A DNA stretch of 64,000 nucleotides, from the IMG/VR virus record IMGVR_UViG_3300005842_000485, positions 1 through 64,000 of that record. One strand, written 5' to 3'. The translations under genes and the position numbers were made by a program. Positions 1 through 64,000 of this stretch are shown piece after piece (the first letter of the stretch is position 1; each line of letters opens with the position of its first letter). Origin of the DNA: a virus. The notes below the pieces were generated by a model. It did not search any database and was not told where the DNA came from. It was given only the letters and a program-made list of their open reading frames with translations.

Positions 1-1278
1 GTGAAGCGAACCAACAAGCGGGGGGTGCGAGATCGCCTCCCAGGATTCAGCTACAACTCGGTCACCAAGGAAGCGCACTTCGACGTGTGGGGGCGGAAGG
101 CAGCAGGGCAGAAGCGGCACCGCATCAGCGTCCCGGCCGCAACGCAAGAGGAAGCGGTCACGCTCTGGAAGCAGTACCGGCAGAAGGTGAAAGGGGGAAG
201 CGACCGCACCTTGATGCTTCCGCCCACGTTCGAGGAGTTCATCAACGACAGCTTCGACACGATCTGCGCGCAACTGAAACCAAAGACCGCGCGCGAGTAC
301 CGGTACGTAGTCGGGGTTGAAGGGACACGTCGGCGTAAGAAGGCAGCGAGACGGCCAACGCTCCTCATGGTCTTCGGCGAGATGCGTCTCACCGAGATCA
401 CCTCCGGGAAGATCAACAAGTGGTCGGCAGGGCTGATCGCGCTCGGCTACGCCGGCGCCACGGTGAACAACTACGTGAACACAATGTGTTCGCTCATGAC
501 GTACGCGGTGGAACTGGACGCCATCGAGGAATCTCCGCTCAAAAAGGAAGTGAAGAAGTACCGGGCGAACAAACCGCAGAACGAGCTGTCGGATGCGGAG
601 GAAGCACGATTCCTCGCGGCCTTCGATGATGAACGCGGCTTCCGCGACTACATCGCGGCCACGATGCCGCGGGGCACCGTGCGTCTCATCCCCAAGGATC
701 GCGCGGACGCGAAGGTGTTCGGGACGAAGCGGGTCGTGGGCGCGGCACTCCACCCGGAGAGCTCGGCGACGGGCGCGTACTTCCGCCGATTCCAGTCCTT
801 CGGGAAGCCGTTCTTCATCGTGGCGCTCGAAACTGGGCTGCGGTGGATCACGGACTTGCTGCCGCTCCAGTGGGAAGCGAACATCGACGAGGCGGCGGGA
901 GTCATTCGCACGACGACCGGAAAGACCGGGCGCGATGTGGTGATCCCGATTTCCAAACGGTGTTGGGAGGCCCTCGCCCAGTGCAAGGCGCGGAGCAACG
1001 GCACGGGCAACGTGTTTGTCGACGACGATGGCTGCGTCCCGGCTATCAAGACGATCCGCCGCTACTTCGCTATCGCAAAGTGGATCGCCGGCATGCAGAA
1101 GCGGAAGTTCCGCATCCATGATGTACGGCACACGTTCGGGAGCAAGCTGCTTCGTAGAGGTGTGAACATCAAGTTCGTGAGCACCGTCATGGCGCATTCC
1201 TCGGTGCGGATGACGGAGCGCTACGCCCGTGCGGGGGACGCGGTGCTCGGTGCCGTGGTCGAGGCGTTGGATCAATGA
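1..1278 (+). CDS. int: Tyrosine recombinase / phage integrase
   Basis: This 425-residue protein is a tyrosine site-specific recombinase that would integrate or excise phage DNA. The catalytic set is visible in order: Arg281 in 'ETGLRWITDLLPLQW', His373 and Arg376 in 'HDVRHTFG', His399 in 'MAHSS', and the nucleophile Tyr408 in 'TERYAR'. The N-terminal half should hold the arm- and core-binding domains. The GTG start is the first base of the window, so an upstream extension cannot be excluded. It converges with the next gene on a strong shared terminator hairpin. No att core could be recognised. The family call is secure; that the phage is temperate is inference. Confidence 0.93.
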   Translation: MKRTNKRGVRDRLPGFSYNSVTKEAHFDVWGRKAAGQKRHRISVPAATQEEAVTLWKQYRQKVKGGSDRTLMLPPTFEEFINDSFDTICAQLKPKTAREYRYVVGVEGTRRRKKAARRPTLLMVFGEMRLTEITSGKINKWSAGLIALGYAGATVNNYVNTMCSLMTYAVELDAIEESPLKKEVKKYRANKPQNELSDAEEARFLAAFDDERGFRDYIAATMPRGTVRLIPKDRADAKVFGTKRVVGAALHPESSATGAYFRRFQSFGKPFFIVALETGLRWITDLLPLQWEANIDEAAGVIRTTTGKTGRDVVIPISKRCWEALAQCKARSNGTGNVFVDDDGCVPAIKTIRRYFAIAKWIAGMQKRKFRIHDVRHTFGSKLLRRGVNIKFVSTVMAHSSVRMTERYARAGDAVLGAVVEALDQ

Positions 1279-1281
1279 AGC

Positions 1282-1307
1282 GATGGGGCGGCGGATGCCG
1301 CCCCATC
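1282..1307. terminator. Bidirectional terminator hairpin
   Basis: A perfect 11-bp stem (GATGGGGCGGC / GCCGCCCCATC) with loop GGAT lies between the convergent integrase and the 1317-1949 gene, starting 3 bases after the integrase stop codon. It can end transcripts from both sides. Confidence 0.8.
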
Positions 1308-1316
1308 TTCGTGTCG

Positions 1317-1949
1317 TCATCGGCGATCGTCGCGTTCGAGCATCGGCAGATAGAGATGCTCCAGACAGAAGACGTGGAGATCCCACCGCGACGCGAATCC
1401 CGCCATCCGACCGGGAACCGCATGCGGTCCATGCTTGTCGAGCCAGGCGGCGGTGAACCTCCCGAGCGCCCGGATGTCTCGATGCGTCCCGAGCCGCTTC
1501 AGCGGGAGTTCATAGAGGCACGTCTCGGACGGCGGTACGAGCGCGAGCACGTGGTAATCCATCTCGTCATGGAGGAGAAAGACACCCGGACGCCTGCCTG
1601 TCGCAGCGATGGCGTTGGCGCGCCGTGGCACAAGCATCGGATAACCCCAGAGGACTTCATCGACAAGGTCATGCTCCAGGACATGCCTCGGGAGGAAGGG
1701 GTTCACACACTTCCGCAGATCGGCGCGGCCCCGCGCTTTGCGCCCGGCATGTTGCGACTCCACATACTCCCGCGAGGCAGAGAGCGTATCGCGGACGGCC
1801 GGGTGGGTAATCGCGTCGTCATCCAGCGGATTCACCCCCATCCGTGCGAGATCGTCAGCGAGTCGCAGCTGTTCCTCGAACGCGGTGTCGTGGGATGGCA
1901 GGCGATGGGTAACAGTCGTAGGTAGGGTGTAGCTCTTTACCTGATGCAT
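1317..1949 (-). CDS. Hypothetical protein
   Basis: A 210-residue protein I do not recognise. The minus frame is preferred over an overlapping plus-strand frame because its composition is protein-like (for example 'VFLLHDEMDYHVLALV') and it has a clear Shine-Dalgarno, AAAGGA, a few bases before the ATG at 1949. No signal peptide, membrane segment or catalytic motif is apparent. That SD lies inside an inverted repeat (1958-1996), so translation may be controlled by RNA structure. It is the last gene of the leftward early region and sits next to the integrase. Confidence 0.6.
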   Translation of the reverse strand: MHQVKSYTLPTTVTHRLPSHDTAFEEQLRLADDLARMGVNPLDDDAITHPAVRDTLSASREYVESQHAGRKARGRADLRKCVNPFLPRHVLEHDLVDEVLWGYPMLVPRRANAIAATGRRPGVFLLHDEMDYHVLALVPPSETCLYELPLKRLGTHRDIRALGRFTAAWLDKHGPHAVPGRMAGFASRWDLHVFCLEHLYLPMLERDDRR

Positions 1950-1957
1950 GGAGTCGA

Positions 1958-1996
1958 TTCCTTTCCAGGCCCGCGCTTCGCGCGAAGCATGGAAGG
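1958..1996 (-). promoter_or_regulatory. Inverted repeat overlapping the SD of the 1949 gene
   Basis: CCTTTCCA (1960-1967) can pair with TGGAAGG (1990-1996) with one bulge. Between them is a perfect 14-bp palindrome, GCTTCGCGCGAAGC (1975-1988). On the minus-strand transcript this folds the AAAGGA ribosome site of the downstream gene into a stem. It may be a translational control element or a protein-binding site; no function is proven. Confidence 0.4.
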
Positions 1997-2160
1997 GCCG
2001 AGCGGCGTGACAGTGGAGAGGAAGCCGTGGAACGGGCTATCTGTCTGATGGAGTTGCGCTTGCGCCGCGAGCGGGTGATGTTTGCCCTCTGCCGTGCCGG
2101 TATAGCAAGGGCTCCGTGTGTTGCGGCGCGAGCTGCGCGAATCTGTTGATGCGATTGAGG
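1997..2160. other. Short gap without a convincing gene
   Basis: Only low-complexity, Arg/Ser-rich shadow frames are open here on either strand. I see no convincing promoter. Confidence 0.4.
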
Positions 2161-2322
2161 TTACTGCCGCCTCGGAAACTTGCGGCTCTGCCCCGAGAGC
2201 GCGCGGATCGTCGCGAAGATCGTGCGGTGGGCGTCTGTGAAAAAGTCTTCGGTGTTGATGATGCCGACGACGCGATAGAACGCGTGATGGTCGAATGAGT
2301 ATCGTGCGTAACTAGACCCCAT
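2161..2322 (-). CDS. Small hypothetical protein (53 aa)
   Basis: A short frame starting ATG at 2322 and ending TAA at 2161. It is 8 bases downstream of the RNase H gene and reads as a normal protein ('FDHHAFYRVVGIINTEDFF'). A longer overlapping minus frame (2037-2330) is Ser/Arg rich and looks like a shadow. Function unknown. Its position suggests co-transcription with dnaB and RNase H. Confidence 0.5.
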   Translation of the reverse strand: MGSSYARYSFDHHAFYRVVGIINTEDFFTDAHRTIFATIRALSGQSRKFPRRQ

Positions 2323-2330
2323 ATGCCCAC

Positions 2331-2843
2331 TTAGCCGCGTTTGGGCGGCCTACTGCCGATTAATTGGCCGGCGAGAAGGTCAGCACGCCTGTTTTTCGAT
2401 CTGGGGACGTGTTCCGGGGTCAGGATGAGTCCTTGGCCGTCCGGAAGGAGTTGGACGCGTCTCCGTCCATCAGGGAGGCCCACAACGGCATGCGCGATGA
2501 AGCCAGCAATCTGCCGTTGGAGCGGTGCGATGTGCGGAAGCTGGGAAATCCGGTTCTGGCCTATCAGGAACTTGATGACGAACTGGGAGTCACCGCGAAG
2601 GAGCACGTGCCGGACACCGCGGCCAGACGCCCAGCGCAGCCCTTCGAGGCAGCCGTGCAGTTCCGCCATGTTGGAGCTACACGGCTCGACGGTTCCTGCG
2701 GCCTCCTTGAGCGTCTGACCGCCCTTCCCGACCGCGACGAACGCCCATGCGCCCTTCGTCTGTTGCCAGTTCGGATGGCTCGGCGCGCAGTTCGCGATGC
2801 AGGCACCATCAAAGTTGAGAATGAGGTCGTAGTCGTTCCTCAC
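2331..2843 (-). CDS. Ribonuclease H-like protein
   Basis: A 170-residue RNase HI-fold protein, expected to cleave the RNA strand of RNA-DNA hybrids such as replication primers. The acidic metal-binding set is in place: Asp12 ('NFDGA'), Glu61 ('NMAELHG'), Asp85 ('LRGDSQFVI') and Asp155 ('NRRADLL'), with His145 in 'EHVPRSKN' as the usual extra histidine. Its ATG overlaps the dnaB stop codon as ATGA, so translation is probably coupled to the helicase. Length fits a stand-alone RNase HI. Substrate specificity is inferred from the family. Confidence 0.85.
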   Translation of the reverse strand: MRNDYDLILNFDGACIANCAPSHPNWQQTKGAWAFVAVGKGGQTLKEAAGTVEPCSSNMAELHGCLEGLRWASGRGVRHVLLRGDSQFVIKFLIGQNRISQLPHIAPLQRQIAGFIAHAVVGLPDGRRRVQLLPDGQGLILTPEHVPRSKNRRADLLAGQLIGSRPPKRG

Positions 2844-4192
2844 GCGGTGAGCGGGAAGTGCTCATCCACGCCACCATGGAAGCTATCGAGGGAGCGGAAG
2901 GTGGTGGTCTTCGCGTCGAACATGAGGAGCACCTTCCCGGTCGGGCCGTTGCGGTGCTTCTTGATGTGCAGCTCCACCTCGCCGGGACGGTCGGACTCCT
3001 CCGGCCGGTAGTAGTCGTCGCGGTACAGCATCATCACCACATCGGCGTCCGCTTCGATCTGGCCGGACTCGCGGAGATCGGAGAGGTTCGGGACTTTGCT
3101 GTCGCGGCCCTCCACCGCACGGGACAACTGCGAGAGACAGAGGATCGGCACGGTCAGCTCGCGCGCAAGCGCCTTGAGGCTGCGGCTGATCTCGGAGACT
3201 TCCTGCGTCCGGTTGTTGGGATTCGTCCCTGCCATGAGTTGCAGGTAATCCACCACGATGAAGTCGAGACCATGTTCGGCCTGGAGCCGTCGTGCGCGGC
3301 TACGGAGTTCGAGGGCGGTGAGCCCAGCGGTGTCCACGATGTAGAGCGGCAGGTCTTTCCATTTGTCCATCGCCGCCGCGACCAGATCACCTTCGCTCGA
3401 CGTGAGCTTGCCGGCGCGAATCTTCCAGCCGTCCACCCCGGAGAGGCCGCTCAAGATGCGATTGGTCAGCTGCTCCTTCGACATCTCGAGCGAGAAGATG
3501 CCGACGTTCTTTCCCTTCGACGCGATGTTCTTCGCGATGGTCAGCGCGCAACTCGTCTTTCCCATTGCAGGCCGGGCGGCCAAGATGAGGAGATCGGACG
3601 GCTCGATGCCCGAGAGCATGCGATCCAGCTCCCCCAACCCGGTGTAGATGAAGCGGGACTTCGCCTCGCCTTCCATCGCCGCCGCCATGCGCTCGTACTG
3701 CGCGTCGAAGAGGTCACGGAGCGAGTCGATCTTGGTTCGCGCATGCGAGCGCCGGATGTCCGTCAGCAGCTGTTCGGATCGGTCGCGGACGATCTGCGGT
3801 TCTGCCTCAAGATCGAAGGCAAGCCGCTGGATCTCGTACCCCGCCTCGATGATGCGCCGCCTCGTCGCGTGGTCGTGCACGATCCGCGCGTACTCCTCGG
3901 CGTTGGACGCGGTGGGAACAAACTCGGTGAGCGCGGCGAGTTCCGCGATGCCACCGGCAAGTGTAAGTTCATCACGCTCGATGAGGCGCGCTTGGAGCGT
4001 CGTGAGATCGATGGGGCGCCGGGCGCGGTACAGGTCGAGCATCGCGGCGTACGTGATCCGGTGCGCGTCGAAGTAGAAGTCGTCCTTTGCGAGAAGTTCC
4101 GAGACGCGAATGATCGCTTCCTGATCGAGCAGGATTGATCCGAGGACACTCTTCTCGGCCGTAACGTCATGCGGTGGCACCTTCGACTGCAT
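2840..4192 (-). CDS. dnaB: Replicative DNA helicase (DnaB-like)
   Basis: A 450-residue hexameric replicative helicase of the RecA-like superfamily 4. The N-terminal primase-interacting domain begins 'HDVTAEKSVLGSILLDQEA'. The C-terminal motor has Walker A 'ARPAMGKTS' and Walker B 'LDFIVVDYLQLM', followed by the conserved 'LSQLSR' and 'LRESGQIEADADVV' stretches. The ATG at 4192 is chosen because the family normally starts just before 'PHD'. An ATG at 4243 would add 17 Ser/His-rich residues and overlap the initiator gene further. The start lies 26 bases inside the upstream initiator gene and the stop overlaps RNase H, so this is a tight replication operon. Confidence 0.95.
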   Translation of the reverse strand: MQSKVPPHDVTAEKSVLGSILLDQEAIIRVSELLAKDDFYFDAHRITYAAMLDLYRARRPIDLTTLQARLIERDELTLAGGIAELAALTEFVPTASNAEEYARIVHDHATRRRIIEAGYEIQRLAFDLEAEPQIVRDRSEQLLTDIRRSHARTKIDSLRDLFDAQYERMAAAMEGEAKSRFIYTGLGELDRMLSGIEPSDLLILAARPAMGKTSCALTIAKNIASKGKNVGIFSLEMSKEQLTNRILSGLSGVDGWKIRAGKLTSSEGDLVAAAMDKWKDLPLYIVDTAGLTALELRSRARRLQAEHGLDFIVVDYLQLMAGTNPNNRTQEVSEISRSLKALARELTVPILCLSQLSRAVEGRDSKVPNLSDLRESGQIEADADVVMMLYRDDYYRPEESDRPGEVELHIKKHRNGPTGKVLLMFDAKTTTFRSLDSFHGGVDEHFPLTA

Positions 4193-5240
4193 GGGGTTGT
4201 TCGGGAGGTGATGAGACGAGGAGGACGGCGCGGACGAAACCACGGATCAACGTGACCTGTTCGCGCTTTGGAGGGGACGGGGATGCGTCGAGCCGGGAAA
4301 ACGGAGCGGGATCGACGCCGAAGCGAGGAGCGACGGAGCGAATGCGTTCCCACGCATGCGTGGCACCGAAGGAAAGATCGCTCTCAAGCTGCCGGTAGAG
4401 GGTCTGTTTCTCGAAGAATGCGGCTTCGGGGTCGCGCCGCTGACGTGCTGCCTTTTGGCGATCTTCCTTCGAGGGAGGGCCAGTCCATGTGTAGCCCTGT
4501 GCCTTCTGCGACGTGAGCGTCGTCGAGAGCCATGAGAACAGGGACTTGCGCTCGACAAACGAAGTTGCGGCGACCTGAAGGGCCTTGAGGAGTTGTATTT
4601 CGCTGTGCTCGCGAACGTACGACTCGACGAGCTCAAGGATTTCTTGGTTCCAGAAGAACGGCCCGAGATGCGACGCGAGGGCCTTCTCAAGCTGGGGAGA
4701 CGCAACGTACGTCCCCTCTGGCTCGCGCGCGTCATCATCATCGTTCTTTCGTTCTTGTTCTTCTGTTCTTTCCTTATTAGGACTTTCGCTATACAAGAGT
4801 TCCACTGGCTGAATGGAGCTTGTAGATGCGGATGACTGGCTTGTATAAGCAGAGGGCATGGATTCTTGGTGGTCGTCGGAACCAGTAGGACTTTCGCTAG
4901 TCGAAAGTGCCAATGGGCCTTTTGCGATTTCAAAGGTGCGTTGGGAGAAAACGCCCGTCGTTTCGCGGCCAACGGCGGAGACGGTAACCAAGCCGAGTGT
5001 CGAGAGTATCTCCAGCGCACGGGCGACACCCTTGTAGGACATCCCGGTGAGTTGGCAGATGGTTGAGACGTGCTCCTTGAAAATCTTGTCCCCGTAATCG
5101 TTACAGAGGAGGACAAGCACATCGTAGACGGCCATGACGTAGGCAATCTGTCGGCGCGGGACGGACGCTGCGATCAGCCTCACGCGCGCCTTGTCCTTCC
5201 AGTGCCACGCAATGCCTTGGGTTCCCTTCACACCACGCAT
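4167..5240 (-). CDS. Putative replication initiator with winged-helix N-terminus
   Basis: A 357-residue protein directly upstream of dnaB. Residues ~15-110 look like a winged-helix DNA-binding domain ('VSTICQLTGMSYKGVARAL', 'LGLVTVS'), typical of phage O-like or DnaD-like initiators that load the helicase. A Ser/Thr/acid-rich linker follows (~125-175), then a helical C-terminal part with 'FFWNQEILELVESYVREH'. I infer origin binding or helicase loading from fold and position; no exact family is claimed. The ATG sits inside a 9-bp-stem hairpin and has no SD, only a CA-rich leader. Transcription probably starts at the TTGACC/TAGTGT promoter about 110 bases upstream. Confidence 0.7.
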   Translation of the reverse strand: MRGVKGTQGIAWHWKDKARVRLIAASVPRRQIAYVMAVYDVLVLLCNDYGDKIFKEHVSTICQLTGMSYKGVARALEILSTLGLVTVSAVGRETTGVFSQRTFEIAKGPLALSTSESPTGSDDHQESMPSAYTSQSSASTSSIQPVELLYSESPNKERTEEQERKNDDDDAREPEGTYVASPQLEKALASHLGPFFWNQEILELVESYVREHSEIQLLKALQVAATSFVERKSLFSWLSTTLTSQKAQGYTWTGPPSKEDRQKAARQRRDPEAAFFEKQTLYRQLESDLSFGATHAWERIRSVAPRFGVDPAPFSRLDASPSPPKREQVTLIRGFVRAVLLVSSPPEQPHAVEGATA

Positions 5241-5275
5241 GGCTGCGTGGTGTTGTTGTTCAGATGGCTGTTCAT
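5228..5275 (-). CDS. Possible 15-codon leader peptide overlapping the initiator start
   Basis: An ATG at 5275 opens a 15-residue frame that ends in TGA at 5228, 13 bases inside the initiator gene whose ATG is at 5240. Such an overlap could couple or regulate initiator translation. There is no SD. The evidence is only geometry, so confidence is low. Confidence 0.25.
   Translation of the reverse strand: MNSHLNNNTTQPCVV
5231..5252 (-). promoter_or_regulatory. Hairpin covering the initiator start codon
   Basis: CACCACGCA (5231-5239) and TGCGTGGTG (5244-5252) form a perfect 9-bp stem with loop TGGC. The start codon (5240-5238) lies at the loop and stem edge. In RNA it would block initiation; in DNA it is a good operator for a dimeric repressor. 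Confidence 0.55.
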
Positions 5276-5353
5276 GCAGGCGTGATCGTTACGGATGATC
5301 CGCACCTGTGCAAAGGGAAATGCATCGGTCGCAAGGATGAGTGTTCAGCTTTC

Positions 5354-5381
5354 ACACTACTCCTCCAGAAAATCGGGTCAA
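5354..5381 (-). promoter_or_regulatory. Promoter of the replication operon (TTGACC / TAGTGT)
   Basis: On the minus strand TTGACC (5381-5376), a 16-base spacer and TAGTGT (5359-5354) match the promoter element found before most leftward operons of this genome. Predicted transcription start is near 5347, about 107 bases before the initiator ATG. Confidence 0.6.
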
Positions 5382-5384
5382 GCC

Positions 5385-5412
5385 TTGACGCAGCAATGGC
5401 TTCCTGTAGGAT
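5385..5412 (+). promoter_or_regulatory. Rightward sigma70-like promoter
   Basis: TTGACG (5385-5390), 16-base spacer, TAGGAT (5407-5412). Its -35 box is 3 bases from the -35 box of the leftward promoter, and the junction is a perfect inverted repeat, GTCAAG-C-CTTGAC. No protein gene follows; the transcript would meet a hairpin after about 30-50 bases. Confidence 0.55.
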
Positions 5413-5417
5413 GAAAG

Positions 5418-5475
5418 TGCTCGGTCTCGCAAGGATTAGCACGGCGTCCCCGCTTCGGCGGGGATTGCTGTCTTA
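5418..5475 (+). ncRNA. Candidate small RNA from the divergent promoter
   Basis: The predicted transcript from the rightward promoter is about 55 bases long. It contains stem GTGCT/AGCAC (5417-5421 with 5438-5442) and then TCCCCGC-TTCG-GCGGGGA (5447-5464), a 7-bp stem closed by a TTCG tetraloop, followed by TTGCTGTCTT. No reading frame of note. This is inferred from promoter and terminator alone. Confidence 0.35.
5447..5464 (-). terminator. TTCG-tetraloop terminator hairpin
   Basis: Perfect 7-bp stem TCCCCGC/GCGGGGA with TTCG loop, 8 bases after the stop codon of the 5473-5700 gene on the minus strand. It separates the SSB operon from the replication operon and could also end the rightward small transcript. 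Confidence 0.65.
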
Positions 5476-5700
5476 GGAGTCTTTTGGATCGTGCGGCTTC
5501 TTGCAACACGGGCAGATGGGCGGTTCTTCTTTGGCCCGTGGCCACGGGACTTCCGCAATAATGAGTTCAATCGTCTTGAGACGGATATGGCGTTCGTCGT
5601 CGTAGCGATAGCGGACGCAGACCAAGCGGTCGCCAAACTTCTCCATGAGCCGCCGCGTGCCGGCGCGCGGTGGACGGACGGTGAGTCTGGTGCGAAGCAC
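5473..5700 (-). CDS. Small conserved-type protein with CPCC motif
   Basis: 75 residues. The N-terminus is basic ('RLTVRPPRAGTRRLMEKFG') and is followed by a beta-strand-like core 'DRLVCVRYRYD'. The C-terminal CPCC plus a His is a likely metal site. The pattern resembles a small uncharacterised protein I recall from proteobacterial and phage genomes, but I cannot name a family. It starts 1 base after the preceding gene and is the last gene before the tetraloop terminator. Confidence 0.65.
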   Translation of the reverse strand: MLRTRLTVRPPRAGTRRLMEKFGDRLVCVRYRYDDERHIRLKTIELIIAEVPWPRAKEEPPICPCCKKPHDPKDS

Positions 5701-5701
5701 G

Positions 5702-5926
5702 CTAGACCTCGCTCATGATCTGGCGGAAGACGGTTGTGCTGATGCGCATGACCGCGCACACGACCGAGACTAAGCGGCGTTGTGTGAGGTCGTCGGTGCT
5801 GCGGATCATTGCGGCTGCGGCGCGGAGGCGCTGTTGTCGGTTCTCGTCTCGGGCGAGCGCAAGTTCCGGCGCGAGCGCAAGCATGAGTGCGGCGATCTCT
5901 TGGGCAGCGGTATTCGGTTGTGCCAT
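5702..5926 (-). CDS. Small helical hypothetical protein
   Basis: 74 residues from the ATG at 5926 ('MAQPNTAAQEIAALMLALA'). An upstream ATG at 5983 would add a Pro/Arg-rich segment unlikely to be translated. It looks all-helical, with a possible helix-turn-helix-like stretch near the C-terminus ('DDLTQRRLVSVVCAVMRIS'). Function unknown. It abuts the 5473-5700 gene. Confidence 0.55.
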   Translation of the reverse strand: MAQPNTAAQEIAALMLALAPELALARDENRQQRLRAAAAMIRSTDDLTQRRLVSVVCAVMRISTTVFRQIMSEV

Positions 5927-6005
5927 GCCACGAGTCTGCACTCTGGCTACAGGGGAGAGAGGTGGTGCGCGGTGGACTTCCACATCTCCCGCGCACCGTT
6001 GGTGT

Positions 6006-6308
6006 TTACCACATGAGGATCAGGAGCATCGCGAGGATCGGCCAGCCGAGAAGCGCGATAAAGGCCGTATTGCGCCAGAGACGCATGGCTTTGAGGTCAC
6101 GCTGGCTTCGGCGCAGCGTGTCCGATGCACCGTCCGCCATGCTGCGAACCTCGAAGAAGTGACAGCTTGGGGTGCGGCACAATGCCACTTGGAGCGATTT
6201 CGCCCCGTCTACACCGGTGAGGACGGAGAGCCAGTTCCGTTCGTCTTTGCAGCGCGCGCAGCGCGTGTTCAGTCGAAGTTCCGAGAACTGTCCTGCAAGG
6301 TGCGTCAT
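6006..6308 (-). CDS. Small membrane-anchored protein with zinc-ribbon-like N-terminus
   Basis: 100 residues from the ATG at 6308, which overlaps the stop of the upstream gene as ATGA. The N-terminal half has CARC and a later Cys-Cys-His cluster ('CRTPSCHFFEV'), consistent with a small zinc ribbon. The C-terminus is a hydrophobic segment ('TAFIALLGWPILAMLLILMW') that should anchor it in the membrane. Unknown role. Longer frames upstream are Arg-rich shadow sequence. Confidence 0.6.
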   Translation of the reverse strand: MTHLAGQFSELRLNTRCARCKDERNWLSVLTGVDGAKSLQVALCRTPSCHFFEVRSMADGASDTLRRSQRDLKAMRLWRNTAFIALLGWPILAMLLILMW

Positions 6309-6610
6309 GCCGGTACGTAGGTCAGGAGCAGGGCGATCTCGGCGCGGATGCGTGGATCGAGATGTTCCATCGGGAGCACGTCGTAGCCGCCAAGGAGGTT
6401 GAACTGCGGCGTCTCGTCGTCTCCGAAGAAGAGCGTCGTTCCCATCTCGCCCCAATCGTCGATCTGTTCGATGTCTTTCGCGACACCGAGCGGCGCGCCA
6501 GTCGTGGCGTCGAGCACGGCATGTGTCCATCCATGGAGATGCATGGGAGTGGTGGTGAAAGATTCAAAGAACGCGGTGGGTGTTCGCCCCGTGCGTGGTG
6601 AGTCGTGCAT
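6305..6610 (-). CDS. Hypothetical protein (101 aa)
   Basis: 101 residues from the ATG at 6610 with an alternative ATG at 6544. 'HLHGWTHAVLDATTGAP' and the acidic, compact remainder look like a genuine globular protein. In the same frame upstream of the ATG a Cys-rich stretch ('CGATLAP', 'CLACRR') remains open without a canonical start codon, so the true protein may be longer. Function unknown. The stop overlaps the next gene. Confidence 0.5.
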   Translation of the reverse strand: MHDSPRTGRTPTAFFESFTTTPMHLHGWTHAVLDATTGAPLGVAKDIEQIDDWGEMGTTLFFGDDETPQFNLLGGYDVLPMEHLDPRIRAEIALLLTYVPA

Positions 6611-6807
6611 GCGCCGGCAAGCCAGGCAGCCATGCTGTGGAAGTCCACTCGCCGGAGCGAGCGTGGCACCGCAGACCGAGCGCGCATCGAAGGCCGTCGA
6701 AGTGACGAGAAAGAGCGCCCTCTCGCACGATGGCGCGTGGGGGTAGGCTATCGCCCTAGGAAGGCGGCACGGACACTACGGGACTCGACCCACGGAAACG
6801 TAGAAGG

Positions 6808-6834
6808 CCCCCGGCGCGGGGTCAGCTCCGGGGG
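6808..6834. terminator. GC-rich hairpin in the 6611-6990 gap
   Basis: CCCCCGG (6808-6814) and CCGGGGG (6828-6834) pair perfectly around a 13-base loop. The surrounding gap of 380 bases between the SSB gene and the 6305 gene holds no other convincing gene. Confidence 0.4.
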
Positions 6835-6927
6835 TTACGGCAGGAACTCCTCTCTAAACCCCAGAGGAACGAAACACCAGCGTGTGCTGGCGGCTGCGGA
6901 ACGGTGTCTACCCCCGAGCTTCAGCGA

Positions 6928-6965
6928 AGAAGCGCCTGATCTCCAACAACTGGAGGGGCGCTTCT
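6928..6965 (-). terminator. Hairpin downstream of SSB
   Basis: Long interrupted stem AGAAGCGCC...CTCCA / TGGAG...GGCGCTTCT, starting 25 bases after the SSB stop codon on the minus strand. The U-tract is poor. It is probably a terminator or attenuator of the SSB transcript. Confidence 0.55.
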
Positions 6966-6990
6966 CGTGACCGGGACGCAGCAACAGGAG

Positions 6991-7365
6991 TTACACGGCT
7001 TGTTCTTCTTCGTCGGGCGCGGGTGAGGCGTCCGGCTTATCGAGGAATTGAATCTGGCTGGCCGAGACCTGGAGCACCTTGAGCTTCGGCCCCTTCGTCT
7101 GCTTCTTCTCGTACTGGGCGAGCGACCCCGAGACGAGCACGGCGCTCCCCTTGGCGAGATGGTTCACGACGGCGGTGGCGAGGTCGCCCCAACAGACGAC
7201 ATCGGCGAACGTGGTGAACGGTGTTCTGCCTTTGGCGTAGCGATTCGAGGCGACGGTGAGTGCGGCGCCAGGTCTGCCACCATCGGCGGTAAGCGGGTGC
7301 GGGTCGGCGACAAGGCGACCTGCGATCAGCACCTGATTGATGTACGGCATCTTCAACTCGGACAT
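6991..7365 (-). CDS. ssb: Single-stranded DNA-binding protein
   Basis: 124-residue OB-fold SSB that coats single-stranded DNA in replication. It starts 'MPYINQVLIAGRLVADP' after a five-residue extension and continues through 'FTTFADVVCWGDLATAV', 'KGSAVLVSGSL' and 'KVLQVSASQIQFLD', all typical SSB strands. The usual DDDIPF-like tail is replaced by 'DEEEQAV', acidic but without the terminal Pro-Phe, so contacts with host partners may differ. Start ATG at 7365 (alternative 7350). The leader is G-rich, then CCCC. It is the first gene of a leftward operon with a TTGACC-type promoter about 70 bases upstream. Confidence 0.92.
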   Translation of the reverse strand: MSELKMPYINQVLIAGRLVADPHPLTADGGRPGAALTVASNRYAKGRTPFTTFADVVCWGDLATAVVNHLAKGSAVLVSGSLAQYEKKQTKGPKLKVLQVSASQIQFLDKPDASPAPDEEEQAV

Positions 7366-7436
7366 GGGGCATGTCCCCCTCTCTTCTATTGGGTTGCTGC
7401 TGGATGGACTGCGAAAGGGCTGCGGCGGTCGTCTTA

Positions 7437-7466
7437 TGCGTACGGGCGCAGCGGGTGAGGGGTCAA
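7437..7466 (-). promoter_or_regulatory. SSB operon promoter (TTGACC-N17-GTACGCA)
   Basis: Minus strand TTGACC (7466-7461), 17 bases, then GTACGCA (7443-7437). It fits the genome-wide leftward promoter element, with a weaker downstream box. Confidence 0.5.
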
Positions 7467-7472
7467 TGCGGG

Positions 7473-7502
7473 TTGCCGGCAGCGTTTTGTAGACGCTATG
7501 GT
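7473..7502 (+). promoter_or_regulatory. Possible rightward promoter
   Basis: TTGCCG (7473-7478), 18-base spacer, TATGGT (7497-7502), 25 bases before the ATG at 7527. It lies back-to-back with the SSB promoter. Moderate match only. Confidence 0.35.
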
Positions 7503-7526
7503 GAGAAACGATTCACTGATACCACT

Positions 7527-7685
7527 ATGGAAGCAGTCTTCGGCCTCATCGTTGTCATCGGTCTCATTGCGCTGATCGTGTGGGGCTACCGCCGCATGCT
7601 CGACGTGGATAACCGGATCGCTCGTGGAGATCGAACGTTCATTTCAGACATCCTGAAAGCGATCACCGGAAAGGACAAGCAGTAA
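7527..7685 (+). CDS. Small membrane protein (52 aa)
   Basis: One N-terminal transmembrane helix ('VFGLIVVIGLIALIVWGY') followed by a charged 30-residue tail. First gene of the rightward small-protein cluster, divergent from SSB. Unknown function. The ATG at 7527 is chosen because it opens directly on the membrane segment. Confidence 0.6.
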   Translation: MEAVFGLIVVIGLIALIVWGYRRMLDVDNRIARGDRTFISDILKAITGKDKQ

Positions 7686-7811
7686 GAGGAGCGTGTCAAG
7701 AGGGTAGTGGGCAGAATCTTTGTTCAAGAGATGATGCGTAGGTATTGGCATATGGATGCGCCAATACGCGCGCTCTGTTGGCGTATTACGGACAAGGACT
7801 AGACACGAGCG

Positions 7812-7840
7812 TTGAAACGGCGCGGAATCAGGCGTACAGT
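7812..7840 (+). promoter_or_regulatory. Promoter with operator-like repeat
   Basis: TTGAAA (7812-7817), 17-base spacer, TACAGT (7835-7840). The inverted repeat ACAGT-AGA-ACTGT overlaps the -10 box, and GTATTGGC/GCCAATAC (8-bp arms) lies upstream near 7741-7768. The 285-base gap 7686-7970 holds no other gene. This is probably the regulated promoter of the small membrane-protein cluster. Confidence 0.5.
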
Positions 7841-7970
7841 AGAACTGTCCACAAACAGGAAGTTCGTTTACAACGCAGGCCCGGTGCCTCGCCCCTCCGC
7901 ACGATGTTCTGGCTAAGGCGGCGTGTGGGTTCGCAGGCACGAGCACCTCTCAATTCTTCACACTGGTTCT

Positions 7971-8210
7971 ATGGATAATCTCCACATCGTGACGTTCGAG
8001 CGCTTAGCACTCGGCTCGCGGATAGAAATGCCGCTCCTTGAAGGCCAGGTGGCATATCTCCAACAATGGCCTTCCCGGTACGTCGTACTCGAGCCGCACC
8101 CGACGTTCAAGCGGACGCAGATCGCGTTCAGCACGGACGACGAGGCAGAGATCGACGCCATCATGCGGCGGCATAGCGGCGAAGAGAAACGCGCGTACCG
8201 CATCCTCTAA
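7971..8210 (+). CDS. Hypothetical protein (79 aa)
   Basis: Soluble-looking 79-residue protein starting ATG at 7971 ('MDNLHIVTFERLALG') and ending with a charged helix ('DDEAEIDAIMRRHSGEEKR'). A longer frame from 7923 would add unlikely sequence. The leader is CU-rich without SD. Unknown function. Confidence 0.6.
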   Translation: MDNLHIVTFERLALGSRIEMPLLEGQVAYLQQWPSRYVVLEPHPTFKRTQIAFSTDDEAEIDAIMRRHSGEEKRAYRIL

Positions 8211-8221
8211 CACCAACTTCC

Positions 8222-8410
8222 ATGCTGACCGAAGCAGTTGTCGTCGCCGTTGGAATGATCGTGCTCGGCGGTCTCTCGATCTCCGCCACGCTCGCTGCGT
8301 TCGTACAGCGCGACTACACGAACGTTGTCATCGGTATCTTCGCGTCCCTGCTGTTCTTCGCGGTGGCGGGGATCAGCGCAGCGGTCGCATCCAGCCTGTT
8401 CCTCTCGTAA
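8222..8410 (+). CDS. Small two-helix membrane protein (62 aa)
   Basis: Two hydrophobic segments (about residues 4-25 and 36-60) linked by 'FVQRDYTNVV', so a hairpin membrane protein. Leader 'TAACACCAACTTCC' directly before ATG, with no SD, shared in style with neighbours at 9212 and 9665. Function unknown. Confidence 0.65.
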   Translation: MLTEAVVVAVGMIVLGGLSISATLAAFVQRDYTNVVIGIFASLLFFAVAGISAAVASSLFLS

Positions 8411-8414
8411 CCCC

Positions 8415-8744
8415 ATGACGCTTCCCGGAATCATCCTCGTCGTGCTCGGCTGCGTATGGGCGGCGGCGGTACTCGTTGCGCGGGACAAGGTTATTGCGCT
8501 CGCGCTCACCGGGTTCTTCGGAGTCTTGGGACTTGTCGCAGGAACGGCGCTCGTCCATCTCCATCCGGTCGTGCGGGTGGAACGGGTGAACGCCGTTGTC
8601 GTTCCTTCTCCGTCCGTCGATCTCGCGCCGGCCGGGTTCCAGCACGAAACCGAGATGCCACGGTTGACGGGTCTCGAACCACCGGCCAACACGGGAGTGA
8701 CCCTTCAAGTGAACGTCATGCGGAGTTCCACGGCACTCATATGA
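8415..8744 (+). CDS. Membrane protein (109 aa)
   Basis: Two N-terminal transmembrane helices ('ILVVLGCVWAAAVLVA', 'LALTGFFGVLGLVAGTALV') and a ~60-residue hydrophilic C-terminal region. Starts 4 bases after the previous stop; its own stop overlaps the next ATG as ATGA. Unknown function. Confidence 0.65.
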   Translation: MTLPGIILVVLGCVWAAAVLVARDKVIALALTGFFGVLGLVAGTALVHLHPVVRVERVNAVVVPSPSVDLAPAGFQHETEMPRLTGLEPPANTGVTLQVNVMRSSTALI

Positions 8745-8959
8745 AGCAACCCAAGCGGCGGAAAGAGCCGAAGCAATGGAAGCAATGGAAACGTGGCGAG
8801 ACGTGCAACGGCGCGCATCCTTGTCCGTCACCCGATTACCCCAACCATCACGCGGCGCTCTGCATCTGTTCGCTCGAAGAACTGGGAGTCCATGACATCG
8901 ACCAGTGCACGCTCTGTCACGCCATCGTGTGCAAGGGGTGTAAGAACACCATCCTGTAA
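8741..8959 (+). CDS. Cys/His-rich small protein
   Basis: 72 residues. Lysine/tryptophan-rich N-terminus ('KRRKEPKQWKQWKRGE'), then eight cysteines including CIC, 'CTLCHAIVCKGC' and several His residues. It is probably a small zinc-binding protein, possibly interacting with nucleic acid through its basic start. ATGA overlap with the upstream membrane-protein gene implies coupled translation. Confidence 0.65.
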   Translation: MKQPKRRKEPKQWKQWKRGETCNGAHPCPSPDYPNHHAALCICSLEELGVHDIDQCTLCHAIVCKGCKNTIL

Positions 8960-8970
8960 TCAGCAGCCGA

Positions 8971-9195
8971 ATGCGACTCGCATCCATCGCAGCCAAAGTG
9001 CTGCTCGTCATCTCCGTGCTCCTCTACGGAGTCGGTCTTCCGAAGATCGGCTTCGCGTTCATCGTGGCAACCTGCGCCGCCATCTTCACCTGGCGCGTTC
9101 TGGAGCTGCGGAGCGAGCGCGCCGCCGAACGCCGGGTCGTGCAGCGCATCAAACGATTGAACGATGCCCGCGAGGTCGCGGAGATTCTCTCTTAA
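8971..9195 (+). CDS. Small membrane protein (74 aa)
   Basis: Two closely spaced hydrophobic segments ('KVLLVISVLLYGVGL', 'FAFIVATCAAIFTW') and a strongly charged C-terminal helix ('RSERAAERRVVQRIKRL'). Probably an inner-membrane protein with a cytoplasmic basic tail. Unknown function. Confidence 0.65.
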   Translation: MRLASIAAKVLLVISVLLYGVGLPKIGFAFIVATCAAIFTWRVLELRSERAAERRVVQRIKRLNDAREVAEILS

Positions 9196-9211
9196 GTAAC
9201 ATCAACTTCAC

Positions 9212-9517
9212 ATGCAGTTCCTTGGATATTTGTTCTCGGTATGGGTCGGCGTCCTCCTTGCGTGGGCGACGCTGGGGGCCGTGGCCTTCGTCGGGGCGAT
9301 GGTGCTCGCGAGACGACTTGCCATGCGTCTTCTTTGGATAGGCGTGACAGCCCTCTACGGTATCGTCAGCATCCTCAATTTTCGATCGTGGTTCATCAAC
9401 CTGCGTACAGAGGCATTTGTAACGACGGTCGTGGTGTGGGTCGTATTGTTTATCGCCTGCGTCGCCGACGTCCTCTACTCCGCGATCGCGCAGCAGGATA
9501 CGAGTAACGCCGGCTGA
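9212..9517 (+). CDS. Membrane protein with three to four helices (101 aa)
   Basis: Hydrophobic segments at roughly residues 4-30, 38-60 and 68-90. Leader AACATCAACTTCAC before ATG, no SD. Its small polytopic form resembles holins, accessory exclusion proteins or other phage membrane modulators, but nothing specific identifies it. Confidence 0.65.
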   Translation: MQFLGYLFSVWVGVLLAWATLGAVAFVGAMVLARRLAMRLLWIGVTALYGIVSILNFRSWFINLRTEAFVTTVVVWVVLFIACVADVLYSAIAQQDTSNAG

Positions 9518-9518
9518 C

Positions 9519-9653
9519 ATGAAACACAACAAAGCGTCGGCGTACGTGGTGATCGCAGTCGCGCTCTTTGGCCTGCTCTATATGGTCGCGAACCTGAGGA
9601 GCTTCGATGTCGGTACGCAAGATCACCCGCACGTCATCTCCCTTCGTCCCTAA
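9519..9653 (+). CDS. Membrane microprotein (44 aa)
   Basis: ATG at 9519 follows the previous stop by one base. The product has a short charged start ('MKHNK'), one transmembrane helix ('YVVIAVALFGLLYMV') and a polar tail. Single-span microprotein of unknown function. Confidence 0.55.
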   Translation: MKHNKASAYVVIAVALFGLLYMVANLRSFDVGTQDHPHVISLRP

Positions 9654-9664
9654 CATCAACATCC

Positions 9665-9823
9665 ATGAAGTTCATCACCCTTCTCCTCGTGATCGTAGCG
9701 GTCGCGTATCTGGCATATACCAAAGGCGTTGAGCGCGGGTTCGGCGTTGGCGCTGATGCCATGTACCAGGAACTCGGCGCGGTCGGCTGCGGACACGGAG
9801 GCGGCGGTGGTACTTCTTGGTAA
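9665..9823 (+). CDS. Small membrane or secreted protein with Gly-rich tail (52 aa)
   Basis: N-terminal hydrophobic segment ('FITLLLVIVAVAYLAY') that could be an anchor or uncleaved signal. The C-terminus is 'CGHGGGGGTSW'. Leader TAACATCAACATCC before the ATG, no SD. Unknown function. Confidence 0.55.
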   Translation: MKFITLLLVIVAVAYLAYTKGVERGFGVGADAMYQELGAVGCGHGGGGGTSW

Positions 9824-9835
9824 CAGACAAGACTT

Positions 9836-10225
9836 ATGAAAGCTCACAACGAGACGCCGGAGGGCGGCGTCGTGGTCTATGTTCCCCAGCGGCACGTCCT
9901 CACATGGAAGACAGGCATGGTTGCCGCGCTCATTCTCCTTCTCTTCGCTGGCGCGTTCCTCGCGGTGCGGTTGTACAACGATCCGCTCAACGTCGCGACC
10001 CGCGAAGAGGCAGTCGTCCTGCGGAAGATCAACGAGAAGAAGCTCACAATTGAGCAGAACGAGCAGCGGCTCAAGCAGGCAGAAAGCGAACTCGCCGCGC
10101 TGCAATCGGAGCGCGCGGAGATCGAGAAACGCAAGATCGAGGCGGCGAATCGGGGCGTGAAAGACACGCGCCCGATCAAGATTGATCCGGCCATCACCGA
10201 GGCTTTTCAGTCGGCGGGGAAGTAG
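9836..10225 (+). CDS. Single-span membrane protein with coiled coil
   Basis: 129 residues. About 27 hydrophilic residues, one transmembrane helix (~28-46, 'MVAALILLLFAGAFLAV'), then a long charged heptad-rich helix ('KINEKKLTIEQNEQRLKQAE') of ~60 residues. This layout suits an inner-membrane protein projecting a coiled coil, as in inner-membrane spanins, and the next gene is a CHAP amidase. The spanin idea is only an analogy. Confidence 0.65.
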   Translation: MKAHNETPEGGVVVYVPQRHVLTWKTGMVAALILLLFAGAFLAVRLYNDPLNVATREEAVVLRKINEKKLTIEQNEQRLKQAESELAALQSERAEIEKRKIEAANRGVKDTRPIKIDPAITEAFQSAGK

Positions 10226-10254
10226 CACTCGCCGCTTCCCGTAAGCCCTACGAC

Positions 10255-10680
10255 GTGGAGCGCGTTGACGACTGGCGCGCGGACGAAGTGCCGGCGACCA
10301 CCAGCAACACCAGCGGTCCTGACTATCCCGAAGGGGAATGCACGTGGTTTGCTGCAAAGTTCGTTCGCGAGCAGACGGGTTTCGCGGGGTTCTACTTCCC
10401 GCGGTTGGCTGGCGAGCCTCCGCGCCACGCGAAGACATGGCCGCAACTCGCGAAGGGCGCAGGTGTCCACTCCGGTTCCGATCCTCAAGTAAATGCGGTC
10501 GCCGTCTTCACGACGGGCGTGTTCTCCACCTGGGGGCACGTCGCGGTCGTCACCGCGGTCCACCAGGACGGCACGTTCGACATCATCGAGTCGAACTATC
10601 CAAAGCATCACACGGTCACGCGCGAATCGAACATTTCGCCGGCATCCGTCACCACATTCCTCTACCCACCATCGGCATGA
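10255..10680 (+). CDS. CHAP-domain peptidoglycan amidase/endopeptidase
   Basis: 141 residues forming a single CHAP domain, a papain-like fold that cleaves peptide bonds in peptidoglycan. The catalytic Cys29 is in 'GECTWFAAKF', His95 in 'WGHVAVV', and the third polar residue in 'DIIESNYPK'. There is no cell-wall-binding domain and no signal peptide. The GTG at 10255 is the only ATG, GTG or TTG in the open part of the frame, which continues upstream to 10186. It may be a second lysin or a virion-associated enzyme. The stop overlaps the next ATG. Confidence 0.85.
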   Translation: MERVDDWRADEVPATTSNTSGPDYPEGECTWFAAKFVREQTGFAGFYFPRLAGEPPRHAKTWPQLAKGAGVHSGSDPQVNAVAVFTTGVFSTWGHVAVVTAVHQDGTFDIIESNYPKHHTVTRESNISPASVTTFLYPPSA

Positions 10681-10898
10681 CACCTTTCACACGTTCAAGC
10701 AGGAAGGCGAAGCTCCTCGAGCTGCTCCGAGATCGGCGCTACCACAGCGCACGGGAACTGCTCAAAGCGGGAGGCTACCGGTACGGAGCACGGCTCAACG
10801 AATTGCGCGGGTTCGGTTATGGCTTCTCGGTGAAGCGGGATGCGGAGAAGATGAACTTGTTCTGGTATCGGCTCGCCAGCAAACCTGCGGCCGTATGA
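10677..10898 (+). CDS. Small basic winged-helix-like protein
   Basis: 73 residues rich in Arg/Lys. 'KLLELLRDRRYHSARELLK' followed by 'RLNELRGFGYGFSVKR' looks like a helix-turn-helix plus wing, as in small excisionase- or MarR-like DNA-binding domains. Overlaps both neighbours by ATGA. Regulatory role inferred, not shown. Confidence 0.55.
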   Translation: MTPFTRSSRKAKLLELLRDRRYHSARELLKAGGYRYGARLNELRGFGYGFSVKRDAEKMNLFWYRLASKPAAV

Positions 10899-11113
10899 AG
10901 CGGCGTCACTTTCCGAAGTGTCCGACCTGTAACGGCATGGTCGGCATCGGCGCAGGGCGATTCAGGCGGGACATGCGGGGCGCGACGATCTGGAACGAGT
11001 GCCCGAACTGTGGGCCGGTTGATACGGTGGATGTCGGGAGGCCCCCGAAGGCCGGTGCGCTCGCGTGGCTGCGGGCGAGGCTTCGTACATACGCTTCCTG
11101 CCTCTCTCTATGA
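10895..11113 (+). CDS. Zinc-ribbon protein (72 aa)
   Basis: Two CxxC knuckles (CPTC near residue 9, CPNC near residue 36) define a zinc ribbon, followed by a basic C-terminal helix ('GALAWLRARLRTYA'). Likely nucleic-acid or protein binding. ATGA overlap at both ends. Confidence 0.65.
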   Translation: MKRRHFPKCPTCNGMVGIGAGRFRRDMRGATIWNECPNCGPVDTVDVGRPPKAGALAWLRARLRTYASCLSL

Positions 11114-11682
11114 CCACCAGCGATCCATGCTGTGATGCATGTGGCGGACAGATCACGGGACGCGGCGTCTTGCATGATGGAATGGTGCTATGCAGCGACG
11201 TATGCAGCACTTTTGTTGCGCGCGGCTACACGACCGCGAGCGCACAGAAGATCATCGGGAAGAAACTGGTGGCGCACGGGACAAGCAAGCGGCGTTTCCG
11301 GTTCACACTTGAACAAGAGCGGGCAATCTGTGATGCGTATTCGAGCGACGCGGCGGTGACGATGCCGCAGATTGCGCGGAAGTGGAACACCAGCCGACAA
11401 ATCATCCGGGGCGTGCTCCAAAGGAACCGAGTTGCGATCCGCCGCTGGTGCATACGGCCACCTGTGCAGAAGGTACGTGTGGCTTTCGCGCATGCGAGTC
11501 CCGTACGACTCGCAGTCCAAGACGCCGTGGGTGCGCCGGGAGATAGCGCAGCTGTGACGCCGGATCGCGCCGAACCGTACGAGCCGTTCCCGGCGCTTGA
11601 ACCCGGACGCTGTGTGGGCTGCGGCGTAGCACTCGAACCAACCCAGCGCGTCTGCGACGCATGCGATGTCGCCGGCCTCTAG
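11110..11682 (+). CDS. Zinc-finger / helix-turn-helix protein
   Basis: 190 residues. N-terminal Cys cluster ('CCDACGG', later 'CSDVC'), a central helix-turn-helix ('MPQIARKWNTSRQIIRGVL', ~85-105) similar to a resolvase or homeodomain-like fold, and a C-terminal ribbon ('CVGCGVA', 'CDACDV'). Probably a DNA-binding regulator. The ATG at 11110 overlaps the previous stop; 11065 is a less likely start. Confidence 0.6.
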   Translation: MTTSDPCCDACGGQITGRGVLHDGMVLCSDVCSTFVARGYTTASAQKIIGKKLVAHGTSKRRFRFTLEQERAICDAYSSDAAVTMPQIARKWNTSRQIIRGVLQRNRVAIRRWCIRPPVQKVRVAFAHASPVRLAVQDAVGAPGDSAAVTPDRAEPYEPFPALEPGRCVGCGVALEPTQRVCDACDVAGL

Positions 11683-11876
11683 CCGTCCGGTCACTCCATG
11701 TATGACGACGAGGGCGCGATGAAGCCGCAACCTGCGCCGGAGTTGTAGCGCGCCTGCTGCTGAACTTGCCAAATGTAGTGGCATGAGCCGGCTTGTCACT
11801 GGTTCGTAATAGGTATGCCTCTCGGGTTACCAAAAGTGATGTGGTGCACGATTGCCGTTGGATCGACACTGGTGGC

Positions 11877-12992
11877 ATGGGTGCAGACATCTCTAGCTAC
11901 GTCACCGTGCTTACCGATTCGACAAACGCGGTTAGTGCCATGATCGCGTCGCTTGTGACACTCTTCGGGGTGCTACGGTTCAGACGTCGGGCACGGGCGG
12001 AAATCGCGCCCGCCGCTGTTGTGCGAGGAAGCGCTGGCGGCGGCCTCGCGACGTTGCTCTACGTGAGCAATGCAGTTCCGCACGACATGATGGCGAACCC
12101 CGGATCGCCATCCGGGACGATCTATGCGCCCCAAGGAACAGTAACGAAGCTCCCGCGGTGGGCCACGAGTACGTTCACCCCGCTCGCGATTATCGTGGTG
12201 CTCCTCTTTGCCCTCTTCGATATGCAGCGCACATCGCATGTTGAACGCGTACCCGTTCACATCGCGCCGGTCATCACTGATGCACGTGCGTTTATCTCCG
12301 AGTACGACCCGGCCGGCACCGTCGTCTCTGGCGGGCGTGACTACATCGTGATCCGGGTGAACGGGACGTGGGATGGGACGCTGGCAACACTCTCCTCCAT
12401 TCCCGCGACGCCCAGCGAGCGCTCGGACTTCACGTGGGTATCCAATCTCAAGGAGTTGTGCGGAACCGGCTGCAACGCCAACGATGCCTTGTTCGGTTCG
12501 GAGTCTCCGGCTAATCTCGTGGCCGCGCGTCTCAAGCTGCGTACGGGCGGTGTCTCTACTGACTCCATCGCCCACGTTGGGGGCGACACTACGCCGGGGG
12601 CTGACTGCATGGTCTTCGTGTATGCGCTCGGCCTCGGTGATGACGTCCACAACACGGGCCCGTGGACCAAGATCGGCGAGGGGCGGCTCGACCCGTCCGG
12701 CTCGTGGTCTGTCGTGGGCACCGTTTCAAGTGATCGGTCACGTACCGTTACGAGCGGGAGTACCGCCAAGATCTCGCTGGCCGCGATCGTGGTGTCTCCG
12801 AAAGATGCGTCGGACGGAAAGACGCCGGAGGCCAAGAACACGATGTCATTGGCCGATCTCGGCGCGATGGGACGCTCGGAGATCGTCACGGTAGTGCCTC
12901 ATCGCGGACTTCAACGGGGACAGGTGACGGACGACACGGTTGGAGGTCAGTCACGCACTACGCCGGCGACAGGAGTATCTCGACGGCGCTGA
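11877..12992 (+). CDS. Large hypothetical membrane protein
   Basis: 371 residues from the ATG at 11877 (11793 possible). A hydrophobic segment near the N-terminus ('AVSAMIASLVTLFGVL') and a second around residue 105 ('LAIIVVLLFALFD') flank a ~60-residue loop. The remaining ~250 residues are polar with Gly/Thr-rich beta-type sequence and two Cys ('LCGTGC'), probably outside the cytoplasm. No family recognised. A strong terminator follows. Confidence 0.55.
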   Translation: MGADISSYVTVLTDSTNAVSAMIASLVTLFGVLRFRRRARAEIAPAAVVRGSAGGGLATLLYVSNAVPHDMMANPGSPSGTIYAPQGTVTKLPRWATSTFTPLAIIVVLLFALFDMQRTSHVERVPVHIAPVITDARAFISEYDPAGTVVSGGRDYIVIRVNGTWDGTLATLSSIPATPSERSDFTWVSNLKELCGTGCNANDALFGSESPANLVAARLKLRTGGVSTDSIAHVGGDTTPGADCMVFVYALGLGDDVHNTGPWTKIGEGRLDPSGSWSVVGTVSSDRSRTVTSGSTAKISLAAIVVSPKDASDGKTPEAKNTMSLADLGAMGRSEIVTVVPHRGLQRGQVTDDTVGGQSRTTPATGVSRRR

Positions 12993-13019
12993 AGACTACG
13001 TGCACACAAACTTTTGTAG

Positions 13020-13049
13020 GGACGGGGTGGCGAAATAGCCACCCCGTCC
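13020..13049 (+). terminator. Strong terminator hairpin
   Basis: Perfect 12-bp stem GGACGGGGTGGC/GCCACCCCGTCC with loop GAAATA, 28 bases after the 12992 stop. No T-run follows. Confidence 0.7.
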
Positions 13050-13134
13050 AGCATTGACCGGCGCACCATCGAATACCTGGACTGAGGCGACGTGACGAAC
13101 TGCCGGCCTGCGTAACCTCTTACCCCCTCTCCTT

Positions 13135-13383
13135 GTGACACCCATGTTGTTTGCGTTCATCACGCTTTGGGCAAAGCCATGCGTGCCGATGTTCGCGCCG
13201 ATTACTGTATATGAAGACGATGCATGGGCATACCGCGTATACAGTGCGTGGGCCTGCGGGCATCTCTACCAAGTCTTCGAGAGCGTCTATCTCCCGCACG
13301 GCGGCACGCTCAACTACGTCACGCTCATCGATGGAGAGCGCGTCTGGAACACGCCGAATCCGTGGTTGTCCGCCGAGCCGTGA
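13135..13383 (+). CDS. Hypothetical protein (82 aa)
   Basis: 82 residues with GTG start at 13135 after a pyrimidine-rich leader (CTTACCCCCTCTCCTT) and an alternative ATG at 13144. Aromatic-rich, beta-type core ('AYRVYSAWACGHLYQVFE'). Unknown function. Confidence 0.45.
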   Translation: MTPMLFAFITLWAKPCVPMFAPITVYEDDAWAYRVYSAWACGHLYQVFESVYLPHGGTLNYVTLIDGERVWNTPNPWLSAEP

Positions 13384-13513
13384 TCCTGTACGGTGAGAAC
13401 TGCGGAGCCGAGACAATCCCCCTCACGGTCACGCTTCGCGATTCCCAAACTCCAACCCAAACGTCGTGAGCCTCCCGGCTTCCCCTCGTCCAACATCCCT
13501 GAACACCAACATC

Positions 13514-14272
13514 ATGCGAACCTTCATTGCGGGGCTTGCTGCACTCGCCATCGTCGGCGGTGCGGGCTTCGCGTTCGCGAGTGCGCCGCGTACGTATCCT
13601 GGCGACAACTTCACGCTCCGCGTCGATAACTCGGGGGCGATCCATAAGGAGTATCGAGATGTGTACGAAGTAGAGCGCATCAAGATGTCAGCTGCGGAGC
13701 TTCCGGCATCACCTCCGGCCGATGAACCCCCCGTCGCTCCGGTTGAAGCAGAGACCGACAAGGCGCCGCCCGAAACTGCGCCTTCTCCGAAGGCCAACCC
13801 CGCAGTTCGGTCGGGCGATGACTGCACCCTTCCTGTGGCGGCCGTATCTTCGACCGATAGCATCGAGCCGTTCTCGCCGCCGAGCTCGCGCTTCTCGAAA
13901 GTGCCGAAGTACCTTGTTGCGATCTATGAACGTGCGTGCCGTGATTACCGTGTGCCCGTACGCTACCTCGTCGCGGACGGGTCATATGAGACGCATTTCC
14001 GTGAGAAGGCGATTGGGGATGGAGGCACGTCGTGTGGCATCCACCAAATGCATGACAGCAAGCGCACGTGGAAGGGTTGGTTCGCTGGTGGGCTTGCAGA
14101 TTGTCACAACGCGGAAAAGAACATCCGCACGACTGCGGACAGTTGGCGCAAGATGCTCGACGGTGGCCGCACGATCGCGCAGGCGATCAAGCGGCATAAC
14201 GGTTCCGGGCCTCGCGCTGACAAATACATGCGCACCGTGATGAGCGGCGCGGACCGCTACTACGCAAACTAG
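13514..14272 (+). CDS. Secreted lysozyme / transglycosylase-like enzyme
   Basis: 252 residues. A signal peptide ('MRTFIAGLAALAIVGGAGFA', cleavage near 'FASA') and a ~90-residue Pro/Ala-rich linker lead to a C-terminal lysozyme-like domain (~125-252). There 'GSYETHFREK' supplies a likely catalytic Glu159, 'SCGIHQMHD' matches the S-x-G-x-x-Q signature and 'RHNGSG' the N-G-G loop of SLT-type transglycosylases. It should cut peptidoglycan glycan strands after export. Leader AACACCAACATC before ATG, no SD. A good terminator follows. Confidence 0.75.
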   Translation: MRTFIAGLAALAIVGGAGFAFASAPRTYPGDNFTLRVDNSGAIHKEYRDVYEVERIKMSAAELPASPPADEPPVAPVEAETDKAPPETAPSPKANPAVRSGDDCTLPVAAVSSTDSIEPFSPPSSRFSKVPKYLVAIYERACRDYRVPVRYLVADGSYETHFREKAIGDGGTSCGIHQMHDSKRTWKGWFAGGLADCHNAEKNIRTTADSWRKMLDGGRTIAQAIKRHNGSGPRADKYMRTVMSGADRYYAN

Positions 14273-14286
14273 AACCTACAAAGCAG

Positions 14287-14320
14287 ACCAGTCGTCCCTC
14301 TCACCGGGGCGGCTGGTTTT
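14287..14320 (+). terminator. Rho-independent terminator
   Basis: 12-bp stem ACCAGTCGTCCC/GGGGCGGCTGGT (two G-U pairs), loop TCTCACC, then TTTT. It ends the rightward cluster after the lysozyme-like gene. Confidence 0.8.
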
Positions 14321-14416
14321 GCTGTAATCCACAATGCTTGTCTAGACGATTGCATGCTGCGGGTCTTGTGTTCGCGTCGGCGTTTGGTAGAACGAAGTCG
14401 ATCTACACACCCCTCA

Positions 14417-14947
14417 ATGCCGGACGAGATGAGCGCCGCTCCCGAAGCGGTGGAGGATGAAGCGGTACAACCACATGACATCACACAGCGCGGCGTCTTC
14501 GTCGCTGCATCCGCCATCCATGCGGTGCTGCCCGTGGCGATGGTGGAACGATGCATCGCAGCGGGTGAAGTGCGGCCGACGAAGCATGATGGCCTGTGGC
14601 TCTTCGAGCAGACCTCACGCATCGACACGGATAACCTAGTCATGAAGATTCGGCCGCGCGGCGAGGCGTACTTCAAGACCTTCACTCCGTACTCACGGCC
14701 GGAGGAGTTCACGAATCTTCGCTTGGCGGCGCGGGAGCTTGGGAACGTGGTGCCGTTCGCGTCAGCGTATCGGCGGCTCGCTCGCATCATCGGCTGGCCG
14801 CAGCTCCTCTATGTGTGGACGGATGAGGAGTCGATCTTCGTGCGGCGCGCATTCACGGAAGAGGCATGGGCGGCGCTCGATGTACGACTGCGGCGCTACA
14901 TCGTGCGGAACCGGCATCTGTTCGGGCTTCCTCCCGCCAGAGGCTGA
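14417..14947 (+). CDS. Hypothetical protein (176 aa)
   Basis: First gene of the rightward nucleotide-metabolism operon; its stop shares one base with the next ATG (TGATG). The middle ('VLPVAMVERCIAAGEVRPT', 'YRRLARIIGWPQLLYVW') looks like a helical DNA-binding or adaptor protein. No family recognised. A weak promoter TTGTGT-N16-TAGAAC lies about 30 bases upstream. Confidence 0.55.
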   Translation: MPDEMSAAPEAVEDEAVQPHDITQRGVFVAASAIHAVLPVAMVERCIAAGEVRPTKHDGLWLFEQTSRIDTDNLVMKIRPRGEAYFKTFTPYSRPEEFTNLRLAARELGNVVPFASAYRRLARIIGWPQLLYVWTDEESIFVRRAFTEEAWAALDVRLRRYIVRNRHLFGLPPARG

Positions 14948-15519
14948 TGGCGCATCAACGTATCGCTTTTGTCGGTGGACTCCGCACCGGGAAGGACACG
15001 GCAGCAAACTTTCTCGTCGCGTCCTTTGGCTTCCGCCGCATCTCCATCTCGGAGACGGTGAAAGCGACGGTCAATGCGGCGTTCCAAGCGGCCGGCTTCG
15101 ACACGACGAACAAGGGATTCATGCGGGCACCGCTGCAAGATGGCGGACTCGCCGGAAGAGGCGTTGATCCAGAACTTTGGGTCGGGTCGGTGATTCGACG
15201 CTACAGGCTCGAGGACGAGCATCAGGGAAGTGGGTTCGCCTGCTCCGATGTCCGGTACAGGAATGAAGCAGAGTTGCTACGGAAGTGTGGGTTCCTCATC
15301 GTGCGGATCGCGGCATCGCGCGAGACACAGGAAGCGCGCGCGCAGATTGATGACGGAACCTTCGATCCCTCCGTGTTTGAGCACCCCTCCGAGACCGAGA
15401 TGACGCAGATCGTCCATGACGTGTTGATCGAGAACGACACGCCGGAAGATCGGGAGCGGATGTTCGCCACCCTCACGGCGCTTGTAACCGACCCTTCGTA
15501 TGCGGATGCCGACGATTAG
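14947..15519 (+). CDS. Deoxynucleoside monophosphate kinase-like P-loop protein
   Basis: 190 residues. The N-terminus carries a P-loop, 'FVGGLRTGKDTAANFLV', followed by 'FGFRRISISETVKATVNAA', the pattern of phage dNMP kinases and adenylate-kinase-like enzymes that phosphorylate dNMPs. A later 'FLIVRIAASRETQEAR' strand-helix is the usual position where the family checks the base or ATP. It probably raises dNTP supply in infection. Substrate is unknown. Confidence 0.75.
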   Translation: MAHQRIAFVGGLRTGKDTAANFLVASFGFRRISISETVKATVNAAFQAAGFDTTNKGFMRAPLQDGGLAGRGVDPELWVGSVIRRYRLEDEHQGSGFACSDVRYRNEAELLRKCGFLIVRIAASRETQEARAQIDDGTFDPSVFEHPSETEMTQIVHDVLIENDTPEDRERMFATLTALVTDPSYADADD

Positions 15520-15658
15520 CTCTCCCTTCGCAACGGCGGTCGGCTTGCTGTTGCTCGCCTTGCTCCTCATGTTCCTGGGGCGCTTCGTCATCGTGCTCGT
15601 AGTGTTGGCGCTCGTCGCGTGGGCGGTGAAGCTACTGCTCTCGTACCTGCGCCGCTGA
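15506..15658 (+). CDS. Membrane microprotein (50 aa)
   Basis: ATG at 15506 lies 14 bases inside the kinase gene and the stop overlaps the next ATG by one base. Nearly the whole product is hydrophobic ('LLLLALLLMFLGRFVIVLVV'), so it probably forms one or two transmembrane helices. Likely partner of the following membrane protein. Confidence 0.55.
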   Translation: MPTISSPFATAVGLLLLALLLMFLGRFVIVLVVLALVAWAVKLLLSYLRR

Positions 15659-16194
15659 TGCCGTACGTGAACCTCCATACCTATCGGGGGAAGAAGCTGT
15701 ACCTCGCCGACGAGGACTTCCGTGAAGGAGGCTACGGCTACATCATCCGCAAGCACTGGATGGCGTGGGTCGGGTTCACGGTCGAGATGCTCATGCTGGC
15801 CTGTCTGCTCGCTGTTGCGGTCATCGTGGCGCAGCTCTTCCAGGTTGATTTCCACTCGCAGGGCGCGATCCTCGCCGGCGGCATCGCGCTCCTGCTTCTC
15901 CTCAAGTTCATCTGGATCGGCTACATGGCGATCAGTAGAGAGTTCCTCCTCATCACGCCCGCCAACGTCTTCTACTCGCGCATGGAGCATTGGTTCAAGC
16001 AAGTCATCGATCCCATGTCGATCGATAGCGTGAACGTCCGGACGAAGGAACTCTGGACGGCTGGCTTCCCTGACATCCGCACCGTCCTGCTGAACACCGA
16101 AGGCGACAGCCCCGACATCACCTTCACCTTGGCCGCTGGCGGGGATGAGATCGCGGTCGCGTGGCAACGGCTCACAGCAGCGACGAAGGACTAG
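15658..16194 (+). CDS. Membrane protein with PH-like domain
   Basis: 178 residues. After a ~35-residue start come two transmembrane helices (~36-60 and ~68-90), then 'FLLITPANVFYSRM' and repeated beta strands ending 'DITFTLAAGGDEIAVAW'. This is the usual layout of bacterial membrane-flanked PH-like (YdbS/bPH2-type) proteins. Function in phages is unknown. It is translationally coupled to the 50-residue microprotein upstream. Confidence 0.55.
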   Translation: MPYVNLHTYRGKKLYLADEDFREGGYGYIIRKHWMAWVGFTVEMLMLACLLAVAVIVAQLFQVDFHSQGAILAGGIALLLLLKFIWIGYMAISREFLLITPANVFYSRMEHWFKQVIDPMSIDSVNVRTKELWTAGFPDIRTVLLNTEGDSPDITFTLAAGGDEIAVAWQRLTAATKD

Positions 16195-16223
16195 AACGCA
16201 CTCGTCATCCACCTCACATCTCC

Positions 16224-17543
16224 ATGCCGAATCAAACGACGAGCATCTGGCGCAAGCCAGGACTCCATGACTACGCCGTAGCCCTGAAGAAGAAGGGGAA
16301 ACTACCAAGAGACATCGCCGAGGCTGCGAACAAGAAGTTTCGGGTGCGACTGACGGCAGACGCCGTGACGGGCCACCTCGCCCGCAGCGTGGCCGGAGGA
16401 GCGGCTCCTTCGCCGGTGGCAGATGAGCCAACGCATGAATACCTCAGCGAGTCCGTCCTTCGGGATCGCGAGGAGATCGAGACGAAGGCAGCGTACGAAG
16501 AGTTGAAGAAGAAGTATGAGATCGCCGTCTCGCAGGCGAACGCGGTCGAGCGGCTGATGCTGCGGCTGAGCGAGGTGGTGAAGGCGCTCCCTTCGGTGAA
16601 GGCGCCAAAGCCCTACATCGTCAGCAAGGATGCGGTGAAGGAGTCGGCGGTACTCGTTGGTTCATGCTGGCACATCGGCGAGAAGATCGACGCAGAGGAG
16701 ATGGGCGGACTGAACGAGTACAACTTCGACATCTTCACGAGGCGCCTGCAGCACATCGTCGAGAAGACGATCTCGTTCACGCAGGGCAACATGTCGAACC
16801 ATATCTTTGAGGATCTTCACGTCTTCCTCACGGGCGATATGGTGTCCGGCATCATCCATGAGGAGCTGATCGAATCGAACGAGCTGCACATCGTCGATCA
16901 GGCCCTCATGGGCGCGCTCGTGACCGCACAGGCGCTTCAAGACCTCGCGCGGCAGTTCCCGAAGGTCATCGTCACCTGCGTCGTTGGGAACCACGGGCGG
17001 ACGCAGAAAGAAAAGACCTTCAAGAACAAGGGGACGAAGTCGTGGGACTACGTTTTTTACAATACGTTGGCGATGCTGCTGAAGAACCAGAGCAACATCG
17101 AGTTCATCATCCCGAAGTCGTATTGGGCGGTCGTCGATGTCCAGGGGCATCTCTTCCAAGTGCAGCACGGCGACACCGTTCGGGGCTCGCTCGGAATCCC
17201 GTTCTACGGCTTCAAGCGGGAGGTCGGAAAGTGGGCCGAGATTCACGCGGTACAGAACCGGATCGTGCGGTACTTCGTGACGAGCCACTTCCATACAAAA
17301 GCGATCCTGCAATCAGGCATCGGCGAGATGATTATGAACGCGAGCTTGAAGGGCGGCGACGAGTACGCGATCGGTCTCGGACTCTACGGCGATCCGATTC
17401 AGCTTCTGTTCGGTGTCCACGAGAAGTACGGCAAGTCCTGGGAGTTGTCGTTGAACGCGAAACACATCAATGCTGCTGACGAGGTGCGCTACCGATGTGA
17501 CCTTCGCGCGCCGATTGCGGATCAACTCGCCCTCGTCGCGTAA
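16224..17543 (+). CDS. Calcineurin-like metallophosphoesterase
   Basis: 439 residues. The N-terminal ~60 residues look like a small DNA-binding helix-turn-helix ('LPRDIAEAANKKFRVRLTAD'). A coiled segment follows, then a metallophosphoesterase core with 'GSCWHIGEK' (metal His), 'FLTGDMVSG', the diagnostic 'VVGNHGR', 'QHGD' and 'TSHFHT'. Such proteins in phages are often called SbcD/Mre11-like nucleases. Activity on DNA is plausible given the neighbours (kinase, RuvC-like, primase) but not shown. Leader CACCTCACATCTCC before ATG, no SD. Confidence 0.8.
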   Translation: MPNQTTSIWRKPGLHDYAVALKKKGKLPRDIAEAANKKFRVRLTADAVTGHLARSVAGGAAPSPVADEPTHEYLSESVLRDREEIETKAAYEELKKKYEIAVSQANAVERLMLRLSEVVKALPSVKAPKPYIVSKDAVKESAVLVGSCWHIGEKIDAEEMGGLNEYNFDIFTRRLQHIVEKTISFTQGNMSNHIFEDLHVFLTGDMVSGIIHEELIESNELHIVDQALMGALVTAQALQDLARQFPKVIVTCVVGNHGRTQKEKTFKNKGTKSWDYVFYNTLAMLLKNQSNIEFIIPKSYWAVVDVQGHLFQVQHGDTVRGSLGIPFYGFKREVGKWAEIHAVQNRIVRYFVTSHFHTKAILQSGIGEMIMNASLKGGDEYAIGLGLYGDPIQLLFGVHEKYGKSWELSLNAKHINAADEVRYRCDLRAPIADQLALVA

Positions 17544-17622
17544 CGACTTGACTTCCACTTGAACGATGACGCTACGGAGAGTAGTGTAAAGAGCGAACAC
17601 ACCACTTCACCTCCCTCCCGCC

Positions 17623-17901
17623 GTGCCATCGGAAGAAACCCCACAAGTCGTCCATGTGACACAGGAAGTCGTTGGTCGTTCGGTGAAGATCACGGCGTCG
17701 GTGACCGTGCGGAAGCCGGGGCCCGAGCCGTACGGTTTTCAAGAGTTCTCCGTGTACTACGGCAAGGAGTTCCCGGACAGCGTGAAGGTTGAAGAGGCGC
17801 GCAAGGACGTGGCGAAGGAAGCCGTAGCCGCGTTGCTTGATGTAGGACGCGAATACAAGAGTCAGCACGACGCTGCCCATAAGCCCCGTACCGATGCCTG
17901 A
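17623..17901 (+). CDS. Hypothetical protein (92 aa)
   Basis: 92 residues from a GTG start after a CU-rich leader (CACCTCCCTCCCGCC). Beta-rich first half ('VVGRSVKITASVTVR'), charged helical second half ('VKVEEARKDVAKEAVAALL'). It ends 8 bases inside the next gene. Possibly an accessory of the single-stranded DNA-binding-like protein that follows. Confidence 0.55.
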   Translation: MPSEETPQVVHVTQEVVGRSVKITASVTVRKPGPEPYGFQEFSVYYGKEFPDSVKVEEARKDVAKEAVAALLDVGREYKSQHDAAHKPRTDA

Positions 17902-18580
17902 CTACAATCCAACAGTCTTCGACTGCAAGGACATCTCCGGGCATCCGTTCCAGCTGACGGCCAAGGAACCGCGCAGTATGGGGCGAGAGCGGTTCGGGGT
18001 AGACAAGTTTCTTGGCGGCGCGAAACTACGACTCAAGAACCTCATGGAGGACGATCGGGTTCCGGGAAACGTCGAGATTCGCAGCGAAGGAGAACAGGGC
18101 TGGCGTCTCTGCGGTGAGTACCTCGTCGCGGACGAGAGCGGCAATGGGCCCTTCCGCGTGCCGAAGAAAGACTGGAAGACCGGCGAAGTCGAACGATGGC
18201 CGGACACGGGGAAAGTCAAGAGCACGTCGAAGATCGAGTGGTTCGTCGTGATCGAAGCGGACTTCGGCGAGGAGACAGAGTTCAAGCGCACCGGTGGCAA
18301 GCACGCCGGGGAGTCCTGCGGTACGGCGCGTGTATGGGATGTCTGGATGAAGCTCACGGCCTACAGGAAGCTTCGGGAGCAGATGGAGAGCGCGGCAAAG
18401 ATGGGCGGCCGCGACCCGCTGGAAGCGCGGTATGTCCTCACCTTTACGAAGGACGCTGCGCCTGCGGACATGTACCAAGTGAAGTTTGATTCGTGGGCGG
18501 ACGCGCGCTCAATGAGTGCTGCCGCCTCTTCTCTGACGACACGAGAGCAAGACTTCGACCCATCAGAATTGCCGTTCTAG
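17894..18580 (+). CDS. Protein with SSB-like acidic C-terminal tip
   Basis: 228 residues. I do not recognise the body, which is beta-rich with many Lys/Arg ('AKLRLKNLMEDDRVPGNV', 'FVVIEADFGEE'). The last residues 'DFDPSELPF' strongly resemble the acidic, hydrophobic-ended tails of single-stranded DNA-binding proteins. Since the canonical SSB of this phage lacks that tip, this may be a second ssDNA-binding or recombination protein. Inference from the tail and the DNA-metabolism neighbourhood only. Confidence 0.5.
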   Translation: MPDYNPTVFDCKDISGHPFQLTAKEPRSMGRERFGVDKFLGGAKLRLKNLMEDDRVPGNVEIRSEGEQGWRLCGEYLVADESGNGPFRVPKKDWKTGEVERWPDTGKVKSTSKIEWFVVIEADFGEETEFKRTGGKHAGESCGTARVWDVWMKLTAYRKLREQMESAAKMGGRDPLEARYVLTFTKDAAPADMYQVKFDSWADARSMSAAASSLTTREQDFDPSELPF

Positions 18581-19130
18581 CGGCGGCGCGCTGCTCTTTC
18601 ACATCCTTGGGTTCAATTGATCTGATCTAGGCTGTGCCGCGCCAACCGAGGAGACGTATGCTCGTGCCGAATCACCTGTCCATGTTGGCGACCGACGCTC
18701 TCTCATGGACGAGGGCGCTGTACAAATATCGGGCAGCGAGCACGGGGACGTGCGGCGCACCCTGGATCAGATCACCTGACAGCATCCTCTCGTGGAGGCC
18801 GTTGTAGACTCCGCATCAACAGCAGGGCGTGGTGCGGTTGTCCTCCTCGGGGATGCTGCCGGGATGGATCGAGTCTAGGATGCACCATCTGTCATCCGGC
18901 GCTGAAAGTCGGCCCGCCTGTGTGTATTGGGGTTTCCCGGTGCTCGCGCAGCAGGCATCGTGCCGTGTGTCGTCTGCTTTCGAGCGAGACGGCCTAGGCG
19001 TCCGGTGAAGAACCGTACGCTCACCAGCACCCCGTCGAGGTGTCCGGTACGCCGCGTTGATGACGGTACAAACGTATCAGTCGTAGAGGTGAGGCAGACG
19101 GATGGTGCCTCCTGGATTCGAGAAGGTGAG
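18581..19130. other. Gene-poor stretch
   Basis: About 550 bases with no convincing reading frame on either strand, the longest such stretch in the window. A bulged hairpin (GCCGT...ACGGC around 18960-18991) and a weak promoter-like TTGGGT-N15-TAGGCT near 18608 are present. It leads into the tRNA-like element and may be an untranslated RNA or an origin region; nothing confirms this. Confidence 0.35.
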
Positions 19131-19201
19131 GTCGCCGTAGCTCAGTTGGAAGAGCGCTGGCAGCAACGCCAGAGGCGGAGGTTCGAGTCCTCTCCGCGAC
19201 C
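19131..19201 (+). tRNA. tRNA-like element with aberrant anticodon loop
   Basis: All arms of a tRNA can be drawn. Acceptor GTCGCCG/CCGCGAC (one C-C mismatch), TA at 8-9, D-arm GCTC/GAGC with loop AGTTGGAA, and T-arm GGAGG/CCTCT with TTCGAGT loop. The anticodon stem CTGGC/GCCAG is perfect but the loop AGCAAC has six bases and no U33, so no normal anticodon can be assigned. No CCA is encoded. Best read as a degenerate tRNA or tRNA mimic. Confidence 0.55.
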
Positions 19202-19216
19202 ACAATGAACCCAAGG

Positions 19217-19239
19217 GGCTGACCGTTCATCGGTCGGCC
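19217..19239 (+). terminator. Hairpin after the tRNA-like element
   Basis: 9-bp stem GGCTGACCG/CGGTCGGCC (one G-U) around TTCAT, 16 bases after the tRNA-like element. Possible processing or termination structure. The 19240-19473 gap shows no gene. Confidence 0.4.
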
Positions 19240-19473
19240 AGAGGACGCCATTGCCTGTTTGCTCATGGAGGTGAAGAACCGGGGCACACGCGCAGGATGG
19301 CTCCTCTGGCCGGGTGACGAACACCCGCACTCATTCCCCAGTCTTGAGAGACGGCGCGTAGGCCCGCACGGAGCCAGCGTACGCGCTCGCGAAATCAGGA
19401 CTCACCCGAGCGAGACGGCCGCACTACACCGAAGGTGCGGCCATCGCCGGGGACGATCACCAAAACAATCTGC

Positions 19474-19995
19474 GTGACCCTGCTCAGCGTCGATCCCGGA
19501 ACGAGAAGCCTTGGCTGGGCTGTGTTCAAGGATGGCAAGTGCGTCGACAACGGCGTCTTTCATCCGGGCGACTGGAACGCTCCGAGTGAATGCCTGATCC
19601 GCATCGTCCGATTCATCGCTGGCAAAGAGCGTGAGATCGGTGGGATCGACTACATCGCCTGCGAGTCCATGTTCGTTGACGCTCGGCGTGGCGGGAACAG
19701 CGCACGTGTCCTGAACTGCATCCCTGATGAGATCGAAGCATGGTGCGAGGGCAAGGACATCTCGTTCCGCAAGTACGCGAACTCCACCGTGAAGCGGATA
19801 GCGACGAACAACGGCAACGCAAAGAAGCCACAGGTCTACGCCGCGATGGAGAAGTACCTGTCGCCCGCAGCACGAGAGCTGACGAAGTCCGAGCGCGAGG
19901 ACGTGACGGATGCGATCGCGATCGGCTGGACGTGCATCGTGAGCAAGCTTGGAGCAGCGGAGCCGGCACCGAAGAAGTCACGCAAGAAAGGATGA
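19474..19995 (+). CDS. RuvC-like Holliday junction resolvase
   Basis: 173 residues from the GTG at 19474, which places the first strand at the N-terminus as in RuvC ('TLLSVDPGTRSLGWAVF'); GTG 19435 is an alternative. The acidic active site is complete: Asp7, Glu64 ('IACESMF'), Asp143 and Asp146 ('REDVTDAIAIGW'). Between them is the RuvC-style 'NSTVKRIATNNGNAKKPQV'. It should cleave branched DNA in recombination or before packaging. The basic tail 'KKSRKKG' may aid DNA binding. ATGA overlap with the HNH gene. Confidence 0.85.
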   Translation: MTLLSVDPGTRSLGWAVFKDGKCVDNGVFHPGDWNAPSECLIRIVRFIAGKEREIGGIDYIACESMFVDARRGGNSARVLNCIPDEIEAWCEGKDISFRKYANSTVKRIATNNGNAKKPQVYAAMEKYLSPAARELTKSEREDVTDAIAIGWTCIVSKLGAAEPAPKKSRKKG

Positions 19996-20546
19996 ACGCC
20001 CGCCAGCGAGAACTCATCATTGAGCGCGATGGATACAAATGCTGTGAATGCCAGAAGCAATACCCCAAGGACAACTACTTTGAGTGGGAAAAGAGGCAGC
20101 ACCCGATGTCGCGGCTCACGGTGGATCACATCTGGGGCCGTGCGACCACATGGAACGGTTTGCCCGATGAACGGTGGCACATGGTCTGGACGCTCTGTAT
20201 GACGTGTCACCTAGAAAAAGACCAGGGCATCCACAAAGGCCGAGCGCGAAGAATCGCGACTCTGTACGTCACGCAATTCGAGGGGAAGGAAACGCCCGAG
20301 TACCTTGCGGCGATGGCAGCGGAAGCGGACGAGGCACCCGTGCGCGCTGAAAATCGGAAGAAGACACGGCGCGCGAAGTACCAACGCGACAAAAAGAAGG
20401 CCGGGGGATCCCCGCTCTCGAAGATGAAGGCCAAGTCCGCCGCGCTCAAGGCGAAGCCCAAGCCGGCGAACAGCAAGATTCCCGCGAAGGTCGCGGCACA
20501 GAACGCGCGCCCGGTGCTCAACACGTTTCACGTCGAGTCGCCATAG
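19992..20546 (+). CDS. HNH endonuclease
   Basis: 184 residues. The ββα-metal nuclease is seen as 'CCECQKQYP', 'LTVDHIWGRATTWNG' and 'WTLCMTCHLEKDQ', where His in 'VDHI' is catalytic, the Cys pairs hold structural zinc and the later CxxC-H completes it. The C-terminal ~85 residues are an extremely Lys/Ala/Pro-rich basic tail, probably for DNA binding. Translationally coupled to the RuvC-like gene, suggesting a joint role in DNA processing rather than a free homing enzyme. Confidence 0.85.
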   Translation: MNARQRELIIERDGYKCCECQKQYPKDNYFEWEKRQHPMSRLTVDHIWGRATTWNGLPDERWHMVWTLCMTCHLEKDQGIHKGRARRIATLYVTQFEGKETPEYLAAMAAEADEAPVRAENRKKTRRAKYQRDKKKAGGSPLSKMKAKSAALKAKPKPANSKIPAKVAAQNARPVLNTFHVESP

Positions 20547-20550
20547 CGCC

Positions 20551-20579
20551 AAGGGTACGGACAATCTGTCCGTACCCTT
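20551..20579 (+). terminator. Long perfect hairpin after the HNH gene
   Basis: 13-bp perfect stem AAGGGTACGGACA/TGTCCGTACCCTT with a 3-base loop, 4 bases after the HNH stop. No T-tract. A partial copy, AAGGGTAGGTACG, follows at about 20587, so it may also be a protein-binding site. Confidence 0.55.
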
Positions 20580-20641
20580 ACCCACGAAGGGTAGGTACGC
20601 GTTGTACTCACCCTTATCACCAATCTTCCACCTCCCTCCCC

Positions 20642-21106
20642 ATGCAGCTCACCGAGAAGACCCAACAGGCGTACCGCGAGTACGAAGCGGCCAAGAAAGC
20701 GCGCCGCGAGATTGCGAAGACCATCAAGGACACGAAGGCGACCGATGACACGCTGACGGAGCTTGAGGCGGCGAAGAAACAAGCGGCCGGCGAGTACCGT
20801 GCGGAAGCCGAGCAGTTCCAAGGCAAGCATGCGTCCCTCTTCGAGAAGCTCGAGGAAGCGAAGACGGCAGAGCAGGAAGCCAAAGCGCTCTTCGATCAAC
20901 TCTACGTCCATGCGTCAGCGGAGAGCATTGCGTCGAGCGGAGCCGTCCAGCTTTCCTTGTTCGCGGGTGACGGTCGCAAGGTGAACGTGGAGCTGGTGAC
21001 CAAGATCACGGTGGAGAAGGCGCAGCCGACGGATGCGGAGGCCGACACCGACATCGCGCTCGTGTCTGAACCGCATGAAGACCTTGCCGTGCTCGCAGAT
21101 GCGTAA
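20642..21106 (+). CDS. Coiled-coil hypothetical protein
   Basis: 154 residues. Residues 1-95 are a long charged, Ala-rich coiled coil ('AYREYEAAKKARREIAKTI', 'LFEKLEEAKTAEQEAKALF'); the C-terminal part is short beta and acidic. Leader CCACCTCCCTCCCC before ATG with no SD. It could be a structural adaptor or DNA-metabolism accessory factor; not recognised. Confidence 0.6.
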   Translation: MQLTEKTQQAYREYEAAKKARREIAKTIKDTKATDDTLTELEAAKKQAAGEYRAEAEQFQGKHASLFEKLEEAKTAEQEAKALFDQLYVHASAESIASSGAVQLSLFAGDGRKVNVELVTKITVEKAQPTDAEADTDIALVSEPHEDLAVLADA

Positions 21107-21317
21107 GGAATCATTGCGCGTCCACGCGGTGAATACGTACCCCTTCGTCTTCGAGGCTACGACGGACGATGGACACAAGGTGATCATCGTCTGCAAGCAC
21201 GACGAGCTCCGTGTCCGCATCTTCGGAGAGGAGTTCCGCTTCACGATGGATGCCTTGCAGATGGCACAAGTACGAGCGGCTGGTATGGAGATCAGTGACC
21301 CGACCCCGCCTGCATGA
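21099..21317 (+). CDS. Hypothetical protein (72 aa)
   Basis: Small beta-rich protein ('YPFVFEATTDDGHKVIIV', 'ELRVRIFGEEFRF'), ATG at 21099 overlapping the previous stop by 8 bases and its own stop overlapping the next gene by 4. Unknown function. Confidence 0.55.
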   Translation: MRKESLRVHAVNTYPFVFEATTDDGHKVIIVCKHDELRVRIFGEEFRFTMDALQMAQVRAAGMEISDPTPPA

Positions 21318-21652
21318 AAGAGATAGAGGAGGCGCGCGTTCCAATGCCCGTCTGGTATGTCTCCGGGCCGTACACGGCGCCGACGCTTGCGGAAGCAGAG
21401 CGGAACGCACAACGCGCCGAGGATGCCGGAATCATGCTGCGCCGGCGCGGCTACGCAGTCATCGTCCCGCATCGCAATGGCGGGAAGCCCGATGGCGAGA
21501 TGAGCTACGAGTTCTGTCTTCGCGAGGACTTGGAGATTCTCACTCGATGCGACGGCATCTACATGCTCTCGGGGTGGGAACAGAGTCTGGGTGCTGTCCG
21601 GGAGCACGATCAAGCGGAGGAGAGCGGGATCGACATTGAGTACGAGCCATAA
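21314..21652 (+). CDS. DUF4406-like / nucleoside deoxyribosyltransferase-fold protein
   Basis: 112 residues. 'VWYVSGPYTAPTLAEAERNA', 'FCLREDLEILTRCDGIYML' and 'GWEQSLGAVREHDQAEESG' are the hallmarks of the DUF4406 group, related in fold to nucleoside 2-deoxyribosyltransferases. Common in phages; likely acts on nucleotides or nucleotide-derived signals, but the reaction is unknown. ATGA overlap with the upstream gene. Confidence 0.8.
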   Translation: MKEIEEARVPMPVWYVSGPYTAPTLAEAERNAQRAEDAGIMLRRRGYAVIVPHRNGGKPDGEMSYEFCLREDLEILTRCDGIYMLSGWEQSLGAVREHDQAEESGIDIEYEP

Positions 21653-21746
21653 CGCCCTTCGACGCCTTTCGATGACGGCATAGGGGTGCGGGTGTAGCTC
21701 TAAGGGGAGGACGCAAGAACGCGACCTTTCACAAGGAGGCGACACC

Positions 21747-22625
21747 ATGCGAGGACTGCTCTACCCGGATTTGCAGCAGGCCGCAGCATTCATTGGAGCA
21801 TTGACCGGCGGAGACGGACTCACGGCGCGGGTGACGCTGCAAACGCTTGACGATTCGCCCGCGAAACGGCGGTATCTCGCGCGGATTCTGCACGGGTCGC
21901 TTGCCGAGCATGAGGACATCCTGACGGAGCTGAATCGACGCGGCGCAGCGGTGTGCGTGACGGTGCAGGAAACCGATCTCCAAGGGAGGACAGTGGAACA
22001 CGTCATCCGGCCGCGGGCGGTCTTCATCGATCACGATTCGATGATGCTGAACCGCTTTGGTCTGCCGCCATCCATTTGCTCCTTCACCGCGCGCGGCATG
22101 CATGCGTACTGGCTCTTGGAGCACGCGAAGAACCTGCGAGTGATCCCGGACGCGCAGCGGCAGCTCGCGGCGTTCTATGGCGCTGATCCCCAAGTGTGTG
22201 ACATCACGCGGACGATGCGGCTGCCCGGATTCTTCCATATGAAGGCCGCGCCGATCCGCGTGGTGATGTACCACTGTGCGCCGGAGCTTCGATATCGGCT
22301 GCGGGATGTCCTGGAAGCGCACCCGGTTGAGCGAACGCCGGCCGTGCCGAGGGTCGCGCGCTGGCGGCACCCGTCCTCCGACTCGCTCCGATCCTTCCGG
22401 TCATGGGCGATGTGCCGGAGCACGAGCGAGGGCGGCAGGAACCATAACGCCTTCGTGATCGCCGCAGAAGGGCTGGGGAGAGGCTTCGAGGCTGAGGAGG
22501 TGCGCGAGGTCGTCTGGATGTTCTGCGCCCGTGCAGGGATCGCACGTGAGGCGGAGACGGTGGTGCAGTCGGCGCTTCGCCGGCATGCCCGCCAACCCTT
22601 CACGTCACGGGCCGTGGCGCGGTGA
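21747..22625 (+). CDS. RepB-type DNA primase (archaeo-eukaryotic primase fold)
   Basis: 292 residues. The catalytic acidic pair is in 'AVFIDHDSMM' (Asp95, Asp97), the central 'SFTARGMHAYWLLEH' gives the conserved His119, and 'VCDITRTMRLPGFFHMK' is the third motif of RepB-like primases. The C-terminal ~70 residues ('NHNAFVIAAEGLGRGFEA') look like a primase C-terminal helical domain. It should make primers for the DnaB helicase. A classic SD, AAGGAGG, lies 7 bases before ATG, unlike most genes here. Confidence 0.85.
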   Translation: MRGLLYPDLQQAAAFIGALTGGDGLTARVTLQTLDDSPAKRRYLARILHGSLAEHEDILTELNRRGAAVCVTVQETDLQGRTVEHVIRPRAVFIDHDSMMLNRFGLPPSICSFTARGMHAYWLLEHAKNLRVIPDAQRQLAAFYGADPQVCDITRTMRLPGFFHMKAAPIRVVMYHCAPELRYRLRDVLEAHPVERTPAVPRVARWRHPSSDSLRSFRSWAMCRSTSEGGRNHNAFVIAAEGLGRGFEAEEVREVVWMFCARAGIAREAETVVQSALRRHARQPFTSRAVAR

Positions 22626-22638
22626 AAAGGAGGACGCG

Positions 22639-22653
22639 ATGACGAAGAAGTAA
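22639..22653 (+). CDS. Four-codon minigene (MTKK) with perfect SD
   Basis: ATG ACG AAG AAG TAA is preceded by AAGGAGG (22627-22633) with 5-base spacing. It follows the primase gene and precedes a terminator. It may be a real minigene of the type that titrates peptidyl-tRNA, or the remnant of a deleted gene that kept its ribosome site. Function unproven. Confidence 0.3.
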   Translation: MTKK

Positions 22654-22659
22654 CAAACA

Positions 22660-22690
22660 ACGACCTGACTGCGATGTGCGGCCAGGTCGT
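22660..22690. terminator. Terminator between convergent operons
   Basis: 8-bp stem ACGACCTG/CAGGTCGT with a 15-base loop, extended by ACAA/TTGT beyond a bulge. It separates the primase operon from the leftward lysis cassette. Confidence 0.6.
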
Positions 22691-22708
22691 CTGTTGTCAT
22701 GCGGAGAG

Positions 22709-23041
22709 TCAGGCGTTCGGCGGTGGGGCAGTCGATGATCCGGCTGCGGCGTCTTGGCGGGGCTTCACGTAGAGCAGGAACAGGCTCTGCGAGACCGTGA
22801 GGCTTGCGATGATGGAATGCCAGAAGTCTTCCGCAGGCGGCAACCCACTGACCTTCCAGCGGACGAGCATCGGGATCATGGCCACGGCGGTGCAGAGGAA
22901 GACGTTGATGCCGTACTTCACCCGCGTTGAAAGCTCGACGCCCTCCTTGGCGACGAATGCAAAGACGAACGGAACGGCGGCCCCAAGCACGGCGGCAGGG
23001 AACGACGGACTGTTTACGAGATCAAGGACGTACTGCCACAT
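22709..23041 (-). CDS. Holin-like membrane protein
   Basis: 110 residues with three hydrophobic segments (~16-32, ~43-60, ~77-95), a short start and a Pro/Ala-rich hydrophilic tail. This size and topology, next to an M15 endolysin and a spanin-like gene, suggest a holin that releases the endolysin. Its own TTGACC/TAGCGT promoter lies only ~27 bases upstream of the ATG, giving a very short leader with no SD. No specific holin family is claimed. Confidence 0.6.
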   Translation of the reverse strand: MWQYVLDLVNSPSFPAAVLGAAVPFVFAFVAKEGVELSTRVKYGINVFLCTAVAMIPMLVRWKVSGLPPAEDFWHSIIASLTVSQSLFLLYVKPRQDAAAGSSTAPPPNA

Positions 23042-23067
23042 AGGATGCGGGGTGATGCTTCGCTCGA

Positions 23068-23096
23068 ACGCTACGGGTGCAGCGAGGAGCGGTCAA
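23068..23096 (-). promoter_or_regulatory. Promoter TTGACC-N16-GTAGCGT
   Basis: Minus strand TTGACC (23096-23091), 16 bases, GTAGCGT (23074-23068). The -35 box contains the stop codon of the upstream gene. Copy of the genome-wide leftward promoter element. Confidence 0.65.
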
Positions 23097-23362
23097 ACGG
23101 CGTCTGCGTCGTCCTCGGGCTTCTTCATGAACGTCGCGTCGTCTTCGTCGTCATCATCGTCGTCTCCATCAGGAAGGAGACTCATAGCAAGGCCGATGAC
23201 GTTGTCGAGCGCTTCTTCCGCCGTGGCGCGTGCGGCCTTCGCCTCTTGCTCAATCGAGATCAGGATGCGGTACATCGCCGTCTCGAAGAGGAGCTTGGCT
23301 TTCTCTTGCGCCGCCGCATCGACGAGGGCGAGGAACTGTGCCGGAGTTGTGTCGTCTGCCAC
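23093..23362 (-). CDS. Hypothetical protein with poly-Asp tail
   Basis: 89 residues. Helical N-terminal two-thirds ('FLALVDAAAQEKAKLLFETA', 'EALDNVIGLAMSLLP') and a striking acidic stretch, DGDDDDDDEDD, before 'FMKKPEDD'. Lies between the holin-like and endolysin genes in the lysis cassette. Role unknown. Confidence 0.6.
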   Translation of the reverse strand: MADDTTPAQFLALVDAAAQEKAKLLFETAMYRILISIEQEAKAARATAEEALDNVIGLAMSLLPDGDDDDDDEDDATFMKKPEDDADAV

Positions 23363-23429
23363 GGAGAGTGGACGGAACGGGATGCATCTCGACCCTACGT
23401 GGTGCCACCGTGCGGGTCAAAGACGGCTC

Positions 23430-24110
23430 CTACGTGCCATCACGCCGTACCCACCTGCGGTCACCGAAATGCGCGTAGAGCTTGAGAATGAGCGCGAGCC
23501 GGTACATCTCCTCGGTTTTCGGTGTGTCGGAGGTGAAGACTCCTTGGCCCAACATGTCGCTGAACGCGCGATCTTGTTCGGGTTCTGGCGTGAAGGTGTC
23601 TGCTCCTTCCATGGAGGGTGTCGGCAGCAGCGGCGGAGTCAGTTTCAGGTCGTACGGATGTGACGCAAACGGCAGCCGATCTGCGCGGACGCCTGGAGGA
23701 TACGGGACGTGGTATTCGAAATGTGGCAAGTCCCGGAAGGTGCCGTCAAAATACTTCGGGAAGTCGCCGCCCCAGATCAGGCCCGCGATGTTGAGCGCTC
23801 GGATCGCTTCTCCGATGGTCTCGTAGAGCGCAGCGCTGCCGACATAGTGCGCGAAGTCCTCGGTGAAGACGCCGAGATCCCATGCCGTGCCGTAGTTGTG
23901 TTCCGAGTATCCGCCTTGAACGTAGGTCACGATGCTGCCGGGCTTCGTCCTTCCTTTGGCGTACAGCGCGTCCTGTTGCGCTTTCGTCCGGAGCGCTTGC
24001 GTGATGCGGCAACGCTTCCCATGCTGGAAGGCGATCCGATCCGCCTCGTTCTCGACAAAGTGCGCGAGGTCTCGAACCGCTGGATGCAGGGAGTCGATGA
24101 GGGAAGGCAC
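23430..24110 (-). CDS. M15-family endolysin (L,D / D,D peptidase, VanY-like)
   Basis: 226 residues. Zinc ligands of the M15 fold are His71 and Asp78 in 'SEHNYGTAWDLG' and His130 in 'DLPHFEYH', with the characteristic 'GLIWGGDFPKYFDGTFRD' between them. This matches phage L-alanyl-D-glutamate or D-Ala-D-Ala peptidases that cut peptidoglycan cross-links. The ~80-residue C-terminal part is not a recognisable wall-binding repeat. No signal peptide, so release probably depends on the holin. Its ATG shares a base with the upstream stop. Confidence 0.88.
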   Translation of the reverse strand: MPSLIDSLHPAVRDLAHFVENEADRIAFQHGKRCRITQALRTKAQQDALYAKGRTKPGSIVTYVQGGYSEHNYGTAWDLGVFTEDFAHYVGSAALYETIGEAIRALNIAGLIWGGDFPKYFDGTFRDLPHFEYHVPYPPGVRADRLPFASHPYDLKLTPPLLPTPSMEGADTFTPEPEQDRAFSDMLGQGVFTSDTPKTEEMYRLALILKLYAHFGDRRWVRRDGT

Positions 24111-24481
24111 TACTTCAGGGGTTTGATTCCGAGGGCGCCCATGATGAGGGCGGTGTTCTTGGCAGCTTCATTCACGCCGGCCTCAATGCGGTCGAGGCGC
24201 GCATCGAGCTTTGCCTGTCGCGCGTCCGCTTCCTCTTTGGTCTGGAACGTCTGCGCGTTGTACGTGGCGTTGGCTTGGAACTGGTTCTGGAGCGCGGCGA
24301 TCGCACGTTCAGCGCTGGTCGGAAGTGTGACCACGAAGAGCGTCACGCCCACAACGACGGTGATGAGCGAGACGACGCCAAGGATGGCTTTGAGCCAATA
24401 GCTCAGTGAGTCGCCGCCCTTCGGGAGGATGTGTGTACGCCCTGGATGACTGGTCGAGCGCCCGTCGTCGTGTTCGGCCAT
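24110..24481 (-). CDS. Spanin-like or holin-like single-span membrane protein
   Basis: 123 residues: ~25 polar residues, one transmembrane helix ('LGVVSLITVVVGVTLFVV', ~34-52) and a ~55-residue heptad-rich helix ('KEEADARQAKLDARLDRIEA'). The layout suits an inner-membrane spanin or a phage holin with C-terminal coiled coil. First gene of the lysis cassette, directly behind a TTGACC-type promoter. Leader has no SD. Confidence 0.6.
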   Translation of the reverse strand: MAEHDDGRSTSHPGRTHILPKGGDSLSYWLKAILGVVSLITVVVGVTLFVVTLPTSAERAIAALQNQFQANATYNAQTFQTKEEADARQAKLDARLDRIEAGVNEAAKNTALIMGALGIKPLK

Positions 24482-24515
24482 AGGAAGACCCGTGAACGGT
24501 GAAGTGACACACCAA

Positions 24516-24545
24516 ACGCTACGGAGCGCGCGTTGCCTTGGTCAA
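24516..24545 (-). promoter_or_regulatory. Lysis cassette promoter TTGACC-N17-GTAGCGT
   Basis: Minus strand TTGACC (24545-24540), 17 bases, GTAGCGT (24522-24516). Predicted start near 24509, about 28 bases before the ATG at 24481. Confidence 0.65.
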
Positions 24546-24560
24546 GGATCAGGGCGGGAG

Positions 24561-24803
24561 CTAGTGCAAGCGCATCCGCTTCAACTTCGAGAGCGTGAAG
24601 TCGGAGAGGAGGGTGTCTAACGGGATTTCAAGCGCACGGGCGATGCGGAAGACGGCGAGCAGCGTCACGTTTGCCGTGCCGTTCTCGACATGGGAGAGGT
24701 AGGAGCGATTGAGCTTCGCGCGGTCGGCGAGCGCCTCTTGCGAGAGCTTCCGCTTCTTCCGTTCGCTGCGGATCGTCCGGCCAAGTTGTTCCAGCGGTCG
24801 CAT
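24561..24803 (-). CDS. XRE-family transcriptional regulator
   Basis: 80 residues, almost only a Cro/C1-type helix-turn-helix: 'LGRTIRSERKKRKLSQEALA', then recognition helix 'LNRSYLSHVENGTANVT' and 'LFRIA'-type closing helices. No dimerisation or peptidase domain. It lies between the lysis cassette and the divergent accessory operon, so it may repress either. The ATG at 24803 is preferred over TTG 24806. No obvious own promoter was found. Confidence 0.88.
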   Translation of the reverse strand: MRPLEQLGRTIRSERKKRKLSQEALADRAKLNRSYLSHVENGTANVTLLAVFRIARALEIPLDTLLSDFTLSKLKRMRLH

Positions 24804-24908
24804 CAAAGAGTTGCGCTAAACGCCATTGGAACCTAAACTTGTCTGGCTTGCTGTTGCCTAGATCGCACAAAAGGCCACGATGAACACCAGAAATACAGGA
24901 GGATGCCG

Positions 24909-25397
24909 ATGCAGCGGATGGCTCCGCTGGCGGATCGTGCGCTGCTCGTACGGGTGGCGCGCTGCACGGGCACCCTGACCGTGCAAGAAATCGCACGGCT
25001 CGTCGATCAGGACGCGGCATGGGTACGAGAGCAACTCGCAACACATGGAGGGGAGTGGTGGGAAGACGCGGTTCCCGCAGACGATGTGTTTTGCGTCCTC
25101 CTCGATCATTTCCCTCAATCCGAAATCGAACGGGCGCTTGGCGAGGACGTGACTCTCCTCCCTGACGTGGTGCGAATCGAAGCTCTGACGATCTCGCTCC
25201 CGACCTTCCTGATTCGTGCATTGGAGGCCCAAGCACGGGAAGCAGCGGCGCGGGGCGATCAACTCACAGCGAGCGTTGAACTGTATGTGACCGAGCAACT
25301 GCTCGGGCTCATTGATGAAGCGGTGGTGGAGAGGGCAACCCCCGGAGCCAGCTTCGCCCTCATCTTTCCGCACCACCTTGATGATCCCGCCGACTAA
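24909..25397 (+). CDS. Putative wHTH regulator
   Basis: 162 residues. 'TGTLTVQEIARLVDQDAAWV' looks like the first helices of a MerR- or winged-helix-type domain (~18-60); the rest is helical and acidic. The SD GGAGG at 24898-24902 directs initiation to the ATG at 24909 (spacing 6) rather than 24903. The same 14-base initiation cassette, GGAGGATGCCGATG, precedes the 25469 gene. First gene of the rightward accessory operon, divergent from the XRE gene. Confidence 0.55.
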   Translation: MQRMAPLADRALLVRVARCTGTLTVQEIARLVDQDAAWVREQLATHGGEWWEDAVPADDVFCVLLDHFPQSEIERALGEDVTLLPDVVRIEALTISLPTFLIRALEAQAREAAARGDQLTASVELYVTEQLLGLIDEAVVERATPGASFALIFPHHLDDPAD

Positions 25398-25468
25398 GGC
25401 GGGGGTCAGCACGACCGGCATCCCGGCGTGACCGGCCGCACACACCTTGCGACCGATGGAGGATGCCG

Positions 25469-25822
25469 ATGGAAACAACCCGAAGAAGATTTGTGCAGGC
25501 GATCGCAGCGCTCGCCGGTGGTGTCGCGGCGATCGCGCAGTTGCCACAGGTGACCAAGGAACGTGTGGAATCGGAACGGAAGAAGTGCACGGATGTCCCT
25601 GCGCCGCGTGTGCAGGGCGCGACGACGAGAATCGAAGCCTTCGTGCGGAGTCGCGGCATCAAGCCAAGCCGCCTCGCGCGCGAGGCGGGGTACAGCCGTC
25701 AGTACCTCCTTGGCGTTCGGAGGGGACAGATACGCCCGACGTGGCGCTGCATGGTCGAAGTCACGAAAGCATGCCGACGCCTGACGCGTGAGGATGTTCG
25801 TGTCCGGCAGCTCTTTGGATAA
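25469..25822 (+). CDS. HTH protein with Tat-like N-terminus
   Basis: 117 residues. The N-terminus 'METTRRRFVQAIAALAGGVA' carries a twin-arginine-like motif followed by a hydrophobic stretch. After a ~25-residue linker the C-terminal half is an XRE-like helix-turn-helix ('IKPSRLAREAGYSRQYLLGV'). A DNA-binding domain behind an export or membrane segment is unusual; it may be membrane tethered or the N-terminal hydrophobicity may be chance. Start set by GGAGG 6 bases upstream. Confidence 0.55.
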   Translation: METTRRRFVQAIAALAGGVAAIAQLPQVTKERVESERKKCTDVPAPRVQGATTRIEAFVRSRGIKPSRLAREAGYSRQYLLGVRRGQIRPTWRCMVEVTKACRRLTREDVRVRQLFG

Positions 25823-25829
25823 GCGACGT

Positions 25830-26345
25830 ATGCCGGCCTCGAGAAGTATCCCTGCGTACGACCGACAGCAGGCGCGCAAGAGTCTCAACGCACAGGTGGA
25901 GGAACGTCCATCATTTCGGATCGTGGCGGCGCGAGATCGCCACGCGCCGCGCCTCGGGACGAAGCTCGCGAGCTGTCTGCTCATCCTCGAGTTGAGCATG
26001 GTGCGTTCGCTGGACGGATACGACGTGGAGTGGTTCGAGGGAGAACTGCTACGCAGGCTCCGAGAACACTACGCCGCTGCGGGTGTCACCGAAGGCGAAC
26101 TCGGAACGTTCGATCTCTGGGCAGGGATGTACGACTACGAAGGCACGGATGGCGAGTGCGTGATGAAGCTCGGCAAGCGCCGATTCCAACAGTGCCTCAT
26201 GGACATCCTTTCCGGGCTGTATCGCGAGGAGGGCGCGACTGGGGACATCACGGCGCTCGCTCTGCGAGGCTTGCATATGCGATGGGAAGGGCATGCGCGG
26301 TCTACGAAGCGTGGAAATGGGAACAGGCGGCAGAGGGAGGGATAG
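25830..26345 (+). CDS. Hypothetical protein (171 aa)
   Basis: 171 residues from the ATG at 25830. Central acidic segment 'FDLWAGMYDYEGTDGECVMK' and basic termini. No family recognised. 8 bases downstream of the previous gene, so probably in the same operon. Confidence 0.5.
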   Translation: MPASRSIPAYDRQQARKSLNAQVEERPSFRIVAARDRHAPRLGTKLASCLLILELSMVRSLDGYDVEWFEGELLRRLREHYAAAGVTEGELGTFDLWAGMYDYEGTDGECVMKLGKRRFQQCLMDILSGLYREEGATGDITALALRGLHMRWEGHARSTKRGNGNRRQREG

Positions 26346-26360
26346 CAATGAAGAGGCGAG

Positions 26361-26687
26361 ATGCCCGCGCGCATGCTAGCGTCCCGCTGGATGACCCGAG
26401 AGGAGTACGCCCGAAGACGCACGGAGCTTCGCCCGCTGCTCGCTGCGTTCCGTTATGGACGGCTCACAGTCGGTGGAGAGGGCGGCAACCAAGGCATGCT
26501 CTTCATCCGCACACCCTCGGGCGAGCAGTATTACCTCGGGGGCGCGAACGACACCGCGATGGCGCAAGCCATCTGCGATGCCGTGAACTTCGCGCTGGAC
26601 TGCTGTGAGCCAACGAAGGTTCGTGAACGTCCTCGCGACGGCGGAGAATCTGGCACCGACGGCCCGGTTCTGTACGATCATCGGTGA
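26361..26687 (+). CDS. Hypothetical protein (108 aa)
   Basis: 108 residues with GAAGAGG 5 bases before ATG 26361 (26391 also possible). Compact alpha/beta core 'QYYLGGANDTAMAQAICDAV'. The last 28 codons overlap the S24-like gene in another frame, a large overlap for this genome. Unknown function. Confidence 0.5.
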   Translation: MPARMLASRWMTREEYARRRTELRPLLAAFRYGRLTVGGEGGNQGMLFIRTPSGEQYYLGGANDTAMAQAICDAVNFALDCCEPTKVRERPRDGGESGTDGPVLYDHR

Positions 26688-26943
26688 CTCCATGTCCCCC
26701 GTGCTGGAATCGGGGTGGGTCGTGCGTATCGACACGTCCAAGCTCCCGCAGCCGGGGGATGTTACGGCGGTATACATCGATGGCGAGGGCGGGATGGTGG
26801 GGTACTGGCAGGGCGGAAAGAAGCCCATGCTCGACAAGGCGAATCCCGCGTACGCATCGGTGGATCTGACAGCCAAAGGGACGTGGAAGGTTGTCGGTGT
26901 CGTGGTCGCCATTGTGAACGCGCCGATCCAATCTCGCGCGTGA
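26605..26943 (+). CDS. S24 (LexA/UmuD-like) domain protein lacking the catalytic lysine
   Basis: 112 residues, only the peptidase-type domain with no helix-turn-helix. The serine motif 'IIGDSMSPVLESGWVVRID', 'PGDVTAVYIDGEGGMVGYW' and 'ANPAYASVDL...VVGVVVAIV' follow the S24 fold closely. At the place where LexA/UmuD have V-K-R-L the sequence is 'MVGYW', so the catalytic Lys is replaced by Gly. It may be an inactive sensor or decoy rather than a self-cleaving repressor. Start GTG 26605 or 26623. Precedes the methyltransferase. Confidence 0.65.
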   Translation: MSQRRFVNVLATAENLAPTARFCTIIGDSMSPVLESGWVVRIDTSKLPQPGDVTAVYIDGEGGMVGYWQGGKKPMLDKANPAYASVDLTAKGTWKVVGVVVAIVNAPIQSRA

Positions 26944-27023
26944 CGGCTATACTGGCTACGATTTTTGTCGAGGGGCGTTCGTCGCCTGTCGCCGACACGT
27001 ACGTTGTGGGGTTCGGAGGCGGT

Positions 27024-28802
27024 GTGGGCGTCCGTTCGGCCATCATCTCGAAAGCGAGTGATCCGATACAGGTGAAGAACCGGACGCTGTTCTTCGGCGA
27101 CAACCTCAGAATCCTCCGAGAGAAGTTCCCTTCCAACGAGGGGTACTTCGACCTCATCTATCTCGATCCGCCGTTCAACTCGCAGGCGAACTACAACATC
27201 CTCTTCCGCGAAGGACTTGTGGATAGCCCCGCCCAAGTCCATGCCTTTGAAGACACATGGCACTGGACGCCCGAGACGCAGGCGCTCTTCACTGAACTAG
27301 CATCCGAACCTCGCTACACACAGAAAGTCTCGGAGGTGATGCAGGGGCTCGAGAAGGTCATCGGCCACAACGATGTCCTGGCGTACCTCACGATGATGGC
27401 TGTCCGGCTCGTCGAGCTCCACCGCGTCTTGAAGGAGAACGGCTCGCTCTATCTGCATTGCGACCCGAGTGCAAGTCATTACCTGAAAGTCGTACTCGAT
27501 GCCGTATTCGGACCGAAGTACTTTCGGAATGAAGTCGTGTGGAAGCGGAGCAGCGCGCACAGCAGTTCAAAGCGATACTCGCCGGTCCACGACACGATCC
27601 TCTTCTACACGAAGAGTGACGACTACACCTGGAACAACATCTATACGCCACTCCCGCAGGAGACGGCAGATGCTTGGTATAACAACGTCGAAGCAGATAC
27701 TGGTCGGCGCTTCAACCGAGCCGATCTCACCGCAGCGGGAACACGCACAGGTCCCTCCGGCGCGCCGTGGCGAGGGATTGACCCGACCTCGAAAGGACGG
27801 CATTGGGCGATCCCTGGGTTCGTGAAGGACGTTGTGGCGGGATTGGAGACGCAGGCCGCGCTGGATGCTCTCGACGCGGCAGGAAGAATCTTCTGGCCAA
27901 AGTCCACGGGCGGCGTGCCGATGTTGAAGCGGTATCTTGAAGAGGCCAAGGGCATCCCGCCGCTGGACACCATCACGGATATTAGCCCCCTGAACAACGT
28001 CGCTGCGGAACGGCTTGGCTACCCAACGCAGAAGCCGCAGGCACTCCTCGAACGGATCGTCACATGCAGCTCGAACGTCGGTGACTGGGTGCTCGATCCG
28101 TTCGGCGGGTGTGGAACGACAGTCGCAGCAGCAGAAGCGCTCGATCGAAACTGGGTCATCATCGACATCACGACGCTTTCGATCAATCTCGTGAAGCGAC
28201 GGATTGAGAAGGCGTATCCCGACAAGGCGCTCGACATGACGGTGGACGGCTACCCGGCCGATCTCGCCGGCGCGCGGGAACTCTTCGACCAGGACCCCTA
28301 CCAATTCGAGTATTGGTGTTGCGACCTTGTGAACGCGCAGCCAGCAGGCGACAAGCGCCAAGGCAAGATGAAGGGTGCCGATAGGGGGATCGACGGCATC
28401 ATCACCATCGTTGAGCCCGCGGCGAATGGTGGAGTCCAGTACCGCAAGGTGATCGTCCAGGTGAAGGGCGGACACATTTCGTCGCCGCACCTTCGGGACT
28501 TCCGCGGCACGATCGATAGAGAACACGCGCTCGGCGGCGTGTTCATCACCATGGAGCCGCCCACAAAACCGATGGTGCAAGAGGCGACGGAGGCCGGCAC
28601 TTTCACGTACAAGATGAACAATCAGAAGTTCCCCGTGATCCAAATACTCACGGTCGCGGAGTTGCTCGATGGAAAACGACCCAACCTCCCCAACGTCATT
28701 GCCTACGCAAAACAGGCGCAGCTTGCGACCGCCGTCCCTGAACAGGCGAGTCTCCTTGGCGGCGGGGCGTCGGCTCCTCCTCCGAAACGCCGTTCTCGTT
28801 GA
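27024..28802 (+). CDS. DNA methyltransferase fused to Mrr-like nuclease domain
   Basis: 592 residues from GTG 27024 (GGAGG four bases upstream; GTG 26940 and 27006 also possible). The N-terminal ~380 residues are an amino-methyltransferase of beta class: catalytic motif 'YLDPPFNSQANYN' first, then SAM-binding 'DPFGGCGTTVAAAEALDRNW'. The C-terminal ~170 residues hold a PD-(D/E)xK core, 'GADRGIDGII' followed by 'KVIVQVKGG', as in Mrr-type restriction enzymes. A single-chain restriction-modification enzyme is therefore likely, though other roles are possible. -10-like TATACT lies at 26948. Confidence 0.85.
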   Translation: MGVRSAIISKASDPIQVKNRTLFFGDNLRILREKFPSNEGYFDLIYLDPPFNSQANYNILFREGLVDSPAQVHAFEDTWHWTPETQALFTELASEPRYTQKVSEVMQGLEKVIGHNDVLAYLTMMAVRLVELHRVLKENGSLYLHCDPSASHYLKVVLDAVFGPKYFRNEVVWKRSSAHSSSKRYSPVHDTILFYTKSDDYTWNNIYTPLPQETADAWYNNVEADTGRRFNRADLTAAGTRTGPSGAPWRGIDPTSKGRHWAIPGFVKDVVAGLETQAALDALDAAGRIFWPKSTGGVPMLKRYLEEAKGIPPLDTITDISPLNNVAAERLGYPTQKPQALLERIVTCSSNVGDWVLDPFGGCGTTVAAAEALDRNWVIIDITTLSINLVKRRIEKAYPDKALDMTVDGYPADLAGARELFDQDPYQFEYWCCDLVNAQPAGDKRQGKMKGADRGIDGIITIVEPAANGGVQYRKVIVQVKGGHISSPHLRDFRGTIDREHALGGVFITMEPPTKPMVQEATEAGTFTYKMNNQKFPVIQILTVAELLDGKRPNLPNVIAYAKQAQLATAVPEQASLLGGGASAPPPKRRSR

Positions 28803-29514
28803 GGCACCTCCAGAACCTCCCGATGCTGCGGCGGAAGAGGCAGCGGCGAATAAGGCCGCAGAGGAGAAGTACAAGCAGGAAAAAGCGGCCTTCTTTGAAT
28901 CCCTCACGAAGGAGCGTAGCCGGTTCATCGAAGGGAGGGCCGAGCAATCGAAGACCTACGACCAAACCATCCTCACCTTCTCGGCCGGTGCGATTGGTCT
29001 CTCGATTACGTTCGTTGAGAAGATCGCGCCGAACCCGTTCGCGCCATGGCTACTCTACGGATCGTGGACATGCTTCGGCCTCGCGGTACTCTCGGTTGTT
29101 GTTTCATTCGTCGTCAGCCAGATGGCGTTCGACAACGAGATTACGTACGTGGACGCATCGTGGGCGGCGGTTGTGGGACAGACTGACCCGCCAGAGAAGC
29201 GAGCAAACAGGTATACGGAGCACACCGACAAGCTTAATCTCGTTTCCGGAGGGATGTTCGTGTGCGGCATCGTGTTCTTCGTGCTCTTCGGGGTCTGTAA
29301 CTGGCCCGCGAAAAAAGAGGCGAGTACACTACGAGGAACACCGATCAAAATTGAGATCACCGGAGAAATGATGCCCGACAAGATGAACGTAATCACAAGG
29401 CCCGGAGCTGTCATCGAGGTGAAGAAGGGCAACACGCCGACACCGGCAATGCTGCCGCAAGCACCAAAGCCCGTTGTACCGACACCCGCGCCCGCGCCGA
29501 CGACGAAGAAGTAG
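28669..29514 (+). CDS. Membrane protein next to the methyltransferase-nuclease
   Basis: 281 residues from ATG 28669 (CGGAG 8 bases upstream; TTG 28756 possible), overlapping the previous gene by 134 bases. A charged helix ('EEAAANKAAEEKYKQEK') precedes two close transmembrane helices (~105-150), a ~50-residue loop and a third (~190-212), then a Pro-rich C-terminus. The arrangement recalls SLATT-like membrane effectors in defence loci, but I cannot assign it to that family. Confidence 0.6.
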   Translation: MENDPTSPTSLPTQNRRSLRPPSLNRRVSLAAGRRLLLRNAVLVEAPPEPPDAAAEEAAANKAAEEKYKQEKAAFFESLTKERSRFIEGRAEQSKTYDQTILTFSAGAIGLSITFVEKIAPNPFAPWLLYGSWTCFGLAVLSVVVSFVVSQMAFDNEITYVDASWAAVVGQTDPPEKRANRYTEHTDKLNLVSGGMFVCGIVFFVLFGVCNWPAKKEASTLRGTPIKIEITGEMMPDKMNVITRPGAVIEVKKGNTPTPAMLPQAPKPVVPTPAPAPTTKK

Positions 29515-29522
29515 GAGCCACC

Positions 29523-29702
29523 GTGCCAAACGAAACGCATATGGTCGAACAGCCGTCCAAGTTGGGTCAATTCGGGGAAGCGCCGATCCAAGCGCTGCTA
29601 GCTCCGATACCGCAACCACCAGCATCGCCGGCGAGTACTCCCGCTCCGGCAGCTCCAGTGCCGTCTCCCGGAAGTGTCAGCGGCGGTGCAGCGTCGAAAT
29701 AG
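29523..29702 (+). CDS. Small Pro/Ala-rich protein (59 aa)
   Basis: GTG at 29523 with AGGAG 5 bases upstream. Product has a short polar start and then ~30 residues of Pro/Ala/Ser ('PIPQPPASPASTPAPAAPVP'), resembling a linker or a membrane-protein tail. 8 bases after the membrane-protein gene. Unknown role. Confidence 0.45.
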   Translation: MPNETHMVEQPSKLGQFGEAPIQALLAPIPQPPASPASTPAPAAPVPSPGSVSGGAASK

Positions 29703-29717
29703 AGGGAAGATACGACG

Positions 29718-29924
29718 GTGAGTATTTTTGCCTTGATCACGACGGCCACTTCTCCAGTACGGGCATTGCTGGCAGGATTTCCGAAGCTTCTGAAGCGGAA
29801 GGAAAAGATCCCGGCGATCATCCACGTTCATGTCGGAGCGGAGATTACCGGCGACGTTGGGGACATCACTGGCGTCGGGACCGAGGAGCAGAAGGTGACC
29901 GACGACGCTTGCTCAACGAGATAG
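29718..29924 (+). CDS. Small hypothetical protein (68 aa)
   Basis: GTG start at 29718, GAGGGAAG upstream. Amphipathic start ('IFALITTATSPVRALLAGF') followed by a polar beta-like segment. Part of the accessory operon. Unknown. Confidence 0.45.
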   Translation: MSIFALITTATSPVRALLAGFPKLLKRKEKIPAIIHVHVGAEITGDVGDITGVGTEEQKVTDDACSTR

Positions 29925-29948
29925 TGAGTCCGGAGTCGGAGTGGTGAC

Positions 29949-30164
29949 GTGAGCCTGATAGATCGAATCATCACATTACTGACCACATCGTATGGAGTCA
30001 GTCCGGTGTCCTCGATGCTGCGCCAGAGACCAGAGCTACCGAAGCAGGCGAGTCAAACCGATACTGTATTGCCAGCAAACATGAAATCTGCGGTCGAGCA
30101 AGAAGTTGCGACCGGTGCTGGTGGTGAGCATGAAGCCGGGGCGCCGCCTCCTGGTGCTAGATAA
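29949..30164 (+). CDS. Small hypothetical protein (71 aa)
   Basis: GTG start at 29949 with GGAG upstream. 'SLIDRIITLLTTSYGVSPV' resembles the start of the 29718 product in position and amphipathicity; the rest is polar. Last gene of the accessory operon. Unknown. Confidence 0.45.
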   Translation: MSLIDRIITLLTTSYGVSPVSSMLRQRPELPKQASQTDTVLPANMKSAVEQEVATGAGGEHEAGAPPPGAR

Positions 30165-30274
30165 GCGTGGATCGGGGGTTCATTGCCCCGGCGTTGCCCG
30201 CATGGATCGCCAATGACGAAGGTGCGGCATGCGGGAACCTCCGCGCTTCAAGTCCAGCAAAGACCTCTAGTGCA

Positions 30275-30556
30275 TCAGCCGTAACCACGATCGGGAGGCG
30301 TGTCGGTTGGGGGTGCCGATGCCCTATTGTTCGCGCGCCACGTGGTGAGTTCGATCCAGAGCAGTCGCGTTGCACGTCCCACGTGATGAAGATGCTCCTT
30401 GACGCGAATGACGAGAAAGCGCGCGATCTCTAAGCCAAGCGCCAGTTCGTGCAGCAGGCCGAGCAGAAGTGCTACTGCGAGAACAAGGCATGCGAGGACG
30501 ACGAGGATTGGGTGTGAAGTGAAGAGGTCCGAAGTCGCGATGTCGAACGTTCCCAT
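30275..30556 (-). CDS. Small membrane protein (93 aa)
   Basis: ATG at 30556 with GGAG 6 bases upstream. One transmembrane helix ('ILVVLACLVLAVALLLGLL', ~16-36) and a long amphipathic helix ('EIARFLVIRVKEHLHHVGRA'), then a Pro-rich tail. Convergent to the accessory operon. A plus-strand frame over the same DNA is rejected. Confidence 0.55.
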   Translation of the reverse strand: MGTFDIATSDLFTSHPILVVLACLVLAVALLLGLLHELALGLEIARFLVIRVKEHLHHVGRATRLLWIELTTWRANNRASAPPTDTPPDRGYG

Positions 30557-30568
30557 AGTCCGCTCCAA

Positions 30569-30924
30569 GCTCGCGGTGGTTTCCCACCGGGATTGTCGCG
30601 AGCAGAGCGGATCGGGACATTTGCTTCTTCCGCGATACTACAGCGGATACTTCCGGTCCCCGACCGTTACACGTTCGGTGTCACACCATAGCCTCCTGCG
30701 GCTCGCGCGCAGGAACCGAGGGCGTCACGCTCTCGGAGTCGAACTGTACCCGTGGGCGGAGGAGTGAAACCTCCGTAAGCAGGCCGTGTTCTGTGGCGAG
30801 TACAACCGAAGCATAAAGCGGGCCAGCGACAGCGCACTGATGGGAGCGGGTTTTACGATGTCAGGACTCACCGATCGTGTGCATGCTGGGTAGGGAAAGC
30901 GCAGGCACCGGACACTCCTAGGGT
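30569..30924. other. Gap without gene
   Basis: About 355 bases between divergent genes. Small hairpins CGGTGG/CCACCG (about 30582-30597) and GGAGG/CCTCC (about 30758-30774). No convincing reading frame or strong promoter seen; it must hold the start signals of both flanking genes. Confidence 0.4.
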
Positions 30925-31896
30925 ATGAAGAAATCAAAAGCGCTTCTCCTGGTCTTGGCCGCTGCGTTGCTCTCCACCTCACCTGTCTTCGGGTGGAATG
31001 CCAGAGGACATGAGGCGGTCGCGGCGATCGCATGGGACAACATGCAGCCGGCGACGCAAAAGAAGGTCACGGAAATCCTGAACGCGGCGAAGGCGGGGGA
31101 CTGCCTGCACGAGCTCGGGACGGGATTTGATGCACGAACGTTCTTTATCAAAGCCGCGACGTGGCCCGACGTCGTCCGGCCGGGCGATAACGACACGCGG
31201 CCGTGCACGAAGTTCCATGATCGAGACGCACACTTCTTCGATCACTTTTGGTCAGGAGTCTCGGGCGGCAAGGACGACGAAGCTCCGAAGGCGCTAATCA
31301 TTGTCCCCAAGAAGAGGCCTACGACGAACGCAATCGAACGGGTCTACGAGTTTCGTCCGCTGGTGGCGTGCAAGAAAACGCCGTGCTGTGGAACGCCGGC
31401 TGATCGTGCGCATGACCTCGCATGGATGCTCCATCTCGTCGGGGACATCCACCAGCCGTTGCACAACGCGGCGCGCGTTACCACGGAACCGAAGGAGAAG
31501 GAGGGTGACCACGGAGGAAACCTCTTCCTCTTGAAGAAAGGCACGATTCCAGACAACCTCCACAGCTTCTGGGACGAGATCATCGACGAGTCCATCCCGC
31601 GAAATGGCGAAGCGGAGATGGTGTACATCAACCGGGTCATCAAGCAGATCCAAGCGGATCACCCCAAGGCATCGCTCGCGGCGCGCATGCAATCAGGGGA
31701 TGTTGGCGCGTGGTCGGCAGAAGGACTCGCGACGGCGGAGCGGATGGGGTATCCGAAAGCGTTGCAGCGTGGCGAAACCCCGAGCGACGAGTATCGCAAG
31801 GCGGTATTTACGGTTGCTGACGAGGCGATTGCGCTTGGCGGCTACCGGCTCGCGGACTTGCTCGACAACATGTTCGGTACGGCAGCGAATCCGTAG
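30925..31896 (+). CDS. Secreted S1/P1-type nuclease
   Basis: 323 residues. A signal peptide (~1-23, 'ALLLVLAAALLSTSPVFG') is followed by mature 'WNARGHEAVAAIAW'; in S1/P1 nucleases the N-terminal Trp and nearby His bind the zinc cluster. Further ligands appear in 'HLVGDIHQPLH', 'GDHGGN' and 'NLHSFWDEII'. These enzymes hydrolyse single-stranded nucleic acids outside the cytoplasm. It stands alone between gaps and probably is an accessory (moron) gene, perhaps scavenging nucleotides or attacking foreign DNA. Confidence 0.88.
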   Translation: MKKSKALLLVLAAALLSTSPVFGWNARGHEAVAAIAWDNMQPATQKKVTEILNAAKAGDCLHELGTGFDARTFFIKAATWPDVVRPGDNDTRPCTKFHDRDAHFFDHFWSGVSGGKDDEAPKALIIVPKKRPTTNAIERVYEFRPLVACKKTPCCGTPADRAHDLAWMLHLVGDIHQPLHNAARVTTEPKEKEGDHGGNLFLLKKGTIPDNLHSFWDEIIDESIPRNGEAEMVYINRVIKQIQADHPKASLAARMQSGDVGAWSAEGLATAERMGYPKALQRGETPSDEYRKAVFTVADEAIALGGYRLADLLDNMFGTAANP

Positions 31897-31907
31897 GCTG
31901 CCACCAG

Positions 31908-32174
31908 TCAGCGCGCAGCGTTATGGCCGGCAGGGGACAGGGCCGCTCGCGCCCGAGCTACATCCGCAAGCGTGACCTCGGTAACAGTGCCATCGGTAGC
32001 TTTCACGCGAATCGGAGCAATGTCGGCACGGAATGGTGGCTCTAGCTGCGCGATGGCGTCACAGACGGCAACGAATGGGCGTAGCGCTTCGTCCTTCCGT
32101 TCGATCTCTTGTTCAAGCTTGGAAATACGGTCATCCAAATACCGTAACTCGATCTCATATGCGGTTTCACTCAC
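31908..32174 (-). CDS. Hypothetical protein (88 aa)
   Basis: Starts with a coiled helix ('YLDDRISKLEQEIERKDEAL') then a small alpha/beta region ('IRVKATDGTVTEVTLADVA'). Last gene of the leftward tiny-gene operon, overlapping its neighbour by 8 bases. Unknown. Confidence 0.6.
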   Translation of the reverse strand: MSETAYEIELRYLDDRISKLEQEIERKDEALRPFVAVCDAIAQLEPPFRADIAPIRVKATDGTVTEVTLADVARARAALSPAGHNAAR

Positions 32175-32439
32175 TTAGCTGTTGTGTAGGTAGTGAGAAG
32201 ACGCTATAAGGATTCCGAGCAGCAAGCATGTCGGCGGCACCGTGTGTGATGCCCGTGCTTTCCTCTGCGATCTGGACGCACCGGTGGTAGCCCTGTTCCA
32301 TCGCGTCACGGATCACAACCGTAAGGTTCTCCACAGCGATTTCACTTAGGTCATCCACAACGTTGCAATAGTAGTCCGCGTACTCTTCTGGTGTATGACA
32401 ATCCGCGAGCGTCCGTGGTGTCTCTGATGGTTCAGTCAT
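32167..32439 (-). CDS. Hypothetical protein (90 aa)
   Basis: Acidic helical protein ('TPEEYADYYCNVVDDLSEIA', 'VVIRDAMEQGYHRCVQIAEE'). ATGA overlap with the 28-residue membrane microprotein upstream. Unknown. Confidence 0.6.
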   Translation of the reverse strand: MTEPSETPRTLADCHTPEEYADYYCNVVDDLSEIAVENLTVVIRDAMEQGYHRCVQIAEESTGITHGAADMLAARNPYSVFSLPTQQLSE

Positions 32440-32522
32440 GGCGATGTAAATATAAGAATTGTTGTTACGATGGCGGCGGTGGCCAGAGCGACAATGTAGA
32501 GGACGTATTCTCTATTGGTCAT
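32436..32522 (-). CDS. Membrane microprotein (28 aa)
   Basis: ATG at 32522, stop TGA at 32436. The product is 'MTNREYVLYI' followed by a hydrophobic helix ending 'TTILIFTSP'. Both ends overlap the neighbouring genes as ATGA, which is the best argument that it is translated. Unknown function. Confidence 0.5.
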   Translation of the reverse strand: MTNREYVLYIVALATAAIVTTILIFTSP

Positions 32523-32791
32523 GCTGCTTCTTCGGGAGGAGGAGAGGGGGGAAGGTCGCGCACTTTGTCTCCTTGGGGTGGGAATGCATCACTCGTCCAT
32601 GCCGCATAAGCCATGCGCCAGTACCGCTCCGCTGTGTCACGCACTCGTGGCTCATCTTCCGCTAGGCGGGCAATCTCCTTCGCGTCATAGACGATGCCGT
32701 GCAAGTGCCAGTAGAGGCGCGTCGCCTCTTCCCTCGCCTTCCTGATCTCCTCGGCACAATCGTTACAGTCCTTATGTTCCTCATGCGACAT
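32519..32791 (-). CDS. Hypothetical protein (90 aa)
   Basis: ATG at 32791 after leader TAACCACTGAGCCG. N-terminal His/Cys pair ('HEEHKDCNDCAEEI'), helical middle ('EATRLYWHLHGIVYDAKEIA') and a Pro-rich end. Upstream in-frame sequence is Ser/Arg-rich shadow. Unknown. Confidence 0.6.
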   Translation of the reverse strand: MSHEEHKDCNDCAEEIRKAREEATRLYWHLHGIVYDAKEIARLAEDEPRVRDTAERYWRMAYAAWTSDAFPPQGDKVRDLPPSPPPEEAA

Positions 32792-32795
32792 CGGC

Positions 32796-33263
32796 TCAGT
32801 GGTTAGTGATCTGATTAAGCTTCGCGAACTCACCGTGAACCTTGCTGGCGAAGACGTTGTAGGAGAGTGCCGCCGCATCCTCCGTGTTGTGGTACTCCGT
32901 GATACGGCCATACGGCGTACGAATCTGCATCCTCCATTTCCCGCGCTTCGTCGGACTCACCCCGAGATGCCGGGACGCCCCACGTAGCTTTCGCCTATTC
33001 GCGTTGTTCTGCGCCAGCGTTGCCACGCGGAGGTTCGACCTTTGGTTGTTTAGACCGTTGCCGTCGATATGGTCTGTGAACATTCCAGATGGCGGCGGCA
33101 AGACCTCGCGGTGCATGTGGACGCGCTTCCCGCCTGCCACGCGGCGAGCATAGAACGTCCGATCCCTGTTCTTTTCAGCGAACCACTTGTAAGCAGAAAG
33201 ACGTTCGTAACCAGCGTCGTCTACGAACGCGAACATATCCTGAGTTAGCGGGATGAGCATCAT
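32796..33263 (-). CDS. HNH homing-type endonuclease
   Basis: 155 residues. 'DDAGYERLSAYKWFAEKN', 'KRVHMHREVLPP', 'FTDHIDGNGLNNQRSNLRV' and 'QNNANRRK' are the standard succession of phage HNH endonucleases, with His in 'DHIDGN' and 'HMHR' at the metal site. The C-terminal ~45 residues ('HLGVSPTKRGKWRMQIR') look like an AP2-type DNA-binding repeat. Probably a mobile intruder in the tiny-gene operon. ATGA overlap with the upstream gene. Confidence 0.88.
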   Translation of the reverse strand: MMLIPLTQDMFAFVDDAGYERLSAYKWFAEKNRDRTFYARRVAGGKRVHMHREVLPPPSGMFTDHIDGNGLNNQRSNLRVATLAQNNANRRKLRGASRHLGVSPTKRGKWRMQIRTPYGRITEYHNTEDAAALSYNVFASKVHGEFAKLNQITNH

Positions 33264-33496
33264 GTGGAGCGGCGTTCAATGCGGATACCATCCTCAGCTT
33301 GTAACACCTCGTTTCTCAGCTTCTCAACCTCCTCCTGGTGCTCCTGCTCACGGTGATCGATGATCGAAAGTAGGAAGAGCATCTCGCGCCCGAGGTCAGC
33401 CAGAGATTCTTTCGGGGAGGTAGTAAGGTCAGCGGCGATGTCACGCAGCGCAGTAATCCGGTCTTGTTCTTTGGGGGTGGTGTCGTTACTTGGCAT
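33260..33496 (-). CDS. Hypothetical protein (78 aa)
   Basis: Helical, acidic protein ('LADLGREMLFLLSIIDHREQ', 'EEVEKLRNEVLQAEDG'). ATG at 33496 is preferred over TTG 33502. Overlaps both neighbours. Unknown. Confidence 0.55.
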   Translation of the reverse strand: MPSNDTTPKEQDRITALRDIAADLTTSPKESLADLGREMLFLLSIIDHREQEHQEEVEKLRNEVLQAEDGIRIERRST

Positions 33497-33788
33497 CAGC
33501 AACAGAGTTATCTTTACAGTAGATGGCTCCTATAACTTGGTTCTCGATGTCCGTGCGGCTCTTAGAGAGATCGCTTATCGCCAAACGAGCGATGGAACGC
33601 ACGAGTGTTCTGTCATCTGCGTCTCGTATCTCGCGAAGTGCTTCAAGTGCCCGGACGACTTTGAGGGGAGCAATCCAGCAATCTTCACAAACTCCCGTCT
33701 TAGCCTCCTCCGTGTGCCACGCCGCATATGGCTTGTCATATGCGCATATCAGACATGAGCCGTGTGGCAGCGTTAAACCTTCAGGCAT
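33486..33788 (-). CDS. Zinc-binding hypothetical protein (100 aa)
   Basis: From ATG 33788. 'CLICAYDKPYAAWHTEEA' and 'CEDCW' make two CxxC pairs, a likely zinc knuckle, followed by helices ('VVRALEALREIRDADDRTL'). Overlaps the upstream gene by 8 bases. Unknown. Confidence 0.6.
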   Translation of the reverse strand: MPEGLTLPHGSCLICAYDKPYAAWHTEEAKTGVCEDCWIAPLKVVRALEALREIRDADDRTLVRSIARLAISDLSKSRTDIENQVIGAIYCKDNSVADAK

Positions 33789-34065
33789 CGGAGGGTGGGT
33801 TAGTGGTAGTGATGGCGGCGAGGGCGTCACGGATGATCGTCTCCATGCAGACGTGGCCTTGATCTTTGGGACAGACGCCTTGTGGAGCGTAGCGACGCAA
33901 AGATCGTAGTGCCTTCTCTGCAATGGCGAGCTTGCGGCGGTCTTCCTGAATCGTGGCGAGGAAACGCAGCGGGTCGATAGTCACTGCCCCAAGCTCTAGC
34001 TGAGTAAGGATTACCTCAATCCGGTCTAGCTCCTCGTCCGTGTACGGCTTCACTTCATTGCTCAT
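33781..34065 (-). CDS. Hypothetical protein (94 aa)
   Basis: Helical start ('YTDEELDRIEVILTQLELG') and a Cys/His segment ('GVCPKDQGHVCME'). Leader TGACCACTCCCC before ATG, no SD. Unknown. Confidence 0.6.
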   Translation of the reverse strand: MSNEVKPYTDEELDRIEVILTQLELGAVTIDPLRFLATIQEDRRKLAIAEKALRSLRRYAPQGVCPKDQGHVCMETIIRDALAAITTTNPPSDA

Positions 34066-34717
34066 GGGGAGTGGTCAGGAAGAAGTTGAAGAGGGCCGAT
34101 ACCGCCTGGATATCAGCGTTGTGTTTTGAGGCGTCATTGTCTTCGAGCGGCCAAAGTAAACCATCCTCAAAGTCTTGCCGATCGGCTACATCGACGTGCG
34201 GATACTTCCCTGTGGCATACGTGTAGAGGCGTGGCTCAAAACGACCATTCTGAATAGCGACTCCCCACACGTGGTCGCCGCCCTGCGGCTCCCAGCCGTT
34301 TCGGTTGATGAGTGCCTGTACCGCCCTATTCACGAGCGGTTCTACCTTGAGACGGAGTTCTGCGTCTTCCTTGATGCGGTAAGCGCCACAGTTTGCAAAC
34401 AGCCGCGCGTCTATGTCTCCGGGCGTGTGGGTATCTTGCGATGGCCTATCACGGTCGAACGGACTGACAAAGAAGAAGTGCTCATTGTTTGCTGGCTCCC
34501 ACGGGTACGGGCGCTCTGGCTCGTCAGGGATGGGGGCGAACCACTCCGGGTTGTTTTCCACTGGATACGCCAGTTGGCGACACTCGCAGTCCCTCCCTCC
34601 TTCAAGCCAGTACGCAACGTACACACCATTATCAACACGGGAAGGCTCAAAGATTTTGCCTGTTCCAGCAGCCGGGCATCCAGGGAGGTCTTTGAGGAGA
34701 CGAAACTTCTTAGGCAT
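34055..34717 (-). CDS. Hypothetical protein (220 aa)
   Basis: From ATG 34717 ('MPKKFRLLKDLPGCPAAG'). The N-terminal ~60 residues look like a small beta domain often found in phage proteins ('GKIFEP', 'EWFAPI'). The rest contains 'WGVAIQNGRFEPRLYTYATG'. Largest gene of this operon, no family recognised. Overlaps both neighbours (8 and 11 bases). Confidence 0.6.
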   Translation of the reverse strand: MPKKFRLLKDLPGCPAAGTGKIFEPSRVDNGVYVAYWLEGGRDCECRQLAYPVENNPEWFAPIPDEPERPYPWEPANNEHFFFVSPFDRDRPSQDTHTPGDIDARLFANCGAYRIKEDAELRLKVEPLVNRAVQALINRNGWEPQGGDHVWGVAIQNGRFEPRLYTYATGKYPHVDVADRQDFEDGLLWPLEDNDASKHNADIQAVSALFNFFLTTPHEQ

Positions 34718-34949
34718 TTCTATGAGGGTTACATTCGGCCAAGACGAAAACATCCGATTTACTCAAACCGAGATATTCTTTGACGTAGTCTGCCGCTTCG
34801 TCCCATCCCTGCGCGAGTGCTTCTTTCTTCACACGGCGCAATACATTCCGGATAACCCTAGGATAAATAGCAGAGTTCCGTTGGTTGTAGAGGCTCGCAA
34901 CAAGTTGATCCTCTGCTCTACGCTCTTCTGGTGTAATCGTCTGCGACAT
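34710..34949 (-). CDS. Hypothetical protein (79 aa)
   Basis: Charged helical protein ('ITPEERRAEDQLVASLYNQR', 'AADYVKEYLGLSKSD'). Leader TAACCACCGGCCCCT before ATG. Unknown. Confidence 0.6.
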   Translation of the reverse strand: MSQTITPEERRAEDQLVASLYNQRNSAIYPRVIRNVLRRVKKEALAQGWDEAADYVKEYLGLSKSDVFVLAECNPHRNA

Positions 34950-34961
34950 AGGGGCCGGTGG

Positions 34962-35240
34962 TTAGTTTGCGCGACCAATGATCTCGACGTTGGGCATGCA
35001 CCCTTCATCGTCCGTGCGGCCCATGATATGGGTAGAGCATTCATAGCCGCTCTGGTGCTCCCAGTTGTACTCCCAGCCCCAGCCGCCGAGTTCACGGCGG
35101 ACAACGAATGTACCGGTGCGCTCGCCTGTCGGACTATGCGGGTAATCGTTGCTGGCATCGACGCGCAGAATGTCACCTACTGTGATCTCGATACCGTTCT
35201 TGTCGTAGAGGCCCGTGCTATTCACGCTCTCCTGTGACAT
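34962..35240 (-). CDS. YopX-like protein
   Basis: 92 residues. 'TGLYDKNGIEITVGDILRVD' is the signature opening of the YopX group of small phage proteins (T-G-x-x-D-x-N-G-x-E-I-x-x-G-D), a barrel-like fold of unknown function. Leader TAACCACCCATCCCCCT before ATG, no SD. Confidence 0.7.
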   Translation of the reverse strand: MSQESVNSTGLYDKNGIEITVGDILRVDASNDYPHSPTGERTGTFVVRRELGGWGWEYNWEHQSGYECSTHIMGRTDDEGCMPNVEIIGRAN

Positions 35241-35254
35241 AGGGGGATGGGTGG

Positions 35255-35482
35255 TTAGGAGATTGCCTGTGCCGCGATCCGCCGATTGATCTGGTTCATG
35301 CGCTCGATGGTGGCGACGTGTTTAGCGCACTCCTCTACGAGTTCCTGCTTCTCTCGCTGGAACTGACGGATGACCTCGCAGAGCCACCGAACATCAGGGT
35401 TGCCGAGATCTGCGTCGTTGTGTTGCGCCCAAAACTCGATCCGTTCGAGGCGAGTCTCGATGTGTTCTGGTGCTGGTTCCAT
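35255..35482 (-). CDS. Hypothetical protein (75 aa)
   Basis: From ATG 35482 after leader TAACACCTCCACCTCCC. Helical protein with coiled-coil C-terminal half ('FQREKQELVEECAKHVATIE'). Upstream in-frame sequence is Arg-rich shadow. Unknown. Confidence 0.6.
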   Translation of the reverse strand: MEPAPEHIETRLERIEFWAQHNDADLGNPDVRWLCEVIRQFQREKQELVEECAKHVATIERMNQINRRIAAQAIS

Positions 35483-35496
35483 GGGAGGTGGAGGTG

Positions 35497-35649
35497 TTAG
35501 CCGCGCGACCACCCGCCGCCAACAAGGACGACGATGCCGGCAATGAGCGCGAGGACGCCGAGGAAGATCGACGGCACGGAGATATGGAATAGCTCGATGC
35601 ATCCAATGAGGATGAGGTAGAGCCCGAGGGTGAGATTGGAGAGCGACAT
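35497..35649 (-). CDS. Small membrane protein (50 aa)
   Basis: Two hydrophobic stretches ('NLTLGLYLILIGCIELF' and 'IFLGVLALIAGIVVLVGGG'), so a membrane hairpin. Leader TAACCGCTCCACACT before ATG. Unknown. Confidence 0.55.
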   Translation of the reverse strand: MSLSNLTLGLYLILIGCIELFHISVPSIFLGVLALIAGIVVLVGGGWSRG

Positions 35650-35661
35650 AGTGTGGAGCGG

Positions 35662-35919
35662 TTAGGATGACGACGGGATGGGCATGCCGGCTCGAGCGAG
35701 TTTCATCCGCACCGCCTCTCGGTAGCTCGTGCCTTCAGGGAGGAAGTAGAGCGTCGAGGTCGTGGCTATCGGCGGACGCGGATTCGGGGCGTCGCTTCCT
35801 GGGTAGCGCACTTCACAGGCGTCTTCCGTCACTGCGTCCCCGATCTCGACGAGATCATTGCTGCGGGTCAGGGCGTAGCGTGGCTCCGGTGTGTCGTCGG
35901 GGGTCTCACGCAGCGGCAT
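35662..35919 (-). CDS. Hypothetical protein (85 aa)
   Basis: From ATG 35919, 14 bases inside the upstream gene. Beta-rich polar protein ('SNDLVEIGDAVTEDACEVRY') with a basic helix at the end. Unknown. Confidence 0.55.
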   Translation of the reverse strand: MPLRETPDDTPEPRYALTRSNDLVEIGDAVTEDACEVRYPGSDAPNPRPPIATTSTLYFLPEGTSYREAVRMKLARAGMPIPSSS

Positions 35920-36115
35920 CTTCGTCGATGGGAAGGATGCCGCGCTCTTGGAGGGCCTTGAGGAGAAGGCCTGGGAAGATGGCTCGATGCGAGATATGGC
36001 GGCTATCGGCCTCGCGGTAGCTCTGTTCTCGGAGATTGCAGTATTCATCCAATGGGATGTACTTCAATGCGAGGTCGTAGATGTCCGCGTTCGTGAGGGT
36101 GCCTACGGTCGTCAC
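35906..36115 (-). CDS. Hypothetical protein (69 aa)
   Basis: GTG at 36115 overlaps the previous stop as GTGA and is preferred; ATG 36154 would add 13 residues. Helical protein ('NADIYDLALKYIPLDEYCNL', 'FPGLLLKALQERGILP'). Unknown. Confidence 0.5.
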   Translation of the reverse strand: MTTVGTLTNADIYDLALKYIPLDEYCNLREQSYREADSRHISHRAIFPGLLLKALQERGILPIDEDAAA

Positions 36116-36468
36116 AGCAGCGCGTGTGAAAACGAGACCTGGTGGCCGGGGCATGACACGGGACAGGGGCCGGAGAGATCGCAGGGTGACCGGCGACCCG
36201 TGGTGCGAAACTGCGGAACGGCGCGCGAAATGGCACCCTGCCAAGACTTCGGCACATCCTCCCACGCGACTGTCGGACAGTCATCGACGAACCACGTGTT
36301 GCTCGCCGCTGGCGAGGTGGCGATACGGGGACGTTCTGAAATCCCCGAGACTGCATTGAAGATGACCGGGTTGCCACGGACATCTTGGAGGCCGGTATCG
36401 ACAAAGTATTGCTCGTAGCCAGGCAGGGAGTTCTTCGTATACCGACGGATGGTGTAGCGGGGCGTCAT
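36112..36468 (-). CDS. Hypothetical protein (118 aa)
   Basis: From ATG 36468 after a CA/CU-rich leader. First gene of the tiny-gene operon. Beta-rich ('YTIRRYTKNSLPGYEQYFVD'), four Cys near the end ('CDLSGPCPVSCPG' and others). Unknown. Confidence 0.55.
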   Translation of the reverse strand: MTPRYTIRRYTKNSLPGYEQYFVDTGLQDVRGNPVIFNAVSGISERPRIATSPAASNTWFVDDCPTVAWEDVPKSWQGAISRAVPQFRTTGRRSPCDLSGPCPVSCPGHQVSFSHALL

Positions 36469-36502
36469 TTGTGTTGAGGGTGAGGAGGTGAAGAACAATC
36501 TA

Positions 36503-36530
36503 AGACTACGCCTCTCCTACTGGATGTCCA
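36503..36530 (-). promoter_or_regulatory. Promoter of the tiny-gene operon
   Basis: Minus strand TGGACA (36530-36525), 16 bases, TAGTCT (36508-36503), predicted start ~30 bases before ATG 36468. Variant of the leftward promoter element. Confidence 0.45.
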
Positions 36531-36569
36531 GAGTGCTTATGCACGACTTATCCACAAAATAGAGCGTCG

Positions 36570-36773
36570 TTAGTGGACGGTTTCTCGTCGGACGGGAAGC
36601 GCGGCGCGTGGCTTTGCCCCGCAGTTTGAGCACGGCGTATCCAGCCAGCGTTCGTAGGCCGCATCGTCTTCCTGATCGGTCATGTCAGATGTAAACCAGA
36701 GCGGGATGCTGTGACCGCAGGCGGCGCAGTAGGCAGAAGCGCACCCGCCGTGGACGGGGTCAGGTGAAGCCAT
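36570..36773 (-). CDS. Small zinc-binding protein (67 aa)
   Basis: Two Cys pairs, 'CAACGHSIP' and 'CSNCGAKP', separated by an acidic stretch ('TDQEDDAAYERWLD'), give a zinc ribbon. Divergent from the 36815 gene. Unknown function. Confidence 0.6.
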   Translation of the reverse strand: MASPDPVHGGCASAYCAACGHSIPLWFTSDMTDQEDDAAYERWLDTPCSNCGAKPRAALPVRRETVH

Positions 36774-36814
36774 AGCGGTATGATAGATGGATCACCGGAA
36801 AGAAGGAGTCACGC

Positions 36815-37342
36815 ATGCCGCGTTCACGGAAGCCGGGAACGACCGCCGCCGAGATACGTCCGGGACAAGCCAGCTATGTGCTGGATCGGCTCATCAAGGA
36901 CAAGCGCATCACGCCGTACGACATCCAGCGCTACGTCGCGGACATGGGGAAGGAGATCGACGAACTCCAACGCCGACTTGATTCCTTGCGCACGGCGCAT
37001 GCTCCCCAAGGGGTGCGTCGCGAACTCCCGCCGCCACCACCACCAACGCCACGCAAGCGCCGGCGTCGTCGTGCTCCGCTGCGCGCTGGGAGCGTCGTGC
37101 CGCCAGCAAGTTTGCCGGAGCGTCCGACACCCCCGGAACCACGAAAAGAGAAACAACCGCCATCGAAGAAGCCAGCTATGGGCGTGAGCGCTGAAACACT
37201 GGCCTCCCGGCAGCTCCAAGGTCGGTATTTGGCGCTCATCCGGCAGATTCCCGCACAGAAGCGCGCGCAGTACGCGAAGACAGCGAAGGAGAAGGGTCGC
37301 GAGGCGGCGATCAAGGAGATGCGTAATGCGCGTCGGAAGTAA
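36815..37342 (+). CDS. Basic, Pro-rich hypothetical protein
   Basis: 175 residues, AAGGAG 6 bases before the ATG and -10-like TATGAT at 36780. N-terminal helices ('LIKDKRITPYDIQRYVADMG'), a Pro/Arg central part (PPPPPP then 'KRRRRR'), and a basic C-terminal helix region ('QIPAQKRAQYAKTAKEKGRE'). It could bind nucleic acid or act as a linker protein. Not recognised. The next gene starts inside it with its own AAGGAG. Confidence 0.55.
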   Translation: MPRSRKPGTTAAEIRPGQASYVLDRLIKDKRITPYDIQRYVADMGKEIDELQRRLDSLRTAHAPQGVRRELPPPPPPTPRKRRRRRAPLRAGSVVPPASLPERPTPPEPRKEKQPPSKKPAMGVSAETLASRQLQGRYLALIRQIPAQKRAQYAKTAKEKGREAAIKEMRNARRK

Positions 37343-38372
37343 GGGAGACGGTCGGCGCCGGAACTGGCTCTTCGCGGTGGTGGCGCTTTGCGCCGTTGTT
37401 GTGCCGGCACTGGCGCAGGATGACCCGGTGCTCGCACAGCAGATGCCGCGTCATGATGGAACGTACCAAGCACACGAAGCGGATCACCCGATGTACGGCG
37501 GGACGATTACGTTTCGGAAGCGCGGGGAGCATGCGGTGGGGATGTTTGCGACACCGTATGGATTGATGTGCTACCAAGGAACGCTCTCAAGGGAGACGAA
37601 CCGGGGTATCGGGGAAATCCAGGTCGCGGACGTTATCCGGCTCGAACACGATGCGACGACCAACGCCGCGCGGTTTGTGCCCGTCTACGAGAGCGACCGC
37701 GACCACTTCACGCCGCTGCGCTTCGGAACTCCGGTTGAGCTGTTCCCGAACCCCTATGCGTTGCTCGCGACGCCACCTGCTCTTATCGCGAGAGATACCG
37801 GGTGGCTGAATGAGTGCTCGAAGCATTACGGGGAGCCGGAAGAACCGCCTGCCCCGTGCGGCGACCCGTCCCTCCGTGGCACGGAGCTGAATGAAGGGTC
37901 GATGAAGTACTTCGACTCGGAGCCTGTATGCACGTGGTATCAGACGCATGCATGCACGGTCGAGAATGTATTCGCCGTCCTCCTCGCGACGCCGGCCGCC
38001 ATCGGCCCACTTAGGAAGGATGTCGGGCAGCCGCAGGTCGTCGAGGATTGCGGGATGCTGCTTCTTGAATCGATTGGGGCCGACAACCGGATCAGAACGG
38101 AGATCGACGAACGGCACCACCTCATCCGAAACTACACACTCCCCGGTCACATCTTTTATCCCGGCAGCGTCATCCGGTTCGTCGTCGACATCAACAATCG
38201 CGTGGACATCAATACCGAGGGCCTCGGGACAGAGAACCTGCTGAAGAAAAGCGTGAACGAGGCGTTCGCGCTGTTCATCTGGAAGCGGCCGAACCAAGCG
38301 CTTCGGGACGCGTTCTTTGCGAAGTACGCGCCGCAGGCGAAGCCGAAGAAGAAGCCGACGCATAAAAAATAG
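37326..38372 (+). CDS. Secreted protein, tandem paralogue A
   Basis: 348 residues. A signal peptide (~10-30, 'WLFAVVALCAVVVPALAQ') starts a protein with many Cys, e.g. 'CTWYQTHACTVENVFAVLL'. The motifs 'ENVF', 'PAAIGP', 'VEDCG' and 'NYTLPGH.F.PG.VIR' recur in the same order in the next gene, so the two are paralogues. Start ATG 37326 with AAGGAG 7 bases upstream, overlapping the previous gene by 17 bases. Basic Lys/Pro tail. Function unknown. Confidence 0.7.
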   Translation: MRVGSKGDGRRRNWLFAVVALCAVVVPALAQDDPVLAQQMPRHDGTYQAHEADHPMYGGTITFRKRGEHAVGMFATPYGLMCYQGTLSRETNRGIGEIQVADVIRLEHDATTNAARFVPVYESDRDHFTPLRFGTPVELFPNPYALLATPPALIARDTGWLNECSKHYGEPEEPPAPCGDPSLRGTELNEGSMKYFDSEPVCTWYQTHACTVENVFAVLLATPAAIGPLRKDVGQPQVVEDCGMLLLESIGADNRIRTEIDERHHLIRNYTLPGHIFYPGSVIRFVVDINNRVDINTEGLGTENLLKKSVNEAFALFIWKRPNQALRDAFFAKYAPQAKPKKKPTHKK

Positions 38373-38388
38373 CGGATCTGAAGGATGG

Positions 38389-39480
38389 ATGATGGCAACG
38401 AAACCCGTGCTGCGCCTTGTGGCTGCGATGTTCATTGTCATGGTGACGCTTGCCGCTGATGCTGCGACGAAGAAGAAGCCGGCCAAGACGCCGCCAAAGC
38501 CCGAAGCGAAGAAAGACCTGGCGCACACCACGAAAGACGGCGCATACACCGCGAACGGTTGGTATCGACAGTTCTTGTACCGGGGAGTGACGTTTCAGAA
38601 GCACGGAACGAACGTCGTAGGCTTCACGGCCGACAACGCCAATGTCTACTGCTTTACGGGGACGGCGGAGGGAAACATCATCCACGTCGCAGATGCCGTG
38701 TCCTGGGAAGACGAGTACGACACCCATGGCAGCCAAACAGGAAAGTATCACTTCATCCCGCTTCGCGATGATGAGAAGCCAGATCTTCGCGAGTTTCGCA
38801 TGACGGACGTGCTTGAGACGTTCCCGGAATATTACGTCGGCTGGATCAAGCAGAGTCCGGAGATCATCAAGCGCGATGAGCGGTGGCTGAACGGATGTGT
38901 GGGGTACTTCCGGGGCGAGCGTCCTGCGGAGGTGGCAGAAGAACCGCCGCCATGCGATGACGAGCAACTTCGACCGGCCATGAAATCTGCCGGTCAGTGG
39001 CCGACGTATCTCACCCTGTTTCCCCATACGGTGTGTGAGGTGAAGGGCGATCAGAACTGCACGGTTGAAAACGTGTTCCGGCTGCTAGTTGAAAACCCAG
39101 CCGCGATCGGGCCAGCGAAAGACCCCGAGACGCAGACCGTCGAAGACTGCGGTGTCCTCGTGCTCGACTCGTTTAAGAATCTCCTGAGACCGAAGGAGGA
39201 AGAGCGCGCAGAGGACGACAATCTCATCAAGGTGGACATCGACGAGGAGCACCACCGCATCACCAACTACACGCTGCCAGGGCATGTGTTCTGGCCGGGG
39301 CAGGTCATCCGCGAGATCGTGCTCAAAGACGGCAAGGTGGGCGTGAAAACCACGGGATATGGGCACGAGGGCATCATCACGAAGTGGGTGGTGAACTTGA
39401 TGACAGCAAACCCGGCGTGGGCCCGCTGCGACGATGTGCTGATCGAGGCCTACAAGCACACGTATGGCGACAACGAGTAA
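38389..39480 (+). CDS. Secreted protein, tandem paralogue B
   Basis: 363 residues with signal peptide ('LRLVAAMFIVMVTLAADA') then a Lys/Pro linker. It shares with the 37326 product 'CTVENVFRLLVENPAAIGP', 'VEDCGVLVLDSF' and 'NYTLPGHVFWPGQVIREI'. The N-terminal region 'QFLYRGVTFQKHGTNVVGF' matches the 'GGTITFRKRGEHAVGMF' segment of paralogue A. AAGGA precedes ATG 38389. Probably arose by tandem duplication; the pair may act together outside the cytoplasm. No known family recognised. Confidence 0.7.
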   Translation: MMATKPVLRLVAAMFIVMVTLAADAATKKKPAKTPPKPEAKKDLAHTTKDGAYTANGWYRQFLYRGVTFQKHGTNVVGFTADNANVYCFTGTAEGNIIHVADAVSWEDEYDTHGSQTGKYHFIPLRDDEKPDLREFRMTDVLETFPEYYVGWIKQSPEIIKRDERWLNGCVGYFRGERPAEVAEEPPPCDDEQLRPAMKSAGQWPTYLTLFPHTVCEVKGDQNCTVENVFRLLVENPAAIGPAKDPETQTVEDCGVLVLDSFKNLLRPKEEERAEDDNLIKVDIDEEHHRITNYTLPGHVFWPGQVIREIVLKDGKVGVKTTGYGHEGIITKWVVNLMTANPAWARCDDVLIEAYKHTYGDNE

Positions 39481-39521
39481 CGACGACCAACTCGACTACA
39501 CGCGTGTCTTGATACGACAGA

Positions 39522-40628
39522 CTACGGGTCGAAGAACTCAAGCGCCGTGCCCTCGGCGTTCACACGGATTTGTTGCAGCGGTGAGCCGAGACCACTGAGG
39601 CCAGTACCCCCGAAGTAAACGCTCAAGGGGGATGCGAAGACGAGCGCGGAAGCATCGACGGCCGGCAGCTGCGGGTTGAGTCCGTAGATTTGCCCACCGA
39701 GCGTCCCCCCGCCGTCCATGGTCATATTGGTGGACGACTCCGTGAAGACGATGGAGTTCCCTGCGGAGCCAGCGGCGACTGCTTGCACGGCGACATTGCC
39801 ATCAGCCTGATCGAAGGCGGCAACGGTCACCAGATCGGCGTTGATCGCAGCGGCAATGTTCCCTCCGGCCTCCGCAGCGCTGGAGCCGATGGTGACTTCG
39901 CCGGTTCCTGTACGCGTGGCCTTCCACGTGAACGTCTGCGTGTCTACTACGAATGTCTCATCCGCTTCCGCCAATCCAGACATCGTGATGAGTCCCATCG
40001 CCTGCGCGGACGGCGAAAGCTGGACAATCTGATCGCCAGCAGTCCCAACATCAAGAAGCGCAGCCGTTCCGAGTCCTGTGATCTGCGCGGCGTTGATGGC
40101 AGTTACATTTGCCGCATCCACGTCAGGAAGCGCAGGGTCACGACCACCGTACAGGGTGCCTGATCCGCCCATCGAAGCGTTGGTGACCGACTCGGTGAAG
40201 ACGATGCTGTTACCTGCGGCACCGGCTGTGACAGCCGTGATATTGACTACTTGGCCGATGTCGTTCACGACGGCAACGACGCTTGCAAGATCAGTGTTGA
40301 TGGCATCAGCGATATTCGCCCTCGTCTCTGCGGCATCAGGCCCAATGGTGACCTCTCCTACCCCTGACCGAAGTTCCTTGAAGATGAAGGTTTGCGTATC
40401 GACAACAAACGTCTCATCGACAAGCGGAAGGCCATTGACACCGAAGGCACCTGCCGCCGCGATTGCCTCGGTGAGCTGTACGAGATCTCCAGAGCCATTG
40501 AAGGTATTGCCTTGAACCGTGACGTTTGCGGAGAGCCGAGCATCGCCCAGTGTCCCGGATGTCAGGTCAGAGGCGTCGGTCGAGCCACCACCTCCGCTCG
40601 ATGGGGCCTGGGAGAGATTGATAGCCAT
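39522..40628 (-). CDS. Repeat-containing tail fibre-like protein
   Basis: 368 residues. Two copies of a ~105-residue repeat (~70-175 and ~222-330) share 'ETFVVDTQTF', 'GEVTIG', 'NSIVFTES' and 'LP.VDA'. The C-terminus 'LQQIRVNAEGTALEFFDP' recurs in the 53840 product. Low-complexity Gly/Ala/Thr composition is typical of phage fibres or adhesins. Last virion gene, behind its own promoter. Receptor role inferred. Confidence 0.7.
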   Translation of the reverse strand: MAINLSQAPSSGGGGSTDASDLTSGTLGDARLSANVTVQGNTFNGSGDLVQLTEAIAAAGAFGVNGLPLVDETFVVDTQTFIFKELRSGVGEVTIGPDAAETRANIADAINTDLASVVAVVNDIGQVVNITAVTAGAAGNSIVFTESVTNASMGGSGTLYGGRDPALPDVDAANVTAINAAQITGLGTAALLDVGTAGDQIVQLSPSAQAMGLITMSGLAEADETFVVDTQTFTWKATRTGTGEVTIGSSAAEAGGNIAAAINADLVTVAAFDQADGNVAVQAVAAGSAGNSIVFTESSTNMTMDGGGTLGGQIYGLNPQLPAVDASALVFASPLSVYFGGTGLSGLGSPLQQIRVNAEGTALEFFDP

Positions 40629-40654
40629 GGCAGGGCAGGTGGGGAATCAGATGA

Positions 40655-40684
40655 AGCGTAGGGGCGGGCTATGGAAGCGGTCAA
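40655..40684 (-). promoter_or_regulatory. Promoter TTGACC-N17-CTACGCT
   Basis: Minus strand TTGACC (40684-40679), 17 bases, CTACGCT (40661-40655), predicted start ~20 bases before ATG 40628. Leftward promoter element with variant -10. Confidence 0.55.
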
Positions 40685-40698
40685 CGCGTGCAGTTGTG

Positions 40699-42825
40699 CT
40701 ATTGCGTTTCAACGGCATCGACGCGCACTGTCCAGTTAATCGTCTTTCCCGTAGAGCCAGTGACTTCTACCTTGAGGGCATCGTTCGTATCGTTCGCCGT
40801 GACGGTGACATCCCAGTTAAGCGAGTCGCCGCCGTCATCTGCGATACTGGTTTTCAGGACGGTTCCGATGAGCGAGGTTGTCCCACCGACATTCTTTAAC
40901 CCACCCTCAATGCGCCAGACGCGCCCGATGTTATCGGTTGTGGAATAAGCAACGACATTCATACGGAATCCAATGGCCTTCCCGGATGCAAGCGTAAGTC
41001 TATTGGAGGCGACATTCCCCAAGAACACTTCAGTAACCGTCGCATTCGTTGTCTGCTTCGAGTAGGGGTAATCCGAGTACCTAGCATTTGTTAGTCCGCT
41101 TGAGGCGGATGCCGCCTCTTCGAAGGCGCGAGCTACGGTGAGGTTGAACCCTTTTGCAATGCCACCGACTGCGGAAACGACCGCGCTCCGGCCGATGGCG
41201 ATGCCTTGTGCCGCGGTAACGCTGGTTGATCCCCCAAGTGCCGTTGCATCATTCGCGCTCACCGCAGCAGCAGAGCCAATCGCCGTGCTGTCTGTTCCGC
41301 TTGAGACATTCGCACCGGCACCAAACGCTGAACCACCAGTGCCAGCGACAGTAGCTAGTGCTCCAACAGCGGTAGACGAGTCAGCGGATGTGCTTGTTCG
41401 ATCCCCGATGGCGACTGCTTGGACGTAGGCAACGCTACTCTTACGCCCGAGAGTTGTCCCAATGTCGCTAGTCCCTTCCCCTGCGCCGAGCGAATAGCCA
41501 ACCCAGTTCGTGCCGTCGAATATATACGTCTTCTTTCCTCCGCGCCCTATGAAGTCGATTGTCGTTCCACCACTTTGAATGGTGAGGTCACGCACCGCGT
41601 TCGTTGCCGAGGAATTGCGGATTGTGAACTTACTGCCCGTAGCAGGCGGCCCAGTCGTCACCATGTTTACGGTGCGCGATGCACCGCTTGGGAGGAGGAC
41701 TTGGTAGGTCGAGTCCGTGCCAACAGTAAGGGTGCGCGTCCCAGTGATCGTCTCGATGTTCACTGTCTCCGTTCCCCCTGCGGCAGCAGCCCACTTCACG
41801 CCGTTGGTTGAGGCTGCGTCGGCGGTGAGGACTTGGCCATCCGAGCCCACGCCGAGCTTATTGAGCGATGCGCCTCCAGGGGAGGTTAAGAGATCGCCCT
41901 TCGTGTAGGTCGTTTGGCCCGTTCCGCCATTTGCCGCAGCGACGGTGCCGGTGACGTTCGATGCTGTGCCGGTGGTGTCGGCCGCGTTGTTCGGGATGTC
42001 CGCAGAGACGAGCGCGCGGAAGGTCGGCGCCGCAGCGCCACCCGAGGTTGGGCCAGCAAAGACGCCGTTGGCGCTCTGGTTCGCTTTGGAGACAGCGAGC
42101 GTGCCGGACGTGGTGACGGGAGAACCGCTGACGCTGAACTCCGATGGAACGGTGAGGGCAACGGAGGTGACGGTGCCAACTCCTCCTCCTCCCCCACTGA
42201 AATTGGCCGCGAATAGGTTGCCGTCTTTGTCGAATCCACCAGCACCACCCGCGACAGAGAGCAAATCAGCGGTGCTCGCGCCGTTCGCATCAATCTGAAC
42301 TGTTGGTGCAGCGTTCGACGCATCCGAAGACTTAAACCAAGCGGAGTTTCCCCCGGCGCTTTGGGCCCCCACGCCGTTACCGGTCGTCGATGCGGTGAAG
42401 AAGCCGCCATAGCCGTCCTTGCCGGAGCCACGGATGCCGACACCACCAGTCCCGCCGAACGGCGAGATGTTCGCCGAGCCTTCGATGGCTGCTGTGCCCC
42501 CAGAGCCGGCCGTGGCAGCGGAGATTCTCGTTCCAGTATCGACGACGCCGATGTTGAGAAGGACTTGGGACGTGGAGTCTTTGACTTGCGCAATCGGGTT
42601 TGTTTGGCCGGCTTGCCCCTTGAGTGTGATCGCTGCGAAGTCCCCCGTGGGCGTAACGGTGTTCCGCGCCGCACTTGCCGGCGCAAGAATGACGGCTGAG
42701 GACACGTCAACCGGTGCGTCATCCCACGCTGCGGAGGTGCCGTCGATGGCGACAGGGACTTGGCCTGCGGTAGGGGTTCCGGTGATCTCCACGCCATTTA
42801 CGCGGCGAACGTTGGACTTCGGCAT
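40699..42825 (-). CDS. Tail fibre with YadA-like head repeats
   Basis: 708 residues. Gly/Thr/Ser-rich fibre body with collagen-free repeats, then about 500-600 a run of 'STAVGALATVAG', 'GSAFGAGANVSSG', 'STAIGSAAAVSAND', 'ATALGGSTSVTA' and 'GIAIGRSAVV', the 14-residue left-handed coil of YadA-type trimeric adhesin heads. The C-terminal ~130 residues form a compact domain ('VWRIEGGLKNVGGTTSLIG') probably at the tip. Likely host-receptor fibre or tail spike. Directly abuts the upstream tail gene. Confidence 0.82.
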   Translation of the reverse strand: MPKSNVRRVNGVEITGTPTAGQVPVAIDGTSAAWDDAPVDVSSAVILAPASAARNTVTPTGDFAAITLKGQAGQTNPIAQVKDSTSQVLLNIGVVDTGTRISAATAGSGGTAAIEGSANISPFGGTGGVGIRGSGKDGYGGFFTASTTGNGVGAQSAGGNSAWFKSSDASNAAPTVQIDANGASTADLLSVAGGAGGFDKDGNLFAANFSGGGGGVGTVTSVALTVPSEFSVSGSPVTTSGTLAVSKANQSANGVFAGPTSGGAAAPTFRALVSADIPNNAADTTGTASNVTGTVAAANGGTGQTTYTKGDLLTSPGGASLNKLGVGSDGQVLTADAASTNGVKWAAAAGGTETVNIETITGTRTLTVGTDSTYQVLLPSGASRTVNMVTTGPPATGSKFTIRNSSATNAVRDLTIQSGGTTIDFIGRGGKKTYIFDGTNWVGYSLGAGEGTSDIGTTLGRKSSVAYVQAVAIGDRTSTSADSSTAVGALATVAGTGGSAFGAGANVSSGTDSTAIGSAAAVSANDATALGGSTSVTAAQGIAIGRSAVVSAVGGIAKGFNLTVARAFEEAASASSGLTNARYSDYPYSKQTTNATVTEVFLGNVASNRLTLASGKAIGFRMNVVAYSTTDNIGRVWRIEGGLKNVGGTTSLIGTVLKTSIADDGGDSLNWDVTVTANDTNDALKVEVTGSTGKTINWTVRVDAVETQ

Positions 42826-44001
42826 TTACTCGATGGGGACAGTGGGGAGCGCGCCATCGGTGACGACACGCATGTAATCGGCGATCTGCTCCAGCGTCAT
42901 CCCAAGCCGGAAGCTCCGTCGAACTGGGCCGATGCCGAGCGTGAGATGGACGCCATCGGGCTTGTACTCGACGCGGGTGATCGAGAACGTGGTGCCGGAG
43001 AGTGAAGGGATGTTCCGCAGTTCGCAGGTGTCGCCAGGCTGGATCGTCTCGATGTCGTAGCCACGGGCGTCCGTGCTCGCATCGAGGATGTCCACCTCAT
43101 AGGTCTGGATCGGGGTGTTGTGCTCTTGGATGTAGCGCTCGGCGATGGAGACAGCGGTGGCCGAGTCGTCGATATGCGAGTCCGTGACAATCTGCGTCCG
43201 GCGTCCGTACGTCGATTGCGAGGTGGTCGTGGACAACGGCCGCTCCAACGCGATCACCAAACCATCGGCGTCACTCTTGTTCCAGAAGTAGACCGTGTTC
43301 TTGAGATCCACGATGCTCTCGGTTTCGTGGAGCGAGACGAGATCGCGGCCGAGCGTGAAGAGATGTTTCGTGCCGGAGTCAAAGTTGCGGTACGAGAAGA
43401 CCCCCGCCGCATCGACGTACCAATACCAGTCGCCGGGGCCGAGACCTTTGATGCGTCGGATAGCATCCAAGTACGTCTCGGAGCCTACCTGGATGGAGAT
43501 GGTCTTGCCGGTGGTGAGGACGGACGATGCGGTGTAGTGGACGTTCCCGAACGCGCCCGCCGAGAGCTTTGCACGGTCGAGGATGTATTTGAGGATCGTG
43601 GCGATCTCGGTCGAGCTCCACGTCTTCGCAATGTCGGCACCGAAGGCGTTGCTATCGCGGAAATAGTCATCGGAAAGCTGCTTCACGTATGGCGAGACAG
43701 TGACTATCACCTGGTCGCCTGCAGCCGTGATGGAGCGGTCGATGGTCTCGATGACGCCGGCGTGAATGAGCACTGTCCCGGTGTCGCGGACGCAGTACGT
43801 CTCGACGGTGTTGCCGTTCGCGAGATCGCTCCCTGCGTAGTCGAAGGGGACGTTGAGCGAGATCGAGAGCGGACCAAGGCCGGAGTCCACCTCCTTGGAG
43901 AAGGCCGGGTCGCTCGCCACCGAGACGAGCGCACCCGAATCTCCTCCCCATGTGCCGAGGAGCGTCCCGCCCGACCGGACACGGTAGAGATAGCGCTTCA
44001 C
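42826..44001 (-). CDS. Tail hub / baseplate protein
   Basis: 391 residues. Beta-rich N-terminal part ('GLGPLSISLNVPFDYAG'), a middle 'GDWYWYVDAAGVFSYRN' and late 'IETIQPGDTCELRN' follow the pattern of siphophage hub-type proteins (gp27/gp44-like or Gp37-like). It sits between the Dit-like protein and the fibre, where the tail-tip hub is usual. ATGA overlap with the upstream gene. Exact family not certain. Confidence 0.65.
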   Translation of the reverse strand: MKRYLYRVRSGGTLLGTWGGDSGALVSVASDPAFSKEVDSGLGPLSISLNVPFDYAGSDLANGNTVETYCVRDTGTVLIHAGVIETIDRSITAAGDQVIVTVSPYVKQLSDDYFRDSNAFGADIAKTWSSTEIATILKYILDRAKLSAGAFGNVHYTASSVLTTGKTISIQVGSETYLDAIRRIKGLGPGDWYWYVDAAGVFSYRNFDSGTKHLFTLGRDLVSLHETESIVDLKNTVYFWNKSDADGLVIALERPLSTTTSQSTYGRRTQIVTDSHIDDSATAVSIAERYIQEHNTPIQTYEVDILDASTDARGYDIETIQPGDTCELRNIPSLSGTTFSITRVEYKPDGVHLTLGIGPVRRSFRLGMTLEQIADYMRVVTDGALPTVPIE

Positions 44002-46340
44002 AGGAATGTCGCGCGATGAGAGACGACCACGGAGGATGGCGAGACGCCTGCGCCAACCGGGTCGTTCCCCTCAAGAATGGCGAAGCCGTACTTGCTCGCG
44101 GTGGAAGCCCACGCGCCTCCAGCCGGGGCGGTGCAGAGTGAGAGCAACCCCGTGCTCGAGGTGGTGTCCACGGGGATGTACCAGGACTGCGGCAAGGTGC
44201 CTGTCGAAGTGGAGAAGACGAGCGCGTAAGTCGTCGAGGCGCTCACGGGGATGTCGGCCGCCCACACGACTTCGATTGGGATGAGGGAGGCGTTGTACGC
44301 AGCGGGGCTCGTGACGACGTACGAGGTGTTGTCGTACTTGCTGATCGTGACCTGCGCGGCGTTGCCGTTCACGTCGTTCACGGCCGTTCCGGTCGGGAGG
44401 CCGGCGCTCGTCGTCTCCAAGCGGATCACGATGTCGCCGTGGTCAGCGGTGCTCGATTGCTGTCCGATGTAGACCCACGTACCGCGCTGCCGGATGTGGG
44501 TGTTCGTGCCGGATGAGAACGTGAGCGCGCGACGAACGCCGTTGGCCCCCCCGGTTCCTCCCCCGAAGTTGAGGTAGTCACCGAACCGCGAGGAGATGTC
44601 GTAGAAGCTCGCGGCGCCGAGCTGCGACGACGGGAAGGCAACTGAGAGTTGATTGAAGCCGGGCAGGAGCTTCGGGAAGCTGCCGGAGATTTGCACCGTG
44701 TTGCTGATGCTGTCCGCGAGCAGCGTCCGCGTGTTCAGGTACACCTGATCCGTGGTGATGTTCGAGTTTCGATAGGTCAGCGTGTTCGTCTGCCCCGTCG
44801 CATAGTCGGTGACTTCGAGGTAGGCGCAGCGGATCGCGGTGTTGTTGGCGTAGATGCCCCACGCGCCCGCCCCCGTCGTCTTGACGTTGCCGGAGAAGAA
44901 CCGCACCCAATCGTCGGAGTAGTCGAACTTGTACCAAAGCTCGGCTGTCTGTCCTTTGCACACGAGCTTCACCCACCACCAGCGATCGAAGTACGCGCCT
45001 GTACGACCGGCCGCTTGCAACTGGCCGTCGAAGATGCCGGGGAACGCGCCAAACTCACCGGAGATGACGCCAGACTGCCGGAGCGTCGGCGCTTCGGATG
45101 GCGCGCGGGCGAAGACGCCGAGGGTTGAGCTGGTCGGCCGGTAGAGGAAGGCGATGATCTCCCCGTCTTGGACTTGCAGGTTCCGGATGGCCGCCGTAAC
45201 GGTGCCGGTTGCGGTCGATTCGCGGAGCGTCTTGAGGTACGCCTGGTGCGCCCCGATGGTCCATGTGCCGGTCAGGGTGTAGACGGCTGCCGCGGCGGTG
45301 GCATTTGCGTAGGAGCCGAAGGTGTCGAGGAAGTGATCGGCGACGACCACGCGCGATGGGAGGATCGAGCCGATGCCGACGTTCACGCTCACGGGCTGAC
45401 TGCCTGACCCGTCGAACGCGAGCGGGACGAACCGCTGTGCGTTCGCGTCGGTCGGCGTCGTGCGGGTGACCGTGATCGCGGACTGTGCGCTCCCCTCCGA
45501 GCAGGAGAACGTGACCGAGAACGGCACCCACGTCACGTTGTAGTGCTCGCGCGGGTAACTGATGTCAGAGGCGAGCGCGACGTCGTACATGCGGCTATCG
45601 GTAGTGGTCGAGAGGCGAAGATCATCGAAGGACACGTTGACCGTGACCGCGGCCAGAGACAGCGCGGTAAGCCGGACGCGGCTGATCGACGCCCACGTTG
45701 GCGATCCGGTGGTGGTGAAGGCGCTCCGGAGGATGGAGAACTCGTTCCAGCCGTTCGCGAAGCCGGAGGAGATGGTCTTCACGTAGTAGTCCGTGCCTAC
45801 GGTGGTCTCGAAGCGGAGCGAGACCGTGTCGAGCTTCGTCGCGTCGTCGATGTACGCCCACAGCTTCACCGTGTCCGTATCCGCGAACGCGGAGAGGTCG
45901 TAGCTCATGTCGGAGGTTGCGACAGTCGCGACCGCGTTCGTGGAGGTAAGCTTCATCGCGCGACGACCGATCTTGTAGTTCGTGAAGTCCCACGAGCTTG
46001 CGCCCGTCCACACCTCGCCTTCCTCGAACGTCGAGACGTGACACTCGGTCGTGCCGTAGTTCGTGATCTTGAGCTTCCCAGGCCGCGTGAGAAGCGCCTT
46101 CAACGTGTCGAGTTTGTCCTCGAAGTCCGCTTGGCTGGATGCGACGATCGCTCCCTGGATCGTGATGGACTTCGCGCGCGTCTGAAGCTCGCGGAAGACT
46201 CGCCCCGAGCCGCGGGCAACGTCGGTCTCGGTGAGTTGGACGGACGGCGAGCTGTCATGCCGCACGATCTCGATGAGGGTTCCCGTCGAGCCGTTGAAGT
46301 CGTCGAGCTGCGTCCCGTTGTAGTAGTAGTGCTGGCTCAT
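43998..46340 (-). CDS. Distal tail (Dit-like) protein with large insertion
   Basis: 780 residues. The first ~110 residues ('RAKSITIQGAIVASSQADFE', 'LKALLTRPGKLKITNYG') look like a Dit/phage tail-component barrel. The following ~600 contain jelly-roll-like segments ('MSYDLSAFADTDTVKLWAYI', 'FDDLRL') resembling carbohydrate-binding modules. It follows the tape measure gene as Dit does. Probably adaptor plus glycan binding. Leader TAACGCCTTCCT before ATG. Confidence 0.7.
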   Translation of the reverse strand: MSQHYYYNGTQLDDFNGSTGTLIEIVRHDSSPSVQLTETDVARGSGRVFRELQTRAKSITIQGAIVASSQADFEDKLDTLKALLTRPGKLKITNYGTTECHVSTFEEGEVWTGASSWDFTNYKIGRRAMKLTSTNAVATVATSDMSYDLSAFADTDTVKLWAYIDDATKLDTVSLRFETTVGTDYYVKTISSGFANGWNEFSILRSAFTTTGSPTWASISRVRLTALSLAAVTVNVSFDDLRLSTTTDSRMYDVALASDISYPREHYNVTWVPFSVTFSCSEGSAQSAITVTRTTPTDANAQRFVPLAFDGSGSQPVSVNVGIGSILPSRVVVADHFLDTFGSYANATAAAAVYTLTGTWTIGAHQAYLKTLRESTATGTVTAAIRNLQVQDGEIIAFLYRPTSSTLGVFARAPSEAPTLRQSGVISGEFGAFPGIFDGQLQAAGRTGAYFDRWWWVKLVCKGQTAELWYKFDYSDDWVRFFSGNVKTTGAGAWGIYANNTAIRCAYLEVTDYATGQTNTLTYRNSNITTDQVYLNTRTLLADSISNTVQISGSFPKLLPGFNQLSVAFPSSQLGAASFYDISSRFGDYLNFGGGTGGANGVRRALTFSSGTNTHIRQRGTWVYIGQQSSTADHGDIVIRLETTSAGLPTGTAVNDVNGNAAQVTISKYDNTSYVVTSPAAYNASLIPIEVVWAADIPVSASTTYALVFSTSTGTLPQSWYIPVDTTSSTGLLSLCTAPAGGAWASTASKYGFAILEGNDPVGAGVSPSSVVVSHRATFL

Positions 46341-46349
46341 AGGAAGGCG

Positions 46350-49274
46350 TTAGGCGGGCATGCCGGATGCGACGCGGCGGTATTCGTGGTGGAGCTTCTC
46401 GGAAATCTTCGTGGCGAGGCGGTCGATGTCCGCATCGTTCCGGACATGCACGTCTCCGTGGACGTTCACGACCACGCCGCCGCCATTCATTCGGTGGCGC
46501 GGGTCGCTGCGGGGGATCACCTCTTCTCCGGGCGTGAGCATCGCGGGAACAGTGTCGCCCCATCCAGAGCCAGGAACGATGCCGCCGCTCGCGAACCGGG
46601 GTACGAGCTGCGCCCGTTCACCAATGTTCTTCTCGGCGACGCGGCGCGCAATGTATCCGGCAAGGCCACCCGTGAGCACGTTCGTTGCGGTGTCGAGACC
46701 GCTGCCGGCGACCGCGCCATCCTGGAGTGCCTTGATGGGATGGAGGAGCGGACTCGTAAGAATGGCATTCGTAAGCTGTACGACCGCGCCCATGAGTCCC
46801 GTCATTGATCCGGCGAGGCTCGTCCCGAGTTCGATCTCAAGGTTCTTTGTCGCGGCGGCAACCTTCTCCATGGCGCCGTAGACATCATTGTTCACGTCCG
46901 CAGCGCCCGTCGCGGCACCGGTCGCGGTCTTCAACGTGTCACGGATGCGTTCAAGGATGCCGAGGTTCTGGCCCTTGTCGCCGAGGAGCGCGACCATCAT
47001 TGCGCCGCCGCGCTTTCCGAGGAAGTCGTACGCGGCGCCTGCGCCCATGGCGGAGTTCTTCAGCTCGTCGATGAGTGCAGCTTCGTCTTTCAGCGGCTTC
47101 GTCATGCCGCCGATTTGCTCTTCTGCGCTGGCGATCGCGGGCTTCAGCTGCTCGTTCGCCTTCTTGAGATCATCGATCTTGCCGGTGTAGGTCTCCAGTG
47201 TCTTCTGGTTGCCCTTGATCTGCGCGTCGTAGGTATCGACCTGACCTTGTTCGGCATCGCGGGCGGTCTTCAGCGCGGCGAGTTTGGACGAGAGGTCGCC
47301 GTACTGATGGGCGACCGTGGGTAGCTCGGCCATGATCTTCCCGAAGGGCTGCTCCTCCGCGACGAGGCCCAACTGCTCCTTCAGTTCCTTGGCCCGCTCC
47401 TTGATCTGGAAGACTTGATTCCCGAACTGCACCGCCTTCTCCAACTGGAGCGCTTGCACCTCGTCCTGGAGCGACTTCAAGGTGTCGTCGCCCTGCTTCT
47501 TCGCGCCAAGCTGCCCGGTGACGCCCTGGATACCAGCGAGGATGTTTTGCGCAGTATCCGGGCCGAGCTTCCTTCCTGCGGCGATGTCCGCGGCGTTTGC
47601 TGCCTTCTGAATCGCGCGCTTCGCAGGATCGAATTGCAGAGAGTCGCGGAGATCGACTTGCTCTTTCTCGCGCGTCAGCCTGGCGATCTCCTTGTCCAGT
47701 TGATTCCCGCCGAAGAGATCAGCTGGCGAGAGGTTGACCTTGCGGAGTTGCAGTTCCTTGATCTGCTGCCCGATCTTGAAGGAGGTGTCGCTGAACGCCT
47801 CCTCGCCCTTCAACTCCTCGTTGCGAAGGTCGGCGAGTTCCTTCTCCAGGTCTTTCACGTGGCCCCGCGCCTTGGCTGCAGCATCGCCCATCTCCCCGTA
47901 CTGCCGGACGAGGCGTTCGCTCGCTGATTCGTGGTTGCCCATCTCGTCGGTCGTGCCGGCGAGCGCGGTCTTGAAGTCCTCGGTTTGCTGCGTCAGCCGG
48001 AGGTTCGCGAGTTCCTGCTTCTGCGCGGCAAGCTGCGCCTTCTCAATCTGGCTATCAAATGCCGACATGCCCGTGATCTGCGGGTCGCTGAGCTGCTCGA
48101 GTTGCGTCTTGGTCTTCGCAAGCTCGTCCGTTGTCGCCGTGATCGCCTGCTTCGTCGCATCGAGCTTCTCTTTCCAGCCGTCTTGCTCGTCGCTCAAGGC
48201 GGAGATGCGCGACTTGAGCGTATCGGCAAGTTCGCTGTAGGACGCGATGGCGACGTTGTTCTTGTCCTCGGCGTCTTGGAGCGCGAGAAGCTTGGTACGT
48301 GCGTCATCGAAGGCGGAGGCTTGCTGCTTTTGCTGCTCGAAGAGTCCCGCACGTGTCGGGCCGACACCACCTGCGGCGGTGAAGGCATGTTCGCGATCGA
48401 TGTCGCCTTGGAAGGAGGCGGGCGTGCGGTAGAAGTCCACCCCGGCGTCCCGCATCCCTTGGAGCTGCTTCGCGCTCGGCGCCTCGCCTGCGGAGAAGAA
48501 GAGCTTTTGGAACTGGGCCGCCTGTGCATCGGAGAATCCGAGCTGCTTCAGGCGCGTGGTGACCGCAAGGTATGACTCCAGCGAGACGCCCGCCGTTGCC
48601 GCAGCTGCACCGGCGGCGGTGATCTGCTGTTGGAAGCCCTCGGCGGTGGTGCCGGCGAGCTTGAACGCCTCGTACATGAGGTTCGCCACATGGCCGGTGT
48701 CCTCAAGGTTCAGGTTGAACTGGCGCAGCGTCACGGCGGTGGCGTCGGCCACGTCGCCGAGGTCTTGCATCGTGGCGGTCGCAGCATCCAAGACGGGCTG
48801 CAACTGCTCCTTCGTCATGGAGAACACGTCGAAGCCCGCATCGCGGAACTTCGTCAGGCCGCCGAGAACTTTGTCTTCCGAGAAGATCGTGCCCTGCGAG
48901 AGGCCGAGGACGAGTTGATGGATGCCTTCGGATGCCTGCTGGAAGGCGGCTCCGGTCTTCCCAGAGGAGACCGCGAGCTTGTCGAGCATCTGATCGAAGC
49001 CCGAGGCGGCCTTGAATGCATCGGTGATGAGACGGACGGCCGCGTAGACCGACAAGAACTGCGCCGCGACGGTGCGGAGTTGTCCACCGAGGTTGCCGAG
49101 CGCCGCGCCGTGATCGGTAGTCGCCTTCGACCAGTCTCGGAAGGCGGCGGCTGACTCTTTCGTGTTGACGTTCAGCGCGTCGATGTCGGTGCCGAGCGCT
49201 TTGACGTTGCCGGCACCCGCGACATTGGCCGAAATGTTGATCGACGCGGAGATCGCGTCGTTGAAGTCCGGCAC
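46350..49274 (-). CDS. Tail tape measure protein
   Basis: 974 residues. Helical N-terminus ('VNTKESAAAFRDWSKATTDH'), TMP motifs such as 'FDQMLDKLAVSSGKTGAAF' and long coiled coils ('LVRQYGEMGDAAAKARGHVK'), and a late 'FASGGIVPGSGWGDTVPAML' with 'TPGEEVIPRSD', a very common tape-measure signature. It sets tail length; at about 1.5 Å per residue it implies a tail near 150 nm. Immediately downstream of the gp10-like gene. Confidence 0.93.
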   Translation of the reverse strand: MPDFNDAISASINISANVAGAGNVKALGTDIDALNVNTKESAAAFRDWSKATTDHGAALGNLGGQLRTVAAQFLSVYAAVRLITDAFKAASGFDQMLDKLAVSSGKTGAAFQQASEGIHQLVLGLSQGTIFSEDKVLGGLTKFRDAGFDVFSMTKEQLQPVLDAATATMQDLGDVADATAVTLRQFNLNLEDTGHVANLMYEAFKLAGTTAEGFQQQITAAGAAAATAGVSLESYLAVTTRLKQLGFSDAQAAQFQKLFFSAGEAPSAKQLQGMRDAGVDFYRTPASFQGDIDREHAFTAAGGVGPTRAGLFEQQKQQASAFDDARTKLLALQDAEDKNNVAIASYSELADTLKSRISALSDEQDGWKEKLDATKQAITATTDELAKTKTQLEQLSDPQITGMSAFDSQIEKAQLAAQKQELANLRLTQQTEDFKTALAGTTDEMGNHESASERLVRQYGEMGDAAAKARGHVKDLEKELADLRNEELKGEEAFSDTSFKIGQQIKELQLRKVNLSPADLFGGNQLDKEIARLTREKEQVDLRDSLQFDPAKRAIQKAANAADIAAGRKLGPDTAQNILAGIQGVTGQLGAKKQGDDTLKSLQDEVQALQLEKAVQFGNQVFQIKERAKELKEQLGLVAEEQPFGKIMAELPTVAHQYGDLSSKLAALKTARDAEQGQVDTYDAQIKGNQKTLETYTGKIDDLKKANEQLKPAIASAEEQIGGMTKPLKDEAALIDELKNSAMGAGAAYDFLGKRGGAMMVALLGDKGQNLGILERIRDTLKTATGAATGAADVNNDVYGAMEKVAAATKNLEIELGTSLAGSMTGLMGAVVQLTNAILTSPLLHPIKALQDGAVAGSGLDTATNVLTGGLAGYIARRVAEKNIGERAQLVPRFASGGIVPGSGWGDTVPAMLTPGEEVIPRSDPRHRMNGGGVVVNVHGDVHVRNDADIDRLATKISEKLHHEYRRVASGMPA

Positions 49275-49790
49275 TTAGAGGGTCGGGAGGAAATAGCTCT
49301 TGGCGTGAAGCGCTTGCTGAACGCCGATGCGAAGGGCCTCGAGGACGCGTTCTTCACCGAGCTTCAGGACGGGAGCGACCGACTGCTCAAACCAGTGCTT
49401 CGCTTGGATGCGCGTCGTGCCGCGTTCCGTGAACCATCCGTAGTTCACTTTGGCGCGACGTACCTTGCGGCGGCTGAACAGTTGCTCTGCTTCAAAGGCG
49501 ACCTGCGCGCGCGCATTGCGGGGGTCGGCGGAGAACCGCGCGGAGAGGCCATCCGCGTTCGTGCTCGGGTCAACGCCGATGGATGATCGCAGTTGCCCGG
49601 TCGCGACGGGCGCTGCATGCCTGGCAGCGAGCACCGCGTCATCCGCTGCGTCATAGAGGGCGCGACGGACATTGAGACCGATGAAGGTAGAGGAGCCGAA
49701 GTCGAGCAGTTCACCGCCAAGAGCTTCCAACCCGGCCGCTGCTTCGGCGACCCCCTGGACGTTCACCGAGATGTAGTCGGTCGAGGGCAC
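49275..49790 (-). CDS. HK97 gp10-like tail/connector protein
   Basis: 171 residues from GTG 49790, ten bases after the frameshifted chaperone frame ends. 'GLEALGGELLDFG', 'AVLAARHAAPVATGQLRSSI' and 'RTTIQAKHWFEQSV'-type ending ('TRIQAKHWFEQSVAPVL') follow the HK97 gp10 pattern. That protein normally lies before the tail tube gene, so its position between chaperone and tape measure is unusual. Confidence 0.7.
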   Translation of the reverse strand: MPSTDYISVNVQGVAEAAAGLEALGGELLDFGSSTFIGLNVRRALYDAADDAVLAARHAAPVATGQLRSSIGVDPSTNADGLSARFSADPRNARAQVAFEAEQLFSRRKVRRAKVNYGWFTERGTTRIQAKHWFEQSVAPVLKLGEERVLEALRIGVQQALHAKSYFLPTL

Positions 49791-49800
49791 AAGGGAGGGA

Positions 49801-50037
49801 TTAGCGCTTCGCTCGGCGGGACTTCCGTTCGAGCGCTTCGAGCTCGGCTTCGGGGGATCGCGCTCTAGCCTTAGCTTGCGGCGTGTTCTCCGCCTCGGCA
49901 ATCAGGATGCGACGGAACATCTGCACCTTCTCGGCCGGGAGCTGGTAGATGCCCACGCCGAACTCGCGCACCATGCGGAGTTCGTCGATGGCCGGATGGC
50001 CGTGGCCGCGCCTTACCGCTTCTTCGAGGTCTCTCCT
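49801..50037 (-). CDS. Frameshift extension of the tail chaperone (gpT-like)
   Basis: This -1 frame is entered from the chaperone gene at CCCAAAA and ends TAA at 49801, adding 78 residues with normal protein character ('ELRMVREFGVGIYQLPAE', 'KVQMFRRILIAEAEN'). The joined product (50348 to 49801) would be 182 residues, equivalent to lambda gpGT. It lacks its own good start except an internal ATG. Confidence 0.75.
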   Translation of the reverse strand, partial: RRDLEEAVRRGHGHPAIDELRMVREFGVGIYQLPAEKVQMFRRILIAEAENTPQAKARARSPEAELEALERKSRRAKR

Positions 50038-50348
50038 TTTGGGCTTTCTGGATCGTTCGCGGCATTCGCGGCGCTGTAGAGCGCGGCAACGGCTTCCTCA
50101 AGCCGCTTTCCGTCCTTCGGCGAGAGCTGTTTGATCGCGTCGAGGCTGATGCCCTTGGGGATCACGGAAAGCATGGCGTTCCTGCGCGCGGTGATGTAGC
50201 TGCCGTCGATCTTCCGCTCACTCGTCTCGGGGTCGAACTGGATCGCGGCGTTGCCGGCATCCTCAATCGCGAGCATGTCGCCGTAGGAGAGCGCGAGGGC
50301 AACATCCGTGTTGGCATCGTCGAGGTGGACGGTCGTAGGAGAGTCCAT
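50013..50348 (-). CDS. Tail assembly chaperone (gpG-like)
   Basis: 111 residues, acidic and helical ('DVALALSYGDMLAIEDAG', 'KRLEEAVAALYSAANAANDP'), placed between tail tube and tape measure as all siphophage chaperones are. Near the 3' end it contains the slippery heptamer C CCA AAA, which allows -1 frameshifting into the following frame. Expected to bind the tape measure protein and recruit tail tube subunits. Confidence 0.8.
   Translation of the reverse strand: MDSPTTVHLDDANTDVALALSYGDMLAIEDAGNAAIQFDPETSERKIDGSYITARRNAMLSVIPKGISLDAIKQLSPKDGKRLEEAVAALYSAANAANDPESPKGETSKKR
50037..50043 (-). promoter_or_regulatory. -1 frameshift slippery site CCCAAAA
   Basis: On the minus strand C-CCA-AAA is in the zero frame of the chaperone gene (codons 103-104), exactly the X XXY YYZ form. 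The -1 reading continues 78 codons. Confidence 0.75.
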
Positions 50349-50385
50349 GCGGAGGAAGGGTTGGTGGTAGACCGAGGCCGGGCGC

Positions 50386-50404
50386 GGGGCGGCGCATCCG
50401 CCCC
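50386..50404 (-). terminator. Attenuator hairpin after the tail tube gene
   Basis: 7-bp stem GGGGCGG/CCGCCCC with loop CGCAT, 15 bases after the tail tube stop on the minus strand. Likely reduces read-through into the chaperone so that tail tube protein is made in excess. Confidence 0.5.
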
Positions 50405-50418
50405 TGCACCCTCTCTTC

Positions 50419-51639
50419 TTAGTACGCCGAGGTGCCGTTTACAAGTACCACCTGGACATCGTAGCCGTCGCTTGTGGAGGTCGCGCAGACGGCGGTGATG
50501 GCCTCCTCGATGATGCCGTCGCTCCCAAGGTTCACATCGTAGGGATTGATCCGAGCCGCTGCGATCTTGTGCGTCACGGAGTCTTTTGTCGTTGCCGCGC
50601 CGGAGATCAGGTTGCCGCTGGTGGTGACGACGAAGGCGATGTCTTGCCGATCCCGCAGGTACGACAGGTACGTGAGGTCTTGGTGGTAGAACTTGGTGGT
50701 CATCGTGGCTCCGTAGCCCTTCACGAGGATCGTGGCCGGGAAGCGGGAGAAGTCACCGGTGCCATTCGGGGCGTAGCGCGCCTCCAAGTCCTGATTGAAG
50801 TCGATGGTGAAGTCCTCCAGCCGCTGTACCGCGCTGGCACCGGAGACCGTCGTGCCGATGGAAGTCGTCGTGCCGCCCATCCATTGCATGTACGGCGATG
50901 CCGAGGAGTACGACGGGGTGCTCTTCTTGATGACGACAAGATCACCTGCCGTATGCGTCACTCCGGTAATCGCGCTGCCGAGCGTGAGCGTTGTGCCGTT
51001 CGTATTCACGGCCGCAATCGTGTATTCGGCCTGGTTCGTTGAGTCCTTGAACGAGACGTAGATCGTATCCGAGGTGGTGAGGCCGTGGTTCGAGTCGAGG
51101 ACGAGCGTGGTGCCGGAGCTTGCGGTGGTCGCGACCTTCGCTTTCGTGAAGCTATAGCGCGCCATCACGCTGAAGTCGGTCATCCAGACGTTGCCCTTGA
51201 TATAGGGCTTGTAGTTGCCGAACTGACAGCCGACGTAGCGCTTCACGTACGTCGAATCGGTGTTCCCGATGTCGAGCGTGTAGGTCGGAATGCTGCCGGA
51301 CGCCGTGGATGCGAACGTATGCGTGTAGGCGGCGGTGTCGGTGGGGCCGCTCGTCGAAGGGGAACCGAAGCAACCAGAGAGGAAATGGCCGAGGATCGCC
51401 GGCTGCATCTGCATCGAAAGTTGGCCGGCGGGCGCGGCGTTCTTGCCCGGCACCATGAAGTAGTTCTTGGAGCGGGTATTGGCTGCCGGGCCGAGGACAT
51501 CGGACTCGTAGCCGGTCACGATGCTTTCAGCATCGAAGTAGCCGTAGTTCGTCGGCTTCACAGCCGTCCCTGCGGTCGTTTCCTTCACGACCGCGAGGTA
51601 GCCGCGCTTGCCGTAGGCGTAGAAAGGGGTGGTCGCCAC
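50419..51639 (-). CDS. Major tail tube protein
   Basis: 406 residues. Begins 'MATTPFYAYGKRGYLAVVKE' and 'GTAVKPTNYGYFDAES', a common opening for siphophage tail tube proteins, and contains an Ig-like insert ('LTTSDTIYVSFKDSTNQAEY') within the second half. Position directly before the chaperone and tape measure supports the call. It should polymerise into the tail tube. Confidence 0.8.
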   Translation of the reverse strand: MATTPFYAYGKRGYLAVVKETTAGTAVKPTNYGYFDAESIVTGYESDVLGPAANTRSKNYFMVPGKNAAPAGQLSMQMQPAILGHFLSGCFGSPSTSGPTDTAAYTHTFASTASGSIPTYTLDIGNTDSTYVKRYVGCQFGNYKPYIKGNVWMTDFSVMARYSFTKAKVATTASSGTTLVLDSNHGLTTSDTIYVSFKDSTNQAEYTIAAVNTNGTTLTLGSAITGVTHTAGDLVVIKKSTPSYSSASPYMQWMGGTTTSIGTTVSGASAVQRLEDFTIDFNQDLEARYAPNGTGDFSRFPATILVKGYGATMTTKFYHQDLTYLSYLRDRQDIAFVVTTSGNLISGAATTKDSVTHKIAAARINPYDVNLGSDGIIEEAITAVCATSTSDGYDVQVVLVNGTSAY

Positions 51640-51641
51640 GG

Positions 51642-51848
51642 TCAGTCGTCGTTAGAGGGCTTGGGGCGCGAAGGCTTGGCGGGTGCGTCCTCGGTCTTCG
51701 CTGCCGGGGCGTCGTTGCGGACGAAGTTCACGCCGTCGCAGAGATCGGCGGCCATCGCTTCGGAGACCTCGCGGGATTCGCCAGGCCCGACGAGGCCGAG
51801 ACCTTCGACGATGCGCCCGTCCGGGTTGGGATTCTTGATGAGGGGCAT
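51642..51848 (-). CDS. Small hypothetical protein (68 aa)
   Basis: Short beta start ('LIKNPNPDGRIVEGLGLVGP') and a Lys/Pro/Asp-rich tail. Ends 3 bases before the tail tube gene. Similar small proteins precede tail tube genes in other phages; unknown role. Leader CU-rich. Confidence 0.55.
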   Translation of the reverse strand: MPLIKNPNPDGRIVEGLGLVGPGESREVSEAMAADLCDGVNFVRNDAPAAKTEDAPAKPSRPKPSNDD

Positions 51849-51868
51849 GGAACGGTGCGGGGAGGGGC

Positions 51869-52333
51869 TTAGGTGCGCTGGACGAGGTACTCGCCCTGAC
51901 AGTCGATGATCGCGATGCGGAGCGGCGGGCTGCTCTTCGTGTCGTACGTGAGCATGTAGGAGAGGATGCGGTTTACCACGCAGCCGCTCGACTGCTGGCC
52001 TAGACTGATGTTCGCGTCCTTCCGCAGCGCGGTCAACGCGGTGTCCACCATCGTCACGAAGGCCGTCTCATTGGCCTCGGTATCCGAGAACTTGTCGAAG
52101 ATAGTGACGCGCGACGTGACGAGCTGCCGGTTAAGGCCACCGGCGCCAACCACGGTCATCTGGTCGGTGGAGCGGTTGGTGGCCGGTTCGACCGTCCAGA
52201 AGGGCCACTTCAAGGCGAGGTTTCCGAAGTCGCGGTAGCCCCACTTGTAGCCCTGGGCGAAGGTGCCAGCCGTCGCCCCGGTGATCGAGTTCATGACGGT
52301 GTACAAGCCGTCTCTATGGAGCGACAGCGACAT
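51869..52333 (-). CDS. Putative tail terminator protein
   Basis: 154 residues, alpha/beta ('AFVTMVDTALTALRKDANIS', 'PLRIAIIDCQGEYL'). Size and location between connector proteins and tail tube fit a tail terminator (gpU-like). No sequence signature is decisive. Start overlaps the previous stop by one base. Confidence 0.5.
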   Translation of the reverse strand: MSLSLHRDGLYTVMNSITGATAGTFAQGYKWGYRDFGNLALKWPFWTVEPATNRSTDQMTVVGAGGLNRQLVTSRVTIFDKFSDTEANETAFVTMVDTALTALRKDANISLGQQSSGCVVNRILSYMLTYDTKSSPPLRIAIIDCQGEYLVQRT

Positions 52334-52719
52334 CAGGATGTGGTGTTGAGGTCAGCGACGGCGTGCTGGAGGAGGAGTTCGAGGTGCGTCGGCATATCGA
52401 CGACATCGACGACGGAGTACGTCACGCCAGCAGCAGTAACGAGGTCGCTCACCTGAATCTGCGTGGGGACGGTGAGGTGGTTCAGGATGCCGTGGTAGAA
52501 GTCCCGGAGCGGCGCGCCTTCGACGCTGGTATCGGCCATCCGCGCCTGCGTAATGAACATGGGGATCCCCGTAAGATGCGCCGCGGCTGGAGCCATTTGG
52601 CCGGTGGTGTTATTCCGGATGAGCCGTTGGATCGAAGCGGTGGTGCCGAAATCGGCGATCGCATCGAGATTCACGGCCTGCATCCAGGCTTTGTCCGCGC
52701 TCGTGAGCATGCCCGCCAT
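52333..52719 (-). CDS. Putative head-tail connector (stopper-like)
   Basis: 128 residues from ATG 52719, which shares a base with the upstream stop. Contains 'ASIQRLIRNNTTGQMAPAAA' and a beta-rich C-terminal part ('VTYSVVDVVDMPTHLELLLQ'). The location suggests a head-closure or stopper protein. Function inferred from order. Confidence 0.5.
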   Translation of the reverse strand: MAGMLTSADKAWMQAVNLDAIADFGTTASIQRLIRNNTTGQMAPAAAHLTGIPMFITQARMADTSVEGAPLRDFYHGILNHLTVPTQIQVSDLVTAAGVTYSVVDVVDMPTHLELLLQHAVADLNTTS

Positions 52720-53381
52720 CAGCCGCGCTGGAAGCTGAACGTACCGAAGGAGGATGCGTTGGTCGCAATCTCTTTGAGGCTCTCTTCGAAGCACTCCATC
52801 CGCTCTTCGGCAAGGGAAAGCCATCGCTTCGACTCACCACTCTTCGTGATGCTGACGGAGCCGCCGCCGAGCGAGTAGTCGAAGTAGGAGGCGGCGACGG
52901 TGGCGCGCTGCTCAAAGGAGCGCGCGGAGGAGTAGTCGAGGGCAATCTTGATCCATTCAGCAGGGAGGAGGGGGATCGTCCACGTTCCGCCGTAGCGGAT
53001 CGTCCATGTTCCGCTTGCGGTCGGCGCGCTAACGAGGGTGATCGTGCGGCCAAAGATGGTGAAGTGCGTATCGAGGTACAGGAACCCGCCAGCGGCGTCC
53101 TCGATGCGGTAGACGGGCGCGTTATAGAAGGGGGAGTAGTCAACAACCGTGCTCGGCTCCACGATGCTCGAGGTCGAAGTGATCCAGTCGGCGGGAACGG
53201 GATACGTACGCGTTCCGCTCGTCACGGAGAGGCTGGCCGATGTCGGCATCGGCGACGCACGGGATATGGATGCGAGCGCATCGTCCCGCCACGCGTTGTA
53301 GACAGCATCTGCGAAGACCGCGGGCGATCCAGCGTCGTTAGCGTCGATCCGCTGTCGGGCGAGGAAGTCGATGGTCGTCAC
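52719..53381 (-). CDS. Putative head-tail adaptor protein
   Basis: 220 residues. Helical start ('MTTIDFLARQRIDANDAGSP') and a middle beta segment ('TFTIFGRTITLV'-like, here 'THFTIFGRTITLVSAP'), ending with helices. Order suggests an adaptor joining the portal to the tail (gp6/gp15-like). ATGA overlap with the 53378 gene. Confidence 0.55.
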   Translation of the reverse strand: MTTIDFLARQRIDANDAGSPAVFADAVYNAWRDDALASISRASPMPTSASLSVTSGTRTYPVPADWITSTSSIVEPSTVVDYSPFYNAPVYRIEDAAGGFLYLDTHFTIFGRTITLVSAPTASGTWTIRYGGTWTIPLLPAEWIKIALDYSSARSFEQRATVAASYFDYSLGGGSVSITKSGESKRWLSLAEERMECFEESLKEIATNASSFGTFSFQRG

Positions 53382-53719
53382 GCAGCGTTCGCGAGGTAGT
53401 CAACACCTTCACCGTCTGCGCCTGCCTTGACAGAGATTTTCACGAGGTCATCGATGTCGAGCGACACCGCGTCCTTGGTGTAGAGCGGGAAGTATTCACT
53501 CCCCACAGGGCCGATCAAGACAGCGAGCGTGTTGCCGCTTTTGGCGCGGATGATGACGTTGCGGGCCTTCGTGCTTGTGGCGACGAGCGTTTCAGGTGTT
53601 GCGGCTGCGGCAACCGTCTTTGAACCCGCACGCAAGGTCGAGGTGAAGGAGCCGTCGTACTGGCGGCCGAGGACTTCTTGTTCCGTGGTGTCGTTCGGGT
53701 TCGTAAGGCTGTTCGCCAT
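53378..53719 (-). CDS. Hypothetical virion-associated protein (113 aa)
   Basis: Beta-rich, Thr/Ala-rich protein ('KARNVIIRAKSGNTLAVLIG'), resembling small head decoration or fibre-base proteins. First gene of a head-tail operon with its own promoter ~28 bases upstream. Unknown function. Confidence 0.5.
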   Translation of the reverse strand: MANSLTNPNDTTEQEVLGRQYDGSFTSTLRAGSKTVAAAATPETLVATSTKARNVIIRAKSGNTLAVLIGPVGSEYFPLYTKDAVSLDIDDLVKISVKAGADGEGVDYLANAA

Positions 53720-53746
53720 GCTGGGCTGGTGGGAGGATTCGTCTCG

Positions 53747-53776
53747 ACGCTACGGCGCGGAGCGGAACGCGGTCAA
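53747..53776 (-). promoter_or_regulatory. Promoter TTGACC-N17-GTAGCGT
   Basis: Minus strand TTGACC (53776-53771), 17 bases, GTAGCGT (53753-53747). The -35 box starts 2 bases after the terminator stem of the upstream gene. Confidence 0.7.
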
Positions 53777-53777
53777 T

Positions 53778-53811
53778 CGAAGAGGACGCCGTTCCAACGG
53801 CGTCCTCTTCG
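53778..53811 (-). terminator. Strong terminator hairpin
   Basis: 16-bp perfect stem CGAAGAGGACGCCGTT/AACGGCGTCCTCTTCG with a CC turn, 28 bases after the 53840 stop. Ends the fibre-like gene transcript just before the next promoter. Confidence 0.75.
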
Positions 53812-53839
53812 CGTCGAGGTCGAGGTGAGTTTTTTGAAA

Positions 53840-54463
53840 CTACGGAGTGAAGAACTCCAAGGCGGTGCCGCCCGCGTTTACGCGAATCTGCTGAAGCGCC
53901 GAGCCGAGCGTGAGAAGCGGAGTCAATTCGGCAGGCATCCGAGCGTCGGGGACAGTGCCACTCGCGAGGTTGTCGGCGTTCGCGGCATCGGACGCGACTT
54001 CTTCAAGCGCGGCCTGTACCTGTGTCGCAGCGATTGTGCCAGCAGGAGTGAAGGCGATGGCCGACGCTGCGTGCGCCGCCGTAGCGTCTCCGGTGTGGTC
54101 GGTCACGAGCGCGGCTGCGTCCGTCGCGACCTCTTCGACGGCTGCCTGCACGGTCGAAGCGGCGATGGTTCCGGCGGGGGTGAATGCGACAGTCGCGGCA
54201 GTCTGCGCACCAAAAGCCAGCACTTCTTTCCAGTCGCCGTTCGTGGTCGGGCTGTTCGTGGCGAGGATGTAGGTCTTGCCGGTGTCGCTCTGGATGGCGA
54301 CATCACCCTTCTGGGCGCTGAGTGCGAGGCGCGCGGCCTGGTTCGCGACGACGGAGACATCAGTGATCGCGAGATCGACGTCATAGACAGCCACGGGCTG
54401 GCCGTTGGCGTCGGTCGTGATGTACTTGTTTGCGGCTTGGACCGGAGGAAGGTTGAGGGACAT
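53840..54463 (-). CDS. Head fibre or decoration-like protein
   Basis: 207 residues. Two copies of 'AFTPAGTIAA..VQAA.EEVA' around residues 93-118 and 136-162, a repeat common in phage fibres, and the same C-terminal end 'LQQIRVNAGGTALEFFTP' as the 39522 product. Flanked by its own promoter and terminator, i.e. a one-gene unit inside the head cluster. Possibly a capsid fibre. Confidence 0.6.
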   Translation of the reverse strand: MSLNLPPVQAANKYITTDANGQPVAVYDVDLAITDVSVVANQAARLALSAQKGDVAIQSDTGKTYILATNSPTTNGDWKEVLAFGAQTAATVAFTPAGTIAASTVQAAVEEVATDAAALVTDHTGDATAAHAASAIAFTPAGTIAATQVQAALEEVASDAANADNLASGTVPDARMPAELTPLLTLGSALQQIRVNAGGTALEFFTP

Positions 54464-54493
54464 GGGGTGTGGAAGAAGATGGCTGTTGCCCGA

Positions 54494-54523
54494 ACGCTAC
54501 GGCGCGTATTCGATGGCGGTCAA
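54494..54523 (-). promoter_or_regulatory. Promoter TTGACC-N17-GTAGCGT
   Basis: Minus strand TTGACC (54523-54518), 17 bases, GTAGCGT (54500-54494), ~24 bases before ATG 54463 after the predicted start. Same element as at 53747 and 24516. Confidence 0.7.
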
Positions 54524-54535
54524 CGAGGTTGCGAG

Positions 54536-54862
54536 CTATGCAAACGGAACGCGTTGTGCCGATGAGATTCCAAGCGCGTGGCGTTCGTCATACTGCCGGG
54601 AGAACGAGACCTTGGCCGACTCAACGAGCCAGCGCCAGTTGAGGCGGTGAAGCAGGAGAAGAAGCCAGTCTCCGGGGCCGCCCGCAAACTCGTCTAATTC
54701 GGAGATGGCCGCGAGCTTCAGCGGAAGATGGCCGGACAATTGGTACTTGATCCAGTAGGCGCGCTTTGATCGGTTGCGCGAGTCCGCGTCGGCTTCAAGA
54801 AAGAGGCGGTTGTCGATGCGGCGAAGGTACTCCGTGAATGTGCGGCTGTTGTGGTCGGGCAT
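54536..54862 (-). CDS. Hypothetical protein (108 aa)
   Basis: From ATG 54862; longer frames upstream are shadow sequence. Helical, aromatic-rich ('RTFTEYLRRIDNRLFLEADA', 'WLLLLLHRLNWRWLVESAK'). Between capsid-adjacent gene and the fibre-like gene; possibly a head-completion protein. Unknown. Confidence 0.5.
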   Translation of the reverse strand: MPDHNSRTFTEYLRRIDNRLFLEADADSRNRSKRAYWIKYQLSGHLPLKLAAISELDEFAGGPGDWLLLLLHRLNWRWLVESAKVSFSRQYDERHALGISSAQRVPFA

Positions 54863-54887
54863 TGCCGGAGACGGAAAGAGGAAGGAC

Positions 54888-55166
54888 TTAGCGGCCCTTC
54901 CTCTTCTTGGCGGGAGCGTCTTCGGACTGCGCCTCTTCGGACGCGGCAGCGGAAGGGGCAGACGGCGACTCTTCATCAGCCGTCTGTTCGGGGATGGCGA
55001 CGGCCACGGGCGATTCCGGATCATCTTTCCTCGGTGCGACGGGGGCCTCGGCGTCTTCGGAACGCGTTTCCACGACCGACCAGCCTACTTGCCCGATAAA
55101 TTGGGCGGCTTCCTCATCGGTGAACCACGATTCAACGCCACCTGGATTGCGGAGCTTCTTCAACAT
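54888..55166 (-). CDS. Small protein downstream of capsid (92 aa)
   Basis: From ATG 55166. Starts 'MLKKLRNPGGVESWFTDEEA', a compact domain of ~45 residues, then an acidic Pro/Ala/Glu tail ending 'KKRKGR'. Similar short proteins follow capsid genes and may bind the capsid lattice. Unknown. Confidence 0.5.
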   Translation of the reverse strand: MLKKLRNPGGVESWFTDEEAAQFIGQVGWSVVETRSEDAEAPVAPRKDDPESPVAVAIPEQTADEESPSAPSAAASEEAQSEDAPAKKRKGR

Positions 55167-55193
55167 ACTAGGGGAGAGGTTATTGGGATGTGA

Positions 55194-55220
55194 CGGAGGA
55201 GAACGTAGCATTCTCCTCCG
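55194..55220 (-). terminator. Attenuator hairpin after the capsid gene
   Basis: 10-bp stem CGGAGGAGAA/TTCTCCTCCG with loop CGTAGCA, 21 bases after the capsid stop. Probably lowers expression downstream of the abundant capsid protein. Confidence 0.55.
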
Positions 55221-55241
55221 GTACACGCCAGGAACCTCTAT

Positions 55242-56153
55242 TTAGGCGCCGTACACATACAGACCGAGCGTCGGGCGCACGACCTTCACGCCGTAGAGGA
55301 CGTCGTAGGTCATGATCGTCGCGAGGTCCTTGTGGCTCCACGAAGCGGTGAAGCGGATGCCCATCTTCGTCTGCGGGTCGGAGGCCACCGCGCTCATGAC
55401 AGCGCCGGAAAACTCGTTGCTCGGGCTGTAGAGCGGCGCAGAGGCCAAGGCCAGCGCGTCGGGGTTGAACGCGAGGTTCTTGTCACCGGCGGGGCTACCA
55501 GTCCGCGAGATGTTCTGGTCCACGTAGATGTCGAAGCCGAAGAGCGAGGTGAGCTTCGCGTTCTGGACAGCCGAGGGCGAGCCCACCGTGTTCGCCTGGA
55601 CGAAGAGGCTCTGGCCGAGCAGGTCGCTCTGGCTCTGGGAGCCGATGACGAGGACATTGCCGGTCGGCGACTTCGCGTCGATGAGGCGCTTGTTCGCGAG
55701 CCGCAGCCCCGCGGGATCGATCGCGGTGCCCTGCGTGCCAACGGCGGTGCCGGTGAAGTTCGCGGCTTCGGCGATGAGATCGGCGTCGATCTGGTTCGCG
55801 AGCGACTTCATTGCGGCGTCCGTGAACGCCTGCATCTTGTCGTCGATCATCAGGGTCTTCGCGACATCCTCGGTGGCGACGGACGACTCGTAGTGCTTGT
55901 TCAGCACGACTTGGACGTTCGAGAACGTCGGCGTCTGAAGCGTGATCTCGGTCTGCACCGCCTTGGCGTTCGCCGCGATGGTGAGCGAGTTGAGGATGTT
56001 GACGGTGTTGCCCTTTTGTTTGAACTCGGAGTCCCAAGTGCGGGACACGATGCCCGGAAGGACAACGTTGTTTGAGAGGGCGACGAGGGCTTTGTTGGCC
56101 CAAATCTGCGGGATATTGGCCGCAGCAGTCGTCGCGGAAATGGTGTTCGCCAT
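55242..56153 (-). CDS. Major capsid protein
   Basis: 303 residues, starts 'MANTISATTAAANIPQIWAN' with 'NVVLPGIVSRTWDSEFKQKG' and 'VNILNSLTI', then 'VLNKHYESSVATEDVAKTLM', features of P22-coat-like (HK97-fold) capsid proteins. Length, position after the scaffold gene and CU-rich leader fit. Ends 'YDVLYGVKVVRPTLGLYVYG'. Forms the icosahedral shell. Confidence 0.85.
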   Translation of the reverse strand: MANTISATTAAANIPQIWANKALVALSNNVVLPGIVSRTWDSEFKQKGNTVNILNSLTIAANAKAVQTEITLQTPTFSNVQVVLNKHYESSVATEDVAKTLMIDDKMQAFTDAAMKSLANQIDADLIAEAANFTGTAVGTQGTAIDPAGLRLANKRLIDAKSPTGNVLVIGSQSQSDLLGQSLFVQANTVGSPSAVQNAKLTSLFGFDIYVDQNISRTGSPAGDKNLAFNPDALALASAPLYSPSNEFSGAVMSAVASDPQTKMGIRFTASWSHKDLATIMTYDVLYGVKVVRPTLGLYVYGA

Positions 56154-56172
56154 GTGGGGCGTAGGGGGGTAA

Positions 56173-56964
56173 TTACGTGGTGATGCGCCCCTCCTTCACC
56201 GCCTTGTCGATCTCGGGTTGATGTGCCTTGTAGAAGGCAAAGTCCTCGATCTGCTGGCGGCTGAACGTCGTTGCTCCTGCAACCGCAGCGGGACTTGTCG
56301 CGGCCGATCCAGCTCCGGCTTTACCGGAGAAGGGAGACTTCGCGATGTAGTCGTTCGCTGCGAGGAATTGCTGGACTTTGGCGTGGAGGGGGGTGCCAAC
56401 GTCGCCGTCCACGACGACCTCTTTGGTCGCGGGATCGACGCTGACGGTGTGCTTATTCTTGAAGAGGACGACGGCCGCTTCCGCATTCTCGGCGGTATCC
56501 GAGAAGAGGGCGAGCAGCGCGTTGTCGATCTTCGATGTCTCGATCGCTTTCTTCAGTTGGTCGCGTTCGGCCTCGGCTGCGGCCTTGGCTTCTTCAAGCG
56601 TCTTCCGGTCGCGTTCGGCCTTCTCGCGATCGAGGGCGATGATCTTCTCAAACTCGCCCTTCTCTTCGAGGCGCTTGCGCTCCTTCTCTTCCTGCTCCCG
56701 TTTCACCGCGTCTTCTTTGTCGCGGTAGGACTTCAGGAGGTCGTCGCGCTCTTTCAACTGGGTCTGCCAGTTCGCTTCGGCGTCTTCACGCGCTTTCTTC
56801 TCTCGCGCGACGCGCTTCGAGATCATCTCGTCGATCTCGGCTTGGGTAAGAGCTTTCGTCTCCGGTTTATCGCCATCCGTGGGCGCCTGCGCTGGGTCCG
56901 CGGCAGGGGGCGTGGTGACCGGCTCCGTTGCGGGAGGGGTCGCAGTGTTTGGCTCTTCAGCCAT
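56173..56964 (-). CDS. Capsid scaffolding protein
   Basis: 263 residues from ATG 56964. Acidic Pro/Thr-rich start, then ~110 residues of strongly charged coiled coil ('KEKKA'-like, e.g. 'VAREKKAREDAEANW', 'KREQEEKERKRLEEKGEFEK') and a C-terminal hairpin-like region ('FAFYKAHQPEIDKAVKEGR'). This is the normal form of scaffolding proteins, and it lies directly before the capsid gene. Guides shell assembly and is removed later. Confidence 0.8.
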   Translation of the reverse strand: MAEEPNTATPPATEPVTTPPAADPAQAPTDGDKPETKALTQAEIDEMISKRVAREKKAREDAEANWQTQLKERDDLLKSYRDKEDAVKREQEEKERKRLEEKGEFEKIIALDREKAERDRKTLEEAKAAAEAERDQLKKAIETSKIDNALLALFSDTAENAEAAVVLFKNKHTVSVDPATKEVVVDGDVGTPLHAKVQQFLAANDYIAKSPFSGKAGAGSAATSPAAVAGATTFSRQQIEDFAFYKAHQPEIDKAVKEGRITT

Positions 56965-57057
56965 AGGAGTAGTGAGGAATGAAATGCCGTGTGTACGTGC
57001 GTCCACGCGCAGGAGGGGCCTGCCCTGCGAGCAGTAAGGTCTGATTGCTAGATGGAA

Positions 57058-57076
57058 CCGCCGTTCAATTCGGCGG
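57058..57076 (-). terminator. Hairpin before the scaffold gene
   Basis: 6-bp stem CCGCCG/CGGCGG with loop TTCAATT, 80 bases downstream of the protease stop on the minus strand. The gap also contains a weak TTGACG-N17-GTGAAGT promoter-like pair (57159-57130). Confidence 0.35.
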
Positions 57077-57155
57077 GACTGGATGTGAAGGATCGCTGTG
57101 ACGCTGCGTGTGGATGCGCTGTCAGGCTTACTTCACGGTCGATGCGCGGGGGCCG

Positions 57156-57761
57156 TCAACACTCGAACGAATGAGAGACAGAGACGGAGGTGATGAGCCG
57201 GGGCGCGCCAATGTGGGTTGCGAGTCCGTGCTTCTTCGCGTCACGGGCGTTCCAGTACAGGTCTGCATGTTTGTTCTGGTCGATGAGTTTCGTGAAGTAG
57301 CCGGCGGGCTTCCCGCAGCTCTTCGCGACGCGCGAATAGACCACGTCTTGCAGTCGCTCAAGCTCCTTCACGTCCACCTTCATGTCCTCCGTCTTGCCAC
57401 CGATCTCGGAAGAGATGTCATGGAGCATGAACGTGGCGGAGGGCGCGGCGTAGCGTTGATGCCCGAGCGCAAAGAGGAGCGCGCCGCAGCTCATCGCTTT
57501 CGATTCGCAGATGGTGATGACGGGGAGCGTCGCACTGTCGATGATCGCGACCATTCCGAGAAGGGCGTAGGCATCGCCGCCGTAGGAATCGATGACCACA
57601 GGGATGACGGGCTGCCCGGTTTCGTGGGCACGGGACATCTCTTCCCCAAACCGCCCCAGGCTCGGTTCATCAAAGTCATTGACGGTGACTACGACCGGCC
57701 GACGCACCATGTCTTCGAGCTTCGATGGTAGAAGGCCATGGCCAGCTTGGAGGATGACGTT
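57156..57761 (-). CDS. ClpP/SppA-type prohead protease
   Basis: 201 residues from GTG 57761. The crotonase-fold serine protease signature is visible: 'VIDSYGGDAYALLGMVAII' , the nucleophile region 'CESKAMSCGALLFALG' and the His in 'TFMLHDIS', then 'AGYFTKLIDQNKHADLYWNA'. A TTG at 57827 is unlikely because it is part of the promoter -35 box. Expected to process the scaffold or capsid precursors. Confidence 0.82.
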   Translation of the reverse strand, partial: NVILQAGHGLLPSKLEDMVRRPVVVTVNDFDEPSLGRFGEEMSRAHETGQPVIPVVIDSYGGDAYALLGMVAIIDSATLPVITICESKAMSCGALLFALGHQRYAAPSATFMLHDISSEIGGKTEDMKVDVKELERLQDVVYSRVAKSCGKPAGYFTKLIDQNKHADLYWNARDAKKHGLATHIGAPRLITSVSVSHSFEC

Positions 57762-57797
57762 CACGCTCCGGGTCGGGAAAGAAGTGGGGCACCCCTC

Positions 57798-57827
57798 ACG
57801 TTGCGTGTCGCGGAGCCGGACGGTCAA
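57798..57827 (-). promoter_or_regulatory. Promoter TTGACC-N17-GCAACGT
   Basis: Minus strand TTGACC (57827-57822), 17 bases, GCAACGT (57804-57798). Predicted start ~30 bases before GTG 57761. Confidence 0.55.
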
Positions 57828-57849
57828 ACGACGGTTAACGGCATGCAGA

Positions 57850-57879
57850 CGCGGAGCGCGGTAGATACCGCGCTCCGCG
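57850..57879 (-). terminator. Strong terminator after the secreted-protein gene
   Basis: 14-bp perfect stem CGCGGAGCGCGGTA/TACCGCGCTCCGCG around GA, 11 bases after the 57891 stop. It isolates the secreted-protein gene from the protease gene. Confidence 0.75.
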
Positions 57880-57890
57880 AGACTCGTGGG

Positions 57891-58814
57891 CTACAGGGGC
57901 TTGGGAGCGGCGATGTACGGCTTGTGCGTCGCCTCCCACATCTTTTCCTCAATCCACCGATGCAGTTCGGCATTGCGCTGGCTGGCGGGTTTCGCGTCGA
58001 GGAGGTCTTTCACGCGTGCCATCAACTCAACCTCTTCCTTGTACGGTCCATCAACCCAGACCAGATCAGCAGATGTTCCAGTCTTCGTTGGGATGACAAC
58101 CTTCTCGACGACGAGCTTCACTGGAGAACCCTCCGGGTCTTTCAGGATGTCGATGACGGTTTCCACAACTTCCTGCCAGTCCGTCGGGTTGTGTGAAAGC
58201 TCCTTCTTCGGAATCTGACATTTCGGACGCGGCCATCCGCTCTTATAGCGGGCCTTCACCGCAACGGCGGCTGCTTGAAGTTCCTTGAGTTGCTGCTCGT
58301 AGGTAAGGGTAGATGGCTTGTGTGACGCAGCCATTTGCGATGGCAAATTCGGGCACGCGTGACTCCCGACCTTTACGGCGTCACTTTTGGTTGTCTTGCT
58401 ACCATCACCGTGGTCAACGTGACCGTTCACATTAGCGACAGATGACGAACTGCCGGTGGATGTCCGCCCGATCACCGCTGGTGTCGGTCGCTCGGTGGCC
58501 TTCGGCTTCGGGTCAGGTTTGGGCTTTTCCTTCGGTTTGTCCGGCTTCTGGTCGGGCGCGGTATATGTTGGGTGCTCTCCAGACATCTGAACGCTCGGCG
58601 CGCTCGGAGTGTTATGACTTGGCTGTTCGCGATCCACGTGCCCGACACTAGGATCGACCTGATGACCACCGCCACCCGCTCCGCCTGCTGAACCACCGCC
58701 GCCTCCTTCGCCCGTCATGCGGACAGACGGTCCGCCCAGACGCTCCGCGAACGCTAGGTGCGTCGGTAGCAAGCCAACGCAGAGAATGAGAAAGGCGATA
58801 CATGTACGTCGCAT
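57891..58814 (-). CDS. Secreted hypothetical protein inside the head operon
   Basis: 307 residues from ATG 58814 with a good SD (GAAGGAG). A signal peptide ('AFLILCVGLLPTHLAFA') is followed by a ~120-residue Gly/Pro/Lys-rich disordered region (GEGGGGG, 'KPKEKPKPDPKPKATERPTP') and a C-terminal ~130-residue domain ('LTYEQQLKELQAAAVAVKAR', 'ELHRWIEEKMWEATHKPYIA'). It is not a morphogenesis protein; it looks like a moron gene. Function unknown. Confidence 0.65.
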   Translation of the reverse strand: MRRTCIAFLILCVGLLPTHLAFAERLGGPSVRMTGEGGGGGSAGGAGGGGHQVDPSVGHVDREQPSHNTPSAPSVQMSGEHPTYTAPDQKPDKPKEKPKPDPKPKATERPTPAVIGRTSTGSSSSVANVNGHVDHGDGSKTTKSDAVKVGSHACPNLPSQMAASHKPSTLTYEQQLKELQAAAVAVKARYKSGWPRPKCQIPKKELSHNPTDWQEVVETVIDILKDPEGSPVKLVVEKVVIPTKTGTSADLVWVDGPYKEEVELMARVKDLLDAKPASQRNAELHRWIEEKMWEATHKPYIAAPKPL

Positions 58815-58961
58815 GGTTGCTCCTTCATACTGCGACGACAGACAAAGGCAATCGGTACGCCTACCAAGCCCAGCAGCCGCCAAGAATGGCAACTGCGTTT
58901 CCAAGATCAGGTGGACTTCACCGGATTGACACACGGCTGTGGTCGATTCGGCATCGGCGCC

Positions 58962-59771
58962 CTACGCAGCTTCGACGTAGTGATCCACGTCGAGCCAGCA
59001 GCGGCAATTCGGGTCAGACAGTGCATCCAAGGCTTCGGATACGGGCCGCGCTTCGGAAATTTGGATTTCGACTTCATCTTCGACGAAGAACTGGCCCTCT
59101 AACGCTTCGTGGCTGTCTCTCACCCGGTCATCGCCCTGCGTGTGGTAGATGAGGACGGTGATGATCCCGGTCTCTTTGCGGATGAGGTAGGCAGCTTCTT
59201 CGGCCACGCGGCCGTTGAGCCGCGTGAGCTCGGACTGGACGAGACGGCGCGCAGCGTAGGCCGGGCCCGCGGCGCCGGTGGACACTCCGACGTAATACTG
59301 CTCGACGGCGTGGATGAGATGCTCTGGGGCCGCGCCCTGCCGCAAGCCCAAGACGAAGCGCTGGCGAAGCGCCGTGCGTTCTGCTCCGCTCAGAAGCGAG
59401 ATGCGTTGCCCGACGTTCTTTCCTGCGATGACGGCGCGTTCGGCTTGCTGCGTCAGCCGTTGGATCGTCTTCGTGGAGAAGATGGGGACAGCAGAGCGGG
59501 CGGCTTGATAGCGCAGCGTGGCATCCGCAATCCCTTCGTACCCGGACGCCAGCTGTGAACGGAGTGCTGCGCGTTGCGCCGCGAGGACGCCATCGGTGGC
59601 GCGCATGAGCGGCGCGAGGCTGCGGATGCCGGAGGGCTGAAGCTCTCGAATCGCATCGACGAGCTCTCCAGGTGTCGAGGCGACCACCCGGACAGCACCG
59701 CGCTCCGTCCGCAAGTAGGTACGGAGGAGCTGCAGGCGGTACTGCGCCGCAGCGGGAGGAAGCTGCGGCAC
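58962..59771 (-). CDS. Minor capsid / head morphogenesis protein (Mu gpF-like)
   Basis: 269 residues. Helical body ('AARRLVQSELTRLNGRVAEE') and the C-terminal signature 'DDRVRDS.EALEGQFF' then 'DPNCRCWLDV', typical of the SPP1 gp7 / Mu gpF family. These proteins sit at the portal vertex inside the head and help DNA ejection or assembly. Located directly after the portal gene as usual. Confidence 0.88.
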   Translation of the reverse strand: MPQLPPAAAQYRLQLLRTYLRTERGAVRVVASTPGELVDAIRELQPSGIRSLAPLMRATDGVLAAQRAALRSQLASGYEGIADATLRYQAARSAVPIFSTKTIQRLTQQAERAVIAGKNVGQRISLLSGAERTALRQRFVLGLRQGAAPEHLIHAVEQYYVGVSTGAAGPAYAARRLVQSELTRLNGRVAEEAAYLIRKETGIITVLIYHTQGDDRVRDSHEALEGQFFVEDEVEIQISEARPVSEALDALSDPNCRCWLDVDHYVEAA

Positions 59772-59774
59772 GGG

Positions 59775-61256
59775 CTACGCGGCAGGACTGATAGTCGCCT
59801 GGGTATCGCGGCCTGCCACGGCTTCCGATGCCTGGGAGAAGCTCTTCGTCAGCGCTTGCTCGAGCTGGTTATCGTCTGGGGTTGTGTCGATCTCTTCGTC
59901 GATCTTGGTGTCGGTCGCTTCGTCGAGGCCAGGGAAGGTCTCGTCCACAACGCGTTTCTTCACCAAGCGATTGAAGGTGGGTGAGACGTTGAGACTAAAG
60001 AGGCCCAGCGATTCGTCGATGGTGTCCGCAAGCGTCGTGACGTTGAAATCCGTTGGGTAGGTGATGGAGACGGGCACCTCGTCCTTGTTCATCCACTTGT
60101 AGAAAAGCCGGATGATCTTGCGCTCGCCGTCTTCGAGGTTCTTGGCGATCTTCGCGAAGGCGCTGTTGGACTCGTGGAACTCGTAGGCATGGGCGATCCC
60201 GGATTTCTCGGACGAGGTGCTCTTTCGGTCCTGGAGCTTCGCCATCTCGATCAGCTCACGGTGGGCGTCCTCGATCCGCTGCATGATGATCTCGGCGGGA
60301 TTCGAGGGCGGTGTGATGTAGGAGGGCGGGCTCGTGCCGGCAGGGAAGAACAGCCCCTTCTGCGTGCCGAGCGCTTGCGTGAGCGATTTGATCTTTTCCG
60401 GGGTCGTCTCCCCGTCGATCGGGAGCGCGAGGATATTGAATGCCTGGCGGTACAAAAACTCGTCCAGGAGCGATTGGTAGTTGTAGATGGCCCGGTTGAG
60501 GATCGAGGTATCGACGACGACCGACTCGCCGACTTCGAGGTACTGCAAGTGTTCCTTCGCCGGCGTGAACACGGCAGGGACTTCACCGAGGCCATGATCG
60601 CCGCGGTCGAGTTCTTGGCCATCCTCGTTGTGGACGATGAACTCCGTTCGCGTCCAGGTGCGGTAAATCTTCGTGGGTGTAACCCGAGAGGCGAATGGCG
60701 CCGAGGTATCTGCGGCCGTCTCGCAGACGCGAACCCAGAGGTAGCTGCCGTTCGCGTCGATTGCCCAGTCCACGACCTCAAGGGGGCTGTAGACGCGCAG
60801 GTAGGGACGTATGCCGAGGGTGCGGTCTTGGCGGCGGGTCTTGGATTTCGTTGCGTCGCTCGGCAGGTCAACGATGGTCACCGTGTGGCCTTGGATCATG
60901 CCGACCTTGCCCACCTGCTCGGCCATGATCTGTGAAAGCGGCGTCCCCTTGCGGTCGGCATCGTTCTCAAACTCCCGGAAGAGCGCGTCGTCAGTCTGGC
61001 GTTCGATGGGCTCCTTGAAGATGAAGGACGAGTAGATGTCCACCTGCTTGCGGACGAGGTTCGTGAAGGTCGCGCGGTTCAGCCGATCCCCGTAGTCATG
61101 CTCGGTTTCGCGGGCATGCCGGAACAGGTAGGCGGACTTTCGGGTGTACGTGTCGCCGCCTTGGTAGGAGTCCACGTAAAACTCCCAATCGGGCGAAAGC
61201 TGCTGATAGAGAGGGTGCGTCTCCTTCAGACGCGCAGCGATGCTGCTGTCGGCCAT
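59775..61256 (-). CDS. Portal protein
   Basis: 493 residues. Portal-like features include 'HDYGDRLNRATFTNLVRKQV' near the N-terminus, 'VYSPLEVVDWAIDANGSYLW', and the clip/stem region 'EFLYRQAFNILALPIDGETT' followed by the C-terminal acidic tail. Resembles the SPP1 gp6 / DUF4055 group. It forms the dodecameric DNA channel at the head vertex. Located between terminase and gpF-like gene. Confidence 0.85.
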   Translation of the reverse strand: MADSSIAARLKETHPLYQQLSPDWEFYVDSYQGGDTYTRKSAYLFRHARETEHDYGDRLNRATFTNLVRKQVDIYSSFIFKEPIERQTDDALFREFENDADRKGTPLSQIMAEQVGKVGMIQGHTVTIVDLPSDATKSKTRRQDRTLGIRPYLRVYSPLEVVDWAIDANGSYLWVRVCETAADTSAPFASRVTPTKIYRTWTRTEFIVHNEDGQELDRGDHGLGEVPAVFTPAKEHLQYLEVGESVVVDTSILNRAIYNYQSLLDEFLYRQAFNILALPIDGETTPEKIKSLTQALGTQKGLFFPAGTSPPSYITPPSNPAEIIMQRIEDAHRELIEMAKLQDRKSTSSEKSGIAHAYEFHESNSAFAKIAKNLEDGERKIIRLFYKWMNKDEVPVSITYPTDFNVTTLADTIDESLGLFSLNVSPTFNRLVKKRVVDETFPGLDEATDTKIDEEIDTTPDDNQLEQALTKSFSQASEAVAGRDTQATISPAA

Positions 61257-61313
61257 GCGTGGTGCGGGGGAATCACTGGAACCCTAGCGGTGCTTGCGGA
61301 AGGCCGTCGAGCC

Positions 61314-62906
61314 TTAGCCGTCGAACGTGAAGGTGGAAACCATGGAGGCGAGGCCGACTTCCTCGGCGAGCATAAGGCAGTAGACGACGACATCCATCGC
61401 GTCATCGTGCTTCGGCTTGATCTTGCCGTCTCGGGTGTAGCCGCAGACCTCATCGACCGCGAAGGCATGCTTTTGCTTCTGCATGTAGACGCGGCCTTGC
61501 TCGAACGTCGGCTGGTGCCTGGTGAGCCGGAAGATCTTGTCGGTGACCGGGCGTAGCTCGCGGGTCGGGATTGAGAGGCCTGCGGCGGTTGCGGCGCGGT
61601 CGATGCCTTGCTTGAGCGCTTTCTGGTACATGACAGTCTCGATGCCGAGCGTCTGGATGCGATCTCCGACGCGCTGCCGCCATTCGACGTGCTTCTGTAC
61701 TGCCCCCGTCACTTGGCGGTCGTAGGGCATCCGGTCGTGGATGAAGTCGAGGAACCACCGCGTCCCGTTCGGGTGCGCGGCCATGACCCCCATGGCGAAG
61801 AAGTCGGCCGTGTTCTTCTCCGAGATGGCCGGATCGATGGCTTCATACAGCAGGCATTCCGAGAGCTTCACGACCACGCCGTTGTGGCCGATGAGGTACG
61901 TCTCTGTTTTGCCATCTTCGACCACGGTCTCCAGCCGGAAGTCGTGGATCTGCGTGGGCGTGACAATCTGGTTGCCCGATGCAACCGGCTCGCTCTGGAA
62001 CTCGGTCGCGAACCGTGTCGATCCGATCAGGCGACGGGTGCTCCAGAGATCGAAGTAGTCGTGGCGCGCCGGCCACAGCACCACCGCACCCGTATCCATC
62101 GCATCCCGATGCGCTTCGTAGAATGCGCGCGAGGCGTCCACACCCACGCCCCCGTCGTTCTGCGCTCGGGCCCAGACGACGGCGCACTCCTCCCAGAGGG
62201 CTTGGTTGGTGGGCTCGCGGATAATCGCTTGCTTCTTGATGACCTGGTAGCCGCCAGACGCGGCCACGCGCGCCATCGCTGCGTCTTCGTGCAGCATCGT
62301 TCCGACCCAGATCACGCGTCCGACGTGCGGATCGCGCATCGGGAAGATCTCGGCTTCCCACCACTCTTGCGTGTTGTCGCGCAGGTCGGTGGTGGCGATG
62401 GTCTTCAGGTTCTCAATGTCGTCGCCGAGAACGAGATCAGGACGCTGTTCCTCGTCACGAGACCCACGGTCAGAGGAGCCGTGCGACGAACAGGAAATCT
62501 GGCCACCGGAGGCGAAGACTAGTTCGTGCCCGTTGTCCGTCTCGATCTTGAGTTCTTGGCCGAAGTCACGGAGAAGTCGCGCATATCGGCCGTTCTTATT
62601 GGTGGCCGCACGGCGGATGTTGCGCAAGATCTTCGTGGCCTGCTTGTCGGTTTCGGAGAAGAGGATCTGGTAGCGCTTCCTAGCTGTGACGTGATTCCAG
62701 AGTGGATAGATCAGCGACACCCACGTGGTCTTCGCGTGGTCGCGCGGCCAGTAGACGACGAGATGCCCATTGCCGCCTTGGAGTTCCTTGATGATCTCCA
62801 GGTGGAAGTCCGGAATCGGGCCAGAGATGTAGTGTGGGAAGTAGTACGCGCCGAAGACCGCAAGAGAATTGCGGGCAATCTTCCGCGCTAGCCTCGGTAC
62901 GAACGT
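61314..62906 (-). CDS. terL: Large terminase subunit
   Basis: About 530 residues. ATPase: Walker A-like 'YWPRDHAKTTW', then 'YQILFSETDKQATKILRN' and Walker B-like 'RPDLVLGDDIEN'. Nuclease: 'YEAIDPAISEKNTADFFAMG' and 'KHDDAMDVVVYCLM'. The Walker A lies upstream of the first GTG (62720), and between it and the in-frame stop at 62933-62931 there is no ATG, GTG or TTG. I place the start at ACG 62906, ~20 bases from the predicted transcription start; ATT 62879 is an alternative. Packages phage DNA. No small subunit gene recognised. Confidence 0.85.
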   Translation of the reverse strand, partial: TFVPRLARKIARNSLAVFGAYYFPHYISGPIPDFHLEIIKELQGGNGHLVVYWPRDHAKTTWVSLIYPLWNHVTARKRYQILFSETDKQATKILRNIRRAATNKNGRYARLLRDFGQELKIETDNGHELVFASGGQISCSSHGSSDRGSRDEEQRPDLVLGDDIENLKTIATTDLRDNTQEWWEAEIFPMRDPHVGRVIWVGTMLHEDAAMARVAASGGYQVIKKQAIIREPTNQALWEECAVVWARAQNDGGVGVDASRAFYEAHRDAMDTGAVVLWPARHDYFDLWSTRRLIGSTRFATEFQSEPVASGNQIVTPTQIHDFRLETVVEDGKTETYLIGHNGVVVKLSECLLYEAIDPAISEKNTADFFAMGVMAAHPNGTRWFLDFIHDRMPYDRQVTGAVQKHVEWRQRVGDRIQTLGIETVMYQKALKQGIDRAATAAGLSIPTRELRPVTDKIFRLTRHQPTFEQGRVYMQKQKHAFAVDEVCGYTRDGKIKPKHDDAMDVVVYCLMLAEEVGLASMVSTFTFDG

Positions 62907-62932
62907 ATGGGGCGAATGTGAATGCTGCCCTT

Positions 62933-62962
62933 ACGCTGCCTATGGCTTACGGGAGCGGTCAA
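62933..62962 (-). promoter_or_regulatory. Terminase promoter TTGACC-N17-GCAGCGT
   Basis: Minus strand TTGACC (62962-62957), 17 bases, GCAGCGT (62939-62933). Predicted transcription start near 62926, so translation of terminase must begin downstream of that point. Confidence 0.6.
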
Positions 62963-62975
62963 CGCGCCGGAGCGG

Positions 62976-63548
62976 TCAGCCGCGCGTGGGATTAGGGCCT
63001 TTCGGTAGATCAATATGGAACACGAAGCGAGCGATGGCGAGCAGGGTTCCACCGACGACCAACCCCACCCCGAGGCCGCAGCGAAACTCGAACGGCAGTC
63101 TCGTCAGGAACACGAGGATTGGCGAGAAGGCGAGTGCGCCCAGCCCTTGGACCCAGTGCAGAACGTAGAGCCAGCGCGTTTGGCGTATCACCGTGCGCTT
63201 CACGTCGATGCGGCCGCCATCGGACTCCCAGAGACCGGTGTCCATGTCTTCGATCCGCTTGGTCAGTGCTTCGTGGAGTCGAGCCGCTCGGCTTGCCTCG
63301 GCCGACTGGATGTACGCGACGATGCCCGTCACCACCGCATACGCAGCAAATAGCCCAGCCGTGCCTCCGGCCGCTGAGAGCAGGAACGAGCGGTAGCGGA
63401 TGAGCGGGAGAATGAAGGCGAGCGCTGCACCTGTCGTCGCTACAAGGAGGTAGACAGAGGCGAGGCGACCCATCCGCCACGCCACGACAACCACCGGGTT
63501 TCGGTCCTCAGGGATTGGACGGACAATTTGAATTGCGCTGAGGTTCAT
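62976..63548 (-). CDS. Membrane protein (190 aa)
   Basis: From ATG 63548, ATGA overlap with the upstream gene. Four hydrophobic segments: ~32-48, ~58-78 ('AAGGTAGLFAAYAVVTGIVA'), ~128-145 and ~155-175 ('GLGVGLVVGGTLLAIARFVF'), with a charged cytoplasmic loop between the pairs. Unknown function; not a terminase small subunit. Confidence 0.6.
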   Translation of the reverse strand: MNLSAIQIVRPIPEDRNPVVVVAWRMGRLASVYLLVATTGAALAFILPLIRYRSFLLSAAGGTAGLFAAYAVVTGIVAYIQSAEASRAARLHEALTKRIEDMDTGLWESDGGRIDVKRTVIRQTRWLYVLHWVQGLGALAFSPILVFLTRLPFEFRCGLGVGLVVGGTLLAIARFVFHIDLPKGPNPTRG

Positions 63549-63883
63549 ACGCCGTGCTTCCCGAGGTACGCGCGAACGACGGCAGTGACCCCGACAACAC
63601 CGACGCCCACGAGGAGGGCGAAGTCCGCGCCGTCGAAGAGGACTTCCATCTCGACGAGGTGAAAGAACACCTTGTTCTGCGGAACACCGAGGATGTGCGT
63701 GAGGCCCCAATGGAAGGCTTGGATCACGGCGAAGATCCCAAACAGAAGGATGGCGTGCGCGACCCACTCCGCGAACGCCCGTAGACAGCGGTCGCCCAGC
63801 TTTCGAAGAAACGCACCGAACGGGATCGGTAGGGCTGGCAGCACTGGTGCGGCCGGCACCGCCGGCTTCGCGTGATTGGCCAT
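63545..63883 (-). CDS. Membrane protein (112 aa)
   Basis: Ala/Pro-rich start, then hydrophobic segments ('AHAILLFGIFAVIQAFHW', 'FALLVGVGVVGVTAVVRAY'). Probably a two-span protein acting with the following membrane protein, with which it is translationally coupled. Unknown function. Confidence 0.6.
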   Translation of the reverse strand: MANHAKPAVPAAPVLPALPIPFGAFLRKLGDRCLRAFAEWVAHAILLFGIFAVIQAFHWGLTHILGVPQNKVFFHLVEMEVLFDGADFALLVGVGVVGVTAVVRAYLGKHGV

Positions 63884-63925
63884 TAGTTGTGAAGCTAGTG
63901 TAGCCCGGATCGTTCCGGAAAGATG

Positions 63926-64000
63926 TCAGTCGCCCGTTTCATCTCGACGCTGCCGGAGCATGTATTCGGTGCGAAAAACGACTTCCCCGAGCTTCACCAG
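63926..64000 (-). CDS. C-terminal end of a gene cut by the window edge
   Basis: The minus strand is open from the window end to TGA at 63926, giving 24 residues including 'VVFRTEYMLRQRRDETGD'. Probably the end of the next leftward gene. Too short to identify. Confidence 0.35.
   Translation of the reverse strand: MVKLGEVVFRTEYMLRQRRDETGD

Follow-up and report, generated by a model that had tools for sequence, protein, structure and literature searches.

Why should a promoter with no gene of its own stand back to back with the promoter of a phage replication operon? The locus belongs to an uncultured bacterial virus, and the window analysed here is a 64-kb (64,000-nucleotide) stretch of a 90,565-base (90.6-kb) metagenomic virus record that encodes a tyrosine integrase, terminase, portal, methylases and an HTH_3 repressor. 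An earlier note had described two divergent promoters at the replication genes, joined by an inverted repeat, with a short gene-less candidate RNA downstream of the rightward one that may act in trans or be a by-product of a symmetric operator. Every gene in the neighbourhood of the pair runs leftward. The 75-amino-acid (aa) ORF is separated from rep by a 232-bp intergenic gap, beyond which lie rep, dnaB and RNase H. The following features define the setting:

6991-7365, leftward: SSB, upstream of the intergenic gap and followed by small ORFs
5473-5700, minus strand: 75-aa ORF, the last small ORF before the gap, with its stop codon right next to where the candidate RNA would end
5230-5253, minus strand: perfect 10-bp hairpin holding the rep start codon (AUG 5240-5238; -18.2 kcal/mol)
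4167-5240, minus strand: rep, a replication initiation/DnaD-like protein of 357 aa (PHROG 270 "replication initiation," E 6.6e-5; PHROG 186, E 0.004)
4735-4944, no strand: probable replication origin inside rep, from the AT-richest 200 bp and three direct repeats
2840-4243, minus strand: dnaB, a DnaB-like replicative helicase (Pfam DnaB_C, E 1.5e-97)

The AT-richest 200 bp of the window begins at 4735 (GC 0.455), and direct repeats with the core TAGGACTTTCGCTA are found at 4778 and 4886, together with a weaker third copy. A lambda-type origin would be expected at this place inside rep; this is the probable origin, and transcription from the leftward promoter would cross it. No clear Shine-Dalgarno sequence was found for the rep start codon. 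Because the AUG lies within a perfect 10-bp hairpin, translation of rep is probably weak and controlled in any case. The rep leader also holds the palindrome CGGAT-G-ATCCG (CGGATGATCCG) at 5292-5302, a possible operator and the sole exact copy in 90.6 kb.

Several other features of the record were observed. The 75-aa ORF belongs to an unnamed family with a CVRYRYDD core, members of which occur in MAGs labelled Thermoflexus, Acidobacteria, Deltaproteobacteria, Ozemobacter and Melioribacteraceae (loci L016-L022); further phage or plasmid carriers of this ORF were not found. In the right part of the phage, a replication-relaxation protein (Pfam PF13814) adjoins a putative AAA ATPase (L030:4584-7312), an arrangement associated with plasmids and conjugative elements. 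The HTH_3 repressor-like gene lies at the end of the record (L030:10158-10565; record positions 90158-90565) and would, in a circular genome, neighbour the integrase at position 1. A tRNA-like gene at 19131-19201 has an unclear anticodon (ARAGORN "tRNA-???") and scores 49.6 bits with the Rfam tRNA model.

Scanning of the gap placed all the elements named in the earlier note where it had located them:

5354-5381, minus strand: leftward promoter TTGACC-N16-TAGTGT, from pattern scans, expected start about 5346
5385-5412, plus strand: rightward promoter TTGACG-N16-TAGGAT, from the promoter scan and a pattern scan, expected start about 5419
5377-5389, no strand: inverted repeat GTCAAG-C-CTTGAC, two back-to-back -35 boxes
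5349-5417, no strand: imperfect dyad centred on 5383 over both promoters, with GTAGNNTGAAAG at each -10, from repeat and pattern searches

Both promoters appear sigma-70-like, as judged by their match to the consensus, which was computed directly, and from its position the leftward one would head rep-dnaB-RNase H. The rightward promoter was the sole promoter-scan match between 4500 and 6500 (0.3 expected) and one of three in positions 1-20000. The pattern TTGAC-N16..19-TANNNT was found at eight sites in the window versus 1.8 expected; among these eight, only the leftward and rightward promoters of the pair carry TAGNNTGAAAG at the same register. Exact matches to TTGAC-N17-TAGNNT were confined to these two sites in 90.6 kb, and in both the -10 box is followed by TGAAAG. 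When the 232-bp region was shuffled 20,000 times with dinucleotides preserved, promoter sites never arose on both strands at once. The promoter pair is not expected by chance.

The inverted repeat said to join the promoters was recovered, and it is simply the two TTGAC -35 boxes set back to back; it has one exact copy in 64 kb, with degenerate copies at or below chance frequency. Across the whole pair, 18 of 34 positions of the dyad are symmetric, a score equalled in 13% of shuffles and so within chance. The suggestion of a genetic switch, drawn from this mirror symmetry, was dropped. The -35 boxes are 3 bp apart, and from the established sizes of promoter footprints only one polymerase should occupy the pair at a time. 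At bidirectional promoters of Escherichia coli, competition is seen when one side is substantially activated and not at basal activity (PMC12825309).

What would the rightward promoter transcribe? As the earlier note had stated, it lacks a gene: no ORF can be read from its start, no frame begins inside the candidate RNA, and the ATG of a 21-codon frame falls in the -10 box. Downstream of it, two hairpins were computed directly on the plus strand, making a short gene-less RNA a serious candidate:

5419-5476, possibly to about 5487, plus strand: candidate small RNA of about 55-58 nucleotides (nt), from the promoter and two hairpins
5417-5442, plus strand: hairpin 1, loop CGCAA exposed (fold -9.6 kcal/mol, z -2.8, p 0.014)
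5441-5471, plus strand: hairpin 2, cUUCGg tetraloop, terminator-like (fold -22.1 kcal/mol, z -4.6)

The candidate RNA folds at -27.9 kcal/mol, and closely similar segments gave z scores of -2.9 to -3.7. The arms of hairpin 1 are the GTGCT (5417-5421) and AGCAC (5438-5442) noted previously; because the first two bases of GTGCT lie at or upstream of the expected start, the basal stem in the transcript is probably 3 bp. Hairpin 2 consists of TCCCCGC-TTCG-GCGGGGA (5447-5464) closed by ACGGC/GCTGT (5441-5445/5467-5471). Its description as a terminator held for the strong hairpin and less well for the tail: the U-tract (TTGCTGTCTTAGGAGTCTTTT) is weak, and the element fell below the threshold of the terminator scan and went unreported. 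The tail score on the plus strand is in the top 7% of random positions, and that on the minus strand is unremarkable. Rfam yielded no family near its gathering score for the region of the candidate RNA; hits to isrB, RsmY and a snoRNA (E 0.16-0.66) were far below gathering scores and were dismissed.

A BLAST search with hairpin 2 matched hundreds of unrelated phages and plasmids. In four unrelated genomes, which were all those inspected outside mycobacteria, the hairpin lies 10-22 nt past a stop codon with the gene on the UUCG strand, which suggests that loop orientation marks the terminated strand. At this locus the UUCG loop is on the plus strand, where no gene ends; the one neighbouring gene end, a few bases off, belongs to the minus strand. 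This arrangement supports a real rightward transcript. The orientation of hairpin 2 thus suggests, and is the best independent hint of, rightward transcription, despite the poor U-tract and the nearby gene end on the other strand. We consider it likely that a short rightward transcript exists.

The earlier note had held that the RNA is not antisense to the initiator gene, and indeed the two do not overlap. Its proposal of action in trans acquired a concrete basis from a direct repeat that it had overlooked:

5413-5439, plus strand: right copy of the gapped direct repeat GAAAGTGC-TCGGTCTCGCAAGGATTAG, the pairing region of the small RNA
5317-5341, minus strand: left copy, spanning about nt 6-30 of the rep leader and proposed as the target

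The cores found by the repeat search are TCGCAAGGATGAG at 5329 and TCGCAAGGATTAG at 5427, and the extended gapped repeat has 23 matches, 1 mismatch and 4 gap positions. Exact matches to TCGCAAGGATNAG in 90.6 kb lie only on the two flanks of the promoter pair, nearly equidistant from the dyad centre. By its sequence, hairpin 1 is a diverged copy of the rep leader. As the copies are direct and not inverted, the rightward and leftward RNAs would be complementary to each other. Direct orientation is what antisense pairing requires; mirror symmetry of the promoters would yield inverted copies.

Cofolding predicted that nt 1-21 of the RNA (GCUCGGUC.UC.GCAAGGAU.U.AG) pair with nt ~7-27 of the leader, by about 18 pairs and with a ddG of -15.7 kcal/mol, so that the RNA could engage the first ~26 nt of rep mRNA (nt ~6-26 for hairpin 1). 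None of 318 random window targets reached this value (mean -4.6, SD 3.1), and 3 of 400 shuffled RNAs did. The RNA-to-leader alignment score was equalled in 64 of 20,000 shuffles, and the extended repeat, in either orientation, in 8 of 20,000. When the same geometry was slid along the real genome, 2-15% of positions, according to the gap cost chosen, equalled the leader-by-RNA score, the strictest of the controls; a narrow 47 x 48-nt comparison, chosen after the repeat had been seen, gave 13 of 12,651 genome positions (0.1%). The complementarity, computed directly, is therefore suggestive for a target named in advance (p ~0.003-0.04) and weaker at the most lenient gap cost. A raw RNAduplex ranking with the whole RNA was discarded because hairpin 2 dominated the scores, and a YUNR-type loop motif was left unused because of its high chance frequency. 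In the predicted folds the first ~13 nt of the rep leader are unpaired and the CGCAA loop of the RNA is open. The pairing site lies ~80 nt upstream of the rep start codon, and cofolding leaves the start-codon hairpin unchanged; a direct block of translation is therefore not predicted.

These observations can be combined in a model. The leftward promoter would drive the rep-dnaB-RNase H mRNA through the probable origin within rep, and the rightward promoter would drive a short two-hairpin RNA that stops at the putative UUCG terminator, next to where the preceding gene ends; polymerase at one promoter would exclude it from the other. The CGCAA loop of hairpin 1 may then contact the single-stranded 5' end of the rep leader, from which pairing in trans could grow to ~18 bp. 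Such pairing might form a duplex for RNase III or compete with a long-range helix predicted to join the leader to early rep codons, and the paired rep mRNA would be cleaved or otherwise shut off, lowering rep expression. By analogy with OOP and c4 (PMC5869508, PMC12197685), the effect on rep would most likely be negative. We tentatively favor the view that the small RNA is an OOP/c4-like candidate antisense brake on the initiator, acting on rep by pairing in trans, and we hold it with less than even confidence. On the unlikely side stands the fuller idea of a displaced antisense, in which an RNA controlling the initiator would come from a divergent promoter outside its target gene, would recognise the leader through a diverged direct repeat beside both starts, and would be set in ratio to the mRNA by promoter exclusion.

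The main rival account of the rightward promoter is that it fires from promoter symmetry, or because a weak divergent promoter carries no cost, and that its RNA has no function, the terminator stopping the transcript at once, preventing an antisense run into the upstream operon and perhaps ending the leftward operon too. The stop codon of the leftward 75-aa ORF is 2-9 nt from hairpin 2, where a terminator would normally be placed, and other long hairpins of the record likewise lack U-tracts. Divergent transcription is described as common at bacterial promoters in the part of PMC12825309 that cites Warman 2021. As in the bidirectional promoters of that study, symmetric DNA would drive transcription both ways here and the polymerases would be mutually exclusive; however, those promoters share a single -10 element with starts 10-23 bp apart (PMC12825309), whereas this locus has two complete promoters set -35 to -35 with starts ~73 bp apart. 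The UUCG loop also sits on the plus strand, and the complementarity to rep through a direct repeat would have to be coincidence. We regard this account as doubtful, with a substantial chance of being correct.

The RNA sequence might instead be constrained as DNA and not as RNA, with copies of TCGCAAGGATKAG and/or the GTAGNNTGAAAG half-sites at the -10 boxes binding a phage regulator of both promoters. The TCGCAAGGATKAG copies flank the dyad centre at similar distances (44-56 and 42-54 bp), TGAAAG is repeated at both -10 boxes, the rep leader holds a second palindrome, CGGATGATCCG, and an HTH_3 repressor is encoded at the far end of the record. However, two direct copies 98 bp apart with indels would make an unusual operator, and there are no further repeat copies in 90.6 kb, the vicinity of the repressor gene included. 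An operator is in our view improbable.

Lambda OOP RNA (pO-oop-to) offers a further comparison. It too is a short gene-less RNA with a hairpin terminator, placed in the gap between a small gene and the initiator and directed against both, and the lambda origin lies inside the initiator gene, as it probably does here. Judged by sequence alone, an OOP-type layout is present: the candidate RNA runs opposite to the initiator, just upstream of it, and has no ORF. It might thus act in cis, by overlapping the 3' end of the 75-aa ORF mRNA or solely through promoter competition or transcription at the origin, the layout of lambda oop being matched down to the placement of start and end (PMC5869508). 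Lambda OOP, however, covers 52 bases of cII, where it works together with RNase III (PMC5869508), whereas the RNA here, ending at about 5471-5487 against an ORF end at 5473, has no substantial overlap with the preceding gene (about 3-14 nt, <= ~14 nt at most), and its complementarity is to the initiator's own leader through the repeat. No homology to lambdoid oop sequences was found in GenBank phages. Action in cis of this kind seems to us quite improbable. Expression of the open 21-codon plus-strand frame as a micro-peptide (MKVLGLARISTASPLRRGLLS, 5411-5473) can be set aside as having almost no chance of being right, as its ATG within the -10 box and an in-frame GTG at or before the start site are not expected in the transcript, it has no Shine-Dalgarno sequence or homologue, and the 43 database matches to its DNA are unrelated.

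The candidate antisense brake can be set beside other RNAs that act by pairing. The P1/P7 c4 antisense RNA recognises a nearby target by short complementary loop segments and not by full overlap (PMC12197685). Here too a small phage RNA would hold a short complementary segment in a loop; however, c4 targets the ribosome binding site region of ant, whereas pairing is proposed here at the very start of the rep leader, ~80 nt away from the initiation codon, with an RNA that lies on the opposite strand and owes its complementarity to a direct repeat. P4 CI RNA is grouped with c4 as a loop-recognising small phage RNA. Plasmid copy-control antisense RNAs are transcribed from the strand opposite to their target and match it along their whole length. 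RNAII of pMV158 (PMC4485353), RNAI of ColE1 and CopA of R1 resemble the candidate in being short stem-loop RNAs near the rep promoter with complementarity to rep mRNA. In contrast, the candidate is not encoded in that way: it has no overlap with the leftward transcript, expected to start at about 5346, and it would form only ~18 pairs, with bulges.

Mycobacterial plasmids (pRAW and others, including those of M. intracellulare, M. abscessus and M. paragordonae) were observed to carry a conserved two-hairpin element upstream of leftward WhiB-like/larger or replication-side genes (L087:1470-1540, L092:571-640 and L093-L096). Three of its pairs are changed on both sides (compensatory), it has no Rfam family, and it may be a non-coding RNA that is not yet catalogued, perhaps one for antisense copy control. 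As in the RNA described here, its first hairpin is succeeded by one with a UUCG loop, which matches that of the window at 26/28 positions, and the element lies opposite to a leftward gene. Its covariance model gave the window 35.5 bits, versus 21.6-27.5 for unrelated UUCG terminators and 85-87 for members. Hairpin 1 of the window, however, has no sequence match to it and forms two non-standard pairs under its model, and the flanks are unrelated; on these sequence comparisons we do not claim homology.

No homologues of the rightward RNA were found in IMG/VR, GenBank phages, plasmids or about 1,000 genomes, and this weighs against the antisense brake. Queries across all eight IMG/VR scans used three DNA patterns together with rep, DnaB, terminase and, as both sequence and profile, the 75-aa ORF. 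The only relatives recovered were distant DnaB proteins, none accompanied by a homologue of rep, the 75-aa ORF or the rightward RNA. The 43 exact IMG/VR matches of CGGTCTCGCAAGGAT were unrelated, as were 12 matches to the back-to-back promoter pattern; none of the 43 had the promoter at the proper spacing or the repeat a second time. One of the 12 pattern matches (L077) seemed similar but proved to sit among clustered terminators in an unrelated phage that lacks a DnaB relative. The absence of rep from about 1,000 genomes of three phyla, a search without a positive control, carries little weight.

To our knowledge, few phages beyond those of E. coli and its relatives have had the RNA control of their replication worked out. 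If the rightward RNA is a by-product, then nothing here goes beyond an ordinary divergent promoter and its terminator. If the pairing is true, the phage would have a compact initiator brake in which one promoter pair yields both a message and its antagonist in competition, and a direct repeat flanking divergent promoters before rep would be a searchable signature of such control in uncultured phages and phage-plasmids.
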